Positions 1 through 53,221 of a stretch of 53,221 nucleotides of DNA are shown piece after piece. Position 1 is the stretch's first letter; every line of letters begins with the position of its first letter. This stretch comes from Bacteroidia bacterium. Its GTDB lineage: Bacteria; Bacteroidota; Bacteroidia; B-17B0; Aurantibacillaceae. The notes under the pieces were generated by a model that was not told the DNA's origin, searched no databases, and worked only from the letters and a program-made list of their open reading frames with translations. The stretch covers positions 1 through 53,221 of the forward strand of contig JANYIQ010000011.1 in assembly GCA_025362575.1 (NCBI GenBank). Reading direction: 5' to 3'. The position numbers were made by a program, and so were the translations under genes.

Positions 1-143
1 TCATCATATTGAGCAGAATATTTTGTATCCACATCAGGAACAATAGGGTTATATCCTTCATCTAGCATAAAACTGCCAAGCACAAATAAGCAAAGGCAGC
101 AAGCGCCGGTTCCGATAAGCGAAAGTATTTTTGCTAAACTCAT
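1..143 (-). CDS. Small membrane protein, 3' part outside window
   Basis: An ATG at 143 (minus strand) opens a frame that is still open at the window edge, so only the first 47 complete codons are visible. Residues about 5-25 form one hydrophobic, Cys-containing segment (GACCLCLFVLGSFML), which suggests a membrane anchor or signal sequence, followed by a polar stretch. It starts one base after the stop codon of the 91-residue membrane protein, so the two are probably cotranscribed. I do not recognise a family. Confidence 0.55.
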   Translation of the reverse strand, partial: MSLAKILSLIGTGACCLCLFVLGSFMLDEGYNPIVPDVDTKYSAQYD

Positions 144-144
144 T

Positions 145-420
145 TTACTTGTAAATTAAAGATTGAATAATAACGTAAGCGTAACCTAATATAAAGGAAG
201 CAGCGGCAAGCGGAAAACCAAGTGAAGCTGCCTTAGCCAAGCGCTCTTTAAATGTACCTGTTTCCCATACAACTAAAGTGAGCGATAAAAGTAAACCGGA
301 CACGAGGGAAAATAATGTAACTAATGCGATAAGCATAAATTTATTGTAAGGCGCAACCGACATAAATGTTAAGGCGAAGGCCAGTCCATATAAAATTACC
401 GATAGAAGTATTTTTTTCAT
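145..420 (-). CDS. Small integral membrane protein, unknown function
   Basis: A 91-residue, strongly hydrophobic protein with about three predicted membrane segments (residues about 3-22, 29-52 and 66-88) and a short charged loop (KERLAKA) between the second and third. It has no catalytic motif I can name. It lies directly upstream of another small membrane protein, with one base between stop and start, so they look like a two-gene unit. The ATG at 420 is preceded by an A-rich stretch, which is usual for Bacteroidota starts. Function unknown. Confidence 0.6.
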   Translation of the reverse strand: MKKILLSVILYGLAFALTFMSVAPYNKFMLIALVTLFSLVSGLLLSLTLVVWETGTFKERLAKAASLGFPLAAASFILGYAYVIIQSLIYK

Positions 421-560
421 TTTATTATAATTAAGGCTTTCAACAACTGAGCAAGATCAATAATTTCTACAGCTGTCAGAAACTTTATTTTATGAATTAA
501 AGATATAAAAAGATTGCTATACTGCAAAATCTAATAATTATTTTAATAAGCCACTTGATT

Positions 561-3284
561 TTACTTGTGAAAAACCTGCACGTAACCCTTGAGGTACCTC
601 GATTTGATGCCTGCTACCCTGATCTCGTTAACTTTGCAGATGTAAAAATAGGTGCCCTCACTGCAAAGTATTTTGGTTTGTAAAACTTTGCCATCCCAGT
701 TAAAATATGGGTCGGTAGTTTCATAAGTTAATACACCCCAGCGATCATAAACTTTCAGATCAATGTCCTTAATGTATTTTACTCGGATCGCCTTAAAGAA
801 ATCATTCACACCATCTCCATTGGCAGTAATAATATTAGGTAAGTCAAACTCCGGACAATTATCGACGCATTTTGACTCTGCTAATGCACTTTCATTTCCT
901 GAGGAATCAACACTGGTAACAAGGTAACATCCGGCGATCGAAGTAAGCCCGTCAAAAATAAAAGTGGTGTCAGAAAGATTTTTTATTGAGTCGAATAAGG
1001 TCAGATCATCATTTTCGGTTGGTTTGAAGTATAAATTATATTTTACAACATCGTCGGAGCAAGTGTGATTAGGATTATTCCATTTCAATTGCACAAAACC
1101 GGTCTGACAATCTGAAGTAATGTTTAAGTTAGGTAAACATGGTTTTGTCATGTCTTTTGGAGCAGCGCAAATTTCCTGAGAAGCATTGTAAAGCGGGTGT
1201 AAAATTGTAGTATCGCTGTACCGTCCTTTAGAAACGACCTTATAGCAATACGTAGCTCTGTTCACAAGATTAATATCCGTATACGTTAAACTTGTTGTGC
1301 TGTCAAGTATCGTGTAAACAGTTTGCGCAGGCGCTTTTCTATAAATGAAATATTTGTAGTTTGTCCAAGGAACAAAATGTTTCCAGCTCAGCGTAATTTT
1401 TCTGTCGGCAGGAACAGCCGATAAAAACACTGAACTTGCGGGCTGCGCAGTACCAACAAACTGATTGTTGGCGTAAAAATCCAGTTTATAAAAAGCAAGA
1501 TCACTTTGCGAATCCATGTTCGTGTGCGTGAAAGTTGTATCGCTTAGTTGATTCAATAAATAGAAGGAAGGTTTTGTTACAGAGTATACCTGCGTATAAG
1601 TTCCGTTAACTCCTTTTTTGTAGGATACTCTGAATTCATAAGGACCCGGCAGCATTAAGGTATCTAGATTCGAAGCGTTCGGAATTGGTTTCACCCAGCG
1701 CACAAAAACCTGACCGGTGCTGGTGCCTGTTGCTTTCACATCCACATTCACTAAAATAGGAACATCGCGTTTTAAACGCACACAAATCTGATTGCTGGCA
1801 TAACTTTGCGCGCCGCCCGTTGTAATAAAACCTTCGCCATAAACGGCAACCACTAAATAACTGTAATCAACACCCTGAGTTAAACCTGCGCCTCCGTTGT
1901 TATCTGTAAAAGTAGTATCATTAGGACCGGTAGTATAACCAATGTACGTAAAGCCCGAACTGGCCGGTACACCTGTTTCGCAAGGCGCATGATTCCATGG
2001 TGTACAATCTTTTTTACGATAAACGGAATAGTATTGAATTTTATTTCCAATGGTTGTGTTGTTGCAATTGGTCTTGTGCCAGATCAGTTTTATGGAAGTT
2101 CCGACAGGTGATGCGGTTAAATTTTTTGGGGGAGGGGCAATCACCGTTATGTTATAGGTTTTGAAATCTACCAGTTTAACCTGCGGATCATTATCAATAA
2201 CTTTAATGGTTACCTGATAAGGTGCTTTACGAATGTGAACGCAACTGGTTTGCCATTTAAAAGAACCGGTCACAGTATTTGTTGCAGGTGCTGAAGAAAA
2301 TGTTGCGGTTGGTGTAGGACAAGCGAATGGCCCGCCGGTTGCACTCATTGTAAGTGTTTGTCCCAAATCGGGGTCGGTGGCTTTGAATGTTTTTTGAATA
2401 AAGTCACCAGCTAAAACACAAGTATCAACAACAGCATCAATAACAGGAGGTTTATTTACACATGGAGCAACGGTTATCTGCATGTCGCGCATAACGTAGC
2501 CCACCACATAATATTCTCCGTCAAAATTTTTGCGCCATTCTTTCACCAAAAACGCAACGTTATACTCTCCCGGCGTTTGAGGGTTGCACCAGCTTAAAGT
2601 GCCTGTGGTTGCATTAATGTTAAAGATGCCGGGTCCGGTAGCAAGCGGAAAACTGTATTGGGGAATAGTAACACCAATATTTCCAAAACCATCTTCACCT
2701 CTACAGGTAGTAATCTGGTAGGATAAACTGTCTCCGTCAGGATCATAAGCCCCGGGATTGTGATAAAAACATTGTCCGGCGCAAGCTTTATCTAATGGAA
2801 GTACTGTTAAAACAGGGGAGCTGTTGTGAGGATCAAAAATATTAATACTTAAAACCGTTTCTAAATAGAAAGGCTGATTCACCGAGTTCGGAATATTAAT
2901 AACACCGCTGTTCCGATTTCTGTCGAACATGGAAATAATAAAATTGCCCGGGCCCGGATAGGTGTGAATGGCAACAAAAACGTTTTTCTTAAAGTTCGGC
3001 GCCAATATTTCGCCTAGAGGTGTAAGACTTCCGCAGTCGGTTGAACCCAAAGGCCCGTTAATTCTTGAAATAACGGCACTCGTATTATCTCCAAAATAAA
3101 TGGTGTCCTGACAACGGTCGGCAATGTTAGGCCCATCTGCAGTGTATGTAACTAATGTAATTGAGTATGTATTGCCATACATCCATTTGAATGTAATTTC
3201 TCCGGCGCGGTTATGCGTGGCTCTTCCTGTAAAGCTGATTCCTAAACAAAAAACAAACAAAAAATATCGAAACACTCTCAACAT
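561..3284 (-). CDS. Secreted FN3-type surface protein with T9SS type B sorting domain
   Basis: A 907-residue protein that begins with a signal peptide (residues 1 to about 22, hydrophobic core YFLFVFCLGISF). The middle holds repeated beta-sandwich modules with fibronectin III-like features: the phrases 'YKYFIYRKAP', 'YCYKVVSKGRY' and 'YNLYFKP' recur about every 100 residues, and many Cys pairs suggest export. The last ~90 residues have the gliding-type C-terminal domain (family TIGR04131): NGDGVNDFF, then VYDRWGVLTYE, W-DGK, and GTYFYICKV. Such domains direct export through the type IX secretion system and surface attachment. It is a monocistronic minus-strand gene with 140 bp of non-coding sequence downstream. 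Ligand or role unknown; adhesin-like by inference. Confidence 0.85.
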   Translation of the reverse strand: MLRVFRYFLFVFCLGISFTGRATHNRAGEITFKWMYGNTYSITLVTYTADGPNIADRCQDTIYFGDNTSAVISRINGPLGSTDCGSLTPLGEILAPNFKKNVFVAIHTYPGPGNFIISMFDRNRNSGVINIPNSVNQPFYLETVLSINIFDPHNSSPVLTVLPLDKACAGQCFYHNPGAYDPDGDSLSYQITTCRGEDGFGNIGVTIPQYSFPLATGPGIFNINATTGTLSWCNPQTPGEYNVAFLVKEWRKNFDGEYYVVGYVMRDMQITVAPCVNKPPVIDAVVDTCVLAGDFIQKTFKATDPDLGQTLTMSATGGPFACPTPTATFSSAPATNTVTGSFKWQTSCVHIRKAPYQVTIKVIDNDPQVKLVDFKTYNITVIAPPPKNLTASPVGTSIKLIWHKTNCNNTTIGNKIQYYSVYRKKDCTPWNHAPCETGVPASSGFTYIGYTTGPNDTTFTDNNGGAGLTQGVDYSYLVVAVYGEGFITTGGAQSYASNQICVRLKRDVPILVNVDVKATGTSTGQVFVRWVKPIPNASNLDTLMLPGPYEFRVSYKKGVNGTYTQVYSVTKPSFYLLNQLSDTTFTHTNMDSQSDLAFYKLDFYANNQFVGTAQPASSVFLSAVPADRKITLSWKHFVPWTNYKYFIYRKAPAQTVYTILDSTTSLTYTDINLVNRATYCYKVVSKGRYSDTTILHPLYNASQEICAAPKDMTKPCLPNLNITSDCQTGFVQLKWNNPNHTCSDDVVKYNLYFKPTENDDLTLFDSIKNLSDTTFIFDGLTSIAGCYLVTSVDSSGNESALAESKCVDNCPEFDLPNIITANGDGVNDFFKAIRVKYIKDIDLKVYDRWGVLTYETTDPYFNWDGKVLQTKILCSEGTYFYICKVNEIRVAGIKSRYLKGYVQVFHK

Positions 3285-3448
3285 TGCCTGATCCTACTAT
3301 AAAAAGGTACCTATAAAGTTACAACAACAATAACATAATTACAAGAATCTTATTGTGCTAAGGGGCCAAATAATCAAAAACATGACTTTTAACATAATAA
3401 TTGTGAAAGAATTCGTCTAAAACGTAACAGCAAGCCACTATTTTGTTA

Positions 3449-3456
3449 TAATTTTG
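3449..3456 (+). promoter_or_regulatory. Putative -7 box TAATTTTG for kup
   Basis: TAATTTTG matches the Bacteroidota -7 consensus TAnnTTTG. It would place the transcript start near 3461-3464, downstream of the in-frame GTG at 3456, and so supports the ATG at 3483 as the real kup start. No clear TTTG -33 box is seen at the usual spacing. Confidence 0.5.
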
Positions 3457-3482
3457 TGGCGCATTTAACTCCCACCTTTATA

Positions 3483-5453
3483 ATGAGCTCTCCTCAAAAC
3501 GGGCATCACCACGGTCACCTTAACAAGATAACTCTTGGAGGCTTAATCGTTACACTGGGCATTATTTATGGCGATATCGGAACCTCGCCACTCTATGTAA
3601 TGAGCGCAATTGTGGGGCAGGGCGCTATTAACGCGGATATTGTAAGAGGCGGACTTTCGTGCATTTTCTGGACGATCACCCTACAAACCACCATAAAGTA
3701 TGTTATTCTAACTCTTCAGGCAGATAATAAGGGAGAAGGAGGAATTTTTTCTTTGTTTACCCTTGTAAAACGCACAAAGTATAAGTGGCTCATTGTGGCC
3801 GCCATCATTGGCGGTTGCGCCTTGTTGGCTGATGGAATAATTACCCCTCCGATTTCGGTTGCCGCCGCCGTTGAAGGACTTCGGTTTTTTCATGAAGGAA
3901 TAAATACTGTTCCAATTGTAATAGGAATTTTATTCGCCTTGTTTTTTATTCAGCAATTCGGAACCAGCTTTATTGGTAAATTTTTCGGACCAATGATGGT
4001 GGCCTGGTTTTTGATGCTGGGAATACTTGGTGTAATGCAGCTGAGTAGCGATTGGAGCATTTTCTCTTCATTAAACCCTTATTATGCATACGCGTTATTG
4101 AAGTTGCATCCGTCCGGATTTTTGATTTTAGGCTCTGTGTTCTTGTGTACCACCGGCGCGGAAGCCTTGTATTCTGATCTGGGTCATTGTGGCAAAAAGA
4201 ACATCCGGATCTCGTGGATATTTGTAAAAGCGATGTTGATCTTAAATTATTTCGGGCAAGGCGCTTGGCTGATCGCTCACGAAGGACAAACACTTATGTC
4301 TTTCAAATCGACCAACCCGTTTTATGCTATGATGCCAGAGAGCTTTTTGCCTTATGGAATTGTTATAGCCACAATGGCCGCCGTTATTGCCTCTCAGGCA
4401 TTAATTAGCGGCTCTTTTAGTTTAATAAATGAAGCCATGCGATTAAACTTATGGCCAAAAGCAAGGGTAAAATATCCATCCGAACTAAAGGGTCAGTTGT
4501 ACATACCTTCGCTAAATTGGTTGCTTTTATTAGGGTGTATTGGTGTTGTACTTTATTTTAGAGAATCATCCAACATGGAAGGCGCCTATGGTCTGGCTAT
4601 TGTTTTGTGTATGTTAATGACAACCACCTTGCTCAATTTTTACATGCACATGAAACGGTATAATCGCTTCTTGATTTATTTTATCATAACAATGTATCTG
4701 ATCATTGAGGTGTCTTTTTTAGCGGCGAATCTCAGCAAATTTGCCAATGGCGGATGGATCACCCTCTTAATAGCTTTATGTTTAATTACTATTATGGCAG
4801 TTTGGTTTTTGGCAAAAAAGATTCGTCACCGTTATGTTGATATGGTAAAGATCGACGATTACAAACAGATGTTAGCAGACCTGAGCAATGACAACACCAT
4901 TCAAAAGTACGCCACGCATTTGGTTTATATGACCAGCGCTAATAGCCCAGAAGAAATAGAATCAAAAGTAATTTACAGCATTTTGCAAAAGCGCCCCAAA
5001 AAAGCGGATATCTATTGGTTTGTTCACGTTGATGTGGTGGATGAGCCATATCGCATGGAGTACAAGGTAACTCACATTGCGGCCGATGATATTATCCGCG
5101 TTGATTTCAGATTAGGTTTCCGCGTGGCGCCGCGCATTAATTTTATGTTTAGAAAAGTGGTGGAAGATCTGGTGAACAACAAAGAAGTGGATATTACAAG
5201 CCGTTACGAATCATTGAACAGAAATAATATTAGTGGCGACTTTAAATTTGTGGTAATAGAAAAATATTTATCCTTTGATAATGATCTTCCGTTCTTCGAT
5301 AAGTTGGTGATGAAAATTTACTTCTTCCTTAAACATTACAGCTTAAGTGAAGCGAAAGCATTTGGTTTGGACAGCAGTTCGGTGAAGGTTGAGAAATTCC
5401 CGCTGTTATTTAAAACGCCTGCGCTTACAAATCTAAAGAGGGTAGATAGTTAA
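3483..5453 (+). CDS. kup: KUP-family low-affinity potassium uptake protein
   Basis: Potassium:proton symporter of the inner membrane. From the ATG at 3483 the protein is 656 residues, normal for the family. The signature GDIGTSPLYV sits at residues 30-39 and is followed by about 12 hydrophobic segments up to residue ~450. A soluble C-terminal domain of ~200 residues completes the K_trans architecture. A GTG at 3456 would extend it by nine residues, but the putative -7 box overlaps that codon, so the ATG is preferred. The N-terminus carries a His/Gly cluster (HHHGH) ahead of the first membrane helix. It is convergent with the histidine kinase gene, with four bases between the stops. Confidence 0.93.
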   Translation: MSSPQNGHHHGHLNKITLGGLIVTLGIIYGDIGTSPLYVMSAIVGQGAINADIVRGGLSCIFWTITLQTTIKYVILTLQADNKGEGGIFSLFTLVKRTKYKWLIVAAIIGGCALLADGIITPPISVAAAVEGLRFFHEGINTVPIVIGILFALFFIQQFGTSFIGKFFGPMMVAWFLMLGILGVMQLSSDWSIFSSLNPYYAYALLKLHPSGFLILGSVFLCTTGAEALYSDLGHCGKKNIRISWIFVKAMLILNYFGQGAWLIAHEGQTLMSFKSTNPFYAMMPESFLPYGIVIATMAAVIASQALISGSFSLINEAMRLNLWPKARVKYPSELKGQLYIPSLNWLLLLGCIGVVLYFRESSNMEGAYGLAIVLCMLMTTTLLNFYMHMKRYNRFLIYFIITMYLIIEVSFLAANLSKFANGGWITLLIALCLITIMAVWFLAKKIRHRYVDMVKIDDYKQMLADLSNDNTIQKYATHLVYMTSANSPEEIESKVIYSILQKRPKKADIYWFVHVDVVDEPYRMEYKVTHIAADDIIRVDFRLGFRVAPRINFMFRKVVEDLVNNKEVDITSRYESLNRNNISGDFKFVVIEKYLSFDNDLPFFDKLVMKIYFFLKHYSLSEAKAFGLDSSSVKVEKFPLLFKTPALTNLKRVDS

Positions 5454-5457
5454 TGGG

Positions 5458-6957
5458 TCAGGCTTCAAAATTTATTTTTGCTTCAGTTCCATTATCGTTA
5501 ACAAACTCAAGCTTTCCGCTGATTTGATCCGCTAATATCTGGATCAACTCCATCCCCAAACTGGTGAACTCTTTTTTACCTGCCGGAAAACCGGAACCGT
5601 TATCTTTTACCGATAACATTAAGTGTTGTCCTTGTTTTTTAAGCATGATCTCAATTGATCCTGAAGGCTTATTTTTAAAGGCGTGTTTATAGCAATTGGT
5701 AATAAGTTCGTTGATGATAAGTCCAAGTGGGATCGCAATGTCTAAATTCAGCTGAATGTCATCGCAGGTAATTTTTGTGGTGACAGGCTTATCGGTATTA
5801 TTAAAAGAGGACTCAATTTCCCTGATAAGCGTTTTCAAATAACTGGATATGGAAATGTTCGACATGTTGTTCTGAGTATACAACAACTGATGGATGAGCG
5901 CCATGGAATTGATGCGCTGACGGCTTTCCTGCAGCACCTCTTTTAAATTCTCATCCTGTGTTTTATCAGACTGCAAATTCAGCATACTAGAAATGATCTG
6001 TAAATTATTCTTTACGCGATGGTGAATTTCCTTCATTAAGAATTCTTTTTCCTTCAAGGTTGCCTCAATGGTGTTTTTTTGCTGAATGATGTGTTTGTTC
6101 TTAACGTGTAATTCATTTTGGCGACGACGATTGGTTTTTATGTTCACCACTAAAAAGATCACGGCGAAAAGCAAAACGATGATGCCGGAAAGCAGGTAAG
6201 CTCTGTCGGATCTTTCGCGCTCATGCTCTAACTGCGAAGTTTGAATTATTTTTTCTTTCTCAACCAAGAGATTCTCTTTCTGATAAAGATCAAAAGCTAC
6301 CTGCTGATTAATGAGCTGGGTTTCGTTATCCGCGAGTTTGGTAGAATCTTTTTGGCGAATGTATTTATCAAAGAATTCATTGGCCTTTTTATAATTGCCC
6401 GTGTAAGTATAATATTTTGCTTCAATTAACATGTTGGCAAGAGCAGGTGTTAATTCCTCTGTTCGCGATAATAATTGCTTACAACTATCAATGTATCTGT
6501 AGGCCAGGTCGAATTGTTTCAGTTCAAGATAACATTCAGAAATCAAATTGTAACTATTAGCAGCACTTTCAAGATTATTCACTTTTAAACTGTAATAAAT
6601 GTCTTTTTTAAGCGGAGCAACAGCTTCTTTGTATTGCTTCCTCTTCGCGTAAATAGATGCCGTGTTGCCGTCTATAAGAGCGCTGAAAAAAGTATAATAC
6701 ATTTTTGCAGGATCGGATTTTGCTTTTACATCAACAATTGATTTTGCTTTCTGAAAATAAAATACGGCGGTGTCCAACTGATTAGCCTTATTAAAATGAA
6801 CACCCATGTTATTATAAAAATTCCCTAAGGCGTTACTGTCAGCTCTGTGTTCGGCCCCCTTTTGATTGAATTCTTTACGCAATTGTTTGATCGATTCTTT
6901 GTAAAGGCCAAGTCTCAGATAGATAAGACTTTTCTCAACAATGTAATCTCGCTGCAT
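5458..6957 (-). CDS. TPR histidine kinase, HisKA_2 type (C-terminal part of a frameshifted gene)
   Basis: Sensor kinase core. Residues 1 to about 225 are TPR-like helices, a membrane helix follows at about 253-272 (LLSGIIVLLFAVIFLVV), then a coiled linker. The HisKA_2 phosphoacceptor box is EIHHRVKNNLQIISSML, with His likely phosphorylated. The HATPase domain shows an N box (NELITNCYKHAF) and G1 box (DNGSGFP). As read, it starts at an internal ATG with no signal peptide. The upstream overlapping frame (6915-7439) supplies the signal peptide and first TPR helices. Adding one A to the A6 run just before this ATG fuses both into one 660-residue kinase. No response regulator lies next to it. Confidence 0.85.
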   Translation of the reverse strand: MQRDYIVEKSLIYLRLGLYKESIKQLRKEFNQKGAEHRADSNALGNFYNNMGVHFNKANQLDTAVFYFQKAKSIVDVKAKSDPAKMYYTFFSALIDGNTASIYAKRKQYKEAVAPLKKDIYYSLKVNNLESAANSYNLISECYLELKQFDLAYRYIDSCKQLLSRTEELTPALANMLIEAKYYTYTGNYKKANEFFDKYIRQKDSTKLADNETQLINQQVAFDLYQKENLLVEKEKIIQTSQLEHERERSDRAYLLSGIIVLLFAVIFLVVNIKTNRRRQNELHVKNKHIIQQKNTIEATLKEKEFLMKEIHHRVKNNLQIISSMLNLQSDKTQDENLKEVLQESRQRINSMALIHQLLYTQNNMSNISISSYLKTLIREIESSFNNTDKPVTTKITCDDIQLNLDIAIPLGLIINELITNCYKHAFKNKPSGSIEIMLKKQGQHLMLSVKDNGSGFPAGKKEFTSLGMELIQILADQISGKLEFVNDNGTEAKINFEA

Positions 6958-7439
6958 ATTTTTTGGAAGACGGCTTTTTGTTTTTCATACACCTCTTCAA
7001 TTTCAAACACTTTATTGTAATTTCTTAATTTCATGTAAGAAGTGGCCAGAAGATCGAATGCCTTTGCGCTGTCTGCCAGATCTTTGGTATGAAACCGCAA
7101 GCCATTCTCTAAAAGAAAAACGGTTTTATGATACTGATGTAATTCAAACTCACGCTTTGCTTCGATCAGATCAAATAAATATTTAGCTTCATTGCTGTTT
7201 GATCTGGTGTAAACCTTTTTTTTGATCTCGTTCAATGAATCCTTGATGTACTGGTAAACCTGACTTAATGCTACCGGACTTAGATCGGCGACCATTTTAA
7301 CTTTGTCTTTTAAATTGGCGCCATTGAATTTTTGAACAAGACTGTCGCGGTTAATATCTTGAGCTAAAAAACCAAAGGGCAACACGAAGAATGCAAGAAG
7401 AAAAATTCTGGTATTTAGTAATAAACGTAGAAAATTCAC
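6915..7439 (-). CDS. N-terminal part of the frameshifted TPR histidine kinase
   Basis: This 174-residue frame starts at GTG (7439) with a signal peptide (hydrophobic core IFLLAFFVLPFGFLA, then Q) and continues as TPR-like helices. It leaves the kinase frame at the six-T run 6959-6964 (AAAAAA on the coding strand); its last ~17 residues (from about ICSEITLLRK to the stop) are probably out of frame. The span 5458-7439 is 1982 nt; one added base gives 661 codons without internal stops, so this is best read as the 5' half of one sensor kinase gene. A sequencing or assembly error in a homopolymer, a true mutation, or slippage are all possible. Confidence 0.75.
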   Translation of the reverse strand: MNFLRLLLNTRIFLLAFFVLPFGFLAQDINRDSLVQKFNGANLKDKVKMVADLSPVALSQVYQYIKDSLNEIKKKVYTRSNSNEAKYLFDLIEAKREFELHQYHKTVFLLENGLRFHTKDLADSAKAFDLLATSYMKLRNYNKVFEIEEVYEKQKAVFQKICSEITLLRKVLSI

Positions 7440-7486
7440 AGGTTAATCCGTATTAATTAAAAGATCTCGAGCACAAGGTAATCAAA

Positions 7487-7494
7487 CAAATATA
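7487..7494 (-). promoter_or_regulatory. Putative -7 box TATATTTG for the histidine kinase
   Basis: On the minus strand TATATTTG matches TAnnTTTG and lies 47 nt upstream of the GTG start at 7439. No convincing -33 box. Position fits a short leader. Confidence 0.35.
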
Positions 7495-7568
7495 TTATTT
7501 TAGATGTTTAGATAAAGGATTTTGCTTTTTTATTAATACCCGAAAAGAAAAGCCATTCCTAGAGGGAT

Positions 7569-7649
7569 GCCCTGGAGCAAGGCGAGTAGGGCCATTTGGC
7601 GAAAAATTCAGTTATTGCTAAATGCAAAGCTTATTAATAATGAGCTTTG
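7569..7649. repeat. Two intergenic stem-loops
   Basis: In the 281-bp gap between the kinase and the lipoprotein gene there are two inverted repeats: GCCCT/AGGGC (7569-7573 with 7588-7592) and CAAAGCT/AGCTTTG (7625-7631 with 7643-7649). Neither is followed by a T run in a way that marks a clear terminator. Nothing else is recognisable in the gap. Confidence 0.35.
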
Positions 7650-7720
7650 GTTGAATAAATAAATGCTGAAACCACAAAATATTCAGTATTTTCAACGAAT
7701 AATTTAAACGAAAATTCTTT

Positions 7721-8122
7721 ATGAAATTATTTTATTCTGCCCTTATCGTATTATTCTTTGCGGCTTGTGTCCAACCTAAAGAAACAACCTCCGCCGAAAA
7801 TGGCAACGAAGCCGCCGCCGATGACTATTCTCAATTGGATAAATTTTTAGGAAGCTGGACCGATGCAGAGAATGCCGCAGAGGTGATCTCAATTGCAAAG
7901 ATCAAAAATTTTGACAGCGCAAAAGTGTGTATGGTAAACGACGGAAAAACAGAAGTAGCTTTTCCTTACAATGTAAAAGAAGATAAGTTCCGCTTACACC
8001 AGCCTGAATATTGGGTAGAGATCCTTCATGATAAAGAAGCTAACCAACTACTTTGGAAAGTTATCCGTTTTGACGAAAGCGAAGGAAAGGTTGTGCGCAA
8101 GTATAATTTTAAGAGCAAGTAG
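7721..8122 (+). CDS. Small lipoprotein, unknown function
   Basis: A 133-residue protein with a lipoprotein signal peptide: a hydrophobic core (FYSALIVLFFAAC) ending in a lipobox with Cys16, followed by an acidic, Ala-rich linker. The mature part has a 'KFLGSWTDAENAAEVISIAK' motif near residues 43-62, like small beta-barrel (lipocalin-like or DUF-type) lipoproteins that begin with a G-x-W strand. It is likely anchored in the outer or inner membrane. It is convergent with the 3' fragment of yifB, 15 bp away. Family not recognised. Confidence 0.7.
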   Translation: MKLFYSALIVLFFAACVQPKETTSAENGNEAAADDYSQLDKFLGSWTDAENAAEVISIAKIKNFDSAKVCMVNDGKTEVAFPYNVKEDKFRLHQPEYWVEILHDKEANQLLWKVIRFDESEGKVVRKYNFKSK

Positions 8123-8137
8123 CCTCAAACTTGTTTT

Positions 8138-8842
8138 CTAAGCTGCCCATCCGTCTCTGTCCAGACTTCTATACTGAATTGCTTCGGCAATGTGATTCGG
8201 CATAATGTTTTCAGAAGCTTCCAGATCTGCAATGGTTCTTCCTACTTTTAAGATCCGGTCGTAAGCGCGAGCCGATAATCCTAATTTTTCCATGGCGGTT
8301 TTTAGAAGTGTATTTCCTGCCTCACTTAATTTGCAATATGTTTTTATATCGGAAGAACGCATCTGTGCATTACAATAAATACCGCTATCTGAATTGAACC
8401 TCTTCGTTTGTATCAACCTTGCATTAATTACACGCTCACGGATATTGTTACTCGACTCTGCTAATTGCTGATTACTTAATTCGCTGAAAGGAACCGGAGT
8501 AACCTCCACGTGCAGATCAATTCTATCTAACAGCGGGCCTGAAATTCTGTTGAGGTATTTTTGTACCACGCCAGGCGCGCATACACATTCTTTTTCAGGA
8601 TGATTGAAGTAACCGCATGGGCAAGGATTCATACTCGCCACAAGCATAAAGCTTGCAGGATATTCCACGCTGAATTTGGCACGACTGATCGTTACCACCC
8701 TGTCTTCTAACGGTTGACGCATTACCTCTAAAACAGTTCTTTTAAATTCAGGCAATTCATCTAAAAATAGAACGCCGTTATGTGCCAGCGAGATTTCGCC
8801 GGGCTGAGGATTATTGCCACCTCCTACGAGGGCCACATCGGT
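8138..8842 (-). pseudogene. yifB: 3' fragment of yifB/comM (Mg chelatase-like AAA+ ATPase)
   Basis: From DVALVGGG at about 8839 down to the stop at 8138 this is the C-terminal half of YifB/ComM: Walker B ([11 protein letters not shown]), the arginine-rich [10 protein letters not shown], a zinc-like Cys cluster ([17 protein letters not shown]), [16 protein letters not shown], and the C-terminal Mg_chelatase domain ([20 protein letters not shown]). ComM is a helicase-like branch-migration factor in natural transformation. The frame stays open for ~68 codons upstream of the junction (to 9046), but those residues do not match YifB. The segment with Walker A is missing from both fragments, so the product cannot be a normal ATPase. 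Confidence 0.9.
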
Positions 8843-9272
8843 CGCAGTGTTGCAATACAACAGAATCAAAAGTGCCAGTTTTGTGCTTAGAGTCAGAACT
8901 TTATCTCTTCCGGGAAAAATCAAATTTGTTATCAGTTCAGTTTGATTACCGGTAAATCTGTGAAAGAAACTTTGAGGCATGACAAATTCCTGCCCCCGCA
9001 AGACCATATCTTCCCTCACCCAACTGCAATTAACCTCCATAAACAACCTGAAAAATATCAGGTAAATTTAGCTTTTTATCGGGAATTCGAGCAATTTTAC
9101 CTCTTAAATTCTGTTTTTTCTTGGGTTTAACGAGACATTAGGCTCCATCTGGAGTTACTGGCTACAACGTCGTCAAGTATCTGGAAAATCGAGAATTTGG
9201 GGAAATTCTGATGGCGAACTTTTATAACAAATGGTTTTTTCCTTACAGCAACAGAATAAAATTATAATTTGC
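8843..9272. other. Left end of island, no recognised gene
   Basis: About 430 bp without a gene I can support. The minus-strand yifB frame remains open up to 9046, but these codons do not resemble YifB or anything I know. On the plus strand a 41-codon open stretch (9139-9267, product containing GYNVVKYLENREFGE) has no start codon and might be a decayed fragment. No transposase motif or terminal repeat is visible. Confidence 0.4.
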
Positions 9273-9286
9273 CGACACTTATGTCG
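9273..9286. promoter_or_regulatory. Palindromic operator candidate upstream of XRE gene
   Basis: CGACA-CTTA-TGTCG is a perfect 5-bp inverted repeat with a 4-nt centre. It sits ~21 bp before the putative -7 box of the XRE gene, so it would cover the -33 region. Controller proteins of restriction systems bind similar short palindromes, so autoregulation is a fair inference. Confidence 0.45.
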
Positions 9287-9306
9287 CTTTTTATGAGATA
9301 AAGTAC

Positions 9307-9314
9307 TACATTTG
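9307..9314 (+). promoter_or_regulatory. Putative -7 box TACATTTG of the restriction-modification operon
   Basis: TACATTTG matches TAnnTTTG and is followed by only three bases (ATT) and the ATG at 9318. If the box is real, the operon's first message would have almost no leader. Confidence 0.45.
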
Positions 9315-9317
9315 ATT

Positions 9318-9560
9318 ATGAAAAAGTATCCAGCCCAGATTAGAAAATTTGGAAAGCGTATAAAGAGTTTACGGGAGGAGAATGATTTAACCCAGAAAGA
9401 ACTGGGAGTTAAAGCAGGCCTTACATCAAGAACTATTCAGCGAATTGAAGCTGGTGATTTTGCATCAACGCTCCATATACTAATTGCCTTGGCGAAAGCG
9501 TTTAGCGTAAGTACAGGAGAATTAATTAAAGAAATTACCGTTGAACCGGCTAAGAAGTAA
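9318..9560 (+). CDS. XRE-family transcriptional regulator (controller-like)
   Basis: An 80-residue HTH_3 protein. The helix-turn-helix is LTQKELGVKAGLTSRTIQRI, at about residues 24-43, followed by a dimerisation helix pair. It lies six bases before hsdM on the same strand, the usual place for a control gene of a type I operon, so its likely job is to tune expression of hsdMSR by binding the palindrome at 9273-9286. A TTG at 9312 is also in frame, but the ATG at 9318 is the better start because the TTG overlaps the -7 box. Confidence 0.85.
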   Translation: MKKYPAQIRKFGKRIKSLREENDLTQKELGVKAGLTSRTIQRIEAGDFASTLHILIALAKAFSVSTGELIKEITVEPAKK

Positions 9561-9566
9561 TTTAAT

Positions 9567-12215
9567 ATGGCAAATAAAATTTCACTTTCACGATTAGAAA
9601 CATTCCTTTTTGACGCTTGCGATATTCTGCGAGGAAATATGGATGCGTCTGAGTACAAGGAATACATAATCTCAATGTTATTTCTTAAAAGAGTAAACGA
9701 CCAATTCGATGTGCATAGAGATAAACGCAAAAAGAAATTGGTAGAAGAAAAAGGACTCAACGACCCCAATGAAATTTACAAGGAATTGGAAATTCAGAAC
9801 GCACCTGAATATGATTTCTTTGTTCCGCTATCAGCAAGATGGAAGCGTTTAGCTGGAGACCCGGAATTTTTTACGGATGAAGAAGGAAAACAACAAGCAA
9901 ATAATTTCATTAAAGATTTGCAAGAAGAAATTGGAGACCATTTAAACAAATCGTTGGCTGCATTAGAAAGTGCTAACCTTGATAAGTTGGATGGTGTATT
10001 CAATCAGGATAACATCAATTTCAATAAGACTTTTGGAAAAAACAATAAGCAAATTAGTGATGAGGATTTAAGAGAACTGATTCGTCACTTCAATAAAATG
10101 AATCTTCGGGATGATAATTTGGAATTTCCGGATTTGATGGGCGCGGCTTATGAATATCTTATTAAACATTTTGCAGACAGTGCCGGTAAGAAGGCCGGAG
10201 AATTCTACACTCCAAGTGAAGTAGTTAAACTTTTAGTAAATATTCTTGAACCAGGAGAAGATGCTGAAATTTATGACCCCACTTTAGGAAGTGGCGGTAT
10301 GCTAATTGAAAGTAGAAACTATGTGGAAAGTCGTTATGGCAGTGCCAAAAACCTTTCACTATATGGCCAAGAGAAAAGCGGAACCGTTTGGGGGTTGTGT
10401 AAAATGAATATGTTGTTTCATAGCATTTATGACAGCAAGATATTGAATGGAGATACACTTGTAAAATCCTTACATACCGAGAATGGTGAATTAAAAACAT
10501 TTGACATTGTAATAGCTAATCCGCCTTTCTCCCAGAATTATAGTTGGGCAGCTACGCAACAGAGAGAGCGATTCCATTTTAGAATGGCAGAAAAAGGAAA
10601 AGCTGATTTTATGTTTGTGCAACACATGGTCGCTTCTCTAAAAAATGATGGGCGTATGGCCGTGGTAATGCCTCATGGTGTACTGTTTCGTGGTGGCGAT
10701 GAAAGAAAATTTAGGGAGTGGCTGATTCAACTTACGGGCAGCGGTGACCGCTGTTTTCTTGAGGCAGTTATTGGCTTGCCCTCTGCTTTGTTTTATGGAA
10801 CTGGCATTGGCGCAAGTGTTATTGTCATAAATAAAAAGAATGCTCATATCCGTGACAAAGTTCTTTTTATAAATGCTGACCGAGAATATAAAGAAGGGAA
10901 AAACCAGAACAAATTACGTCCTGAAGACATTGAAAAAATAGCGTTCACTTACCGAAACAAAAAAGAAATTTTAAAATACAGTAAGCTTATAAGTAAAAAG
11001 GAACTGGCTATTGAAGAATATAATTTAAACATTAAGAGATTTGTTGACAATGCACCACCTCCGGAACCTAATGATGTTCACGCTCATTTGCTAGGTGGTA
11101 TTCCTGAAAACGAAGTTAAATCACTTAAAGCGTTTTTAAATTGTTATAATGGAATAAATAAAAAATTGTTTGAGAATCTGAAAAAAGGATATTTAAAATT
11201 TACCTCTGCTATTGTTCAAAAAGAGGATATTAAAAAATTATTTGATGATAGTGATGAAATAAAAACGGCTCAGGCCCAGTACATAAATGCAATTCATGAG
11301 TGGTGGCAACAACAAGTGCCCGTCATTGAACAATTGCCTAATAAAACCATCAATGTATTTGACCTCTATCATCAGTTCTCAGCAACGCTTACTGAAAAAT
11401 TGGTTGCATTACCCATTTTAGACGAATTTAAAAGCAGGGGCTCGTTCGCAAGTTATTGGAATTGCATTACTAATGATATTAAAAGTGTTGAAGCCAGTGG
11501 ATGGAATGCCGAGTTGATACCGGATGACGAAATCTTGGAAAGCCAATTTCCTGAAGTGTTGACGGAATTGCGAACCAATGAGTCAAGACGAGATGAGCTA
11601 CAATCTAAATTTGATGAAGTAAACGAATTGGAAGATGATGTTTGGAATGAAGAGGACTATGAAGTATGGCGAAGCAAGGAGATGAAAGAACACAAAGAAG
11701 AAATTAAGACCCTGAAAAGCGAACGCAAAGAAATAGATAAAGAGTTTAAGAATTTACAGAAAAGAACAAAAGCAAATGAAAAAGCGGGCGCTATGTTTAG
11801 TGTTGAAGTAGATGACCTAAAAAAAGATTCTGAAAGAATGAAATTACAACTAAAACAATTAGATGAACAAATTGAATCGGGCGAACTGCGTTTCGCAAAA
11901 CATACTTTATTAGAAGAAGAGCTAAAACAGTGTAAGAAAATAATTAAGGAGATAAAAGACCGTAAACAAAATCTTGTAGACCAAGCTCGTTTGAGCATTA
12001 CACCTGAAGCCGCCAAAGAATTAATACTAAAACGATGGCTACTTACACTGCACCAAACGATAACGGGGTATTTGTTGGCTCACCAAAGATTTTTATTGAA
12101 TGCCATTGAAATGCTTTTTGAAAAATACACTACAACTTTAGAAAGCATTTTAAGTATAAGGGAGAAAGAAACCAAACTGTTAAATGAATTCTTAATAGAA
12201 TTGGGTTATGAATAA
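9567..12215 (+). CDS. hsdM: Type I restriction-modification DNA methyltransferase subunit HsdM
   Basis: N6-adenine methyltransferase subunit. An HsdM_N helical domain (residues about 1-150) precedes the MTase domain with SAM motif I DPTLGSGG (D237) and catalytic motif IV NPPF (N318-F321). At 882 residues it is much longer than the common ~500-550. The extra C-terminal ~350 residues include a charged coiled coil at about 690-820 (many KE/EK repeats such as [17 protein letters not shown]). The 3' end overlaps hsdS by eight bases, implying coupled translation. With HsdS it should form a working methylase even though hsdR is broken. Confidence 0.93.
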
Positions 12216-13515
12216 ATGGACGGAAGAAATATTAAGCAAAAAGGTCGATTTAATTCATGGTCATCAATTTAGGGACAATGACTTTGTGGAAGATGGTTTA
12301 CCTATTGTAAAAATTGGGCAATTAAGTCAGACCGGCGAAATTGATTTAAGTAATTGCTCCTTCGTTGACAAAAATGATTTTGAAAAATTTAAAGAATATC
12401 GCATCTACGAAGGTGATATTTTAATGGCCTTAACTGGTGCGACTTTAGGCAAAACAGTTAGAGTCACGAAGAATTTTGGAGTGATTTTTCAAAACTATCG
12501 CGTTGGAAAATTTCAGCCAATAGATGGGGCAATAAATAAGAACTTTTTATATTATCTGTTGATATCTGATAATATTCAAAGAGAGATGCTACTTAAAATA
12601 AACACGGCTGCCCAAGGTAATATAGGGAAAGCTGATTTTGAGAAAATTAAAATAAAATATCCTGATTATGCCATTCAAAAAAAAATAGGAAGTATTCTTT
12701 CCACCACGGATTTGGTAATAGATAAAACTCATGCCTCTGTTTCCAAATACAAAGCTATTAAACAAGGAATGTTGCAGGACTTATTTTCTCGTGGAATTGA
12801 CCTCAAGACAAAAAAATTGCGGCCACGATATATTGATGCTCCAGAATTATATAAGGAAAGTAAGTTAGGTTTTATTCCATTGGAATGGAATGTAAAAGAT
12901 TTCGGGAAAGAAGTTGATTTAATTCACGGGCATCAATTTAGGGATTATGATTTTAAAGAATTTGGTGTTCCAGTTGTAAAAATTGGTCAAGTAAAACCGG
13001 AAAATATCGACTTAACAAATTGCTCTTTCGTCAATTTTGGTAGAGAAGAGGAATTTAAAAACGAAATAATACGCAATGGAGATGTTTTAATGGCGTTAAC
13101 AGGAGCCACACTTGGAAAAGCCTGTTTGGTTAAGGGATTAAATGGTATTGTCTTTCAGAACTATCGCGTTGGAAGATTTGAACCCATAATAAGAGAGGAT
13201 GATATTGACAAGGAGTTTCTTTACTACTCACTTATTGCGGGCGAACTGTTAGGGCAGATTTTCAACAAAGTTAATTCAGGGGCTCAAGGAAATGTTGGTA
13301 AAGCAGATTTTGAAAAAGCAACTTTTAAAAAACCACCGTATAACGAACAATTGTTGATAGCAGAAAGATTACAAACGTTAGAAGACAAACTTACTGTTGA
13401 CCAAGATTTCCTGCGTAAACTTCAACAGCTCAAACAAGGTTTGATGAGTGATTTATTAAGTGGTACGAAAACAGTTGTAGTTAAAGAGGAATTATTAACG
13501 CAAAACGAAAACTAA
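12208..13515 (+). CDS. hsdS: Type I restriction-modification specificity subunit HsdS
   Basis: A 435-residue HsdS with two target-recognition domains, each followed by a conserved helical spacer ([18 protein letters not shown] and [19 protein letters not shown]). Normally the two domains differ, because each reads one half of a split, asymmetric site. Here they are clearly homologous along their whole length: [11 protein letters not shown] at 13-23 and again at 236-246, then [28 protein letters not shown] and GKADFEK in the same order. That predicts recognition of two similar half-sites, i.e. a near-palindromic target. It overlaps hsdM by eight bases and is followed by hsdR one base later. 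Confidence 0.93.
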
Positions 13516-13516
13516 T

Positions 13517-14590
13517 ATGGCCGAATATATAAATGTAGAAAAGCCCTTCATGGATAAACTTCGCCAATTACAATGGAAGGTGATTGACCAAGGATTTGGC
13601 ATACCACTAGACCCAGAAAAAAGTTTGCGAGAAAATTTCAAGCAAGTTGTTTTACCGAAAGTTTTTAAAGATGCAGTTAAGGCAATAAATAAAACTGCTG
13701 ATGGAAGAGAATGGCTTACGGAAACGCAATTAAATAATATACTCTTTGAAATTCAAAATTTTTCCGGAAAGACCTTACACGAAGCTAATAAGGAAATACA
13801 CCGGATGTTATTGAAAGGCACAAGTGTAGATAAAAACGAATTAACTGGAGAACAAAATCCAACTGTTCGTTTAATTGATTTCAGAAATTGGGATAGAAAT
13901 GTATTTACTGCCATTAATCAATTTCGTATTAATACCCCTGGGAGTACCAAAACTATGATAATTCCAGATATAGTTTTGTTCTTAAATGGAACGCCGGTAA
14001 TAGTAGTAGAAGCAAAAGACGATGACGAAAATGCAGAACCCTTGAGCGAAGCATTTTTACAAATAAGCAGATATGCAAATACAAGAGAGGACAGGTTTAG
14101 TGTGAATGAAGGTGAAGAACGTTTGTTTCATTATAATATTTTCAGCATAATAACTTTCGGCAGTGAAGCAAGAGTTGGCACTATCAGTGCAGATTTTGAA
14201 TTTTACAACAACTGGGTAGATATTTTTCCGGAAGAATACCGTGTGGTTGATTATCCTCCAAATGAAGAACGACAAGAAGTATTGATTCATGGAATGTTGA
14301 ACAAGGAAATTTTGGTTGACATACTGAAGCACCATACGTTGTTTATGGAAATCAAGAAAGGTGTGGAAGTGAAAGTAGTGGCCCGTTACAATCAATACCG
14401 GGCTGTTGGTAAAATCATTCGTAACATTCGCGAAGGGACTACGCCTCTTGAACGCGGTGGTGTCGTATGGCATACCCAAGGGAGTGGAAAAAGTTTAACA
14501 ATGGTTTTTCTAATTCGTAAACTCCGTAGTTGCGATGATTTGAAAGACCTTAAAGTTATTTTTGTTGTTGACAGAAGAGGTAGAAAATGA
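13517..14590 (+). pseudogene. hsdR: Truncated type I restriction endonuclease subunit HsdR
   Basis: Only the first ~350 of roughly 1000 residues remain. They contain the HsdR_N nuclease domain with the PD-(D/E)XK residues P150-D151 and E165-A-K167, then the helicase Walker A (GSGKS, residues about 322-326) and motif Ia region LKVIFVVDR. Intact family members continue with helicase motifs II-VI and a C-terminal domain that binds the methylase; all are absent. After VVDR the reading continues only RGRK-stop, so the break lies at about 14573-14580, where unrelated sequence begins. The complex should not be able to translocate or restrict DNA. Confidence 0.88.
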
Positions 14591-14597
14591 ACTTTAC

Positions 14598-14816
14598 ATG
14601 ATTATTCAAGAAACAATTAGCGAGAATCCGAAAAAATACGGCTATGAGGATTGTTCGGAAGAAGATGGGGGCGATTGGTTGGAGAATTTTGAAATATACT
14701 CAGGATTTACACTCAGGAACACACTTTATTTATCATTAGAAGAAGGAATTATCACCGGAGAGGAGTTTCTTCTATACAATAGAGATTATAAGTTAAAACA
14801 ATTATTTACGATCTAA
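14598..14816 (+). CDS. Short acidic protein or gene fragment downstream of hsdR break
   Basis: A frame open from 14562 (TTG) runs to a stop at 14816; the first ATG is at 14598, giving 72 residues. It is acidic (EDCSEEDGGDWLENFEIY) and ends in LLYNRDYKLKQLFTI. It lies in a different frame from hsdR and does not resemble HsdR's C-terminus. Since it appears exactly where hsdR is cut off, it is more likely the 3' end of another gene joined by deletion than an independent gene. Family not recognised. Confidence 0.4.
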   Translation: MIIQETISENPKKYGYEDCSEEDGGDWLENFEIYSGFTLRNTLYLSLEEGIITGEEFLLYNRDYKLKQLFTI

Positions 14817-15148
14817 ATTGTGGTGGGCAATTTTTCTTGGGGGTAAGTTTGATTTATCAAATGAGTGCTTCCTCAGAAGTGTTTCTCTTCTGATTGGTCA
14901 CTCATAATTGAAGGTCTTGGAGTATAAGCCGTCATTATCATATAGTCATCCGCCATGTGCTATAATTTGAGACCAACTTTTCGAGAATGTTTGGCTTCCC
15001 GTTCTATCTTACGACTCGTCTCTTTATGCCATCGTTGCCCTTGTAGAAATCCCCTAGTAAGGCTTTTTATTTTTTCAGAGGAGTAACCCTAGCGTTAAAT
15101 CATCTTCCGCAATTACTCTTCTATTCTTAATTTTCGTTAATCATTCTT
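14817..15148. other. Gap inside the island with a possible decayed reading frame
   Basis: 332 bp without a supported gene. On the minus strand, 14960-15088 is open for 42 codons between two stops (product with EKIKSLTRGFLQGQ and SRKIEREAK, a basic helical look) but has no start codon; it could be the remnant of a DNA-binding or mobilisation protein. No hairpin or promoter is clear. Base composition is AT-rich like the following genes. Confidence 0.35.
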
Positions 15149-15298
15149 TTACTTAAATCTTTCCAACCTAACTTTTAATCCGTCAATTTGTATTTTTAAT
15201 TTCAATATCTCCCTTTTCTTAAAATCTTTTTCAATCTTTAGTTTATCTCTATTAATCCTTATATTTCCGTTAAGTTTGTTTATCGTATCAATATTCAT
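15149..15298 (-). CDS. 49-residue helical, basic protein
   Basis: A short ORF (ATG at 15298, TAA at 15149) encoding a 49-residue Lys/Ile-rich protein that is almost wholly helix- or coiled-coil-prone (DKLKIEKDFKKREILKLKIQ). Its start overlaps the last 11 bases of the HTH gene, which suggests translational coupling. It is the last gene of the small minus-strand group in the island. Function unknown; the overlap is the main argument that it is real. Confidence 0.45.
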   Translation of the reverse strand: MNIDTINKLNGNIRINRDKLKIEKDFKKREILKLKIQIDGLKVRLERFK

Positions 15299-15515
15299 TT
15301 CTTCTTATAAAATTTTCATACAAAAGCTTTTCCATGATTGTAAATAAAATTTGCTCAGAATATAAATATTGATTCTTATATCTCATGGATTCAGAGATGC
15401 CGTTTCGCTTAATCTCTCTTTGTAGTTTAGACTTTGATGTACCTAATATTTTCATCATTGTATTGGCATCATAGAACTTATCGTTTTTTTCTGAAATGTA
15501 TCCTATTACTCTCAT
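15288..15515 (-). CDS. Small HTH protein, excisionase/MerR-like
   Basis: A 75-residue protein. The segment FYDANTMMKILGTSKSKLQ (residues about 14-32) followed by a YKNQYLYSEQIL wing resembles the winged helix-turn-helix of excisionases and MerR-like helix_turn_helix_17 proteins, which choose a DNA site by 'domain = tool, then name of residues after it'. It overlaps the acidic gene upstream by 38 bp if the ATG at 15515 is used; Met20 (15458) would remove the overlap but also most of the fold. It is the best candidate for binding the repeated operator motif at 15796 and 16258. Excisionase versus regulator cannot be decided here. Confidence 0.55.
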   Translation of the reverse strand: MRVIGYISEKNDKFYDANTMMKILGTSKSKLQREIKRNGISESMRYKNQYLYSEQILFTIMEKLLYENFIRRNEY

Positions 15516-15777
15516 ATTTCTTTTTTAGTCTTTTATACTCGTTTAAGAGTTCGTCAATCAATTCATCGTCAACCGTTTTTTCATCATCTGTTTCTTCTTC
15601 ATCATCAAATTCATTAACCAGTTTTGGTTTTCTTTTTCTATGCGGGGATTGCCCTTCTTCATCATCCGGCATTTCGATTTCATCTTCATTCTCCATATCA
15701 TCTCCCTCCTCTGGTTCTTTAGAGTATTTTTCTACAATGAACTTTATAAAGTCCGTTTGAACGTGTTTTCTTTTCAT
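15478..15777 (-). CDS. Highly acidic small protein, unknown
   Basis: From the ATG at 15777 the product is 99 residues; a longer frame starts at 15888 but would overlap the nuclease gene and the operator. The centre is extremely acidic (EPEEGDDMENEDEIEMPDDE, then FDDEEETDDEKTVDDE), with basic patches at both ends (MKRKH and FRKKR) and a coiled-coil-like tail (LIDELLNEYKRLKKKYE). Strongly acidic small proteins can be DNA mimics or chaperone-like partners, but nothing here proves that. It sits between the nuclease-like gene and the HTH gene in one apparent operon, with the operator palindrome just upstream. Confidence 0.55.
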   Translation of the reverse strand: MKRKHVQTDFIKFIVEKYSKEPEEGDDMENEDEIEMPDDEEGQSPHRKRKPKLVNEFDDEEETDDEKTVDDELIDELLNEYKRLKKKYESNRIHFRKKR

Positions 15778-15795
15778 ATTAGTTTTATTTTTTTG

Positions 15796-15813
15796 AACCG
15801 AATCAATTCGGTT
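15796..15813. promoter_or_regulatory. Perfect palindrome, operator candidate 1
   Basis: AACCGAAT-CA-ATTCGGTT: 8-bp arms and a 2-bp centre, 18 bp upstream of the acidic gene's ATG and beside an AT-rich TATATT stretch. The core TGATTCGGTTC plus a run of A recurs at 16258-16276 upstream of the nuclease-like gene in the same orientation, which points to one regulator for both. Confidence 0.5.
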
Positions 15814-15841
15814 TATGTTATATATTAAAATAAAAAAGTGT

Positions 15842-16237
15842 TTATTTTCTTCTTCTGAATCCTCGCAACCGTATAACACGAATGCCACTTTTTAATAGCA
15901 GATGTTTTACCTTGCTAATATCTGCGAACGTTGGTATTACTAAGTATTTACCAATTATGAAAGAGTGTTTGCCGGAATGATTTCTTGCGTAACAATTTAT
16001 TTGTATAATGTCAAATAAAGTAATTACCGGGACAGCCTTAACCTCAACGATAATTTTTTTATAGTAACTAGCCCCTCTATAGCGAATTTGTTTTTTGATT
16101 AAAAAATCAGGGCGATATCCTTTATGAGTTGCGTCTTGCGGTAATATGATGTAACCTTCGGAGTGAGGATATCTAACCCTCATTGTCAAATAAGCATTAT
16201 TATACATTTCGCTTTCAATAAATTTTTCTCTTGCCAC
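15842..16237 (-). CDS. Small PD-(D/E)XK nuclease-like protein
   Basis: A 131-residue protein (GTG at 16237; ATG at 16207 would give 121). It shows the nuclease-fold signature in the right order and spacing: GYRPDFLIKK (PD), then about 15 residues later IIVEVKA (E-x-K), then DIIQINCYARN, matching the Q-x-x-x-Y helix seen after the catalytic Lys in many restriction-like nucleases. The size suits a single-domain resolvase or restriction-like nuclease. It is the first gene of the minus-strand group. A role in defence or in moving the island is inference; there is no helicase or methylase partner in this group. Confidence 0.6.
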   Translation of the reverse strand: MAREKFIESEMYNNAYLTMRVRYPHSEGYIILPQDATHKGYRPDFLIKKQIRYRGASYYKKIIVEVKAVPVITLFDIIQINCYARNHSGKHSFIIGKYLVIPTFADISKVKHLLLKSGIRVIRLRGFRRRK

Positions 16238-16257
16238 AATTCTTACTTAAAATTTTT

Positions 16258-16276
16258 GAACCGAACCGAATCAGTT
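16258..16276. promoter_or_regulatory. Operator candidate 2, imperfect copy
   Basis: GAACCGAACCGAATCAGTT carries the ACCGAATCA core of the palindrome at 15796-15813, with CCGAA doubled and the right arm degraded. Both copies are flanked by TTTTTGAACC on one side and TTATATAT on the other. It lies 20 bp upstream of the nuclease-like gene's GTG and 81 bp from the divergent 91-residue gene, so it could control both. Confidence 0.45.
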
Positions 16277-16356
16277 AACCTTATATATAGAAAGTTGAAA
16301 TTGTTTTTACTAAACTTTTCATTGTTGATGTCTATAAGTATTATCTAAAAATATTT

Positions 16357-16632
16357 ATGGGAAATTTTAAAAAAGTAAAACTATACATAGAGTCTACAGG
16401 CTATATGTATACCACCGATGAAAATAATATTGAAGGTTGGGATGAAGGGATAATGGATGAGGACGATTGCAAAGTTGTGAAAGTTGAGGTAGTGGAAGAT
16501 TACGAGCTAAAACCTCAACATATTCGTTATATTAATTCACCTGAAATGAATGATAAGACCGATGATGAAATCGAAAAGGAAATTTTATCTCAGAGTAGAG
16601 ACAAGAAAATTAATTTGATTTTGAGAAAATGA
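16357..16632 (+). CDS. Acidic 91-residue protein, unknown
   Basis: The only plus-strand gene in the orphan part of the island. It is rich in Asp and Glu (NIEGWDEGIMDEDDC) with a beta-rich start (KVKLYIESTGYMYTT) and a C-terminal helix (DDEIEKEILSQSRDKK). It is divergent from the nuclease-like gene, sharing a 119-bp region that contains operator candidate 2, and convergent with the next gene, with two bases between stops. No family recognised. Confidence 0.5.
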   Translation: MGNFKKVKLYIESTGYMYTTDENNIEGWDEGIMDEDDCKVVKVEVVEDYELKPQHIRYINSPEMNDKTDDEIEKEILSQSRDKKINLILRK

Positions 16633-16634
16633 AG

Positions 16635-16928
16635 CTACTTAGTTTTTTTTGTTTTTTTAAGCAACTTGATTAATTCTTGTTTCCATTGAATTTCAAATTC
16701 CAAATCCTCAATCATACTAGCTTTATTTACATATCTCACGGTCAAGATGTATTCAATCATTGGAATAGTTAAATGATTTACTCTATTACTGATAATATAG
16801 TGGATTGCAGAACTTGGACCCCCTTCTCTAACTAAAATTTCATTCGCACGTCTAGCGATTATTTTGTCAATTGATTTTTCCTTTGAAACGATAGGGCTTG
16901 CTTTTTTTATACCAATTTGTTTTTTCAT
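16635..16928 (-). CDS. 97-residue basic protein, unknown
   Basis: A Lys-rich protein with predicted helices (SIDKIIARRANEILV; MIEDLEFEIQWKQELIKLL) and a basic tail (KKTKKTK). It is preceded by an AT-rich region containing the palindrome GTATATAC. No domain recognised. It is in a group of orphan genes of similar, AT-rich composition, so its origin is probably the same element. Confidence 0.5.
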   Translation of the reverse strand: MKKQIGIKKASPIVSKEKSIDKIIARRANEILVREGGPSSAIHYIISNRVNHLTIPMIEYILTVRYVNKASMIEDLEFEIQWKQELIKLLKKTKKTK

Positions 16929-16989
16929 TAGTAAAATTTTATTTGTTGTGTAAATGTATATACATATCAGTACAAAACCACAACAAAAG

Positions 16990-17511
16990 TTATTGTCTTA
17001 AGCGTGTGATTACATCTGAAATATTTAGTTGATCTGAAGGGTCTCGAGCAAGAACTTCCTCGGAGAACAACTGAATAATAATAGTTGCCCTTAGTTCTAC
17101 TAATACACCTTGATATACAATTGCATTTACATCTGAAAAACGATTTAAAGTTTCAATCATTCCGGATATCCATTCTCTTGCAATCTCTTCTGAAATTAAT
17201 TTTCTTTTTATGTAATCTAGTTCTTGAGTTGTAAGAAGTATATACTTGCGCAAAAGCCTATCGAAACCTTCTTGATTTTCTGCTAAGGTTTCTATCTGAC
17301 CTAACCGAAAAGCCATTGTAGAATATGTTGTCATGCACTTACTAACGACTTGAAATTCGTTACTGGATTTGGATAGCTTATCTGCTTTCCATAAAAAGAA
17401 AACAGAGAGACCACCAATGATTAATGAAATGAAAGCAAGCATTTCTAAAATGCCGTGAAGACTATTTGGTATCCACTCAAAGTGTGCGGGTTCTACTTCT
17501 AATAGTATCAT
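16990..17511 (-). CDS. Single-pass membrane protein with cytoplasmic helical domain
   Basis: A 173-residue protein with one membrane helix at about residues 22-43 (LEMLAFISLIIGGLSVFFLW) and a soluble, mostly helical region of ~130 residues (EIARE, ELDYIKRKLISEE, ITRLRQ). It resembles DUF4760-like or other small one-helix membrane proteins of phage and defence islands, but I cannot assign a family. It is the last island gene before the right border. Confidence 0.55.
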   Translation of the reverse strand: MILLEVEPAHFEWIPNSLHGILEMLAFISLIIGGLSVFFLWKADKLSKSSNEFQVVSKCMTTYSTMAFRLGQIETLAENQEGFDRLLRKYILLTTQELDYIKRKLISEEIAREWISGMIETLNRFSDVNAIVYQGVLVELRATIIIQLFSEEVLARDPSDQLNISDVITRLRQ

Positions 17512-17614
17512 GTTTTTGAATTTCTAAAGTGGAAAAGTACAAACAAATTATTACTTAAAAAAAATCGAAATCAAGGTTAGATTATAAGAAAATATGTCTT
17601 GAAGATTTAAGTGA

Positions 17615-17636
17615 AAAACGAGATGAAAACGAGATG
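17615..17636. repeat. Tandem 11-bp repeat near the right island border
   Basis: AAAACGAGATG occurs twice in tandem (17615-17625, 17626-17636), followed by another AAAA. It lies 61-82 bp from the yifB junction in otherwise AT-rich, gene-free sequence. Short tandem repeats near an element end can be recombinase or transposase binding sites; here that is only a suggestion, and the left end has no matching copy. Confidence 0.4.
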
Positions 17637-17674
17637 AAAATTTAATTCATAATTTGTAATGAATTAATAATTAG

Positions 17675-18304
17675 TCAATTAATACAAATATATTTTATAT
17701 TCTTCGATTCTTTTACATCAGCAAAATCAAAAGCCACATCACTCAAACGGTTCAAAAATGTTTCTGCCAGATCCACCTTTACTTTCTCAAGACCTTCGCC
17801 TTTATTGAAAAAATCGATCACCTGTTTTATGTTTTCAGCACAATAAACATCCAACCCTTCAACAACAGCGGCTTCCCGGCCATTTTGCACCGGCAGAATG
17901 ATCCCTTTAAAACCTTCTTGTTTAGCCTTTATAGCAATTGGTAAACAGCCACGAATAGGCCGTATTTCACCATCCAGAGATAACTCCCCCATAATGGCAT
18001 ATTTATCAATGTTTTCGGCATTTATTTGTTCTGAGGCCCCCAAAATACCAATGGCTATGGTTAGATCATAGGCCGAACCTTCCTTTCTGATATCGGCCGG
18101 AGCCATATTTACAGTAATGGTTTTGCCCGGAACCTTGTAGCCATGATTGTTAAGGGCTGCCCTTACTCTTTGCTGGCTCTCTTTTACCGCACTATCGGGT
18201 AATCCAACAATAAAAAAATTAACTCCTGTTGCAATATTTACCTCTACCGCAACCTTTGTGGCATTAATGCCATGAACCGCAAACCCAAACGTTTTTACCA
18301 ACAT
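17675..18304 (-). pseudogene. yifB: 5' fragment of yifB/comM
   Basis: The N-terminal ChlI/LonC-like domain of YifB is complete: MLVKTFGFAVHGI, VGLPDSAVKESQQRVRAAL, NMAPADIRKEGSAYDL, and ELSLDGEIRPIRG, up to FDFADVK at about residue 197. In intact proteins this is followed by GQENIKRAL and the Walker A loop. Here the reading goes from DVK through ESKNIK and then leaves the family (YICIN-stop), so the break is near 17697. The 3' half is at 8138-8842. Its promoter is not evident; the secreted-protein gene at 18432 is divergent. Confidence 0.9.
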
Positions 18305-18348
18305 ATTATAAAATAGAATACAAAATAACTACAGAAAACAGCAAAACC

Positions 18349-18381
18349 TTGCTATAAATTGTAGCAAATTTCTTAGGTTTG
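18349..18381 (+). promoter_or_regulatory. Putative promoter TTG-N22-TAGGTTTG
   Basis: TAGGTTTG (18374-18381) matches TAnnTTTG, with TTG at 18349-18351 as a -33 element after a 22-bp spacer. It would start transcription near 18388, ~44 nt before the ATG of the secreted protein at 18432. Confidence 0.45.
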
Positions 18382-18431
18382 TTATTGTGCCTGATAAACA
18401 TTATTTTTAAAATCTTAAAGAAAAAGTGAAA

Positions 18432-18878
18432 ATGAAAAACCTATATCTTGTTGCAAGCATCTCTTGCTTATTTTTTGGAACAGTTAGATCTCAAGTAAAA
18501 ACTGATAAAACCGAGTTAAACTGTTATAACAAATGGTCGGTTAAGTTCGAGGAAAGAGGCGCTGAAGAAATAAAAGATGGAGTTTATACTGATGTTATCA
18601 TTACCCAAAGAACAGGTGGAAAAGCTGATTGTTTCAGCGGTAAAGCAGAGGTAATGGATGGAAAATTAACTAAGTTCTATGTGGTACTTGACGATGGAAG
18701 CTATTCTGAAGTGAATAAGGTTTGGAAGCCGGAGTCTAAGGCCGCAGTTGAAATTATCAACGGTATCAGCCGCACAAAACTTACCATTCACAATGAAATG
18801 GTAAATGTACTTTGGCCAAGCAAATTAAAAGCTAAAAAAGCTGCTCCAAAAAGAGCTCCGGAGCCGGCCGACGATTAA
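18432..18878 (+). CDS. Secreted protein, unknown function
   Basis: From the ATG at 18432 (a GTG lies two codons earlier) the protein is 148 residues with a signal peptide (NLYLVASISCLFFGTVRSQ). The mature part is a small, probably beta-rich domain (KWSVKFEERGAEEIKDGVY; KFYVVLDDGSYSEV) and ends in a Lys/Ala/Pro-rich tail (KAKKAAPKRAPEPADD). No family recognised. Monocistronic, divergent from the yifB 5' fragment, with trigger factor downstream behind its own promoter. Confidence 0.65.
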   Translation: MKNLYLVASISCLFFGTVRSQVKTDKTELNCYNKWSVKFEERGAEEIKDGVYTDVIITQRTGGKADCFSGKAEVMDGKLTKFYVVLDDGSYSEVNKVWKPESKAAVEIINGISRTKLTIHNEMVNVLWPSKLKAKKAAPKRAPEPADD

Positions 18879-18965
18879 CAGCCACTATTTCAGCCGTTTT
18901 TGCCTTTAACGTTAAAAACCCTGTTTCTATGCAGGCTTCTTAGGATTATATTACAAATAAATGCG

Positions 18966-18973
18966 TATTTTTG
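18966..18973 (+). promoter_or_regulatory. Putative -7 box TATTTTTG for tig
   Basis: TATTTTTG matches TAnnTTTG and lies 22-28 nt before the two candidate ATG codons of trigger factor, overlapping the upstream in-frame TTG (18971). This argues against the TTG as start. Confidence 0.45.
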
Positions 18974-18994
18974 GCACCCGAAATTATTCAAATT

Positions 18995-20341
18995 ATGCCC
19001 ATGAACATCACTAAAAAAGACATTGACACGCTTAACGCGGAGATTGTTATAACAGTTGGTCCTGCCGATTACGAAAATCGCGTTACCGAAGCTATTAAAA
19101 AAGTACAACGCTCAGCTTCCATGCCGGGTTTCAGACCCGGAAAGATCCCCACAGGGTTGATCAAAAAACAATACGGCACTTCGATATTAGCGGAAGAGTT
19201 GAATAAACTATTGAATGATACGCTTCATAATTATATTACCGAAAACAAATTAGAGATCTTAGGCAATCCTTTGCCGAAAGAAGAGAAGAAAGTAGATTTC
19301 CAAAATCAAACTGATTTTACCTTTACTTATCAGTTAGGTTTAGCGCCGGAATTTAATTTTAAAGTAGATAACAGCCATTCCTTCACTTACAAAACTGTAA
19401 AAGTTGACGATGCACTTGTAGAAAAATACCTGAAAGATGTTCGCCGTAATTATGGCAAACCGATTAATCCTGAAGTTGCAGGCGATAAAGATGTTTTATT
19501 TGTAGATATCGTTGAACTGGATGCAGCAGGTAACATTTTACCTGGCGGTGTTTTCAAATCGACCAGTATTGGAATCGATCGCTTAAAGAACGAAGCCGTA
19601 AAACCAAAATTGATCGGACTTAAAAAAGAAGATAAGATCACCGTTAACGTGAGCGAACTATACGATACAGCTCTGGATAAATCAGTTTCATTAGGAATTG
19701 ATAAAGATGCTGCCGAAAACTTCAACAGTAATTTACAGTTAACCGTGAAAAACATTGCACGTTTAGAAGATGCTGAATTGGATCAGGAATTGTTCGATAA
19801 GTTATACGGCGCAGGAAAAATAAACTCGGAAGAAGAATTCAAAAATAAGATCAAGGAAGAATTAGGAATGATGTTCTATCAGGACAGCGACCGCGATTTT
19901 ATGAAAGAGATCGAAAAAACATTGATCGCTAAATTGAACATAAAATTGCCGGATGAATTCTTAAAACGCTGGTTAATGGCCGTTAACGAAAAACCATTAA
20001 CAGCCGAACAACTGGAAAAAGAATATCCTGAATATTCTTCATCAATGAAATGGCGCTTAATTGAAAATAAGATCATTAAAGACAATGAGATAAAAGTTAC
20101 ACCTGAAGAAGCTACTGAAGAAGCAAAAGGTTTCGTAAGAGCCGAGTATGCAAAATACGGTCAGCAACCACAGGAAGAAGAAGTAACGAAAATCGCACAA
20201 AGCCTTTTAACAAAAGAAAAAGAAGCACAACGCATTTTCGAAAACCTTTATAGTAAAAAAGTTCTGGACCTGATCAAGGCCAATTGCAAACTTGAGAATA
20301 AAGAAGTTTCTTACAACGAATTTTTCGGAATAAGCAATTGA
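18995..20341 (+). CDS. tig: Trigger factor (ribosome-associated chaperone)
   Basis: Ribosome-bound folding chaperone. The N-terminal ribosome-binding domain carries the signature MPGFRPGKIP at about residue 44, close to the family GFRxGKxP loop. A PPIase-like middle region (residues about 150-235) is divergent, as usual in Bacteroidota, and the C-terminal substrate-binding arms are helical (FLKRWLMAVNEKPLT; LIKANCKLENKEVSYNEFF). ATGs at 18995 and 19001 (MNITKKDIDTLNAE) both fit; the second matches the usual start best. Length of 446-448 residues is normal. A stem-loop terminator follows at 20376. Confidence 0.93.
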   Translation: MPMNITKKDIDTLNAEIVITVGPADYENRVTEAIKKVQRSASMPGFRPGKIPTGLIKKQYGTSILAEELNKLLNDTLHNYITENKLEILGNPLPKEEKKVDFQNQTDFTFTYQLGLAPEFNFKVDNSHSFTYKTVKVDDALVEKYLKDVRRNYGKPINPEVAGDKDVLFVDIVELDAAGNILPGGVFKSTSIGIDRLKNEAVKPKLIGLKKEDKITVNVSELYDTALDKSVSLGIDKDAAENFNSNLQLTVKNIARLEDAELDQELFDKLYGAGKINSEEEFKNKIKEELGMMFYQDSDRDFMKEIEKTLIAKLNIKLPDEFLKRWLMAVNEKPLTAEQLEKEYPEYSSSMKWRLIENKIIKDNEIKVTPEEATEEAKGFVRAEYAKYGQQPQEEEVTKIAQSLLTKEKEAQRIFENLYSKKVLDLIKANCKLENKEVSYNEFFGISN

Positions 20342-20375
20342 TCCTTTCTTAAGCTAAGAATGATGATAAACATTT

Positions 20376-20411
20376 TAAAGCGATCTTTGTAAAAGGGTCG
20401 CTTTAATTTTT
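20376..20411 (+). terminator. Rho-independent-type terminator after tig
   Basis: TAAAGCGA (20376-20383) pairs with TCGCTTTA (20398-20405), followed by ATTTTTA. It sits between the tig stop and the esterase start, only six bases before that ATG, so readthrough into the esterase may be controlled. Confidence 0.6.
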
Positions 20412-20416
20412 AGAAT

Positions 20417-21619
20417 ATGCGCCAACTCGTTTTCATATTTTTCATTTTAACTTTTGCCTCTCAAGCGCAAAAAGACACCCTCACTTCTGTTTTAGGCTTT
20501 GGTCCAAATCCCGGTAATTTAAGTTTATTTTATCACGCACCTAAGAACGCTTCTTTAAAGAACTGCCCAATTGTAGTTGTTTTGCATGGCTGCGGACAAA
20601 CTGCAAACGGTGCGGCTGAATTAACCGGCTGGAATAATTTGGCGGATCAATATGGTTTTTATGTGCTGTATCCGCAACAGCATTTTCCAAATAACCCTCA
20701 ACATTGTTTTAACTGGTTCAAGAAAAACGAAATTGAACGCGGTAATGGTGAGTGCGAAAGCATAAGACAAATGGTAGACTATATGCTCAAAAATTTTTCT
20801 ACCGATCCCAAGCAGGTTTTCGTAACAGGTTTATCAGCCGGCGCTGCCATGAGTGTGGTAATGATCGCAACGCAACCCGGCATGTTTAAAGCCGCAGCAA
20901 TTTTTGCAGGCGGGCCTTATAAGCCCGGAGAAAATATTTTTTCATCATCAGGCAGCATGGTTTGGGGAGTAAATAAAACACCGGAGCAATGGCGAGAATT
21001 AGTTTGGCAGCAGAATCCTGCCTTTAAAGATAAATATCCAAAAGTAATTGTGTTTCATGGCAAGAACGATCCTGTGGTGAATATAAACAATGCGAAAGAA
21101 TTAGTGGAGCAATGGACAGCGCTTCACAAAACAGACACCATAGCCGACGAAACGATCGAAGGCTATCTGAACGCAAAAGATGTAACGCGTTTGGCCTACA
21201 AAAATAAAGAGGAAGAAGAAGTGGTGGTATTTTACAAAATAAGCGACATGGGTCACGCTATTCCGGTTGGTCCGGGATACTGCGACAATCAGGGCGGAAG
21301 AAAGGCGGTATTTGCAACCGATAAAAACTTTTATTCAACTTACTATACGGCCTGCGAATTCGGTTTAATTCCGAATTGGAAAATAAACGGACCGGATCAA
21401 TTAGTGGCAGGAGAAAAAAATGTTCTCTACTCAGTTCAGCAAAAGCCCGATTATATTTACGAATGGCAGATCCCAAAAGATGCTGAGGTTCTTGGAAGTA
21501 AAACATCAAACGAAGTAAAATTGAATTGGGGATCTCAGGCAGGAAGTGTAAACGTAATTGAAACCGGCGCTAATACCTGTAAGTATTATCACCAACCTAT
21601 TCAGGTAAAGGTTAAATAG
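20417..21619 (+). CDS. Secreted alpha/beta hydrolase, PHB depolymerase/feruloyl esterase family
   Basis: A 400-residue esterase of the LpqC/PHB-depolymerase type. A signal peptide (VFIFFILTFASQAQ) is followed by VVVLHGCGQTA (oxyanion region), the nucleophile elbow GLSAG with Ser140, and an Asp/His region with FHGKNDPVV and SDMGHAIPVG. The last ~75 residues (from IPNWKINGPDQL) look like an added Ig-like/PKD-type module (YEWQIPKDAEVLG). Substrate is probably a polyester or aryl ester, not provable here. Its stop overlaps by eight bases the stop of the convergent oxidoreductase gene. Confidence 0.85.
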   Translation: MRQLVFIFFILTFASQAQKDTLTSVLGFGPNPGNLSLFYHAPKNASLKNCPIVVVLHGCGQTANGAAELTGWNNLADQYGFYVLYPQQHFPNNPQHCFNWFKKNEIERGNGECESIRQMVDYMLKNFSTDPKQVFVTGLSAGAAMSVVMIATQPGMFKAAAIFAGGPYKPGENIFSSSGSMVWGVNKTPEQWRELVWQQNPAFKDKYPKVIVFHGKNDPVVNINNAKELVEQWTALHKTDTIADETIEGYLNAKDVTRLAYKNKEEEEVVVFYKISDMGHAIPVGPGYCDNQGGRKAVFATDKNFYSTYYTACEFGLIPNWKINGPDQLVAGEKNVLYSVQQKPDYIYEWQIPKDAEVLGSKTSNEVKLNWGSQAGSVNVIETGANTCKYYHQPIQVKVK

Positions 21620-23129
21620 AATCTTTTATTTTATTGATCACATAAGGGTGACCAAAAATTTCGCTGGTGGTTGCAACGGCGCTGATGGTAACACCTAAAA
21701 GCCCGTGTAAATTAAGATCTTGTCCGGTTAGCAATAAATTTTTAACCTTAGTACGCGAAGTAAAAAAAGAACTCATCGGCACACGATAATCTTTCGCAAA
21801 ACCATAACTGGTCCCGTCTGTTGAACCTATGTAATCACGATAAGTTAATGGAGTGGCTGAGGTAAATGACTTTACCGCAGCATTAATTCCAGGTAAACGG
21901 CCTTCAAATAAATTCAAGAGCTGTTCACCTTTTTTCAATTTAAATTCTTCGTAATCATCACCTCTGCTTACACTATGCTTTGGTATGGTAGCGAAACTAT
22001 CATGCCACTTCGCCACCTCTTCATAACGCATGTAAGCCATCATCACCAGGTTTTCGGTGTGGTCGGGTTCTTTAGAAGTATAGGTAGGGAAAGCGCCAAT
22101 AACTCTTGGCCAATCTGATTCGGTATGCGCTGCTGAATTCCAGATATCATGATCTATATAATGGTAAACATTATAATCCATGCGCTTCCAGCTCTTCTCT
22201 TTCATTACAACACTTAATAAAAAGATGGCAGCAGTATTCGGTAAATTTAAAATTCGGTTGCGGTATACTTTTCTGAAATGACTTTCATCAATGATCTGCA
22301 TTGTTTTTTTGAAATCAATAGCAGAGATGAACCATTTAGCGCTCATTTGTTTTCCGTCAGACATTATAACGCTTTTTACCTCGTCGTTGGAAATATCAAA
22401 AGCCGCAACTTCGTGATAATTCAATATAGTTCCTCCCAATGCTTTAATGCCCTCCACCATATATTTTGCAATTTGGGAACTTCCGTCAACACAACGATAC
22501 GCGCTTTGCAGATAAGAATGCACAACTGCGGCGTGAACAAAGAATGGGGTGTTCTCGGTGCCGGCGTACAACATGTTATTGGCACCAATTATTCGTGCAA
22601 GCAAAGGATCGGTAAACAAATTTTCTATGTAGGCTTTTGCACTCGTTGTACGGTACCAATCATCATTAAAATCTTTTTTCCCACCCTCTAAATTGTAAAG
22701 TGGAAAAGAATTAACAATGGAATTAATGTCTGAAATATATTTTTTTAATTGCTCGCGCTGGTGCGGAAATTCCCTGGATAGTACTTCAATGAAATTTTCT
22801 TCGCCCTGAGCGTGCTTATAAATTTTAGGATCTCCTTCAAACGAGATCTGATCATAACCGTTCATGTCAAGCTTTTGGAGATGAAGCTTGTCCATTAAAC
22901 CAAAATACTTGAAATACGAGTTCAAATTCTGACCCTCGTCTAATGCCCCGATGTAATGCACACCGGTATCAAAAATGGCCTTATCGCGGCTAAAAATTTG
23001 TAAAGAGCCTCCAAACTGTCGATTTTTTTCGAGAACACAAACATTCATGCCTTCTTTTGCCATGATGTAAGCCGAACACAAGCCCCCTAGACCGCTCCCA
23101 ATAACTATTGCATCAAAATTCTCCATCAA
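21612..23129 (-). CDS. CrtI/retinol-saturase-type FAD-dependent oxidoreductase
   Basis: A 505-residue flavoprotein. The dinucleotide-binding motif VIGSGLGGLCSAYIMAKEG is at about residues 8-26, with LEKNRQFGGS following. C-terminal LLLTGQDLNLHGLLGV is the conserved FAD-contact region of phytoene desaturase-like enzymes. The family includes carotenoid desaturases, isomerases and all-trans-retinol saturases; with no crt genes beside it, the substrate is unknown, and an isoprenoid or lipid is inferred. The first codons are ATG ATG GAG; either ATG works. Confidence 0.85.
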   Translation of the reverse strand: MMENFDAIVIGSGLGGLCSAYIMAKEGMNVCVLEKNRQFGGSLQIFSRDKAIFDTGVHYIGALDEGQNLNSYFKYFGLMDKLHLQKLDMNGYDQISFEGDPKIYKHAQGEENFIEVLSREFPHQREQLKKYISDINSIVNSFPLYNLEGGKKDFNDDWYRTTSAKAYIENLFTDPLLARIIGANNMLYAGTENTPFFVHAAVVHSYLQSAYRCVDGSSQIAKYMVEGIKALGGTILNYHEVAAFDISNDEVKSVIMSDGKQMSAKWFISAIDFKKTMQIIDESHFRKVYRNRILNLPNTAAIFLLSVVMKEKSWKRMDYNVYHYIDHDIWNSAAHTESDWPRVIGAFPTYTSKEPDHTENLVMMAYMRYEEVAKWHDSFATIPKHSVSRGDDYEEFKLKKGEQLLNLFEGRLPGINAAVKSFTSATPLTYRDYIGSTDGTSYGFAKDYRVPMSSFFTSRTKVKNLLLTGQDLNLHGLLGVTISAVATTSEIFGHPYVINKIKDSI

Positions 23130-23202
23130 TAATCTGTAAATTTAGTTAAATGTAATTGTATTGCAACATCCTTGGCAATTTCTTATTTTTATGGTTTAAA
23201 CT

Positions 23203-25671
23203 ATGCCTGTACCTAAAATAAAATTATTGCTGTTTTTTACACTTATTCTCAGTTTTGCGAAGGCGCAGCAGTATACTATAAAAGGCAAAATTTTTAACGC
23301 CGAAAATAAGGAGCCCCTCCCATTTGTTCCCGTAATTATTAAAGGAACTACAATTGGAGATCAAACTGACTTTGACGGAAATTTTACAATAAAAACTTCA
23401 AAACTTGGCGATTCATTAGTGGCTTCTTATGTTGGTTTTAAACGAACCGCCCGCGCTATCAATAAAAATCTAACGTACCAGGAAATAAACGTACCAATGA
23501 AAAACGAAGGTCTGGCATTGGAAGAAGTAACGGTTAAGGCCGGCGAAAATCCAGCACACCGTATCATCAGAAATGTGGTGGCCAATAAACCGAATAACGA
23601 TCGTAAAAAACTTGAAGCTTACGAATACGAAACCTATAATAAAGTTGAGTTTGACCTTACCCGCATACCAAAAGAAATGCGCGAGAAAAAAGTTTTAAAA
23701 CCAATTCAGTTCGTTTTTGATAATGTTGACAGCACCTTTAGCGACGAAAAACCATCTTTGCCTTTTTTCATCATTGAGAATATCTCTGATTTTTATTATT
23801 GCAAAAACCCAACCCGCAAGAAAGAGGTTGTAAAAGCAAGTAAAATTACCGGACTTGAAAATACCAGCGTATCGCAGGTAATGGGCGACATGTATCAGAA
23901 CATCAGTGTGTATGATAATAACGTTTTGGTATTCAATAAACAGCTTCCAAGTCCGATCTCTGAGAACGCCTTTTTTTACTATAAATTTTATCTTGAAGAC
24001 AGTTTGTTCTTAGGAAACAACTGGTGTTATCACATTCGCTTCAAACCAAAACGCACTCAGGAACTTAGTTTTACCGGTAACATGTGGGTTGCCGATACCA
24101 CCTGGGGAATAAAACGATTAGAGATGAGCATCCCCAAAGACGCCAACATCAACTTTATAAATTCAGCCAATATCATTCAGGAATTTAAATATGCCGACAG
24201 CACCTGGATGCTAAGTAAAGACCGATTAGTAATTGATTTTGCTCCCACTAAGAAGGCAGTTGGTTTTTATGGACGAAAAACAACTTCGTATAAAGACATT
24301 GTTTTAAATAAACCACGCGAAGTAAAATTTTATGAGCTCGGTGATAAAATTCTGATCGAAGACGATGCCACAAAAAAAACGGATCAGTATTGGCAATTGA
24401 ACCGACACGATAGCTTAACTGCACGTGAAAAGAAAATTTATAAAATGGTGGATACGATTCAATCCTTGCCAATTTACAAAACATGGATCGACATTTTTTA
24501 TGTGTTTGTAGCGGGATATAAAAAATTCAACAATTTTGAAGTGGGGCCTTATTACAACCTTGTAAGTTATAACAAAGTAGAGGGAACCCGAATAAGAATT
24601 GGGGGTGTTACAAGCCGTAAGTTCAGTCGCTGGTATCAATTGAAAGGATATGTTGCTTACGGAACATTGGATCAGAAATATAAATACGATCTGGGCTTTC
24701 AGTCTTTTGTTTCTAAAAAACCAAGGCGGCAATTAATTGGTGCAGAGTATAAAAGTGATAACGAAATTCTCGGGCAAAGCACAAATGGATTTTCGCAAGA
24801 CAACTTATTCGCTTCTTTTTTCAGAACAAGTCCACTCACCAACTTAACAAGGGTTGATAAAACACAGGCTTGGTACGAGTGCGAGTTTTTTCCGGGCCTG
24901 GTAACCAAATTGTCTTTGGCCGGAAGTTTGTATACTCCTGTTGGTGCTGCGAAATACTTATCGTATAAAAAAGACGGAACAATTTATGAGAAAGAAAACC
25001 TTAGAAATACTGAAGCGAGAATAAACATTCGCTTTGCCTATAAGGAAAAATTTGTGAGTGGTGATTTCGAGCGCGTATCATTAGGCACCACTTACCCTGT
25101 AATACAGTTAATTTATTCTAAATCTTTGCAAAATGCCTTTGGCGGAGAGTACGATTACCAGAAATTAGTTGTTAATTTAACTAAGCGTTTAAGGATAACG
25201 CCTATTTTGGGATATACAGATGTAAACATACAAGCCGGAAAAATATGGGGGACAGTAGCGTATCCTCTTTTGGAATTGCATGGCGGTAACGAAACATACG
25301 TGTATGATTATTATGCCTACAACATGATGAAGTATTACGAATTTGGAAGTGATCAGTATGTCTCCGGTGCCATCTTCCATCACTTTGATGGATTGCTGTT
25401 CAATAAAATTCCCTTATTGAAAAAATTGAAATGGCGAGAGGTGATCAGCGCTAAAGGAGTTTGGGGAAGTGTAAATCAAAAGAACAGAAACACCCTGATC
25501 TTCCCTTCAACGCTTAACTCACTTGAAAAAGGTCCTTATGTAGAGGCAACAGCGGGCATTGAGAACATTTTCAAGTTTTTCAGAGTAGATGCACTTTGGC
25601 GTTTATCGTATCCTCGACCAAAGGCGATTGATAATTTTGGTTTTAAATTTAGCTTCCAATTATTACTGTAA
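23203..25671 (+). CDS. DUF5686 outer-membrane protein with carboxypeptidase-like regulatory domain
   Basis: An 822-residue protein: signal peptide ([15 protein letters not shown]), then a CarboxypepD_reg-like beta-sandwich at about residues 24-110 ([38 protein letters not shown]), then the DUF5686 region, whose last ~350 residues look like alternating beta strands of an outer-membrane barrel and end in [11 protein letters not shown]. The class is TonB-receptor-like in layout but without a plug domain; role unknown. It is followed one base later by lptB, an unusual but tight linkage suggesting cotranscription. Confidence 0.85.
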
Positions 25672-25672
25672 C

Positions 25673-26398
25673 ATGATTTTAAGATCAGAGAACTTAGTAA
25701 AAAAATATAAAAGCCGTACTGTTGCCAACAACGTATCTGTTGAGGTGCGTCAAGGTGAGATCGTGGGTTTGCTTGGCCCGAACGGTGCCGGTAAAACTAC
25801 TTCGTTTTACATGATCGTGGGAATGATAAAGCCAAACAGTGGAAAAATATTTTTAGACGATCTGGATATTACGAAAGAACCCATGTATCGTCGCGCACAA
25901 TTAGGCATTGGCTATTTGCCTCAGGAAGCATCTGTTTTCAGAAAATTGAGCATAGAAGATAATTTACGTGCGGTACTTGAAATGACAAAACTCACCAAAA
26001 AAGAACAAGACATGAAGGTGGAATCTTTATTGGATGAATTTAATTTGCATCACGTTCGAAAAAATTTAGGTGATCAACTTTCAGGCGGTGAACGAAGAAG
26101 AACGGAAATAGCAAGAGCATTGGCAACTGACCCTAAATTCATTTTATTGGATGAGCCTTTTGCCGGAGTTGACCCAATTGCGGTAGAAGACATTCAAAGT
26201 GTTGTTCGAACATTAAAAAGCAAGAATATAGGTATTTTAATCACCGATCATAATGTGCACGAAACATTGAACATAACTGACCGATCTTATTTGCTGTTTT
26301 CGGGAAGCGTAATAAAATCTGGCAGTGCAGAAGATCTTGCTAACGATGAGCAGGTGCGGAGAGTGTACCTTGGTCAGAACTTTGAGTTGAGAAAATAG
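25673..26398 (+). CDS. lptB: LPS export ABC transporter ATP-binding protein
   Basis: A 241-residue ATPase of the LPS transport complex LptB2FG. Walker A GPNGAGKT (35-42), Q-loop YLPQEAS, ABC signature LSGGERRR at about 137-144, Walker [14 protein letters not shown] at about 157-169, and H-loop ITDHNVHE. The [14 protein letters not shown] string is typical of LptB. An upstream in-frame extension to 25589 would overlap the DUF5686 gene, so the ATG at 25673 is used. lptF and lptG are not in the window. Confidence 0.92.
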
Positions 26399-26443
26399 TC
26401 TCAATTTGTTGAAAAACCTCTTCTATGCCCTCTTAAAATTCAT

Positions 26444-26451
26444 TAAATTTG
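26444..26451 (+). promoter_or_regulatory. Putative -7 box TAAATTTG
   Basis: TAAATTTG matches TAnnTTTG, 52 nt before the DUF1569 gene start at 26504 and 45 nt after the lptB stop. No clear -33 box. Confidence 0.35.
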
Positions 26452-26503
26452 TGTTTCTAATTACTTTTATTCGGCTCCATTTAACACTTAAAATTTAATT
26501 TTC

Positions 26504-26956
26504 ATGAAGAGTTTGTTTAATGCCAATGATGCGAATTCTTTTATTGATCGTATCAATAAATTGGACCATCAGGTGAAGCCGCAATGGGGCAAAATGAATT
26601 CAGCTCAAATGCTTGCACACTGCACGGCGCCTTTAAAAATGGCACATGGCGAAGTAAAAAGCAAGCGAGGACTTTTCAGCCTTTTAATGGGAAAATATTT
26701 TAAGAATAAAATGGTAGACCCCGCAACACCTTTCACAAAAAATTTACCAACTGATCCTAACTTTATTTTTTCTGATGCTTCCGATTTTGAGGCCGAAAAA
26801 CAAAAATTGATCACGCAAATAAAAACCTTTTCTCAAAAAGGTCCCGATGGCATTACAAAACTGCCGCATTCATTTTTTGGTCATATGAATCCGCAGGAGT
26901 GGGACATCATACAAACTAAACACCTTGATCATCATTTATCACAGTTTGGCGTATAA
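26504..26956 (+). CDS. DUF1569 (DinB-like) protein
   Basis: A 150-residue protein of the DUF1569 family, a DinB-like four-helix bundle: WGKMNSAQMLAHC near residues 28-40 with His38, GLFSLLMGKYFKNKMV in the middle, HSFFGHMNPQEWDIIQTKHLDHHLSQFGV at the end supply the conserved His residues that would bind a metal. Function is unknown for most of the family; detoxification or thiol transfer has been proposed for relatives. It is probably cotranscribed with the hydrolase 39 bp downstream. Confidence 0.82.
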   Translation: MKSLFNANDANSFIDRINKLDHQVKPQWGKMNSAQMLAHCTAPLKMAHGEVKSKRGLFSLLMGKYFKNKMVDPATPFTKNLPTDPNFIFSDASDFEAEKQKLITQIKTFSQKGPDGITKLPHSFFGHMNPQEWDIIQTKHLDHHLSQFGV

Positions 26957-26995
26957 AGATTCTACGAACTCTTGATCACGAACTCAAAACTACAC

Positions 26996-27793
26996 ATGCT
27001 AAAAACAACTACATTTAAAAAAGGCAAGGTAACGTTTAGCGATACGGGAAAGGGCAGGGTTTTAGTTTTATTGCATGGATTTTTAGGTTCACATCAGATC
27101 TGGGAAAACACCATTCAAGATCTTTCTAGATCGTATCGTGTTATTGCCATTGATCTGCCCGGCCACGGGGACACACAAAATTTTGGTTACGTGCACAGCA
27201 TGGAGTTAATTGCCAAATGTGTTAAAGCAGTAGTAGATAGTTGCCGTGTAAAACGTTATGCGCTTGTTGGCCATAGCATGGGCGGCTATGCAGCTTTGGC
27301 ATTTGCCGATCTCTTTCCGGATAACATAAGCGGCATCTGTTTATTTCATTCGAGTGCTTATGCGGATAGCGAAGAAAAAAAACGCGACCGCACGCGTTCT
27401 ATTAAAGTGGTGAAGGCCAATCACCATATTTATACCAAAGAAGTAATTCGGAATTTATTCGCCACAAAAAATGCAAAGTATTTAAAAGAGGAAATTGCTT
27501 TTGCAAATAAGATCGCCTCTAAAACATCCAAGCAAGGAATTATTGCAGCGCTTGAAGGAATGAAAGATCGTGAAGATCGTAGTATTATTTTGGGATTAGT
27601 TCAATACCCAATAATGATGGTTATCGGAGAACATGACAATGTTTTGCCGTACCAACAATTATTGGATCAATCGGAAAAAATTCTGAACAAGCAGATTCTG
27701 TATTTAGAACACGATGGACACATGGGGTTTTTAGAGTCTCCAAAAACATCGAATAAAGAATTAAGAAAGTTTTTGAGGAAGTGTTTTAAATAA
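26996..27793 (+). CDS. Alpha/beta hydrolase
   Basis: A 265-residue hydrolase fold protein without signal peptide. LLHGFLGSHQIWEN (oxyanion loop), GHSMGGYAALAFA (nucleophile Ser in GHSMG at about 98), an Asp near VIGEHDNVLP and His in EHDGHMGFLE complete a triad. Closest in look to MenH-like and epoxide/haloalkane hydrolases, but the substrate cannot be read off. An in-frame TTG at 26972 adds eight residues; the ATG at 26996 gives the normal fold start. It is followed by a repeat-rich gap. Confidence 0.82.
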   Translation: MLKTTTFKKGKVTFSDTGKGRVLVLLHGFLGSHQIWENTIQDLSRSYRVIAIDLPGHGDTQNFGYVHSMELIAKCVKAVVDSCRVKRYALVGHSMGGYAALAFADLFPDNISGICLFHSSAYADSEEKKRDRTRSIKVVKANHHIYTKEVIRNLFATKNAKYLKEEIAFANKIASKTSKQGIIAALEGMKDREDRSIILGLVQYPIMMVIGEHDNVLPYQQLLDQSEKILNKQILYLEHDGHMGFLESPKTSNKELRKFLRKCFK

Positions 27794-28161
27794 CAAACAG
27801 GCCGCTCCTCCGGAGCTAAATTTGGAGGCTATATCTTTATTACAGACAGAAGACTCTTCCGGAGTCATTTTATTTTGAGCCAGCGATAAGCTATTAGAAT
27901 TTTCCTCAAATTTCAGATTTCCGAAAAAACACTTAGTCCTTAGCGTGCAATAATGCTGTCTTCTCAAGAACCCTCCACGCTTCTATATTTTTTATTCCAG
28001 TCGAACTGTTCTTTTCGATCAATTTTTAATTGAAAAGTTTTTGGTTTTGTTTTACCTAAAAGTCCCGGAGGGACGGCCCGTTCATAGAAAGAGAGGATAA
28101 ACCAAAACGAAGCCCCAACGGGGCGACCTGTTTGTTTCAATATTTTTTGTAATTTTATACT
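27794..28161. repeat. Gene-free stretch with four short palindromes (REP-like)
   Basis: 368 bp with no supported gene. It holds four GC-rich hairpins, each with a 5-bp perfect stem and 3-5 nt loop: GCTCC-TCC-GGAGC (27804-27816), GACTC-TTCCG-GAGTC (27852-27866), GTCCC-GGA-GGGAC (28062-28074) and GCCCC-AAC-GGGGC (28112-28124). They stand out against AT-rich surroundings. This pattern of repeated extragenic palindromes is common in Bacteroidota intergenic regions. The first could help end the hydrolase transcript. Confidence 0.55.
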
Positions 28162-29043
28162 ATGTCAGAATTAGAAGTATTAAAGACCTACAAATTATAT
28201 ATTGGCGGACAATTTCCCAGAACCGAGAGTGGAAGATATTATGCTTTGCATGGAAAGAAAAAAGAATTGATCGCCAACATTTGTTTATCGTCACGAAAAG
28301 ATTTTCGTAATGCTGTTGTTGCAGCGCGCTCGGTTTTTGCAGGATGGAGCGGGAAATCGGCATTTAACCGCGGACAAATACTTTATCGTATTGCTGAAAT
28401 GCTGGAAGGAAGAAAAGAACAATTTATTAAAGAATTAGTTTTACAAGGCGCCACACAAAAAAATGCTGAAACAGAAGTAAGCATGGCCGTTGATCGCTTG
28501 GTGCATTATAGTGGATGGTGCGATAAATATTCAGCATTATTTTCGAGTGTAAATCCTGTAGCTTCTTCTCATTTTAATTTTTCGGTACCTGAACCAACGG
28601 GTGTTGTTTCCATTATTGCACCTGAAAAAAGTTCTTTACTTGGTTTGATCTCTTGCATAACTCCTGTAATAGCAGGAGGAAATACTTGTGTGGTCTTGGC
28701 TTCTGATAGCATGCCTTTATGTTCGATAACCCTGGGAGAAGTTTTAGCAACATCCGATCTTCCGGGTGGCGTAATAAATATCTTAACCGGAACAAGTGAT
28801 GAATTGCATTCTCATTTTTCATCACACATGGATGTGAATGCCATTGTTTATTGCAGAGACAATAAGACTGAAATTAAAACAATTGGCGAGAACGCTTCTT
28901 TGAACGTAAAACGCGTTTTTTTATGGAATAAAGATTGGACAAAAGAAGAAGGGCAGTCGCCTTATTTTATTTTAGATCTTCAGGAACTGAAAACCACCTG
29001 GCATCCTATAGAAAATATTGGAGTAGGTGGGGCAAAGTATTAA
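28162..29043 (+). CDS. Half-length aldehyde dehydrogenase homologue, probably inactive
   Basis: A 293-residue protein aligned by eye with the N-terminal NAD-binding half of aldehyde dehydrogenases: KLYIGGQFPRTESGR, FAGWSGKSAFNRGQILYRIAEMLE, EPTGVVSIIAPEKSSLLGLISCITPVIAGGN, and SDLPGGVINILTG. Where active enzymes have the Glu of LELGGKSP, this has VFLWNKDW, and the catalytic-Cys domain (~200 residues) is missing altogether. The ORF ends cleanly at 29043 with no trace of the rest in the next bases. It may be a structural or regulatory partner of a full-length enzyme elsewhere, or decaying. The 3' end overlaps trmH by four bases, convergent. Confidence 0.75.
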   Translation: MSELEVLKTYKLYIGGQFPRTESGRYYALHGKKKELIANICLSSRKDFRNAVVAARSVFAGWSGKSAFNRGQILYRIAEMLEGRKEQFIKELVLQGATQKNAETEVSMAVDRLVHYSGWCDKYSALFSSVNPVASSHFNFSVPEPTGVVSIIAPEKSSLLGLISCITPVIAGGNTCVVLASDSMPLCSITLGEVLATSDLPGGVINILTGTSDELHSHFSSHMDVNAIVYCRDNKTEIKTIGENASLNVKRVFLWNKDWTKEEGQSPYFILDLQELKTTWHPIENIGVGGAKY

Positions 29044-29723
29044 TGATCTAACTTTTTACTCAAAAACTCTTTTATTATAAGATCACTTTTGCTGATCGAC
29101 ACTTTTAGCCACTCTAAATAAATTTCTTTTTTTTCATCTGCGCTCAATTGATAATTTATTTTAGCATCACGAATGCGCGTGGTTAATTCGTACATACATA
29201 ATGCAGCGCTTACACTAATATTAAAACTTTCTGTAAATCCATACATCGGTATTTTTACAAAATCGTCGGCCACATTAAAAACATCCTGCGAAATTCCCGT
29301 GATCTCTGTTCCAAAAATCAAAGCAAAAGGTTTTGTAATATCTAACTCAGCAATGGTCTTATCATCTTTATGTGGTGTAGTTGCAACAATACGATAGCCT
29401 TTACTTTTTAATTCTTTTATGCAAGCAAGTGTATTGTTCTCATGCTGATTGTGTTTTTTAATTGTAAGCCATTGTGTAGAGCCCATGCTCACATCTTCGC
29501 TGATCTTGAATTTATTTCGGTTCTCAATAAAATGAACATCCTGCACACCAAAACAATCACAGCTGCGCAGTACCGCACTGGCATTATGCGCCTGATAAAC
29601 ATCTTCTAAAACAACGGTCATGTGACGCATGCGTTCGGTCAAAACCTCCTCTAAACGCAGTTTTCTTCTATCACTAACAAAACCAGATAAATAGGTTATA
29701 AGCTCCTGAGCATTTTCTTGCAT
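29040..29723 (-). CDS. trmH: tRNA (guanosine-18-2'-O)-methyltransferase TrmH
   Basis: A 227-residue SPOUT (trefoil-knot) methyltransferase. Motif 1 HNASAVLRSCDCFGVQDVH (with Asn and Arg), motif 2 FALIFGTEITGIS and motif 3 IPMYGFTESFNISVSAAL are all present in order. The N-terminal RRKLRLEEVLTERMRHMTVVLEDV matches TrmH rather than RlmB. A putative -7 box lies only four bases upstream of the ATG. It is divergent from the patatin gene, with 32 bp between starts. Confidence 0.88.
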   Translation of the reverse strand: MQENAQELITYLSGFVSDRRKLRLEEVLTERMRHMTVVLEDVYQAHNASAVLRSCDCFGVQDVHFIENRNKFKISEDVSMGSTQWLTIKKHNQHENNTLACIKELKSKGYRIVATTPHKDDKTIAELDITKPFALIFGTEITGISQDVFNVADDFVKIPMYGFTESFNISVSAALCMYELTTRIRDAKINYQLSADEKKEIYLEWLKVSISKSDLIIKEFLSKKLDH

Positions 29724-29727
29724 GATG

Positions 29728-29735
29728 CAAAGATA
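29728..29735 (-). promoter_or_regulatory. Putative -7 box TATCTTTG for trmH
   Basis: On the minus strand TATCTTTG is followed by four bases (CATC) and the ATG at 29723. The transcript would start at or next to the start codon. Confidence 0.45.
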
Positions 29736-29755
29736 ATTTAAATTAAATTTACAGT

Positions 29756-30757
29756 ATGCAAACTAAAAAAATAGATATGGCTCTTCAGGGAGGAGGTGCC
29801 CACGGTGCTTTTACCTGGGGGGTTATTGACCGTATTTTAGATGACGAAAGACTGGATATTGAAGGTATTTGCGGTACCAGTGCGGGAGCCATGAATGGGG
29901 TTTGTACGATTTACGGTCTCAATAAAGGCGGTAAGAACATGGCTAAGCACTTACTGGTTAAGTTCTGGCACAAGATCTCGGAAGCGGGAAGGTTATCCAT
30001 GCTTCAGCCATCATGGTTAGATAAAATGATGAGCAAAGGTAACATGGATTTTTCGCCGGCTTACAAATTTTTTAGTGTTACTGCAGAAACCATGGCACCC
30101 TCGCAGTTTAATCCGCTTGGTTTTAATCCGCTCGAAAAAATATTGAACGAATTAATTGATTTCGAAGAATTGCACCATTTCAATCCGCCAAAATTATTTG
30201 TTTGCGCAACCAATGTAAGAACCTGCGAGGCAAAAATATTCGGGCCAAAAGATATTTCGGTGCAATCTATTTTGGCTTCGGCTTGTTTGCCTTATTTGTA
30301 TAAGGCTGTTGAAATTGATGGAGAATTTTATTGGGATGGTGGCTATATGGGCAATCCGCCTTTGAGTCCGCTTATTGAGAATACCGAAGATGCTGATGAT
30401 ATTTTATTGGTGCAGATCAACCCCATTAAAATAGAAAAAGTTCCCGGCAATATTGAGGAGATAAAAGATCGCGTGAACGAGATCAGTTTTAACTCTGCTT
30501 TGATGCACGAAATAAAAATGATACAGTTTCAGCAGAGTTTAATTGACAGAGGAATAACACTTGACGGTGAGATCAAAAAAATAAATCTGCACAACATCAG
30601 TTCTGATGTGCATTTGGGAGAACTGAATTTATCGAGTAAATTAAATACTTCCTGGGATTTTTTAATGCACCTGAAAGACCTTGGCTACAAAGCAACTGAT
30701 AGCTGGCTGAAGGAAAATTTCGAAAGCATAGGAAAAAAATCAACATTTAAAGTTTAA
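29756..30757 (+). CDS. Patatin-like phospholipase
   Basis: A 333-residue cytoplasmic-type patatin with the full Ser-Asp dyad set: oxyanion hole GGGAHG (12-17), nucleophile GTSAG (Ser42), and DGG at about 194-196 (WDGGYMG). The SACLPYLYKAVEIDGEFYWDGG block is typical of RssA/YchK-related bacterial patatins. No signal peptide. Expected to hydrolyse acyl lipids. Two bases separate its stop from the pepF start, so the two are probably one operon. Confidence 0.88.
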   Translation: MQTKKIDMALQGGGAHGAFTWGVIDRILDDERLDIEGICGTSAGAMNGVCTIYGLNKGGKNMAKHLLVKFWHKISEAGRLSMLQPSWLDKMMSKGNMDFSPAYKFFSVTAETMAPSQFNPLGFNPLEKILNELIDFEELHHFNPPKLFVCATNVRTCEAKIFGPKDISVQSILASACLPYLYKAVEIDGEFYWDGGYMGNPPLSPLIENTEDADDILLVQINPIKIEKVPGNIEEIKDRVNEISFNSALMHEIKMIQFQQSLIDRGITLDGEIKKINLHNISSDVHLGELNLSSKLNTSWDFLMHLKDLGYKATDSWLKENFESIGKKSTFKV

Positions 30758-30759
30758 AT

Positions 30760-32451
30760 ATGCAAAGACATTTTGTGCAAAAAGAATTCACGGTTACCAA
30801 TTGGGAACTGTTGGAACCGTATTTTAAGGATCTTGAGAACCGAAAAATAAATTCGGTAAAGGATCTTGAAAAATGGCTGCTCGATTACAGTGAGCTTGGC
30901 GCGGTGGTAAGTGAGAACATGGCCTGGCGCTATATAAAAATGACCTGTGATACAGCGAACGAAGCGATCAAAAACAGCTTTAATGATTTTGTGGTGAACA
31001 TTGAACCGCATTTGTCGCCAATTGGAAACGAGCTTAACAAAAAATTATTGGCCGCACCTCAAATTAATGAATTGAATAAGGAAAAATATTTTGTTTACAT
31101 ACGCGGCATAAAAAAAAGCATTGAATTATTCAGGGAAGAGAACATTCCTTTGTTCACTGAGTTACAACAAAAGGAGCAGGAGTTTGGCTCCATTTCCGGT
31201 GCACAAAGCATTGAGCACGGCGGCGAAAAAATGACCCTGCAAAAAGCGGCAGTGTTTTTAAAAGATGCCAATCGTGCATTGCGAGAAGAAGTGTATCGCA
31301 AGATCTGGACCAGAAGAGGACAGGATGAAAAAGCATTGAACGACCTGTTCACGAATTTAATTGAACTGCGTCACAAAGTGGCATTGAATACAGGCTTCAA
31401 AAATTTCAGAGATTACAAGCATCAGGCGCTTGGTCGTTTTGATTATAGTGTACAAGATTGTTTGAATTTTCATGAAGCGGTTAAATTGCATGTGGTGCCA
31501 TTGGTAACCGCACAGGAAAAAAATCGCAAGACAAAGTTGAAATTGGAGGATTACCGTCCCTGGGATAAAGATGTGGATGCCGAAGGAAAACCGCCTTTGA
31601 AACCATTTACAACAGCAAAAGAACTGGTTGAGAAAACCATAAAATGTTTTAATTCCATTGATCCCTTTTTTGGAGATTGCATAAAAACAATGGATAAGAT
31701 GGGACGATTGGATCTTGAATCGCGAATGGGAAAATCGCCGGGAGGATACCAGTACCCGCTTTATGAAACAGAGATCCCTTTTATTTTTATGAACTCCGTG
31801 GGCTTGCATCGTGATTTAGTTACAATGGTACACGAGGGCGGACATGCCATTCATTCGTTTTTGGATATTCCGTTGGAGTTGGTAGATTTTAAATCGCCGC
31901 CAAGTGAAGTGGCAGAACTCGCCAGCATGAGCATGGAATTAATAAGTATGGAACACTGGGATTCTTTTTTTGAAAACGCCGATGATTTAAAACGCGCAAA
32001 AAGACAACAGTTAGAAAGTGTGTTGGATGCATTACCATGGATCGCAGCTATTGATAAATTCCAGCATTGGATCTATGAGAACCCGACGCATACGGTTGAG
32101 CAACGCTACGTCACCTGGACTAACATTATGAAAGATTTTGGAAGTGGTGTTGTAAATTACGAAGGCATTGAAGAAAATTTGAAACGCCGTTGGCAGGTAC
32201 AATTACATTTGTTTGAAGTTCCTTTTTATTATATCGAATATGGCTTTGCACAACTTGGCGCCATTGCCGTTTGGCGTAATTATAAGAAAGATCCGAAGAA
32301 AGCAATCGAACAATACAAAGCGGCTTTAGCTTTAGGCTACACAAAAACCATTCCCGAAGTTTATAAAACAGCAGGAATAGAATTTAATTTCTCTCCTGCT
32401 TACGTAAAGGAATTAGCAGATTTTGTGAAAGCGGAGTATGATAAATTGTAA
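30760..32451 (+). CDS. pepF: M3 family oligoendopeptidase (PepF/thimet-like)
   Basis: A 563-residue zinc metallopeptidase. The zinc site is HEGGH (residues 358-362, in MVHEGGHAIHSF) and a Glu ligand follows ~25 residues later in SPPSEVAELASMSMELIS. The N-terminal part is helical as in M3B enzymes, and the length matches the pepF-like type. It degrades peptides in the cytoplasm. The last 13 codons (ELADFVKAEYDKL-stop) reappear downstream as diverged vestiges at 33878-33919 and, shorter, at 32793-32810. Confidence 0.9.
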   Translation: MQRHFVQKEFTVTNWELLEPYFKDLENRKINSVKDLEKWLLDYSELGAVVSENMAWRYIKMTCDTANEAIKNSFNDFVVNIEPHLSPIGNELNKKLLAAPQINELNKEKYFVYIRGIKKSIELFREENIPLFTELQQKEQEFGSISGAQSIEHGGEKMTLQKAAVFLKDANRALREEVYRKIWTRRGQDEKALNDLFTNLIELRHKVALNTGFKNFRDYKHQALGRFDYSVQDCLNFHEAVKLHVVPLVTAQEKNRKTKLKLEDYRPWDKDVDAEGKPPLKPFTTAKELVEKTIKCFNSIDPFFGDCIKTMDKMGRLDLESRMGKSPGGYQYPLYETEIPFIFMNSVGLHRDLVTMVHEGGHAIHSFLDIPLELVDFKSPPSEVAELASMSMELISMEHWDSFFENADDLKRAKRQQLESVLDALPWIAAIDKFQHWIYENPTHTVEQRYVTWTNIMKDFGSGVVNYEGIEENLKRRWQVQLHLFEVPFYYIEYGFAQLGAIAVWRNYKKDPKKAIEQYKAALALGYTKTIPEVYKTAGIEFNFSPAYVKELADFVKAEYDKL

Positions 32452-32700
32452 AATAGGCTGGTAGGTTAGCTTTGTGTTGGCCGGCAAGCGGAGTTCATTA
32501 GTATTCGAAATATTTAGCATTTCGCCCCTAAAGGGCTTTAATCACAAGGGGGTAATTGTTTTCTATTAATATTAAACCCCTCCGGGCTTATGTGTTATGC
32601 TCATTGGCTTCTTAGGAGCCCAACATTAATAGAAAAAATTAGCCGGAAGAATAGAAGCGCCGTAGGTGCGAAACATAATTTAGCACGTTTAGAACAACAT
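32452..32700. repeat. Repeat-rich intergenic region after pepF
   Basis: With the adjoining direct repeat this is a 361-bp gap. It contains GC-rich palindromes of the type seen at 27794: GCCC-CTAAA-GGGC (32524-32536), an imperfect CCCC-TCC-GGGC near 32576-32587, and GCGCC-GTA-GGTGCG near 32658-32671. No gene is supported on either strand; the open frames here are short and lack any family likeness. Confidence 0.5.
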
Positions 32701-32810
32701 TGAGCTTTGCTCCCGATTGAGAAGAATTTTGCCCGGTCGAGAGCATAGCTCATCGACCAGCGCATTGTGGAATAGCGGCCCTTGAGCAACGGGAGTATGA
32801 TAAGTTGTGA
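32701..32810 (+). repeat. Direct repeat A, with vestige of pepF 3' end
   Basis: A ~110-bp unit that matches 33785-33919 in the same orientation (long exact stretches such as TGAGCTTTGCTCCCGA, GGTCGAGAGCAT and CATCGACCAGCGCATTGTG). It contains the stem GGTCGA..TCGACC (32735-32758). Its end, 32793-32810, reads GAG TAT GAT AAG TTG TGA, i.e. EYDKL-stop, the last residues of pepF. Relative to copy B it lacks ~25 bp just before that vestige. Together, copies A and B flank the OmpA-like gene. Confidence 0.7.
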
Positions 32811-32812
32811 TA

Positions 32813-33730
32813 TTACTTTTTAGTTTCAGGAATAAAAAAGACTTCTACCCTGCGGTTTTGTTGACGACCTTCAGGCGTTGAATTATTGGATACAGGAATG
32901 TCTCCGGCGTACCCAATAGTTTTTATTTTGTTTTCAAAAGCCGGTAATGTTTTTACAATATATGTTTTGATTGATCTTGCTCTGTCATCAGATAACTTCA
33001 AATTACTTGCTTGTGTTCCTATACTATCTGTATGCCCTTGGATCACGATATTAAAATCAGGATTTGTTTTTAAAAGCATTATTATTGAATCCAGGCTTTG
33101 TTTAGCACCGCTTTTTATTTTTGACTCAGCGGTATTAAAAAGATAAAGAGCATTCAGGGAAAGCTTTTTGACAGAACCAATTGCGGCCACCGCGTCAATA
33201 TCAGCACCCGGCCATGTCTTGTCGTTAGTGAGCAAAGAACTTTTCGCGTCTTGTAATCTGATATATGTAAATATTTCCCCAGGCTGTGTAGAATCTCCAA
33301 TATCAACTAAAGCATTTCCGCCGCCAATCTTGCCCACATTCTTCCAATCTTTTCCGTTCTTTGAAACAGAGAGGTAAGTATCTTCAATGTATTTTCCAAC
33401 TTCAAAAACATATAGATCCGGACCCTCAATATTTACCAGGGCATTATCGTTGAAAGACAGGATAAGTTCACCTCCAATACCAAGTGATACAAAACCAGAT
33501 ACAGTCTTCTCGTTAAAATCCGGAAGTCCAAGGGCATCCTGAGCTCTTGTGTTTTTCGCCGGCGCCGGATTTCCAGGAACATAACGCACCATTTTATCTG
33601 CAAAAGAAATATCACCTAGCGGAAGTTTTATCTTACCACCATGTCCATTAGAATATTCTTTTTCTGTTGATTGACAAAAGAGAAAAGTAGAAATTAAAAG
33701 AAAGAAAAGACAAAAAACAGATTTATGCAT
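32813..33730 (-). CDS. OmpA-family secreted protein with a discoidin-like middle domain
   Basis: A 305-residue envelope protein: signal peptide (VFCLFFLLISTFLFCQ); a middle domain at about residues 30-175 of the kind with 'SLGIGGELILSFNDNA', 'PDLYVFEVG' and 'WPGADIDAVAAIGS', found in Bacteroidota and PEP-CTERM-type surface proteins and likely a beta-sandwich that binds ligands or metals; then an OmpA peptidoglycan-binding domain with IQGHTDSIG, LSDDRARSIKTYI and QQNRRVEVFF. Role inferred: outer-membrane or periplasmic anchor. It is the only gene between the two direct repeats, which suggests it was inserted or moved as a unit. Confidence 0.82.
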   Translation of the reverse strand: MHKSVFCLFFLLISTFLFCQSTEKEYSNGHGGKIKLPLGDISFADKMVRYVPGNPAPAKNTRAQDALGLPDFNEKTVSGFVSLGIGGELILSFNDNALVNIEGPDLYVFEVGKYIEDTYLSVSKNGKDWKNVGKIGGGNALVDIGDSTQPGEIFTYIRLQDAKSSLLTNDKTWPGADIDAVAAIGSVKKLSLNALYLFNTAESKIKSGAKQSLDSIIMLLKTNPDFNIVIQGHTDSIGTQASNLKLSDDRARSIKTYIVKTLPAFENKIKTIGYAGDIPVSNNSTPEGRQQNRRVEVFFIPETKK

Positions 33731-33776
33731 AGTATAAATATAGGGTAATCATTTCGCATACTTCCAATTTTTTGTG

Positions 33777-33843
33777 GTGGTCGGTGAGCTTTGCTCCCGA
33801 CCACGAGGAGTTTTTGTCCGGTCGAGAGCATAACTCATCGACC
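33777..33843 (+). repeat. Paired long stem-loops in direct repeat B
   Basis: First stem: GTGGTCGG (33777-33784) pairs with CCGACCAC (33797-33804), continued inside by GAGC/GCTC with one bulged T and a TTT loop. Second stem: GGTCGA (33820-33825) with TCGACC (33838-33843). The two hairpins have related sequences, like the paired palindromes of BIME elements. In copy A the first stem's outer half is lost. Confidence 0.55.
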
Positions 33844-33919
33844 AGCGCATTGTGAAATTGCAGCCCTTGAGCAACAAGAGTTAGCTGATTTTGTGAAGGC
33901 GGAGTATGATAAGCTGTAA
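33785..33919 (+). repeat. Direct repeat B, with longer vestige of pepF 3' end
   Basis: The ~135-bp partner of the unit at 32701-32810. After the shared palindromic part it continues into 33878-33919, which encodes the pepF C-terminus. It lies directly between the start of the OmpA-like gene and the 3' end of the methyltransferase gene. Confidence 0.7.
33878..33919 (+). pseudogene. Vestigial pepF 3' end (last 13 codons plus stop)
   Basis: Fourteen codons reading ELADFVKAEYDKL-stop, exactly the peptide at the end of pepF (32410-32451). Compared with that gene five bases differ (GAA/GAG, GCA/GCT, AAA/AAG, AAA/AAG, TTG/CTG) and all five are synonymous. The piece has no upstream coding sequence. 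It looks like what is left of a second pepF copy or of the original 3' end after gene replacement. Confidence 0.7.
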
Positions 33920-33921
33920 AA

Positions 33922-34554
33922 TTATCTCTCGGCAATTAAAATAAGATCAGTTATTTTTGTGCCATCTTGTGTTGGAAAGTCCTGCTGAATTATTTCTAGC
34001 ATTTTAAATCCGTTTTTTATAAGCGCTTCGCTTAAATAATCTTCCTGATGAAAATGCATGAAGATCTCGTCGCCACTGCTTCCTTTTTTAAAATTAGATT
34101 TGGCATAATCATCCTCCATGGTGCTTATGTAAAGTATGCCTTTTGGATTGAGCACCTTCGAAGCATCTGCAATTAACTGTAAGGCTTCTTCTTTTGATAA
34201 ATAGGGCAAACAAAACCCGCACATCAACCCGTCGTATTTTTTATCCAATTTAGAAATGGCTCTTGCGTCCATTAATTTGAATTCTGCATTGGGATTATTG
34301 ATCTTAGCCAACTCTATCATGTTCAAAGAAAGATCGGTTCCTAAAATTTTAAGATCAGGTCGTTTGTTAAGTAAGTATTTAGTAATGTTTCCGGGGCCGC
34401 AAGCTAATTCTAAAACTTCGGCATTTTGTTTTTTAATGGCATTACAAAAAAAGTCGAAACTCTTTCCATACAAATTCACATCCATGAATTTGGTCTGGTA
34501 CTCTTTGGCGAGTTTATTAAAGATGGCTACAGCGTTTGCGTTCTTATCTAACAT
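33922..34554 (-). CDS. Class I SAM-dependent methyltransferase
   Basis: From the ATG at 34554 the protein is 210 residues (a longer frame to 34596 overlaps ydeI more heavily). SAM motif I VLELACGPGNITKYLL, motif II LGTDLSLNMIELA, then FKLMDARAIS and KYDGLMCGFCLPYLS follow the Methyltransf_25/11 order. Substrate unknown. Its start overlaps the ydeI stop by seven bases, so it is the third gene of the lipoprotein-ydeI-methyltransferase operon. Confidence 0.82.
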   Translation of the reverse strand: MLDKNANAVAIFNKLAKEYQTKFMDVNLYGKSFDFFCNAIKKQNAEVLELACGPGNITKYLLNKRPDLKILGTDLSLNMIELAKINNPNAEFKLMDARAISKLDKKYDGLMCGFCLPYLSKEEALQLIADASKVLNPKGILYISTMEDDYAKSNFKKGSSGDEIFMHFHQEDYLSEALIKNGFKMLEIIQQDFPTQDGTKITDLILIAER

Positions 34555-35165
34555 TTCACATATTTCCAGTTCCTGATCTTTCCTTCGCTCATCCATTCAA
34601 CCGCTTGTTTCAATCTCGAGTTACGGGTTTCTTCGGTTTTAGCATCCGTAACCCAAAGAACATATTCTTTTTTTTGTCCGGGAGAAAAATTCTCAAATGT
34701 AGTTAGTGCTTTTTTATTTTTCTTTAACGCTGTCATAAAATAAGCCGGGATGTCAAGATCTTTTGAACTTGTTTTTTTGCGTGGCGGTAATTTAATTCCG
34801 GCATCGTTCAGCTTCATGCCTTCTTTAATGTATTTGATAAGCACAGAATCTTTTGGAAGATCTTTTAAGGAAGTGATCTTTCCCAAATGCCCCATGGCTT
34901 CTTCTGTTTTGGCTTTTGCAATTAATGTTTTGGCATCGCTCATCAGTGAAGCTTTCCAGAAACCGATGGAACAGTGCTGTTTAAAGGAAGCCATACCGCA
35001 AAGCATGTTTCCTTTGTAGTTAAAATGAGGAAACCCCCACTTAATGGTTTCTTCTGTATCCGGACAAGCCTTATGTACTAATTCGCGAAAATGTTTTAAA
35101 ATTGGCTTTGCAAAACCAGCTGATTTTGAGATATAGGCATCTATGCGTTTATCTTTTTTTGCCAT
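34548..35165 (-). CDS. YdeI/OmpD-associated family protein with DUF1801 domain
   Basis: A 205-residue protein. The N-terminal DUF1801 part has FRELVHKACPDTEETIKWGFPHFNYKG, and the C-terminal part has the YdeI OmpD-associated motif: IPAYFMTALKKNKKALTTFENFSPGQKKEYVLWV and AKTEETRNSRLKQAVEWMSEG. Bacterial relatives are linked to stress and antimicrobial resistance, with no known enzyme activity. It lies three bases after the MORN-like lipoprotein and overlaps the methyltransferase start. Confidence 0.85.
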   Translation of the reverse strand: MAKKDKRIDAYISKSAGFAKPILKHFRELVHKACPDTEETIKWGFPHFNYKGNMLCGMASFKQHCSIGFWKASLMSDAKTLIAKAKTEEAMGHLGKITSLKDLPKDSVLIKYIKEGMKLNDAGIKLPPRKKTSSKDLDIPAYFMTALKKNKKALTTFENFSPGQKKEYVLWVTDAKTEETRNSRLKQAVEWMSEGKIRNWKYVKC

Positions 35166-35168
35166 GAA

Positions 35169-35651
35169 TTATTTACTTGATACTTCTTCGTCGTTTTTAA
35201 AAGCAACTTTTTTGATCTCCATGCCGTTCAAATCATAAAATGTCCATACGCTGTCGCGCAGATCATTTTTGAACCAGCCCTTATAATTTGGCTTCCCATT
35301 CTCATAATAAACATTACTGGCACCGCTGCGAATGCTCTTATCATAAAAACATTCGCTCCACAAAATACCGTTGGCGTAATAAGCCATCCATTGCCCGTGG
35401 CGTTTCCCAAACCTAAAAAAGCCCTGAAATTTTACATTTCCGTTTTCGTATTTGGCAAGGTAATCGCCGGTGTAGTTAGTATCGGGCGGTTCAATTAAAT
35501 AAGGATTTTTTTTCTTTTCTTCCTGAACTTGTTTTACTTTTTCGGCAGTGATCACCGAATCCTGTTTAGCTTTTTCTTTTTCGGGATTTTTATCACTGCC
35601 GCAGGAGGTTAAAATTAAGGAAGCAGAAAATAGTAATAATAGTTTTCGCAT
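35169..35651 (-). CDS. MORN/YwqK-like lipoprotein
   Basis: From the ATG at 35651 the protein is 160 residues. The signal has a lipobox (SLILTSC) with Cys at about 17, followed by a charged linker. The mature half consists of YwqK/MORN-type repeats: YLAKYENGNVKFQGFFRFG, KRHGQWMAYYANGILW, YYENGKPNYKGWFKN. Such repeats form beta-hairpin stacks; the name 'antitoxin' used in databases is not supported here. First gene of a three-gene operon with a good promoter. Confidence 0.8.
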   Translation of the reverse strand: MRKLLLLFSASLILTSCGSDKNPEKEKAKQDSVITAEKVKQVQEEKKKNPYLIEPPDTNYTGDYLAKYENGNVKFQGFFRFGKRHGQWMAYYANGILWSECFYDKSIRSGASNVYYENGKPNYKGWFKNDLRDSVWTFYDLNGMEIKKVAFKNDEEVSSK

Positions 35652-35657
35652 AATAAG

Positions 35658-35687
35658 CAAAGTTAAAAAATTGATAGATTTCGCAAA
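35658..35687 (-). promoter_or_regulatory. Bacteroidota-type promoter TTTG-N18-TAACTTTG
   Basis: On the minus strand TTTG (35687-35684), an 18-bp spacer and TAACTTTG (35665-35658) fit the Bacteroidota consensus well. The ATG follows six bases after the box, so the leader would be a few bases at most. This is the best promoter in the window. Confidence 0.6.
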
Positions 35688-35762
35688 ATTAATTGCGTTT
35701 TAATTTCGGGGATGTATTCTTTGAACGCAGTTTCGTTGGATTAAAAATTCAACAGGTTAAAC

Positions 35763-37769
35763 TTATTTTTTTTGCAATTTTTCTATCTCAGCAAGTTTAC
35801 CTTTTGAGTAAGCATCATCCGGTTTTATTTTCAGAACGTCTTCATAAGCAGTTTTCGCTTCTGCATAGCGTTTCATTTTAAAATAGCCTTCTGCTTTTTT
35901 CAATGCCTCTTTGTATTTGTTTCCGCCAAGTTCTTGCGGTATTGCGTGTTTGGCTTCACCGCGATCAACATTGGACGGCGCTTCTGTTTCGGTATCATCA
36001 ATAGGTTTAATTACGGATTTATCAGCAGCTTCTTTGTCTCTTGCTGCTTTTTCTGCGGCTAGTTTATCAGCCTGCTCTTTGTCCTTGGCGGCTTTTTCGG
36101 CAGCCTTTGCCGCTTGTGCATCGGCCTTTGCTTTTTTATCGGCTTCTATTTTATCCTGCGCTGCTTTTTCTTTTGCTGCTTTTTCAGAGGCTTTATTTGC
36201 AGAGGCTTGTTCTTTCGCAATTTTGTCAGCCTCAGCTTTATTTTTCGCAGCTTCTCTGGCCGCATTGTCTGCAGCGATCTTATCGGCTGCCGCTTTTTCT
36301 GCAGCTAGTTTATCAGCTGCCGCTTTATCCTTGGCCGCCTCTTGCGCGACTTTTGCAGCCTGCTCTGCCGCGGCTTTATCTTGCAAAGCTTTTTCCGCAG
36401 CTAATTTATCTGCAGCTACTTTGTCTTGTGTCGCTTTTTCCTTGGCCGCTAATTCGGCGGCTTTTGCAATTTTATCCGCCTCAGCTTTTTCCGCGGCGGA
36501 TCGCTCTGCCGCGATTTTATCTTGTGCTGCTTTCTCAGCTGCTGCTTTATCTTTTGCGGTTTGTTCAGCGACTTTAGCTTGTTTATCTGCCTCTGCTTTA
36601 TCAGCGGCGGCTTTTTCTGCTGCGATTTTACCCTGTGCTGCTTTTTCTGCGGTGGCTTTCTCAGCTGCAAGTTTATCCGCAGCCGCTTTCTCAGCTGCTA
36701 ATTTTTCCTGTGCAGCTTTCTCAGCGGCCGCTTTATCTTTTGCGGCTTGCTCTGCCGCTTTGGCTTGTTTATCTGCCTCTGCTTTTTCTGCGGCTGCTTT
36801 CTCGGCAGCTAATTTCTCTACAGCTGCTTTTTCTGCAGCTAACTTTTCCTGAGCTGCTTTCTCAGCGGCTGCTTTATCTTTTGCGGCTTGCTCTGCGGCT
36901 TTGGCTTGTTTATCTGCTTCTGCTTTGTCTTGTGCTGCTTTGTCTTGTGCTGCTTTCTCGGCGGCTAATTTATCTTTTGCCGCTTGCTCTGCTGCTGCCT
37001 TATCTGCAGCTGCTTTCTCAGCTGCCAGTTTATCCGCGGCTGCTTTTTCTGCATCAGCTTTCGCCTTTGCCGTTGCTTCTTCTTCTTCTTTCTTTTTGGC
37101 AGCCTCTTCTTCTTTTTGTTTCTGTTCAATAAGTGCCAATTGATCTTTAGGATATTGTTTGTTCGGTAAAAGTTTTATTGCATCTTCATAAGAAGTTTTT
37201 GCATTAGCCCAATTCTTAGATTTAAACCCTGCATCACCTTTAGCAATAGCTGCATCATATTTTTTAATTAAGGCTTCTTCCTGATTTCTTATTTTTTCAA
37301 GAGTACTCAATATTTGTGCGGTATAGGAAGCATCATCCGTAAAAACATCTTTACCTGCTACATAACCAACTTTTAGCAAAGGCTGACTAAGCGCCGAGTA
37401 ATCAATGCCGGGTAAAGGTTCAAATAGGGTAAAGGATTCAACCTTTAATCCTTTCTTAAAATTGTCTTTATTTTTATCGGCCGGAACGCCAAGGGTTGAA
37501 ATTGATATTTTTTTTGTAACGTAACCGTCTTTTGTAATAACCAAAGAGTATTCTCCATTGGGTGGAACGTCCAATTTAAATTTGCCGTCACCGGCTGAGG
37601 TGGTTGAAAGCACCAGCGATGAGCCTTTGTATAAACTAATGGTAGCACCGCCCATTCCTTCACCTGCTTTTTCTACAGTGCTGGCAAATACAAACACCCA
37701 ATCTTGTGAAAAGGTTTTAAAGCTGAGAAAAAGTAAAACAAAAAGTACTTTGTAATATTTTCTTGACAT
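35763..37769 (-). CDS. Envelope protein with Ala/Lys-rich coiled coil between TPR motifs
   Basis: From the ATG at 37769 the protein is 668 residues: signal peptide (VLFVLLFLSFKTFSQ), a carboxypeptidase-regulatory-like domain (residues about 23-110; GGATISLYKGSSLV, GDGKFKLDVPPNGEYSLV), a TPR-like motif (FKSKNWANAKTSYEDAIKLL), then ~365 residues of AEK/ADK/AAK repeats (about 220-585), and a second, similar TPR motif (FKMKRYAEAKTAYEDVLKI) at the end. The coil is TolA-like in composition. A unit beginning AEADKQAKAAEQAAKDKAAA recurs three times. Likely periplasm-spanning or tethered. Function unknown. Confidence 0.75.
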   Translation of the reverse strand: MSRKYYKVLFVLLFLSFKTFSQDWVFVFASTVEKAGEGMGGATISLYKGSSLVLSTTSAGDGKFKLDVPPNGEYSLVITKDGYVTKKISISTLGVPADKNKDNFKKGLKVESFTLFEPLPGIDYSALSQPLLKVGYVAGKDVFTDDASYTAQILSTLEKIRNQEEALIKKYDAAIAKGDAGFKSKNWANAKTSYEDAIKLLPNKQYPKDQLALIEQKQKEEEAAKKKEEEEATAKAKADAEKAAADKLAAEKAAADKAAAEQAAKDKLAAEKAAQDKAAQDKAEADKQAKAAEQAAKDKAAAEKAAQEKLAAEKAAVEKLAAEKAAAEKAEADKQAKAAEQAAKDKAAAEKAAQEKLAAEKAAADKLAAEKATAEKAAQGKIAAEKAAADKAEADKQAKVAEQTAKDKAAAEKAAQDKIAAERSAAEKAEADKIAKAAELAAKEKATQDKVAADKLAAEKALQDKAAAEQAAKVAQEAAKDKAAADKLAAEKAAADKIAADNAAREAAKNKAEADKIAKEQASANKASEKAAKEKAAQDKIEADKKAKADAQAAKAAEKAAKDKEQADKLAAEKAARDKEAADKSVIKPIDDTETEAPSNVDRGEAKHAIPQELGGNKYKEALKKAEGYFKMKRYAEAKTAYEDVLKIKPDDAYSKGKLAEIEKLQKK

Positions 37770-37865
37770 CTTATCAGTGATTTTAGTAAATGTAGTTAAA
37801 TGAATTTTCAACCAAAATTAATCATTACAGTATTCAAAAGACCCTAATTTTCTTACATAAATGAA

Positions 37866-38840
37866 TTATTTCTTACGTTCAATAGAATAATTCACCAGCA
37901 ACTCTAAACTATTACGCGAGGGCGATTCAGGCAGCTCTTTTAAAATGGCAAGAGCCTTATTTTTATAATCATGCATTACACCCTCTGCATATTTTATCCC
38001 TCCTTTTTCGATCACAAAATCAATTACCGTTTTTACTTTAGCCGAATCTGTATTGTGGTTTTTGATAATGTTAATAATCTTTCTTTTTTCGCTCCAGCTG
38101 CTTTGATTCAAACCGTAGATCAATGGAAGTGTCATTTTCTTTTCTTTAATATCGATACCGGTTGGCTTGCCAATTTCTTTGCTGCTTCCAAAATCAAAAA
38201 GATCATCTTTTATCTGAAATGCCATTCCGGTTAAAGTGCCAAACTCTTTCATTTTCGCAATAATATTCTTATCCTGTGACACTGATGCTGCTCCGCTGGC
38301 ACAACATGCCGCCACTAAACTTGCTGTTTTCTGACGAATGATCTCAAAATAAACTTCCTCAGAAATATCTAAGCGGCGTGCCTTTTCAATTTGCAATAAC
38401 TCCCCCTCACTCATTTCTTTCACCGCCGTACTTACAATTTTCAGTAAATGAAAATCATCATTGTCTAACGACAACAATAATCCGCGTGACAATAGAAAAT
38501 CACCGATCAAAACAGCGATCTTGTTTTTCCATAAAGCGTTAACACTAAAAAATCCGCGGCGTTCATTACTATCATCCACCACATCATCATGTACCAATGT
38601 TGCAGTATGTAACAATTCAATCAACGCCGCCGCACGATATGTACTCTCATTAATTTCGCCAACGGTTTGCGCACTTAAAAAAACGAACATCGGGCGCAAC
38701 TGTTTTCCTTTTCGCTTTACAATGTAATTGGTGATCTTGTCCAGCAAAGGCACAGAGCTTTTCATGGAGTCTTTGAATTTGCTTTCAAAGATGTCCATGT
38801 GCTGCGCAACAGGGGCTTTAATATTTTTGGTTACGTTCAA
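37866..38840 (-). CDS. Polyprenyl diphosphate synthase (long-chain)
   Basis: A 324-residue all-helical trans-prenyltransferase. First Asp-rich motif LVHDDVVDDSNERRG (DDxxD at about 85-89) and second motif FQIKDDLFDF at about 213-222; GKQLRP near 45-50 binds diphosphate. Small residues before the first motif suggest a long product, such as the octaprenyl or heptaprenyl tail of menaquinone. The start at 38840 is a TTG ten bases after a putative -7 box; Met15 (38798) is the alternative. Confidence 0.87.
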   Translation of the reverse strand: MNVTKNIKAPVAQHMDIFESKFKDSMKSSVPLLDKITNYIVKRKGKQLRPMFVFLSAQTVGEINESTYRAAALIELLHTATLVHDDVVDDSNERRGFFSVNALWKNKIAVLIGDFLLSRGLLLSLDNDDFHLLKIVSTAVKEMSEGELLQIEKARRLDISEEVYFEIIRQKTASLVAACCASGAASVSQDKNIIAKMKEFGTLTGMAFQIKDDLFDFGSSKEIGKPTGIDIKEKKMTLPLIYGLNQSSWSEKRKIINIIKNHNTDSAKVKTVIDFVIEKGGIKYAEGVMHDYKNKALAILKELPESPSRNSLELLVNYSIERKK

Positions 38841-38850
38841 GTGTTATATA

Positions 38851-38858
38851 CAAATATA
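38851..38858 (-). promoter_or_regulatory. Putative -7 box TATATTTG for the prenyl synthase
   Basis: On the minus strand TATATTTG is followed by ten bases and the TTG at 38840, which favours that unusual start over the ATG at 38798. Confidence 0.4.
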
Positions 38859-38916
38859 AGTAAGTTTTCAGGTTATAAAAGCGAGGAAGAAAGTAAAAAC
38901 TTTGTCCTGCCAACAG

Positions 38917-38938
38917 ATCCCGAGGCCCCGCTCGGGAT
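38917..38938. repeat. Perfect GC-rich palindrome between prenyl synthase and rlmN
   Basis: ATCCCGAG-GCCCCG-CTCGGGAT: 8-bp arms, 6-bp loop, in the 141-bp gap after the rlmN stop (minus strand). It could act as a terminator for rlmN, though no T run follows; the sequence looks like the extragenic palindromes at 27794 and 32452. Confidence 0.5.
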
Positions 38939-38981
38939 GTGGTATTGCAACATTCTGCTTATTGCCTCCTTAACACTACCA

Positions 38982-40043
38982 TCATTTCAGCTCCTGCTGT
39001 GCTAATTTGTTCTTATTGGCTAATTGTCCGCAAGCCGCGTCAATATCCTTACCGCGACTGCGGCGCACGTTAACAATAATGCCGTTTTTTTCTAAATATT
39101 TAGTAAAGGCTTCCAGTCGTTCAGTTGTGGTTTGCTTGAATTCACCATCATCGATCGGGTTGTACTCTATGATATTAACTTTTGATTTTACTTTTTTGCA
39201 ATAGTCCGCAAGCTCTTTGGCATCTGTTAAGCTATCGTTAAAGTCTTTAAAAACAATGTATTCAAAGGTTACGCGCGTTCCTGTTTTTTCGTAGAAATAA
39301 TTCAATGCTTCGGCAAGACTTTCTAAGGTATTGGTTTCGTTGATGGGCATTATTTTATTTCGTTTTTCATCGTTTGCTGCGTGCAAAGACAGGGCCAAAT
39401 TAAATTTAACGCCATCATCACCTAATTTCTTTATCATTTTTGCAACTCCTGCAGTTGACACCGTAATGCGCTGCGGACTCATGCCAAGGCCTGTAGGCGA
39501 AGTGATTTTTTCTACAGAGCTTAGTACTTCGGCGTAATTTAACAAAGGCTCGCCCATGCCCATGTAAACAATATTGCTAAGCGGCATGTTGTAACGTTGT
39601 TGCGCTTCGTTTTTCACTAAAACAACCTGATCAAAGATCTCATCAGCATTTAAATTGCGCATGCGTTTTAGTTTTCCGGTACCGCAAAAAGCGCAGGTTA
39701 AACTGCAGCCTACTTGCGATGAAATGCAAGCGGTGGTGCGGGTTTCGGTGGGAATCAAAACACTTTCTACAACATAACCATCGTGTAAACGCATGGCGCA
39801 TTTAATGGTCTTATCTTTACTGATCTGCATTTCGTGGATCTCCACTGCATTGATAGTATAATGAGTTTCAAGCCACTCGCGAAGATTCTTGGAAAGATTA
39901 CTCATATCCTCGAAAGTAACGGCGCGCTTAGCCCAGAGCCAATCGTAAATTTGTTTGGCACGGAAAGAAGGCTCGCCTTGTTTTACAACTAAGGCGGTTA
40001 ATTCTTCAAGTTTTAATGAGCGTATGTCGGTTTTGCCTGCCAC
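38982..40043 (-). CDS. rlmN: 23S rRNA (adenine-2503-C2)/tRNA adenine-37 methyltransferase RlmN
   Basis: Radical-SAM methyltransferase. The iron-sulfur cluster motif CSLTCAFC (CxxxCxxC) and the methyl-carrier Cys near the C-terminus (DIDAACGQL) are both present; GMGEPLLNY and SLHAANDEKRN are family signatures. The open frame reaches ATG 40073, but a putative -7 box (40055-40048) lies inside those first codons and the family normally begins near KTDIRSL, so GTG 40043 is used here (353 residues). Divergent from the amidohydrolase. Confidence 0.9.
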   Translation of the reverse strand: MAGKTDIRSLKLEELTALVVKQGEPSFRAKQIYDWLWAKRAVTFEDMSNLSKNLREWLETHYTINAVEIHEMQISKDKTIKCAMRLHDGYVVESVLIPTETRTTACISSQVGCSLTCAFCGTGKLKRMRNLNADEIFDQVVLVKNEAQQRYNMPLSNIVYMGMGEPLLNYAEVLSSVEKITSPTGLGMSPQRITVSTAGVAKMIKKLGDDGVKFNLALSLHAANDEKRNKIMPINETNTLESLAEALNYFYEKTGTRVTFEYIVFKDFNDSLTDAKELADYCKKVKSKVNIIEYNPIDDGEFKQTTTERLEAFTKYLEKNGIIVNVRRSRGKDIDAACGQLANKNKLAQQELK

Positions 40044-40047
40044 AGTA

Positions 40048-40055
40048 CAAAGATA
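40048..40055 (-). promoter_or_regulatory. Putative -7 box TATCTTTG for rlmN
   Basis: On the minus strand TATCTTTG is followed by TACT and the GTG at 40043, the same spacing as for trmH. If real, the first ten codons of the longest rlmN frame are not translated. Confidence 0.4.
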
Positions 40056-40068
40056 CCTATTGTTTTTA

Positions 40069-40076
40069 TACATTTG
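40069..40076 (+). promoter_or_regulatory. Putative -7 box TACATTTG for the amidohydrolase
   Basis: TACATTTG is followed by three bases and the ATG at 40080. It overlaps the longest possible rlmN start and lies 13 bp from the divergent box at 40048-40055. Confidence 0.4.
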
Positions 40077-40079
40077 TGT

Positions 40080-41237
40080 ATGCGATTTATAGCAGCAACA
40101 CGGTTATTTGACGGAAAACAGTTTTTAGATAGCGACATGGTATTGGTGTTGGGTGGAGAAAGCCGCTTGTTAAACATCGTTAATCGTAAAGATCTTGATC
40201 CCGGTAACATTGAGCATTACGATGGGATAATTTGTCCGGGTTTTGTAAATGCCCACTGCCATTTAGAGTTAAGTTATTTGAAAGGAGAAATTGAACCCAG
40301 AAAAGGTTTGATCGAATTTGCAAAAGGCATTATTGGGAAGCGAATGCTGTTTAGTGACCAAAAAATAAATGAAGCTGCAATTGCTGCCGATAAAGAAATG
40401 TGGAACAACGGAATTGTAGCTGTTGGAGATATTTCTAATGTGAAGAATTCTTTTGAGATAAAAAAGAACAGCAAATTATTTTATCACACTTTCATTGAAT
40501 TGATCGGATTGAATCCTATGCACAGCGAAGTTGTTTTTACTTTCGGTAAAGACATTCTCAATGGTTTGCAAGCACAAAATTTGAAAGGATCTTTAACGCC
40601 GCATGCCCCGTATAGTGTTTCAGGTAATTTAATGGAGCGGATCTCGGCGGAAGCGAAAGGCGTTCCCACTTCCATTCATAATCAGGAAAGTGAAGAAGAA
40701 AATAATTTTTTCAGAGATAAAACAGGAGGTTTCGCTGATCTTTATGAATTCTTAAAATCACCAATCGAGCATTTTAATGCAACCGGAAGATCTTCTTTGA
40801 GATCGTATCTGCAGTACTTGTCAAAAACAGAAAATTTAATATTGATCCATAACACATTTTCGTCACAGGAAGACATTGCATTTGCAAATGAATTTCACAA
40901 GCAATTGTACTGGTGCTTATGTCCGAATGCAAACTTGTACGTCGAAAATAAATTGCCAAATGTAAAATTGATGATCCGGAATAATTGCAGAATCTGCATC
41001 GGCACCGATAGTTTGGCAAGCAATCATAGTTTATCGATAATGGATGAGATGAATGTGTTGTTTGAAAATCTTCCTGAATTAAAATTAGAAGAAGTTTTGC
41101 AATGGAGCACTTTTAACGGGGCAGAAGCTTTAATGATAAATGATAGTTTTGGGGGTTTTGTAAAAAACAAAAATGCAGGACTTAATCTGCTCAATTTTAA
41201 GGACAGAAAAGTCAGTCTGATACAGAAGCTGGCATAG
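40080..41237 (+). CDS. Amidohydrolase, possibly aminodeoxyfutalosine deaminase
   Basis: A 385-residue metal-dependent hydrolase of the ATZ/TRZ type. ICPGFVNAHCHLELS supplies the HxH metal ligands, TPHAPYSVS and IHNQESEEE further His/Glu residues, and GTDSLASNHSLSI the Asp. This set fits nucleoside or aminofutalosine deaminases of the menaquinone (MqnX) pathway, and the neighbouring prenyl synthase would supply the menaquinone tail; no other mqn gene is in the window, so the substrate is inference. A TTG two codons upstream is also possible. Confidence 0.72.
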   Translation: MRFIAATRLFDGKQFLDSDMVLVLGGESRLLNIVNRKDLDPGNIEHYDGIICPGFVNAHCHLELSYLKGEIEPRKGLIEFAKGIIGKRMLFSDQKINEAAIAADKEMWNNGIVAVGDISNVKNSFEIKKNSKLFYHTFIELIGLNPMHSEVVFTFGKDILNGLQAQNLKGSLTPHAPYSVSGNLMERISAEAKGVPTSIHNQESEEENNFFRDKTGGFADLYEFLKSPIEHFNATGRSSLRSYLQYLSKTENLILIHNTFSSQEDIAFANEFHKQLYWCLCPNANLYVENKLPNVKLMIRNNCRICIGTDSLASNHSLSIMDEMNVLFENLPELKLEEVLQWSTFNGAEALMINDSFGGFVKNKNAGLNLLNFKDRKVSLIQKLA

Positions 41238-41249
41238 GGCATACCCTAT
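41234..41249 (+). terminator. Stem-loop at the amidohydrolase stop codon
   Basis: ATAGGG-CATA-CCCTAT, a perfect 6-bp stem that contains the amidohydrolase TAG and lies ~31 bp before the feoA -7 box. No T run follows. It may be a weak terminator or a protein-binding site upstream of feoAB. Confidence 0.35.
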
Positions 41250-41279
41250 TTGTGGTATGTTAAAATTGGCTGTAATGCC

Positions 41280-41287
41280 TATCTTTG
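41280..41287 (+). promoter_or_regulatory. Putative -7 box TATCTTTG for feoAB
   Basis: TATCTTTG matches TAnnTTTG, with ten bases between it and the feoA ATG at 41298. No convincing Fur or DtxR box was recognised. Confidence 0.4.
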
Positions 41288-41297
41288 CTGGGTACAC

Positions 41298-41519
41298 ATG
41301 AAAACACTGGCCCAGTTGAAATTAGGAGAAAGCGCTGTAATAAAATCGTTTACCGATAGAACTTTGGCCCTGAAATTAATTGAAATGGGCTGTTTACCCG
41401 GCGAAAGAATAACCTTGAGCAACATTGCACCCTTTGGCGACCCTATTGCCATTGAAATTTCGGGTTATGTGTTAAGTATGCGAAAAGAGGAAGCCTCTAC
41501 GGTTGTTCTGGAAGATTAG
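41298..41519 (+). CDS. feoA: Ferrous iron transport protein A
   Basis: A 73-residue SH3-like protein that supports FeoB. The FeoA signature is intact: LALKLIEMGCLPGERITLSNIAPFGDPIAIEISGYVLSMRKEEA. Longer frames start at 41250, but the ATG at 41298 is normal and fits the promoter. One base separates its stop from the feoB ATG, so this is a clear two-gene operon. Confidence 0.92.
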   Translation: MKTLAQLKLGESAVIKSFTDRTLALKLIEMGCLPGERITLSNIAPFGDPIAIEISGYVLSMRKEEASTVVLED

Positions 41520-41520
41520 C

Positions 41521-43587
41521 ATGGAAATTTCGGATAAGAAAATAAGAACTGAAACCAAAACACTTTCGGTAGCACTGATCGGCAATCCTAATTCCGGAAA
41601 ATCTACTTTATTCAATGCTCTTACGGGTTTAAATCAGAAAACCGGAAATTATCCGGGCGTAACTGTAGATAAACTAACAGGGATCTGCAAGACAAAACAA
41701 AATAATATTTCTTATCAGTTAAACATTACTGATCTTCCGGGCACTTATAGTTTATATCCAAAATCAATGGATGAAGAAGTGGCCTGCAAAGTTTTACTGG
41801 GAGTAAATTATGAATTGCCCGATGTTGCAGTAGTAGTTACCGATGCTTCCAATTTAAAACGGCATTTACTATTAACGACTCAGGTATTGGACCTGAAAAT
41901 TCCAACGGTCATTGTTTTGAACATGATCGACGAAGCCAACGCTTTGAAGATCAAAATTGATATTGAAGAATTGCAACGAATCACAGGGGTTGTTGTAGTT
42001 GCAGTAAATTCAAGGACTAAAGAGGGTTTCGATGAATTGAAGAAAAAAATAACTGAAGCTAAAAATTCATCAGCTTTATTTTATGATCTTGTAAAATTCA
42101 AGGAGTCAACAGGCGCCGCATCTTACAAAGAATTTATTTCGGAACAGTTCAATGGCAAAACAGATTTGGAAAAACTCGAGAACTTTGAAGCTTCCGACAG
42201 CACTTATCGTTTTAACCTGATCAATTATATTTATACCAAATGCATACAACAACCTCATCACGCTGACAGAAGCACCAGCGAAAAAATAGATCGGGCATTA
42301 ACGCATAAAATTTTTGGTTACGTTATTTTGCTTTTCGTTTTATTCATTGTCTTTCAATTCATTTTCTTTATTGCAGAGTTTCCGATGAACTGGATCGAGA
42401 ACTTGTTCTCATTTTTATCAGAGAAAACATTTGCGTTTTTACCAGCGGGTCAGCTTAGTGATCTGCTTGTAAATGGCCTGCTGGCTGGCTTAAGCGGCAT
42501 TGCTGTTTTTGTTCCGCAAATAGCTTTACTTTTTTTATTCATTGGTTTACTTGAAGATTCAGGTTATATGGCGCGTGTTAGTTTTATCATGGATAAACTG
42601 ATGCGGCGTTTTGGTTTAAATGGAAGATCAGTTATCCCGATCGTTAGCAGTGTAGCTTGCGCAGTGCCTTCTGTTTTAGGAACGCGCACCATCAGTAATT
42701 TAAAGGAACGCCTGATCACTATTTTCATAATTCCATTAATGAGTTGCTCGGCACGTTTACCGGTTTATACTTTGCTCATTTCCATTTTGGTGCCCGACGA
42801 ACAAGTGCTTGGTATTTTTAACTTAAAAGGACTCATTTTGTTAGGCATGTATTTATTGGGATTTGCGGCCACCTTAATTACAGCCTTTGTAATGAAGCTT
42901 ATGGTTAGAAGCAAGGAACATAGTTATTTCATAATGGAATTACCGGTATACCGTTTGCCGCAGTGGCAGAGCATCGGAATAATTGTAGTAAATAAAGTAA
43001 AGATATTTTTATTCGAAGCCGGGAAAGTAATTTTGGCGATCTCCATCATTCTTTGGTTTTTAAGCGCACATGGTCCCGGAGAAAAATTTGCGACCATTGA
43101 AAAAAATTATGCTAATTCGATAATGAATATCTCAGACAGCGAACAAAAAAACGAATTACTTGCTCAAATGCGGGCAAAAAAACTGGAAGCTTCTTACGCA
43201 GGTATTATTGGTAAAGCAATTGAACCGGCCATAAAGCCAATTGGTTTCGACTGGAAAATTGGAATTGCTTTAATTACATCATTTGCAGCACGCGAAGTTT
43301 TTGTTGGAACAATGGCAACAATATACAGCGCCAACGATGTAGAGAACACAGAAAATATTCGAACCAAACTTCAAAAAGAAAAAGATCCCACAACCGGTTT
43401 GCCAACATATAGCGTAGCGGTTTGCGTATCACTTCTGGTTTTTTATGCTTTTGCAATGCAATGCATGAGCACCATGGCGGTTGTTTACCGTGAAACAAAA
43501 AGCTGGAAATGGATGATGGGGCAATTGGTTTACATGAGCGGACTGGCTTATGTATCTGCTTTAGCAGCGTACCACATTTTTTTGTAA
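41521..43587 (+). CDS. feoB: Ferrous iron transporter FeoB
   Basis: Fe(II) uptake permease, 688 residues. The N-terminal G domain shows G1 GNPNSGKS (21-28), G3 DLPG and G4 NMIDEA. About ten membrane helices follow, with the Nramp-unlike gates: RFGLNGRSVIPIVSSVACAVPSVLGTR and LMSCSARLPVYTLLI, the conserved Cys pairs and pores of FeoB. The C-terminal membrane part ends with AREVFVGTMATIYS and a helix. Works with FeoA directly upstream. Confidence 0.95.
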   Translation: MEISDKKIRTETKTLSVALIGNPNSGKSTLFNALTGLNQKTGNYPGVTVDKLTGICKTKQNNISYQLNITDLPGTYSLYPKSMDEEVACKVLLGVNYELPDVAVVVTDASNLKRHLLLTTQVLDLKIPTVIVLNMIDEANALKIKIDIEELQRITGVVVVAVNSRTKEGFDELKKKITEAKNSSALFYDLVKFKESTGAASYKEFISEQFNGKTDLEKLENFEASDSTYRFNLINYIYTKCIQQPHHADRSTSEKIDRALTHKIFGYVILLFVLFIVFQFIFFIAEFPMNWIENLFSFLSEKTFAFLPAGQLSDLLVNGLLAGLSGIAVFVPQIALLFLFIGLLEDSGYMARVSFIMDKLMRRFGLNGRSVIPIVSSVACAVPSVLGTRTISNLKERLITIFIIPLMSCSARLPVYTLLISILVPDEQVLGIFNLKGLILLGMYLLGFAATLITAFVMKLMVRSKEHSYFIMELPVYRLPQWQSIGIIVVNKVKIFLFEAGKVILAISIILWFLSAHGPGEKFATIEKNYANSIMNISDSEQKNELLAQMRAKKLEASYAGIIGKAIEPAIKPIGFDWKIGIALITSFAAREVFVGTMATIYSANDVENTENIRTKLQKEKDPTTGLPTYSVAVCVSLLVFYAFAMQCMSTMAVVYRETKSWKWMMGQLVYMSGLAYVSALAAYHIFL

Positions 43588-43594
43588 AGAGTAA

Positions 43595-43662
43595 CCATTG
43601 TGACCCTGAGGCCAGCCTCTAGCCGAAGGATCTATTCTTTACAATGGGATTCATGTTGTCAC
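43595..43662. repeat. Nested inverted repeat downstream of feoB
   Basis: CCATTGT (43595-43601) pairs with ACAATGG (43641-43647), and GTGAC (43600-43604) with GTCAC (43658-43662). The stretch between reads CCTGAGG..CTCTAGCCGAAGGATCT, like an intergenic repeat (GTGACCCTGAG...CGAAGGATCT) that is frequent in Bacteroidota genomes. It fills the gap between the feoB and DUF218 stops. Confidence 0.45.
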
Positions 43663-43663
43663 T

Positions 43664-44317
43664 TTACTTCTCATTATAATTAATATGCTTGCCATTGGTA
43701 CCGCGCCACCTTTGCCATTTGCTTTCTCGGTCGGGTAAGGCAACAAAGTTCGGAATTTTGTAGGGCAAGTAATTTATGGGCGGATTGGTATGCATCATGG
43801 TTTTTAAGGTATCAAAGAGCACCGGCAAACGAGCAAGATCTTTGGTTCTTTTTCTAACAAAACGATAAAGCAATTTGGTTTGAAAAGGATCTGTTGCCAG
43901 GGCCACAGTGTTGAAACCCTTGGCTTTTGCCATTTTATAACCATACCAGATGTTTTCTGTACTATGCTCGGCTTTTTCTTCAACAAAAATATTTTGTTCC
44001 GGCACACCCAATTCGATGGCATATAACTTCATTATTTTGGCCTCCACATAAGGAGAATATACCGAACTGCCACTCATAATAATATTTTTGGCGATCCCCT
44101 TCTTAAATAGATTAACCGACCATAATACCCGCATTTGCATGATGCGATCCCACTCAGGATCAACAAAGGGAACGCCGGGAACAATAATAGCATCATATTG
44201 AGGATGCTTTTTGAGCGCACGAGCGTACATTTTGTTTGACGAGGGCCTGAACAAATAGCAACTGTTCAACAGTACAAGAAAAAAGGCAAGGAAGCCAAGT
44301 CGGAAAATGTTCTTCAT
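43664..44317 (-). CDS. DUF218 (YdcF/SanA-like) lipoprotein
   Basis: From the ATG at 44317 the protein is 217 residues with a lipoprotein signal (FLAFFLVLLNSC). DUF218 signature: DAIIVPGVPFVDPEWDRIM, KNIIMSGSSVYSPYVEA, VEEKAEHSTENIWY, LATDPFQTKLLY. SanA/YdcF proteins are linked to envelope barrier function; the activity is unknown. The longer frame to 44413 adds a non-signal-like stretch, so it is not used. Divergent from the TPR protein. Confidence 0.8.
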   Translation of the reverse strand: MKNIFRLGFLAFFLVLLNSCYLFRPSSNKMYARALKKHPQYDAIIVPGVPFVDPEWDRIMQMRVLWSVNLFKKGIAKNIIMSGSSVYSPYVEAKIMKLYAIELGVPEQNIFVEEKAEHSTENIWYGYKMAKAKGFNTVALATDPFQTKLLYRFVRKRTKDLARLPVLFDTLKTMMHTNPPINYLPYKIPNFVALPDRESKWQRWRGTNGKHINYNEK

Positions 44318-44419
44318 AATTTGTAAGTAGTTAAAGATAATAACAAACTCATAAACAGATGCAAATTTTGAAAATGATTTAGTATAAATTAGTATTTTAG
44401 TCACATATAACATAAGCCA

Positions 44420-45472
44420 ATGAAAAAGATCATTACTACATTATTTATGGCACTAAGCTGTTACGTCTTTTCGCAAGATACAGTTAAGGTTGCTTCTCAG
44501 CTTACTCCTGAACAACAGGCCGAAGCCGATTACAACAGCGGCATTGAACAGTTGAAACGAAAAGACTATTTAACAGCTGTAGATTTTTTTACTAAAAGTG
44601 TGGCTGTAAAGCCTGATTTTGATAAGGCGTTCTATAATCGCGCGGTAGCGTTAACACAATTAAAACGCTATACAGAAGCTTATCAGGATATCAATAAGGT
44701 AATTGCTAAATCACCACAAAACGCCGATGCTTATTTTACAAAAAGCCTTATCTTTTTTAACGACAATAAAAAAGATTCGCAACTGGTAGCATTGGATAAA
44801 TGCCTTGCTGTGAACGCGAATCACTCAGAAGCAAATTATTACAAAGGCCTTGTGCTTTATGAGAACGGCGAATATAAAACAGCCATCGATAACTACAACA
44901 AAGCCATTGCCGGAAATGCAAATTATATTTATGCCTACAACGACAGAGCCAGCGCAAAACGCGCACTTAGCGACCTTGCAGGAAGTATTGCCGATTACGA
45001 AAAGGCGATCAGCATGGATGATAAAGATGCCTTTTTGTATAATAATTTAGGCTCAGCTTACCGCGAGAATAAAAATTATGCAAAAGCTATTGAATCTTAT
45101 AATAAAGCCTTGCAGGTAAATGAAAAATATCTGATCGCGTTAACAAACCGAGGTGCTGCAAAGCTTGAGGACAATAATTTAAAAGGTGCTCATGATGATT
45201 TTGAAGAGGCGCTTCGTAAGGACCCAAGTAATTCCTCTGCTTTTAACGGTCTTGCATCGGTTTATATAAAGCAAAAAGAGTATCAAAAAGCAAAAGACAT
45301 GGCCAATAAAGCCATTCAATCCAATGCGAAGAACGGCCCGGCTTATTTTAATCGTGGTATTGCACGCCAGATGTTGAGAGAAGATGAAGGCAGTTGTGCC
45401 GATTGGAAAAAAGCCGCTGAACTTGGTGTTGCTGCGGCAAAATCTTTTGTTAACTCAGACTGTAGCGAATAA
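44420..45472 (+). CDS. Secreted TPR-repeat protein
   Basis: A 350-residue protein with a signal peptide (IITTLFMALSCYVFSQ) and about eight 34-residue TPR units (for example AFYNRAVALTQLKRYTEAYQDINKVI, AYNDRASAKRALSDLAGSIADYEKAI, LYNNLGSAYRENKNYAKAIESYNKAL). The last unit holds a CADWKKAAELG motif seen at the end of many Bacteroidota TPR proteins. Probably a periplasmic scaffold. Located 18 bp before the PorE-like gene, so cotranscribed with it. Confidence 0.85.
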   Translation: MKKIITTLFMALSCYVFSQDTVKVASQLTPEQQAEADYNSGIEQLKRKDYLTAVDFFTKSVAVKPDFDKAFYNRAVALTQLKRYTEAYQDINKVIAKSPQNADAYFTKSLIFFNDNKKDSQLVALDKCLAVNANHSEANYYKGLVLYENGEYKTAIDNYNKAIAGNANYIYAYNDRASAKRALSDLAGSIADYEKAISMDDKDAFLYNNLGSAYRENKNYAKAIESYNKALQVNEKYLIALTNRGAAKLEDNNLKGAHDDFEEALRKDPSNSSAFNGLASVYIKQKEYQKAKDMANKAIQSNAKNGPAYFNRGIARQMLREDEGSCADWKKAAELGVAAAKSFVNSDCSE

Positions 45473-45490
45473 ATATTTAAAGAAAAAATT

Positions 45491-47545
45491 ATGAAGAAAG
45501 TAATATACATATTGGCATTTTTAGGCTTACCGCTTAGTTATTTCGCTCAGGTGAACGTAGAATTTGAGAAGAAAAACTTTCCGGACAGAAAGGATCAGTT
45601 AAAAGAAGCCATTAATCAGTTTAAAGAAGGAAACGCAATTTTTGATGAAGGCGACAAACGATTTTTGTTAGCTGCCTTACCGCATTATCTGGAAGCACAA
45701 ACCTTTAATCCTAATAATGATCTACTTAATTTCAGGATAGGATATTGTTATTTGAATTCACACGATCAGGGAAGAGCTACAGAATACATTACAAAAGCCT
45801 ATCAGCTTAATCCGGCAGTTGATAAGAAGATCAGATTCTATTTGGGAAATGTTATTCAATTGAAATCGGAATGGACAAAAGCCATCACAGAATACGAAGC
45901 GTATAAAGCTACTGTAAGTTCAAAAGATGCTGCTGAATTGAAAATAGTGAATCGCCGCATTGAAGAATGCCGTAATGGAATAGAACTTTCTAAAACTCCG
46001 ATCCGTGTTTTTATTGATAATGTTGGTCAGGACATAAACGGTACTTTTGGTGATTATTCACCGGTGATCACTGCCGATGAGAGCATAATGATGTTTACGT
46101 CGCGTCGCCCCGGCGGAGTAAATCCGGCTTTGAGTGTTGAAGATAATCTGCCGCACGAAGACATCTGGGTTTCAACTAAAGTAAATAAAAAGTGGACCAC
46201 TGCAAGAAACATTGGATTGCCGGTGAATCTTGAACTGCACAACTCAGCTATTTGTTTATCGCCCGATGGAAATAAGTTAATTACGTATGATGGCTCAAAA
46301 CAAAACGGAGATCTTTTCATTTCTGAATTACATGGTGCGCTTTGGACCAAGCCTGAAACCCTTGGAAAGGCCATTAACTCCGACGGTCATGAGCCTTCAG
46401 CTTCGTTCTCATACGATGGAAAGGTGCTTTATTTTGTGAGTGATAGAAAAGAAGGTTTGGGTGGGCACGATATTTATTATTCTGTTATAAATGAAAAAGG
46501 AAAATTCGAAAAGGCAGTGAATATTGGCCCAACTTTAAATACTGAGTACGATGAAGATGGTGTTTACATGATGCCGGATGGTAAAACCATGTATTTCTCT
46601 TCAAAAGGCCACATGGGAATCGGCGGTTACGACATTTTCAAAACCACTTTAGAGAATGGAGTTTGGACAAAGCCGGTAAACGTTGGCATTCCTATTAATA
46701 CTCCCGACGATGATGTGTTTTATGTATTGGCTGCTAATGGTCGTCACGCTTATTATTCAAGTTCAAGCATGAAAGGTTATGGCGGACAGGATATTTTCAA
46801 GATCACGATTTTGGGACCCGAAAAACAACCTTTATTGAATACCGAAGATCAGTTATTAGCGATGGCAGCAAATCCAATTTCTAACTTAAAAACAGAAGGC
46901 GCTATTGAAAGCAAAGGCCCGAAAATGGCCTTATTGAAAGGTGTGATCACAGACGCAAAAACAAATGCTGTTTTAGAAGCAGCCATTGAATTATTTGATA
47001 ACGAAAAAAATATTTTATTGGCAACATTTAAATCGAACAGCTCAACCGGTCGCTACCTGGTTACTTTACCTGCCGGAAGAAACTATGGTATTGCCGTTAA
47101 AAAAGACGGATATTTATTCCATTCTGAAAACTTTATTATTGATCAAAATGCAGATTACATAGAGTATAATAAAGATGTTGCTCTAAAGAAGATCGAAGTG
47201 GGAAGTGTAATTGTGTTACGTAACATTTTCTTTGATTTTGATAAAGCAACAATTCGCCCTGAATCGGCCAGTGAATTGGATCGTTTGATCAAGTTATTGA
47301 ATGAGAATCCAACCATTAAAATTGAGTTGGGAAGCCATACCGACAGCAAGGGATCTGATGATTACAATATGAAATTATCGGATAACCGTTCGCGTTCGGT
47401 TGTAGACTACTTAATTACTAAGGGTATTGGGGCCGACCGCTTAACTGCAAAAGGTTATGGTGAAACAAAACCTATTGATACGAATGATACAGATGAAGGA
47501 CGTCAGAATAACCGACGCACCGAATTCAAGATCATGAGTAAGTAA
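45491..47545 (+). CDS. OmpA-family envelope protein with TPR, beta-propeller and CRD domains (PorE-like)
   Basis: A 684-residue protein. Order: signal peptide (IYILAFLGLPLSYFAQ), TPR helices to about residue 160 (ALPHYLEAQTFNPNNDLLNF), a PD40/WD40-like propeller about 180-440 (SPVITADESIMMFTSRRPGG, KVLYFVSDRKEGLGGHDIYY, KTMYFSSKGHMGIGGYDIF), a carboxypeptidase-regulatory domain about 480-560, and an OmpA domain (LGSHTDSKGSDDYNMKLSDN, GRQNNRRTEFKI). This is the order of PorE of the T9SS, which ties the machinery to peptidoglycan; several paralogues exist in most genomes, so the exact role is not certain. Confidence 0.82.
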   Translation: MKKVIYILAFLGLPLSYFAQVNVEFEKKNFPDRKDQLKEAINQFKEGNAIFDEGDKRFLLAALPHYLEAQTFNPNNDLLNFRIGYCYLNSHDQGRATEYITKAYQLNPAVDKKIRFYLGNVIQLKSEWTKAITEYEAYKATVSSKDAAELKIVNRRIEECRNGIELSKTPIRVFIDNVGQDINGTFGDYSPVITADESIMMFTSRRPGGVNPALSVEDNLPHEDIWVSTKVNKKWTTARNIGLPVNLELHNSAICLSPDGNKLITYDGSKQNGDLFISELHGALWTKPETLGKAINSDGHEPSASFSYDGKVLYFVSDRKEGLGGHDIYYSVINEKGKFEKAVNIGPTLNTEYDEDGVYMMPDGKTMYFSSKGHMGIGGYDIFKTTLENGVWTKPVNVGIPINTPDDDVFYVLAANGRHAYYSSSSMKGYGGQDIFKITILGPEKQPLLNTEDQLLAMAANPISNLKTEGAIESKGPKMALLKGVITDAKTNAVLEAAIELFDNEKNILLATFKSNSSTGRYLVTLPAGRNYGIAVKKDGYLFHSENFIIDQNADYIEYNKDVALKKIEVGSVIVLRNIFFDFDKATIRPESASELDRLIKLLNENPTIKIELGSHTDSKGSDDYNMKLSDNRSRSVVDYLITKGIGADRLTAKGYGETKPIDTNDTDEGRQNNRRTEFKIMSK

Positions 47546-48097
47546 TTAAATTTTGCTGTTCCTTAATGGGATGTAAGTCTTATCATTTTCAATAATGATA
47601 TGTCCCTGCGACTGTAAACTATTAATGATCTCGTAGAAGAATTCTTGCAATAATTTTTTGTCTGCCTTCCAGAAGTGTAGTACTGCGGCTTTCAGCGTAT
47701 CTTCAATACGTTCTATCTTGTTGAGTGCAATTCTGCTTAAGTAAAATAAGATCAGATCAGATTTTAATTGCAGAGCATCTTTTTCACTCTCATCTGTAAT
47801 TAAAGCTTTTGATTTTGCTTTCTGAATTTCTTTTTGCGCTTCTTTTTTCTGAGCCTCAATGCGCTTAACCGCCCAGCCATGGCCGTTTTCAAGGGCGCCG
47901 CACAAAAATCTCATCTGATGTTTTCTTTCGATGTAACGAACGAGAGTGCTTGGTCCTGCCTTGCGAGCCCAGTCTTTACGCTCGATGAGGAGGGCTTCGC
48001 CTTCTTTTAAGTTTAAAATGGAATTGAAAACATGTGAACTACGACCTTTTCCTTTAATGGGCAGTTGTTCGAACTCGGAAGCTGTAAGTTTTCTCAT
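47546..48097 (-). CDS. Hypothetical protein, 183 residues
   Basis: No family recognised. It has a conserved-looking basic start (MRKLTASEFEQLPIKGKGRSSHV), a central charged coiled-coil (RIEAQKKEAQKEIQKAKSKALI), and a C-terminal helix. A phrase SSHVFNSILNLKEGEALLIERKDW hints at a nucleic-acid- or phage-type small domain. Its stop directly abuts the PorE-like stop (no bases between). A strong 11-bp inverted repeat lies 53 bp upstream of its ATG. Confidence 0.6.
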   Translation of the reverse strand: MRKLTASEFEQLPIKGKGRSSHVFNSILNLKEGEALLIERKDWARKAGPSTLVRYIERKHQMRFLCGALENGHGWAVKRIEAQKKEAQKEIQKAKSKALITDESEKDALQLKSDLILFYLSRIALNKIERIEDTLKAAVLHFWKADKKLLQEFFYEIINSLQSQGHIIIENDKTYIPLRNSKI

Positions 48098-48149
48098 AGT
48101 TTGTTAATAACTTGTTCAAAACTACGAAAAATTGTGGATTAAACCACCA

Positions 48150-48183
48150 TTAATCGCTCTAAAGTGAAACTAAGAGCGATTAA
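48150..48183. promoter_or_regulatory. 11-bp perfect inverted repeat
   Basis: TTAATCGCTCT (48150-48160) pairs with AGAGCGATTAA (48173-48183) around a 12-nt centre (AAAGTGAAACTA). It lies between mscL and the hypothetical gene (minus strand), 53 bp before that gene's ATG. Not followed by a T run, so an operator or RNA stem is likelier than a simple terminator. Confidence 0.5.
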
Positions 48184-48330
48184 GCCATTGAGAATTAGGT
48201 TGTTAAACTATTCTTAAAATACTGTCTAACTGTTGTATAAATGCTGTTTAATTAGTTTAATGTATTATAAATCAAATGATTATGAGTCGTTTGAAAATAA
48301 TGAAATGCTGAGAAACAAAGCTAGAAAGGA

Positions 48331-48714
48331 CTACTTTTTAAGCGAATCCCGTATCTCCATTAATAATTTTTCGCTGTGTGTTGGCTCAGGAGCTGGGGCA
48401 GGGGCTTCAGCTTCTTTCTTTTTAGCGCTGTTAATGGCTTTTATTACCATGAATAGGGCAAATGCGATAATTATGAAAGAAATGATCTGAGAAATGAAGT
48501 TGCCATATTTAATTGCTGTGCCCGGTATAACTAATTGTGCCAGATCGGCCAGATTAGCGGCTTTTAAGGCTGGTGTAAGCACTGCAGGTGTAATAATATC
48601 ATCTACCAACGATTTAACTATACCGTTAAAGGCGCCGCCTATTACAACTCCGACCGCAAGGTCGATTACACTGCCACGCATGGCAAAGGCTTTGAATTCT
48701 GAAGAAAATCCCAT
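48331..48714 (-). CDS. mscL: Large-conductance mechanosensitive channel MscL
   Basis: A 127-residue channel subunit: amphipathic start (GFSSEFKAFAMRGSVIDLAVG), TM1 with the pore-lining VGVVIGGAFNGIVKSLVDDII, a short periplasmic loop, TM2 (FISQIISFIIIAFALFMVIKAI) and a charged cytoplasmic helix with a Pro/Ala linker (EAPAPAPEPTHSEKLLMEIR). Opens under membrane tension on hypo-osmotic shock. Eleven bases after the OmpA lipoprotein gene, so likely cotranscribed. Confidence 0.95.
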   Translation of the reverse strand: MGFSSEFKAFAMRGSVIDLAVGVVIGGAFNGIVKSLVDDIITPAVLTPALKAANLADLAQLVIPGTAIKYGNFISQIISFIIIAFALFMVIKAINSAKKKEAEAPAPAPEPTHSEKLLMEIRDSLKK

Positions 48715-48725
48715 GGGTATATATT

Positions 48726-49730
48726 TTAATTATTGTTTCCTAAAACTTTTAATAACTCATCTAATTTAGGAGTGAGTATGATCTCTGTCCTCCTGTTCTT
48801 TTTTCTTGCTTCCGGTGTTTTTGCCGGATCGATCGGGAAGAACTCGCCACGACCAGCCGAAGTGATACGCTTGGCATCAATAGTAGTTCCGGTAAGCATG
48901 ATCTTGGTTACCGATGTAGCGCGCATTACGCTTAAGTCCCAGTTATCTTTGATCTCACCTGCACCTTTCATCGGCACATCATCTGTATGTCCTTCCACCA
49001 TTACGTTTATGTCGGCATTCTGCTCTAATACTTTTGCTACATTCTTTAAAGCCTCAACACCTTTGGGCTCTACAGAGGTTTTACCGCTTGCAAATAGTAA
49101 ACTTTCGTCCATACTTACATAAACTTTTCCGTTTCTTGTGGTGATCGTTAAGCCTTTGTTCTCAAAGCCTACAAGAGCATCGCTTAATTTTTTTCTCAGG
49201 TCGGCTGCAGCCTGATCTTTTTTCCGTAACACATCTTCCAGTTCTGCTACTCTCGCTTCACGTTTTTTCAGTTCGGCCGATATGGCATCAAGATCCTGCT
49301 GCTGCTTGTTTAACTTAGCTTCCAGGGCTTTTAACTCATCCTGTTTTCTTAGTAATTGTTCTTGCGTTAACTGAAGTTCGCCGCTCAATTTTGCATTATC
49401 TTTCTCGCTGCCGGCAAGCATTTTATTGTATTTATCCAGTAACTGATCATTAATGTTATTCAGCTTTGTGTATTTGTCATTCAGCTGTCGGTAATTATTT
49501 CCCATTACAGTTGAATCCCTTTGCAAATTATAAAGTGACTTTTGGTTCTTGCCGTCAAGTTCTTTTAACTCGGCGTATCTGGCATCAGTTTCCTGAGATG
49601 ATTTTTTAAGGTTGGCATAATCCGTTTCGCAGCTATTTAGCTTAGCCTTTGTTTCTTCCATTAAACGCTGCGGAACACAAGCCCCCATTAAAAGACCAAG
49701 TGTTACAATTATTCCTTTTTTTATTGTCAT
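48726..49730 (-). CDS. OmpA-domain lipoprotein with coiled coil
   Basis: From the ATG at 49730 the protein is 334 residues, with a lipoprotein signal (GIIVTLGLLMGAC). Residues about 25-180 are coiled coil (MEETKAKLNSCETDYANLKK; EELKALEAKLNKQQQDL), then a MotB/OmpA-type domain (LFASGKTSVEPKGVEALKNVA; VEGHTDDVPMKG; KKNRRTEIIL). It likely anchors the envelope to peptidoglycan. A longer frame to 49832 adds a non-signal start. A -7 box is 18 bp upstream. mscL follows. Confidence 0.85.
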   Translation of the reverse strand: MTIKKGIIVTLGLLMGACVPQRLMEETKAKLNSCETDYANLKKSSQETDARYAELKELDGKNQKSLYNLQRDSTVMGNNYRQLNDKYTKLNNINDQLLDKYNKMLAGSEKDNAKLSGELQLTQEQLLRKQDELKALEAKLNKQQQDLDAISAELKKREARVAELEDVLRKKDQAAADLRKKLSDALVGFENKGLTITTRNGKVYVSMDESLLFASGKTSVEPKGVEALKNVAKVLEQNADINVMVEGHTDDVPMKGAGEIKDNWDLSVMRATSVTKIMLTGTTIDAKRITSAGRGEFFPIDPAKTPEARKKNRRTEIILTPKLDELLKVLGNNN

Positions 49731-49748
49731 GATATTAATTTTCTTACT

Positions 49749-49780
49749 CAAAGTTAAGGCAAGTTGCAAGGCTATATTTG
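49749..49780. promoter_or_regulatory. Divergent -7 boxes between OmpA lipoprotein and hypothetical gene
   Basis: On the minus strand TAACTTTG (49756-49749), 18 nt before the ATG at 49730; on the plus strand TATATTTG (49773-49780), 45 nt before the ATG at 49826. The boxes are 16 bp apart in a 95-bp divergent region. Confidence 0.4.
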
Positions 49781-49825
49781 AGCCATTAAGAAACTTTTTA
49801 ACAAGTGTTTTCGTATAAGTATGCA

Positions 49826-50557
49826 ATGGCAAGTCTTTCCGAAAATTGGATCACCGAACACCTCATGGACTTTGAGTACAAAAAGTACGTGCTTTTGGGC
49901 TATTTAAAACAGGTAAAAGAGCATTTTGGCGAGCAAAAACTGTATCCCGACCTCTCTGAACTGATTACGCATTACAAAAATCTGATCCAGCTCAAAAATA
50001 ACGCCACTGCTTTAGAGAATAATTTCAAAAAACCCATAAAAGGCATTGATTTCGAGAGCCTGAAATTCATATACGAGAACACGAACGAAGACGATTCTTT
50101 AAATGAGTTAAAACAGATTATTGAATACAGTGAGCCTTTATTAGCGAATGAACTAAGTAATGGAAAAACCATATTCGACTTTGCGGAACAAAACATAATT
50201 GTTGATCATATTGGTATCATGCCAATTTATAAGAACGAAGGTTATTTTTTACTTTATCCGTACCAGTCGAAAACAGTTTTTGCTTATAACTACAGTTTTT
50301 CAAAAGTAACTTTGCCGCAGCAGGAAGTATATGGTTTAAATAGCTCGCACTTTTCATCCTACACCATATCTCTGTCAAAGCCGGTAGATAAAATAAAACA
50401 GGAAATAATTCATGATAATCCGCTGTTGCCCAATCCGGCGGTATATTTATTTAAAGCCAAAGCCCCGCTTCCTAACGACGAAACCTTTCTTCCAATTGCC
50501 AAGCGGATCCTGTACAAAAGTTTACTTAAAAACAATGACCAACCGCCTGTTAAATAG
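49826..50557 (+). CDS. Conserved hypothetical protein, 243 residues
   Basis: From the ATG at 49826 (GTG at 49805 possible). Soluble, no signal peptide; the start (SENWITEHLMDFEYKKYVLLGYL) and the middle (YEYSEPLL-like and IGIMPIYKNEGYFLLYP) look like a family I have seen only in Bacteroidota, without known function. The C-terminal half is beta-rich (TVFAYNYSFSKVTLP) and ends ILYKSLLKNNDQPPVK. Sits between the OmpA lipoprotein (divergent) and acs (same strand, 60 bp). Confidence 0.6.
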   Translation: MASLSENWITEHLMDFEYKKYVLLGYLKQVKEHFGEQKLYPDLSELITHYKNLIQLKNNATALENNFKKPIKGIDFESLKFIYENTNEDDSLNELKQIIEYSEPLLANELSNGKTIFDFAEQNIIVDHIGIMPIYKNEGYFLLYPYQSKTVFAYNYSFSKVTLPQQEVYGLNSSHFSSYTISLSKPVDKIKQEIIHDNPLLPNPAVYLFKAKAPLPNDETFLPIAKRILYKSLLKNNDQPPVK

Positions 50558-50617
50558 TAATTAATATACTTTGAAATTATTTTTCTTAACCTTAATTTCA
50601 TTCGATAAATAAAGGTT

Positions 50618-52510
50618 ATGAAATCGATAAGCACTTTCGAAGAATACAAAAAAGAATATCAGTTTTCTGTTGAACAGCCCGAACAATTCTGGGAGGCAAA
50701 GGCTGAACAGTTCACCTGGAAAAAAAAGTGGGATAAAGTATTAGAATGGAATTTCTCTGAACCAAATGTAAAATGGTTCCTTGGCGGGAAAATGAATATT
50801 ACCGAAAACTGCCTTGACCGCCATTTGAAAGAGCGCGGAGATCAAACCGCCATAATTTGGGAAGCTAATGATCCTAATGAAGCATCAAAAAAAATCACTT
50901 ATAAAGAACTGCATTCTGAGGTTTGTCGTTTTGCAAATGTTTTAAAAAGTAACGGCGCTAAAAAAGGAGATCGTATTTGTATTTACATGCCCATGGTGCC
51001 TGAATTAGCGATCGCCGTTTTAGCCTGCGCCCGCATTGGTGCCATTCATTCGGTGGTATTCGGTGGTTTTTCTTTTAATTCTCTGGCGGATAGAATTCAC
51101 GATGCCGATTGCCACATGGTAATTACAGCAGATGGCGGTTTTCGCGGCGCAAAAGACATCCCTCTTAAATCGGTAGTTGACGAGGCTATTAAAACCTGTC
51201 CATCTGTGCAGAAGGTTATTGTTTTGAAACGCACAAAATGCGATGTTATAATGCAGGCGGGTCGTGATCTTTGGTGGCATGAAGAAGTGAAAAAAGTTTC
51301 TGATGATTGTTCTGCCGAGATCATGGATGCCGAGGACATGCTTTTTATTTTATACACCTCCGGCTCTACCGGAAAACCAAAAGGCGTTGTGCATTCCTGC
51401 GGCGGCTACATGGTTTACACCACCTATACTTTTGAAAATGTTTTTCAGTACAAGAACAACGAAGTATATTGGTGTACTGCCGATGTAGGTTGGATAACAG
51501 GGCATTCTTATTTGGTTTACGGGCCATTACTGGCCGGTGCCACAACACTAATGTTCGAAGGAATTCCTACTTATCCGGATGCGGGTCGGTTTTGGCAAGT
51601 GATCGATAAGCATAAGGTGAATATTTTTTACACCGCACCAACCGCCATACGTTCGCTTGAGGCAATGGGTCTGAATTTTGTGAAGCCTTATAAACTGGAT
51701 TCGCTGCGAGTGTTAGGCTCGGTAGGAGAACCTATAAATGTGGAAGCTTGGAACTGGTACAATGCGAACATCGGAAAAAATAGATGTCCGATAGTTGATA
51801 CCTGGTGGCAAACCGAAACCGGCGGCATCATGATATCGCCGCTGGCAGGAATAACACCGACCAAACCCGGATTTGCCACCTTACCCTTGCCTGGAGCTCA
51901 ACCCGTATTGGTTGATGAAAAAGGAATTGAACTGAAAGGCAACAATGTGGAAGGAAGATTATGCTTTGAGTTTCCGTGGCCGGGAATGATAAGATCAACT
52001 TATAACAATCATGCCCGCTGTAAGGAAGCTTATTTTTCTACTTACGCTAATTTGTATTTTACCGGAGATGGTTGTCGTAGGGATGAAGACGGTTATTACA
52101 GAATTACCGGAAGGGTAGACGATGTGATCAAAGTATCAGGGCATTTGTTAGGAACAGCAGAAATTGAAAGTGCTATTAACGAACATCCGGATATTGTGGA
52201 AAGCGCAGTAGTGGGTTTTCCTCACGACATTAAAGGTTGGGGAATTTATGCTTATGTGATCCAGGAACATTCCAGAAAAGATGTGGAAGAATTAAAAAAA
52301 GAGATCACGGCAACTGTAAATAAATTCATGGGTGCCATTGCTAAGCCCGATAAAATTCAAATTGTAAGCGGTTTACCAAAAACCAGAAGCGGAAAAATTA
52401 TGCGGAGGATCTTAAGAAAAATTTCTGAAGGAGAAGTAAATAATCTCGGCGATACCTCTACTTTATTGGATCCCGGGGTTGTTGAAGAAATTGTGAAAGG
52501 AAAAGTGTAA
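50618..52510 (+). CDS. acs: Acetyl-CoA synthetase (AMP-forming)
   Basis: A 630-residue adenylate-forming enzyme that converts acetate to acetyl-CoA. The ATP-binding P-loop YTSGSTGKPKGVVHSCGGY and the core motif DTWWQTETGG (acetate-CoA ligase type) are present. The hinge/A8 motif YRITGRVDDVIKVSGHLLG and the acetylatable Lys site PKTRSGKIMRRILRK are intact, so activity may be controlled by lysine acetylation. The N-terminal WEAKAEQFTWKKKWDKVLEWNF is usual for Acs. Length is normal. Confidence 0.95.
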   Translation: MKSISTFEEYKKEYQFSVEQPEQFWEAKAEQFTWKKKWDKVLEWNFSEPNVKWFLGGKMNITENCLDRHLKERGDQTAIIWEANDPNEASKKITYKELHSEVCRFANVLKSNGAKKGDRICIYMPMVPELAIAVLACARIGAIHSVVFGGFSFNSLADRIHDADCHMVITADGGFRGAKDIPLKSVVDEAIKTCPSVQKVIVLKRTKCDVIMQAGRDLWWHEEVKKVSDDCSAEIMDAEDMLFILYTSGSTGKPKGVVHSCGGYMVYTTYTFENVFQYKNNEVYWCTADVGWITGHSYLVYGPLLAGATTLMFEGIPTYPDAGRFWQVIDKHKVNIFYTAPTAIRSLEAMGLNFVKPYKLDSLRVLGSVGEPINVEAWNWYNANIGKNRCPIVDTWWQTETGGIMISPLAGITPTKPGFATLPLPGAQPVLVDEKGIELKGNNVEGRLCFEFPWPGMIRSTYNNHARCKEAYFSTYANLYFTGDGCRRDEDGYYRITGRVDDVIKVSGHLLGTAEIESAINEHPDIVESAVVGFPHDIKGWGIYAYVIQEHSRKDVEELKKEITATVNKFMGAIAKPDKIQIVSGLPKTRSGKIMRRILRKISEGEVNNLGDTSTLLDPGVVEEIVKGKV

Positions 52511-52527
52511 ATTGCACTATTCCTTGC

Positions 52528-53221
52528 ATGATCAACCGCCTCTCATATACAATAATTTTTTTGTTACTGCTTTCACTCAAGGCTTTCCCAAAGGCGGATA
52601 GCTTATTGTTGCAGCTTAAAACTGCGAAAGACACTGCCCGTGTAAATACTTTGGTGCGGTTGGCCGAAGACTACATGCTTAGCGGTAAAATGGCCGAAGC
52701 AGAAAAGTGCCTGCTTGATGCTCAATCTGAAAACATAAAACTAAACTCTAAATTCTGCTCTGTTTTCATTTCTTTAAAGAACATTTTATTGCATTATAAA
52801 AAAAGTGAGTTTCAACTGTCATACGAACTTTGTGAAGAAACATTACCTCTTGCCTTGGACTTAGGCGATAAAAATAAGATCGCCGAATGTAAAACGTATA
52901 TGGGGATGAATCGCGGCCGCCTCGGCGATTTCAAACAGGCCCTTAATTTGTATCATGAGGCGCTTCCGATGTTTGAGACAACGAATAACATTTCCATGCA
53001 AATGAAATTGTACAGCAACATTGCCGGCGTTTATTTCGATCAGCTCGATTATAAAATGGCCATTGATTATTTTAAGAGAACCCTGGAAATGGCTATTAAA
53101 AAAAATGATGCAAAAGTGATCGGACAAACCTATAACAACATTGGATCAGCGCTACAGAATTTGAATAAGTCGATAGATGCAAAAGAGTATTATCTGAAAG
53201 CGGCAGAGATCAATATAAGAG
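52528..53221 (+). CDS. TPR protein, 5' part only
   Basis: An ATG at 52528 opens a frame that continues to the window edge (231 complete codons). A signal peptide (LSYTIIFLLLLSLKAFPKA) is followed by TPR helices (GDFKQALNLYHEALPMF, IAGVYFDQLDYKMAIDYFKRTL, TYNNIGSALQNLNKSIDAKEYYLKA). This layout is shared with the sensor kinase at 5458-7439, so a C-terminal kinase or transcription-factor module may lie outside the window. It starts 17 bp after the acs stop. Confidence 0.7.
   Translation, partial: MINRLSYTIIFLLLLSLKAFPKADSLLLQLKTAKDTARVNTLVRLAEDYMLSGKMAEAEKCLLDAQSENIKLNSKFCSVFISLKNILLHYKKSEFQLSYELCEETLPLALDLGDKNKIAECKTYMGMNRGRLGDFKQALNLYHEALPMFETTNNISMQMKLYSNIAGVYFDQLDYKMAIDYFKRTLEMAIKKNDAKVIGQTYNNIGSALQNLNKSIDAKEYYLKAAEINIR

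Follow-up and report, generated by a model that had tools for sequence, protein, structure and literature searches.

When several small genes of opposite charge and overlapping ends lie side by side, do they form one working unit, or are they the remains of unrelated elements? This question is raised by positions 15149–16632 of the window, the whole stretch of 53,221 nucleotides from a Bacteroidia bacterium (contig JANYIQ010000011.1) that was analysed here. An earlier note, made from the letters alone, had described a nuclease-like, an acidic, a helix-turn-helix (HTH) and a short basic helical protein with a shared operator, faced by a divergent acidic protein, and had proposed a small module for defence, anti-defence or mobilisation. 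We tentatively read these genes as a small operon that regulates itself and centres on a solitary, restriction-associated nuclease, carried as cargo in a decaying, defence-type island in comM. A second reading, in which the genes are unrelated cargo, stands level with it, each being possible rather than probable.

Gene layout and island setting

All five predicted ORFs are present in the window's ORF list at exactly the positions originally given for them. Four lie on the minus strand. The first, with a GTG start, encodes a very basic protein of 131 residues (15842..16237; net charge +17, pI 10.3). It is followed by a 99-residue protein (15478..15777; net −10, pI 4.85), whose extremely acidic centre proves to be a 60-residue core of net −23 between basic ends, by a predicted 75-residue winged-helix HTH protein of MerR/excisionase/Par-like type (15288..15515; net +5), and by a 49-residue basic ORF (15149..15298; net +8). 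The divergent 91-residue protein on the plus strand (16357..16632) is acidic, as had been said (net −8). The 11-bp overlap between the 75-residue and 49-residue genes was confirmed, and a 38-bp overlap between the 99-residue and 75-residue genes can be added to it. For the 49-residue product, described earlier as a basic helix, the ORF, overlap and charge all stand, and the helix is likely from sequence. Two further minus-strand ORFs in the same island were absent from the earlier note, as were the truncated hsdR and the split comM described below: a basic one of 97 residues (16635..16928), and one of 173 residues with an N-terminal hydrophobic segment as judged from sequence (16990..17511), an orphan that sits near the comM junction.

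Codon usage was scored after training on 22 genes of the window. The acidic, 91-residue (score 0.239) and 97-residue frames fall within the range of the window's known genes. The nuclease, HTH, 49-residue (0.045) and 173-residue frames score between −0.04 and +0.05, and the best wrong frame reaches 0.059. As their codon usage is not gene-like, the case for coding is made by homologues for the nuclease gene, by the predicted fold together with a weak Pfam match for the HTH gene, and by position alone for the 49-residue ORF. The 49-residue and 173-residue frames are candidate genes.

These genes lie within an island of 8.85 kb (window 8839–17693) that splits comM. By comparison with relatives, the C-terminal part of comM occupies 8138..8839 (homology starts at 8839) and the N-terminal half 17675..18304 (homology ends at 17693), both on the minus strand. 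Approximately 225 bp of the gene are missing, including the GPPGAGKT segment of relatives, which we take to be the Walker A motif. Of the seven other members of the genus, five carry an entire comM and two a copy truncated by the end of a contig; the gene is uninterrupted in these genomes as far as the contigs reach.

The island contains, on the plus strand, a gene for an XRE-type HTH regulator (9318..9560; HTH_3, E 3.4e-13) just upstream of hsdM (9567..12215; N6_Mtase, E 2.5e-98), then hsdS (12208..13515; Methylase_S, E 1.7e-27) and an hsdR cut to 357 residues (13517..14590). The last matches HSDR_N (E 3.5e-36) and ends within the SWI2/SNF2 motor, covering positions 2–58 of 221 of the SWI2_SNF2 model. 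With hsdR truncated, this is not a complete type I restriction–modification system, and the missing part was recognised in none of the genome's four SWI2_SNF2 matches, as judged by position and length. The hsdM and hsdS genes look intact beside the cut hsdR, so that a modification-only system is possible. The remainder of the island is a stretch of low-GC genes (0.23–0.34 versus 0.38 for the window), a composition that fits foreign DNA. The candidate operon lies in this stretch, approximately 0.6 kb (3′ end) to 1.6 kb (5′ end) from the truncated hsdR. A Pfam scan of 12 island ORFs found no recombinase, relaxase or transposition gene. The island shows visible decay, and its contents are of defence type.

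Between hsdR and the operon lies an 84-residue ORF (14562–14816) with no relative in plasmids, and then approximately 330 bp (14816–15149) that hold no convincing ORF on either strand and may be a decayed gene. The window contains no tRNA and no Rfam match at the gathering cut-off; two chance-level Rfam matches fall in 14560–17700. The gene stretch matches no known anti-phage system of PADLOC-DB 2.0.0: the nuclease had no match, and those of the HTH protein to mad1 (E 0.009) and of the acidic protein to PbeC (E 0.48) are weak or generic. The acidic protein has no relatives in viral contigs or phages, and the 97-residue and 173-residue proteins have none in viral contigs, plasmids or phages. 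The 91-residue protein has no relative in viral contigs, no Pfam or NCBIfam match and one chance-level PHROG match (E 0.079); any link between it and the operon is putative.

The nuclease and its relatives

Members of the PD-(D/E)XK superfamily carry the motif set E / PD / ExK / QxxxY. Conservation of the corresponding residues had been named beforehand as the check on the PD-(D/E)XK-like assignment, and E8, P43-D44, E65-x-K67 and Q79-xxx-Y83 are invariant in 4/4 aligned sequences, those of the window and of three relatives. An AlphaFold2 model (pLDDT 87.5, pTM 0.82) has the element order H-E-E-E-H-E-H-E, and nuclease chains predominate among its best matches to known structures (VIA; Z 7.1–9.8). 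These include AF1548 (Z 9.8), presumably a nuclease, although its structure entry is titled unknown function, a Pyrococcus repair endonuclease (9.3), Can2 and EndoMS (both 9.2), PaqCI (8.6), EcoT38I (8.3) and XisH (8.1). By motif and modelled fold, the 131-residue protein is a genuine single-domain PD-(D/E)XK protein, for which DNA cleavage is predicted.

At the level of sequence, the protein has no match in the PDB. It reaches 14.0 bits with Pfam PDDEXK_3, under the curated cut-off of 22, and therefore belongs to an unnamed family of the known superfamily. All four family members match PDDEXK_3 weakly (best E 0.0056). The NCBIfam model GxxExxY (TIGR04256) does not match the window nuclease and gives its L032 relative a score of 14.8 (cut-off 35). 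The XisH model of Pfam gave no match at E values up to 1, with PDDEXK_3 the only model listed.

Relatives are few. A search of 87 genomes yielded a broken 55-residue copy (E 7.8e-14) in a member of the window's taxonomic family (G066). Across 394 other genomes of the class sample, the sole match besides this was a full-length copy in G312. An alignment search of an 84,980-species genome collection matched 61 stretches, of which five loci were confirmed: apparently the G066 and G312 copies again, L037 from a Deltaproteobacteria MAG, L039 from a WOR-3 MAG, and L040, a partial match of 38 residues within a 329-residue protein that was excluded from the full-length alignment as too partial. The broken copy (L002) was used in the first alignment (A1) only. 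A profile of the four full-length nucleases was run on 394 other genomes of the phylum sample and on 12 others of G312's order, and added no new genome in either. The nuclease was not found in plasmids, phages or viral contigs, and the L037 relative as query found none in plasmids or phages. Further search matches with E values of 2.7e-4 to 0.01, at five places in four genomes, correspond to other long frames or to a frame with stops; of these places, L003 was inspected. The family is, as far as these searches reach, rare, small, unnamed and present in distant phyla.

The neighbourhoods of the relatives bear on what the nuclease may do. The L037 relative is full length and starts 15 bp beyond the end of hsdM, with hsdS and hsdR downstream of it and all genes on one strand: hsdM ends at 2182, the nuclease occupies 2198–2554, an RNase H-like/SWIM protein 2545–3387, hsdS 3389–4669 and an intact hsdR 4656–7694. 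Two extra genes, for the small nuclease and the RNase H-like/SWIM zinc-finger protein, are thereby placed between hsdM and hsdS (L037:2198–3387). The nuclease of L032/L036 (from 1498) stands approximately 360 bp from a DNA methyltransferase gene that diverges from it (frame start 1137). In L039 the nuclease is flanked by subtilase and RNA-methyltransferase-like genes, with no restriction or hsd genes adjoining it. The broken copy of L002/L038 (L002:1501–1644), 53–59% identical over the aligned part, lies approximately 150 bp after a tRNA-Ala gene.

One of the four full-length loci is thus inside a type I operon (L037), one in an island with a type I system (the window), one beside a methyltransferase gene (L032) and one with neither (L039). 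As three of these four have a restriction or methyltransferase gene nearby, the family looks restriction-associated, a link that rests on few loci. Should a broader survey bear this link out, an accessory nuclease of restriction systems would be indicated. The restriction genes around the nuclease here and in L037 lend indirect support to the defence role proposed earlier.

The idea of a recurring module, which the earlier note would have given up if homologues never co-occur, fared less well. No acidic, HTH or 49-residue gene was found near the nuclease in any of the four neighbourhoods (L032/L036, L037, L039 and the broken L002/L038), and no palindrome with 7-bp arms lies within 150 bp upstream of the three full-length relatives or the broken copy. 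The sequences compared therefore do not support the gene set as a conserved system.

The upstream repeat and the HTH protein

A palindrome had been noticed before the acidic gene and a degraded copy of it before the nuclease gene. The 18-bp palindrome, AACCGAAT-CA-ATTCGGTT, is exact at 15796–15813, its only site in the draft genome. A palindrome with 8-bp arms is by itself not unusual, at least one being present in 47 of 100 shuffles of the AT-rich region. It is part of a 54-nt direct repeat, however, which makes the shared element stronger than had been claimed: the copies before the acidic gene (15790..15843) and before the nuclease gene (16253..16306) are identical at 40 of 54 positions, ungapped. 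The similarity score of the upstream regions is 26; dinucleotide shuffles (2000) reached at most 20, and random island pairs (2926) at most 19. Both copies keep a TATATA stretch and share a terminal GGTTCAAAAA. The second copy is not a palindrome: the half site AACCGAA, inverted in copy 1, is direct in copy 2, giving two direct half sites, GAACCGAACCGAAT. The two copies look like duplicated control regions and are candidate operators or promoters. Since the repeat precedes both genes and scores far above shuffled sequence, the nuclease and acidic genes are likely to be controlled together.

Two other roles for the palindrome were rejected. With up to two mismatches the genome holds one other match, on C269, in a predicted coding frame (265 residues, L035), and thus no second intergenic site that would indicate a regulon elsewhere. 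On the plus strand the palindrome is terminator-like, but one such structure was found against 1.5 expected. Sigma-70-type sites numbered 15, with 15.9 expected.

The 75-residue protein was described earlier as an excisionase/MerR-like HTH, and modelling is in keeping with such a fold. It matches Pfam HTH_17 at 19.8 bits (cut-off 27; E 0.00096), and its single-sequence AlphaFold2 model (pLDDT 84) matches mostly Par, RacA and MerR-type DNA-binding domains at Z 5.6–7.2. These values lie below 8, a range where common arrangements also score and where a Ski-like human protein reaches 7.0. The best structural match is the pSK1 Par DNA-binding domain (8csh; Z 7.2, rmsd 1.5 over 53 residues), followed by RacA (Z 7.1). 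The protein models as a putative winged helix of MerR/excisionase/Par type. Its only sequence relative is weak, a stretch of 41 residues with 45% identity among small genes of a viral contig (L042); none was found in plasmids, phages or 86 other genomes of the order.

An excision or mobilisation module, in keeping with the XisH match and the Xis-like matches of the HTH protein, was considered and rejected as the leading reading: there is no XisH sequence match, and the 12 scanned island ORFs include no recombinase or relaxase. The earlier proposal of mobilisation gains no support from them.

Readings of the locus and known systems

In the autoregulated operon that we tentatively propose, the genes would be read as a single transcript. 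The HTH protein, encoded downstream, would bind both copies of the 54-nt element and thereby repress both the nuclease gene and the acidic gene, whose product would buffer or inhibit the highly basic nuclease; and the nuclease would cut DNA on infection or DNA entry, with defence as the presumed outcome. The nuclease motif and fold count for this reading, as do the L037 operon, the L032 methyltransferase gene and the proximity of the truncated hsdR, the repeat beyond chance together with the MerR/Par/RacA-like model, and the opposite charges (+17 and −10) of proteins encoded on one strand with 38-bp and 11-bp overlaps. Against it count the absence of the gene set from all four neighbourhoods, the lack of a restriction gene at L039, the PADLOC result and the codon usage of the nuclease, HTH and 49-residue frames. 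As the island is visibly decayed, the operon may also be inactive.

We give the same weight to the view that these genes were left behind by several different mobile elements, as phage or plasmid early genes that piled up in a comM hotspot; the HTH protein would then be an excisionase or a regulator of partition, and the repeat no more than a duplicated control region. This would account for the missing co-occurrence at every neighbourhood examined, for the decay seen in the cut hsdR and comM and in the L002 remnant after tRNA-Ala, and for the affinities of the HTH protein, both the weak relative among small viral-contig genes and the structural matches of Par/RacA/Xis type. It sits less easily with a repeat that precedes two genes of the set, with their compact same-strand order and with the restriction link of the nuclease family in L037.

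A toxin–antitoxin pair, with the nuclease as toxin and the acidic protein as antitoxin autoregulated through the shared element, seems unlikely to us. The two genes are small and adjacent, their products are oppositely charged and an upstream element is shared; yet the acidic gene is placed behind the nuclease with its own copy of the element, and no such partner stands beside the nuclease in L032, L037 or L039. A type II system would be recognised by a conserved adjacent pair, and the partner is present in none of the four relatives' neighbourhoods.

Somewhat more doubtful still is an accessory effector of the type I system, in which the nuclease would work with HsdM–HsdS and possibly replace the truncated HsdR. 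The L037 relative is embedded in a complete hsd operon and the window nuclease lies near hsdMS with a broken hsdR, but the latter lies on the strand opposite to hsd and is controlled separately, L037 has an intact hsdR, and L039 has no hsd genes alongside. Very improbable, finally, is the broader idea of an undescribed solitary-nuclease family that partners type I modification complexes, with its gene embedded between hsdM and hsdS in one lineage and governed by a repressor of its own in a second. Such a nuclease could take over as the cutting subunit where HsdR has been lost, held in check by the acidic inhibitor.

Among the publications listed by literature searches none deals with this gene set, by which we do not claim its absence from print. 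Its parts can be compared with known systems. The nuclease shares single-domain size and the order E..PD..ExK..QxxxY with PDDEXK_3 and GxxExxY (TIGR04256) proteins, but falls under the Pfam cut-off of the former and does not match the latter. XisH, the fdxN element excision controlling factor (2okf, 2inb), has a similar single-domain fold (Z 8.1, rmsd 3.6 over 106 residues), at 13% identity and with no Pfam sequence match. The nuclease domains of NucS/EndoMS and AF1548 are the best structural matches (Z 9.2–9.8), at 7–22% identity and in a fold common to many functions. The HTH protein resembles the winged helices of MerR, RacA (Z 7.1) and pSK1 Par (8csh, Z 7.2), at Z values below 8, but with 13% identity and no sensor domain in its 75 residues.

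For the island, the closest parallel is found in Acinetobacter, where most AbaR islands are reported to insert in comM and inactivate it, and the interruption to lower transformation (PMC7508600). The window island likewise interrupts comM, whereas it differs from AbaR in the loss of approximately 225 bp of the gene and in having no transposition gene among the 12 ORFs scanned with Pfam. Interruption of comM, known from Acinetobacter, is hereby extended to a distant lineage.

Follow-up and report, generated by a model that had tools for sequence, protein, structure and literature searches.

Nested 3'-end vestiges downstream of an oligoendopeptidase gene in a Bacteroidota genome: probable traces of one-sided recombination at conserved genes

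One-sided, homology-facilitated illegitimate recombination (HFIR) is experimentally established in Acinetobacter, Pseudomonas stutzeri, and S. pneumoniae (PMC2884548, PMC3240628) and has been invoked for insertions in E. coli (PMC2884548). Kirchberger et al. (2017) proposed it for the T6SS arrays of V. cholerae, where it would also account for an effector 3' end that was shifted back, and they point to an equivalent proposal for Rhs tips (PMC5361080). A different process, insertion with a long target duplication, is described for restriction-modification genes of H. pylori by Nobusato et al. (2000), according to the account given in PMC1643837.

We compared these systems with a locus in the window, by which we mean the entire 53,221-nucleotide stretch of Bacteroidia bacterium DNA that was analyzed (contig JANYIQ010000011.1; all positions refer to this stretch). 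The host genome is a 4.3-Mb draft assembly of 327 contigs (completeness 98%, contamination 3.7%), and each species in the comparison set is represented by one genome. The anchor gene, at positions 30760 to 32451 of the forward strand, encodes an M3-family oligoendopeptidase (Pfam PF01432, E = 7e-45). The first-pass annotation had named it pepF; NCBIfam instead assigns it to TIGR02289, "M3 oligoendopeptidase, not PepF" (539 bits, cutoff 442), whereas the model for PepF proper scores 92 bits against a cutoff of 490. The reading frame closes with ...GAATTAGCAGATTTTGTGAAAGCGGAGTATGATAAATTGTAA, the last base being 32451, and its functional 3' end (32410 to 32451, forward strand) encodes ELADFVKAEYDKL-stop, the reference copy of repeat family D1. 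Downstream, the order is a dispersed repeat, a miniature element (R1), a 6-codon copy of the gene end, an OmpA-domain gene on the reverse strand (ompA), a second miniature element (R2), a 14-codon copy of the gene end, and a methyltransferase gene on the reverse strand.

Both copies of the gene end can be read directly, as the first-pass annotation had done correctly. The long vestige (tail2; 33878 to 33919, forward strand) reads GAGTTAGCTGATTTTGTGAAGGCGGAGTATGATAAGCTGTAA and encodes the same 13 residues and stop as the functional tail, from which it differs by five base changes, all silent (5/5). The short vestige (tail1; 32793 to 32810, forward strand) reads GAGTATGATAAGTTGTGA and encodes EYDKL followed by a TGA stop. 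Within the genus, its closest counterpart is the G003 peptidase tail, GGGAGTATGATAAGTTGTGAT, which has TGA at the same place. Two G bases just before the short vestige may be part of it as well. In a genome of 4.3 Mb, the long vestige is far beyond chance (E = 6e-10); the short one is weak by itself (E = 0.3) and is credible owing to its context. A whole-genome search with the long tail returned the tail itself and the peptidase end, plus a weak match to the short copy, and nothing else. Because matches are confined to peptidase ends, both copies are peptidase specific, and dispersed repeats were ruled out as a source of the tails. Membership in a repeat family unrelated to the peptidase, which had been raised as a possible objection, is thus not true of the tails but is true of the ∼100 bp upstream of each, R1 and R2. 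The search for a structured RNA gave no Rfam match near the gathering score.

R1 (32701 to 32790) and R2 (33775 to 33875) are REP-type repeats of ∼100 bp each that are 86% identical to one another, and both align with the ends of the RAYT elements on contig C57. R2 contains two strong hairpins (DNA fold z = -4.8), and the R1 fold is weaker (z = -1.1). In the alignment, R1, R2, and the C57 repeats have in common the palindromes GGTCG..CGACC and, at the terminus, an invariant GTTG. Contig C57 encodes a REP-associated tyrosine transposase (NF047646, 108 bits, cutoff 80; Pfam Y1_Tnp) flanked by the palindromes, and it also carries repeat copies that include the transposase's own 3' end. A cognate RAYT is therefore present in the host genome, with NF047646 above cutoff at both C57 and C48. 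With paired inverted REP palindromes, a conserved terminal tetranucleotide, and a RAYT in the same genome, R1 and R2 are REPIN-like elements of the RAYT/REPIN type; derivation of the R family from peptidase sequence was ruled out. The GTTG terminus of R1 abuts the short vestige and that of R2 the long vestige, such that both vestiges begin directly at this terminus; the two bases between may belong to either side. Neither the elements nor the REPIN boundary of the copies had been recognized in the first pass. A second interspersed repeat lies at 32494 to 32696 and also occurs at G000 contig C238, there beside a REP palindrome (blastn, 74 to 77% over 108 to 146 nt).

The genes that accompany the vestiges look foreign from their sequence relationships. 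ompA (32813 to 33730, reverse strand) encodes a 305-amino-acid protein with an OmpA domain (PF00691, E = 2e-19); its orthologue is absent from seven congeners, and full-length homologues of its product are found only outside the genus, at other loci. The class I methyltransferase gene (33922 to 34596, reverse strand; Pfam Methyltransf_25) encodes a product with 69% and 68% identity to homologues in G014 and G011, which belong to other genera, versus 58 to 64% in congeners. Each of these genes converges on a vestige, with 2 nt between the stop of the vestige and its own stop (ompA facing the short vestige and the methyltransferase gene the long one). In no relative examined was the methyltransferase found beside the peptidase; the empty site, with the peptidase directly before the methyltransferase gene, was sought among relatives as the first-pass annotation had proposed, and neither it nor a donor allele for the window was found. 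The DNA directly after the peptidase differs among the eight genomes of the genus, which marks this boundary as a hot spot of turnover.

In our view, each scrap was probably once the 3' end of the resident peptidase gene, and two rounds of DNA acquisition by HFIR, one after the other, displaced them. In each round, the incoming DNA would have carried the 3' portion of a peptidase allele homologous to the resident one, along with the DNA downstream of it. The donor would pair with the resident gene, cross over inside it, and supply a complete new end, and its far side would join without homology inside the old, redundant 3' end. Six or 14 codons of the old end would then stay in front of the old neighbor. 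Two such rounds would yield the nesting of new end, repeats and R1, old end 1, ompA, R2, older end 2, and methyltransferase gene. The DNA may have been delivered by natural transformation. The genome has two comEC-type fragments on separate contigs and one dprA; because competence genes are common, their presence makes transformation only plausible. Origin of the scraps from another allele by transfer was the part of the first reading that held up best, with the refinement that, where sister genomes bear witness, the vestiges appear to be the original resident ends. A lost tandem paralogue, which it had offered as an alternative, was rejected: the copies are bare 3' ends (6 to 27 codons), and none of the congener genomes that gave a full-length match carried a second copy.

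Among all cases found, joins at a REPIN terminus are special to the window. Since both window joins lie exactly at GTTG, the REPIN end was probably a preferred break or nick point, and it may accordingly have had a part in the illegitimate join. That R1 and R2 meet the tails at the same terminus and that both tails lie 2 nt from a TTA stop speaks against two random joins; it points instead to a process directed at the terminus or to duplication of one R-tail unit. The exact joins at the REPIN terminus may reflect a nick or break made there, a REPIN insertion that was later repaired, or duplication of a single R-tail unit along with ompA. If transposition were the whole explanation, a RAYT would have placed R 14 codons, and later 6 codons, before the stop, and the truncated gene would later have been restored by recombination with an intact allele. 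The start of both vestiges at the conserved terminus and the RAYT genes at C57 and C48 are consistent with this sequence of events, as is the pre-insertion sequence, which by inspection would be ACTC both times. Nevertheless, two extra repair events would be required, the other cases at G007, L117, and L105 (described below) have no such element at the cut, the REPs at C58 are on the other side, and the C57 copies are not flanked by ACTC. We regard such an origin as improbable. Much the same low probability attaches to a single R-tail scar that was later copied as a ∼140-bp unit when ompA arrived, a deletion between two GAGT repeats having shortened tail1 by 24 nt. Beyond that gap the two tails agree at 21/24 positions, and the similarity of R1 to R2 and the identical join and 2-nt spacing to the TTA stop would follow from such copying; however, R differs at 14% of sites and the tails differ only silently, so the parts of the supposed unit do not look equally old.

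The first-pass annotation had taken the exclusively synonymous differences to mean that the copies diverged while part of selected genes. While the differences are indeed all silent, the argument is weaker than claimed, with P of about 0.01 to 0.1 under duplication and drift. A random base change in these codons is silent about 25% of the time. The probability of 5/5 silent changes is ∼0.001 if all changes occurred in a neutral copy, 0.010 under plain duplication and drift (equal mutation rate, one copy selected), and 0.095 with half of the changes in the selected copy. When all cases were pooled, 18/25 changed codons were silent (P = 1e-6 with all changes in the neutral copy and 0.22 with half in the selected copy). 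Given the latter value, the silent surplus is unexceptional and not beyond drift. Silent changes alone are thus weak evidence, which supports transfer without proving it, and the case for the window would appear to rest, by analogy, on sister comparisons and not on codons.

The architecture recurs at other genes. We searched for gene-end copies located ≤6 kb from their gene in ∼3.34 Mb with 2,643 ORFs, comprising the host genome, G006, G007, G012, and 80 peptidase loci; as these loci were chosen around the peptidase, the counts show recurrence and not an unbiased rate. Cargo-bearing 3'-end vestiges were found at five genes, namely, the window peptidase and four further genes, and one vestige (L105, 30 nt) was without cargo. 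On contig C58 of the same genome, the end of an OmpA-family gene is followed by cargo and then by the in-frame old end; this cargo consists of a ParE-like toxin and a probable antitoxin (weak match to an addiction-module antitoxin). Two of the genes are in G007. The vestige of an aldh-like gene lies behind a gene for a 486-amino-acid membrane protein that is glycosyltransferase-like by inspection, and the cargo at a DoxX-like gene has a KilA-N-like N terminus and, again by inspection, a KilA-N/antirepressor-type look. At L117, a peptidase gene of another genus, the cargo encodes two proteins without a family match (175 and 57 amino acids). The 5' ends of the same 2,643 ORFs (∼3.34 Mb) served as a control and yielded no convincing vestige; the other hits were, on inspection, repeats or tandem paralogues. 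The vestiges vary in length at different genes (6, 14, 17, and 27 codons), as expected of non-specific joins. The join point is thus variable across genes, although both window joins coincide with the REPIN terminus.

A new gene end with silent differences next to a displaced old end is the classical product of site-specific integration (icd/tRNA). A recombinase would use the 3' end of the gene as attB, and attP would provide the replacement end. The vestiges described here resemble such a product. However, inspection of the cargo ORFs found no recombinase, vestige length varies, and several unrelated genes are affected. An integrase att site was rejected on account of the cargo and the variable tails, and we assign this explanation a negligible probability.

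Which of the two ends was displaced can be judged from G005, a sister of G007 (peptidase 94.9% identical). The aldh gene of G005 (about 95% identical) has no insert and ends in TAG, followed by GTGTCACGTCGAGCG / GTGTCACGTCGAGCGGAGTCGAG. The G007 vestige ends in TAG followed by GTGTCACGTCGAGCGAAGTCGAG, the same arrangement as the intact G005 end; the functional G007 gene ends in TGA and runs into the cargo. Because the vestige and its flank reproduce the intact G005 arrangement, the vestige is the gene's original end and still lies where it was. In G007, the functional end and the vestige are 98% identical, and the two share three bases that differ from G005; this near-identity is as compatible with plain duplication or exchange within the species as it is with transfer. 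Indeed, this gene could be explained by insertion with a long target duplication, in which arrival of the cargo duplicated 20 to 80 bp of the gene end in one step and later drift in the functional copy was silent only. Here, 52 nt are duplicated with one internal difference, the functional stop TGA is formed at the junction T|GA, and the pattern is the one that PMC1643837 relates for H. pylori restriction-modification genes. The DoxX-like gene is more difficult to explain in this manner. Its vestige, together with the flank, aligns at 90% identity over 99 nt with the end and flank of the functional G005 gene, whereas the functional G007 end has other codons, another flank, and a poorer match to G005. 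On these comparisons, the new functional end is apparently a different allele. Together with the low probability of 5/5 silent changes in the window (P = 0.01 to 0.10), this result renders long target duplication unlikely as a general account, if less so than transposition or copying of an R-tail unit. In G005, another, decayed vestige is present 1.7 kb beyond the DoxX-like gene, behind different cargo.

The peptidase itself shows a related pattern in the two sisters. G007 and G005 differ at 8 positions in the last 45 nt of the gene (2.3 expected, P = 0.002; the highest window of the gene) and are nonhomologous past the stop, which is the pattern that would arise if a new end and new downstream DNA had entered one of the two genomes. 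In relatives of L117, the peptidase gene often directly abuts a converging ftsE-like gene, which represents the empty arrangement; L117 itself has further DNA between the vestige and ftsE. In the two cases witnessed by a sister genome (aldh and DoxX of G007), the vestige thus appears to be the resident original, with the complete gene carrying the newcomer end. We infer that the window copies arose in the same way, and one-sided recombination is the simplest process for all cases.

Displaced ends this short tend to escape notice. They nonetheless record where exactly DNA was captured in the past, at which anchor gene, and in what relative order, and they do so even if the insert lacks mobile-element genes. 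The accessory genes that such scars flank in this family include a toxin-antitoxin-like pair and a KilA-N-like gene, and a single sister pair (G007 and G005) separates the displaced end from the new one. A systematic search for such scars could gauge how often one-sided recombination adds genes in nature; our literature search turned up no catalogue in which 3' ends displaced at conserved genes had been compiled. It is conceivable, though doubtful, that the 3' ends of conserved genes serve in these Bacteroidota as general docking points for gene capture, with REP/RAYT nicking supplying the illegitimate end and the nested old ends forming an ordered record of acquisition.

To our knowledge, REPINs have not been reported to carry or generate neighboring gene ends. 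As in described REPIN/RAYT systems (PMC3116915, PMC3733652), palindromes and the GTTG terminus are common to R1, R2, and the C57 element, and a RAYT is present in the genome; here R1 and R2 also abut copies of a gene end. The H. pylori long target duplications, as presented in PMC1643837, likewise place an inserted gene between two copies of a target segment, but in at least one of our cases the copies appear to be different alleles, and the duplicated segments found here end at the gene 3' end. In the effector/orphan immunity arrays of the V. cholerae T6SS and in Rhs C-terminal displacement, successive insertions also push older 3' ends downstream in a nested fashion, and HFIR is proposed. 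In those systems the gene end is the variable, selected part, whereas in the present cases a conserved gene simply regains its end, and the cargo beside it is unrelated to the gene. On the proposed reading, the window would share with HFIR homology on one side, an illegitimate join on the other, and the capture of unrelated DNA. HFIR is known mainly from transformation and conjugation experiments; here it is proposed on the basis of genome scars, and the anchor gene is complete. The proposed process is therefore already known, and what sets the present cases apart is their occurrence at conserved genes of a Bacteroidota family and, as an unusual trait, a possible link to REPINs.

The genome to which the window belongs carries a second displaced end, located on another of its contigs (C58). 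Within a stretch of this contig (L074, positions 157 to 1800), the end of an OmpA-family gene is followed by a ParE-like toxin and a probable antitoxin, then by a vestige of that end, 60 nt long, and finally by REP palindromes. On a further contig of the same genome (C57; stretch L072, positions 11146 to 15410), REP palindromes lie on both sides of a RAYT gene. L072 also contains shorter copies, in which the two termini enclose just the 3' end of the RAYT gene. Two such copies are located at the truncated ends of adjacent ORFs. The window itself encodes a long, lysine/alanine-rich repetitive protein with AAEKAAADKAA units (positions 35763 to 37811), the opposite strand of which holds an open frame of 313 aa.

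Related cargo proteins of ∼175 to 180 aa, the start of which resembles ORF6N-domain proteins, recur at insertion spots 3' of the peptidase gene in three relatives (G001, G003, and G007; 62 to 69% identity among these three) and at the DoxX locus in G005, the sister of G007. Cargo is absent at locus L105 (positions 11700 to 11880, minus strand), where an in-frame second copy of a gene end, with one silent change, lies 39 nt downstream; this is perhaps a stripped-down or failed event. At the peptidase locus of another genus (L117), the captured downstream proteins (175 and 57 aa; positions 7875 to 8589) gave no Pfam or NCBIfam matches; their genes are arranged like a toxin-antitoxin pair.
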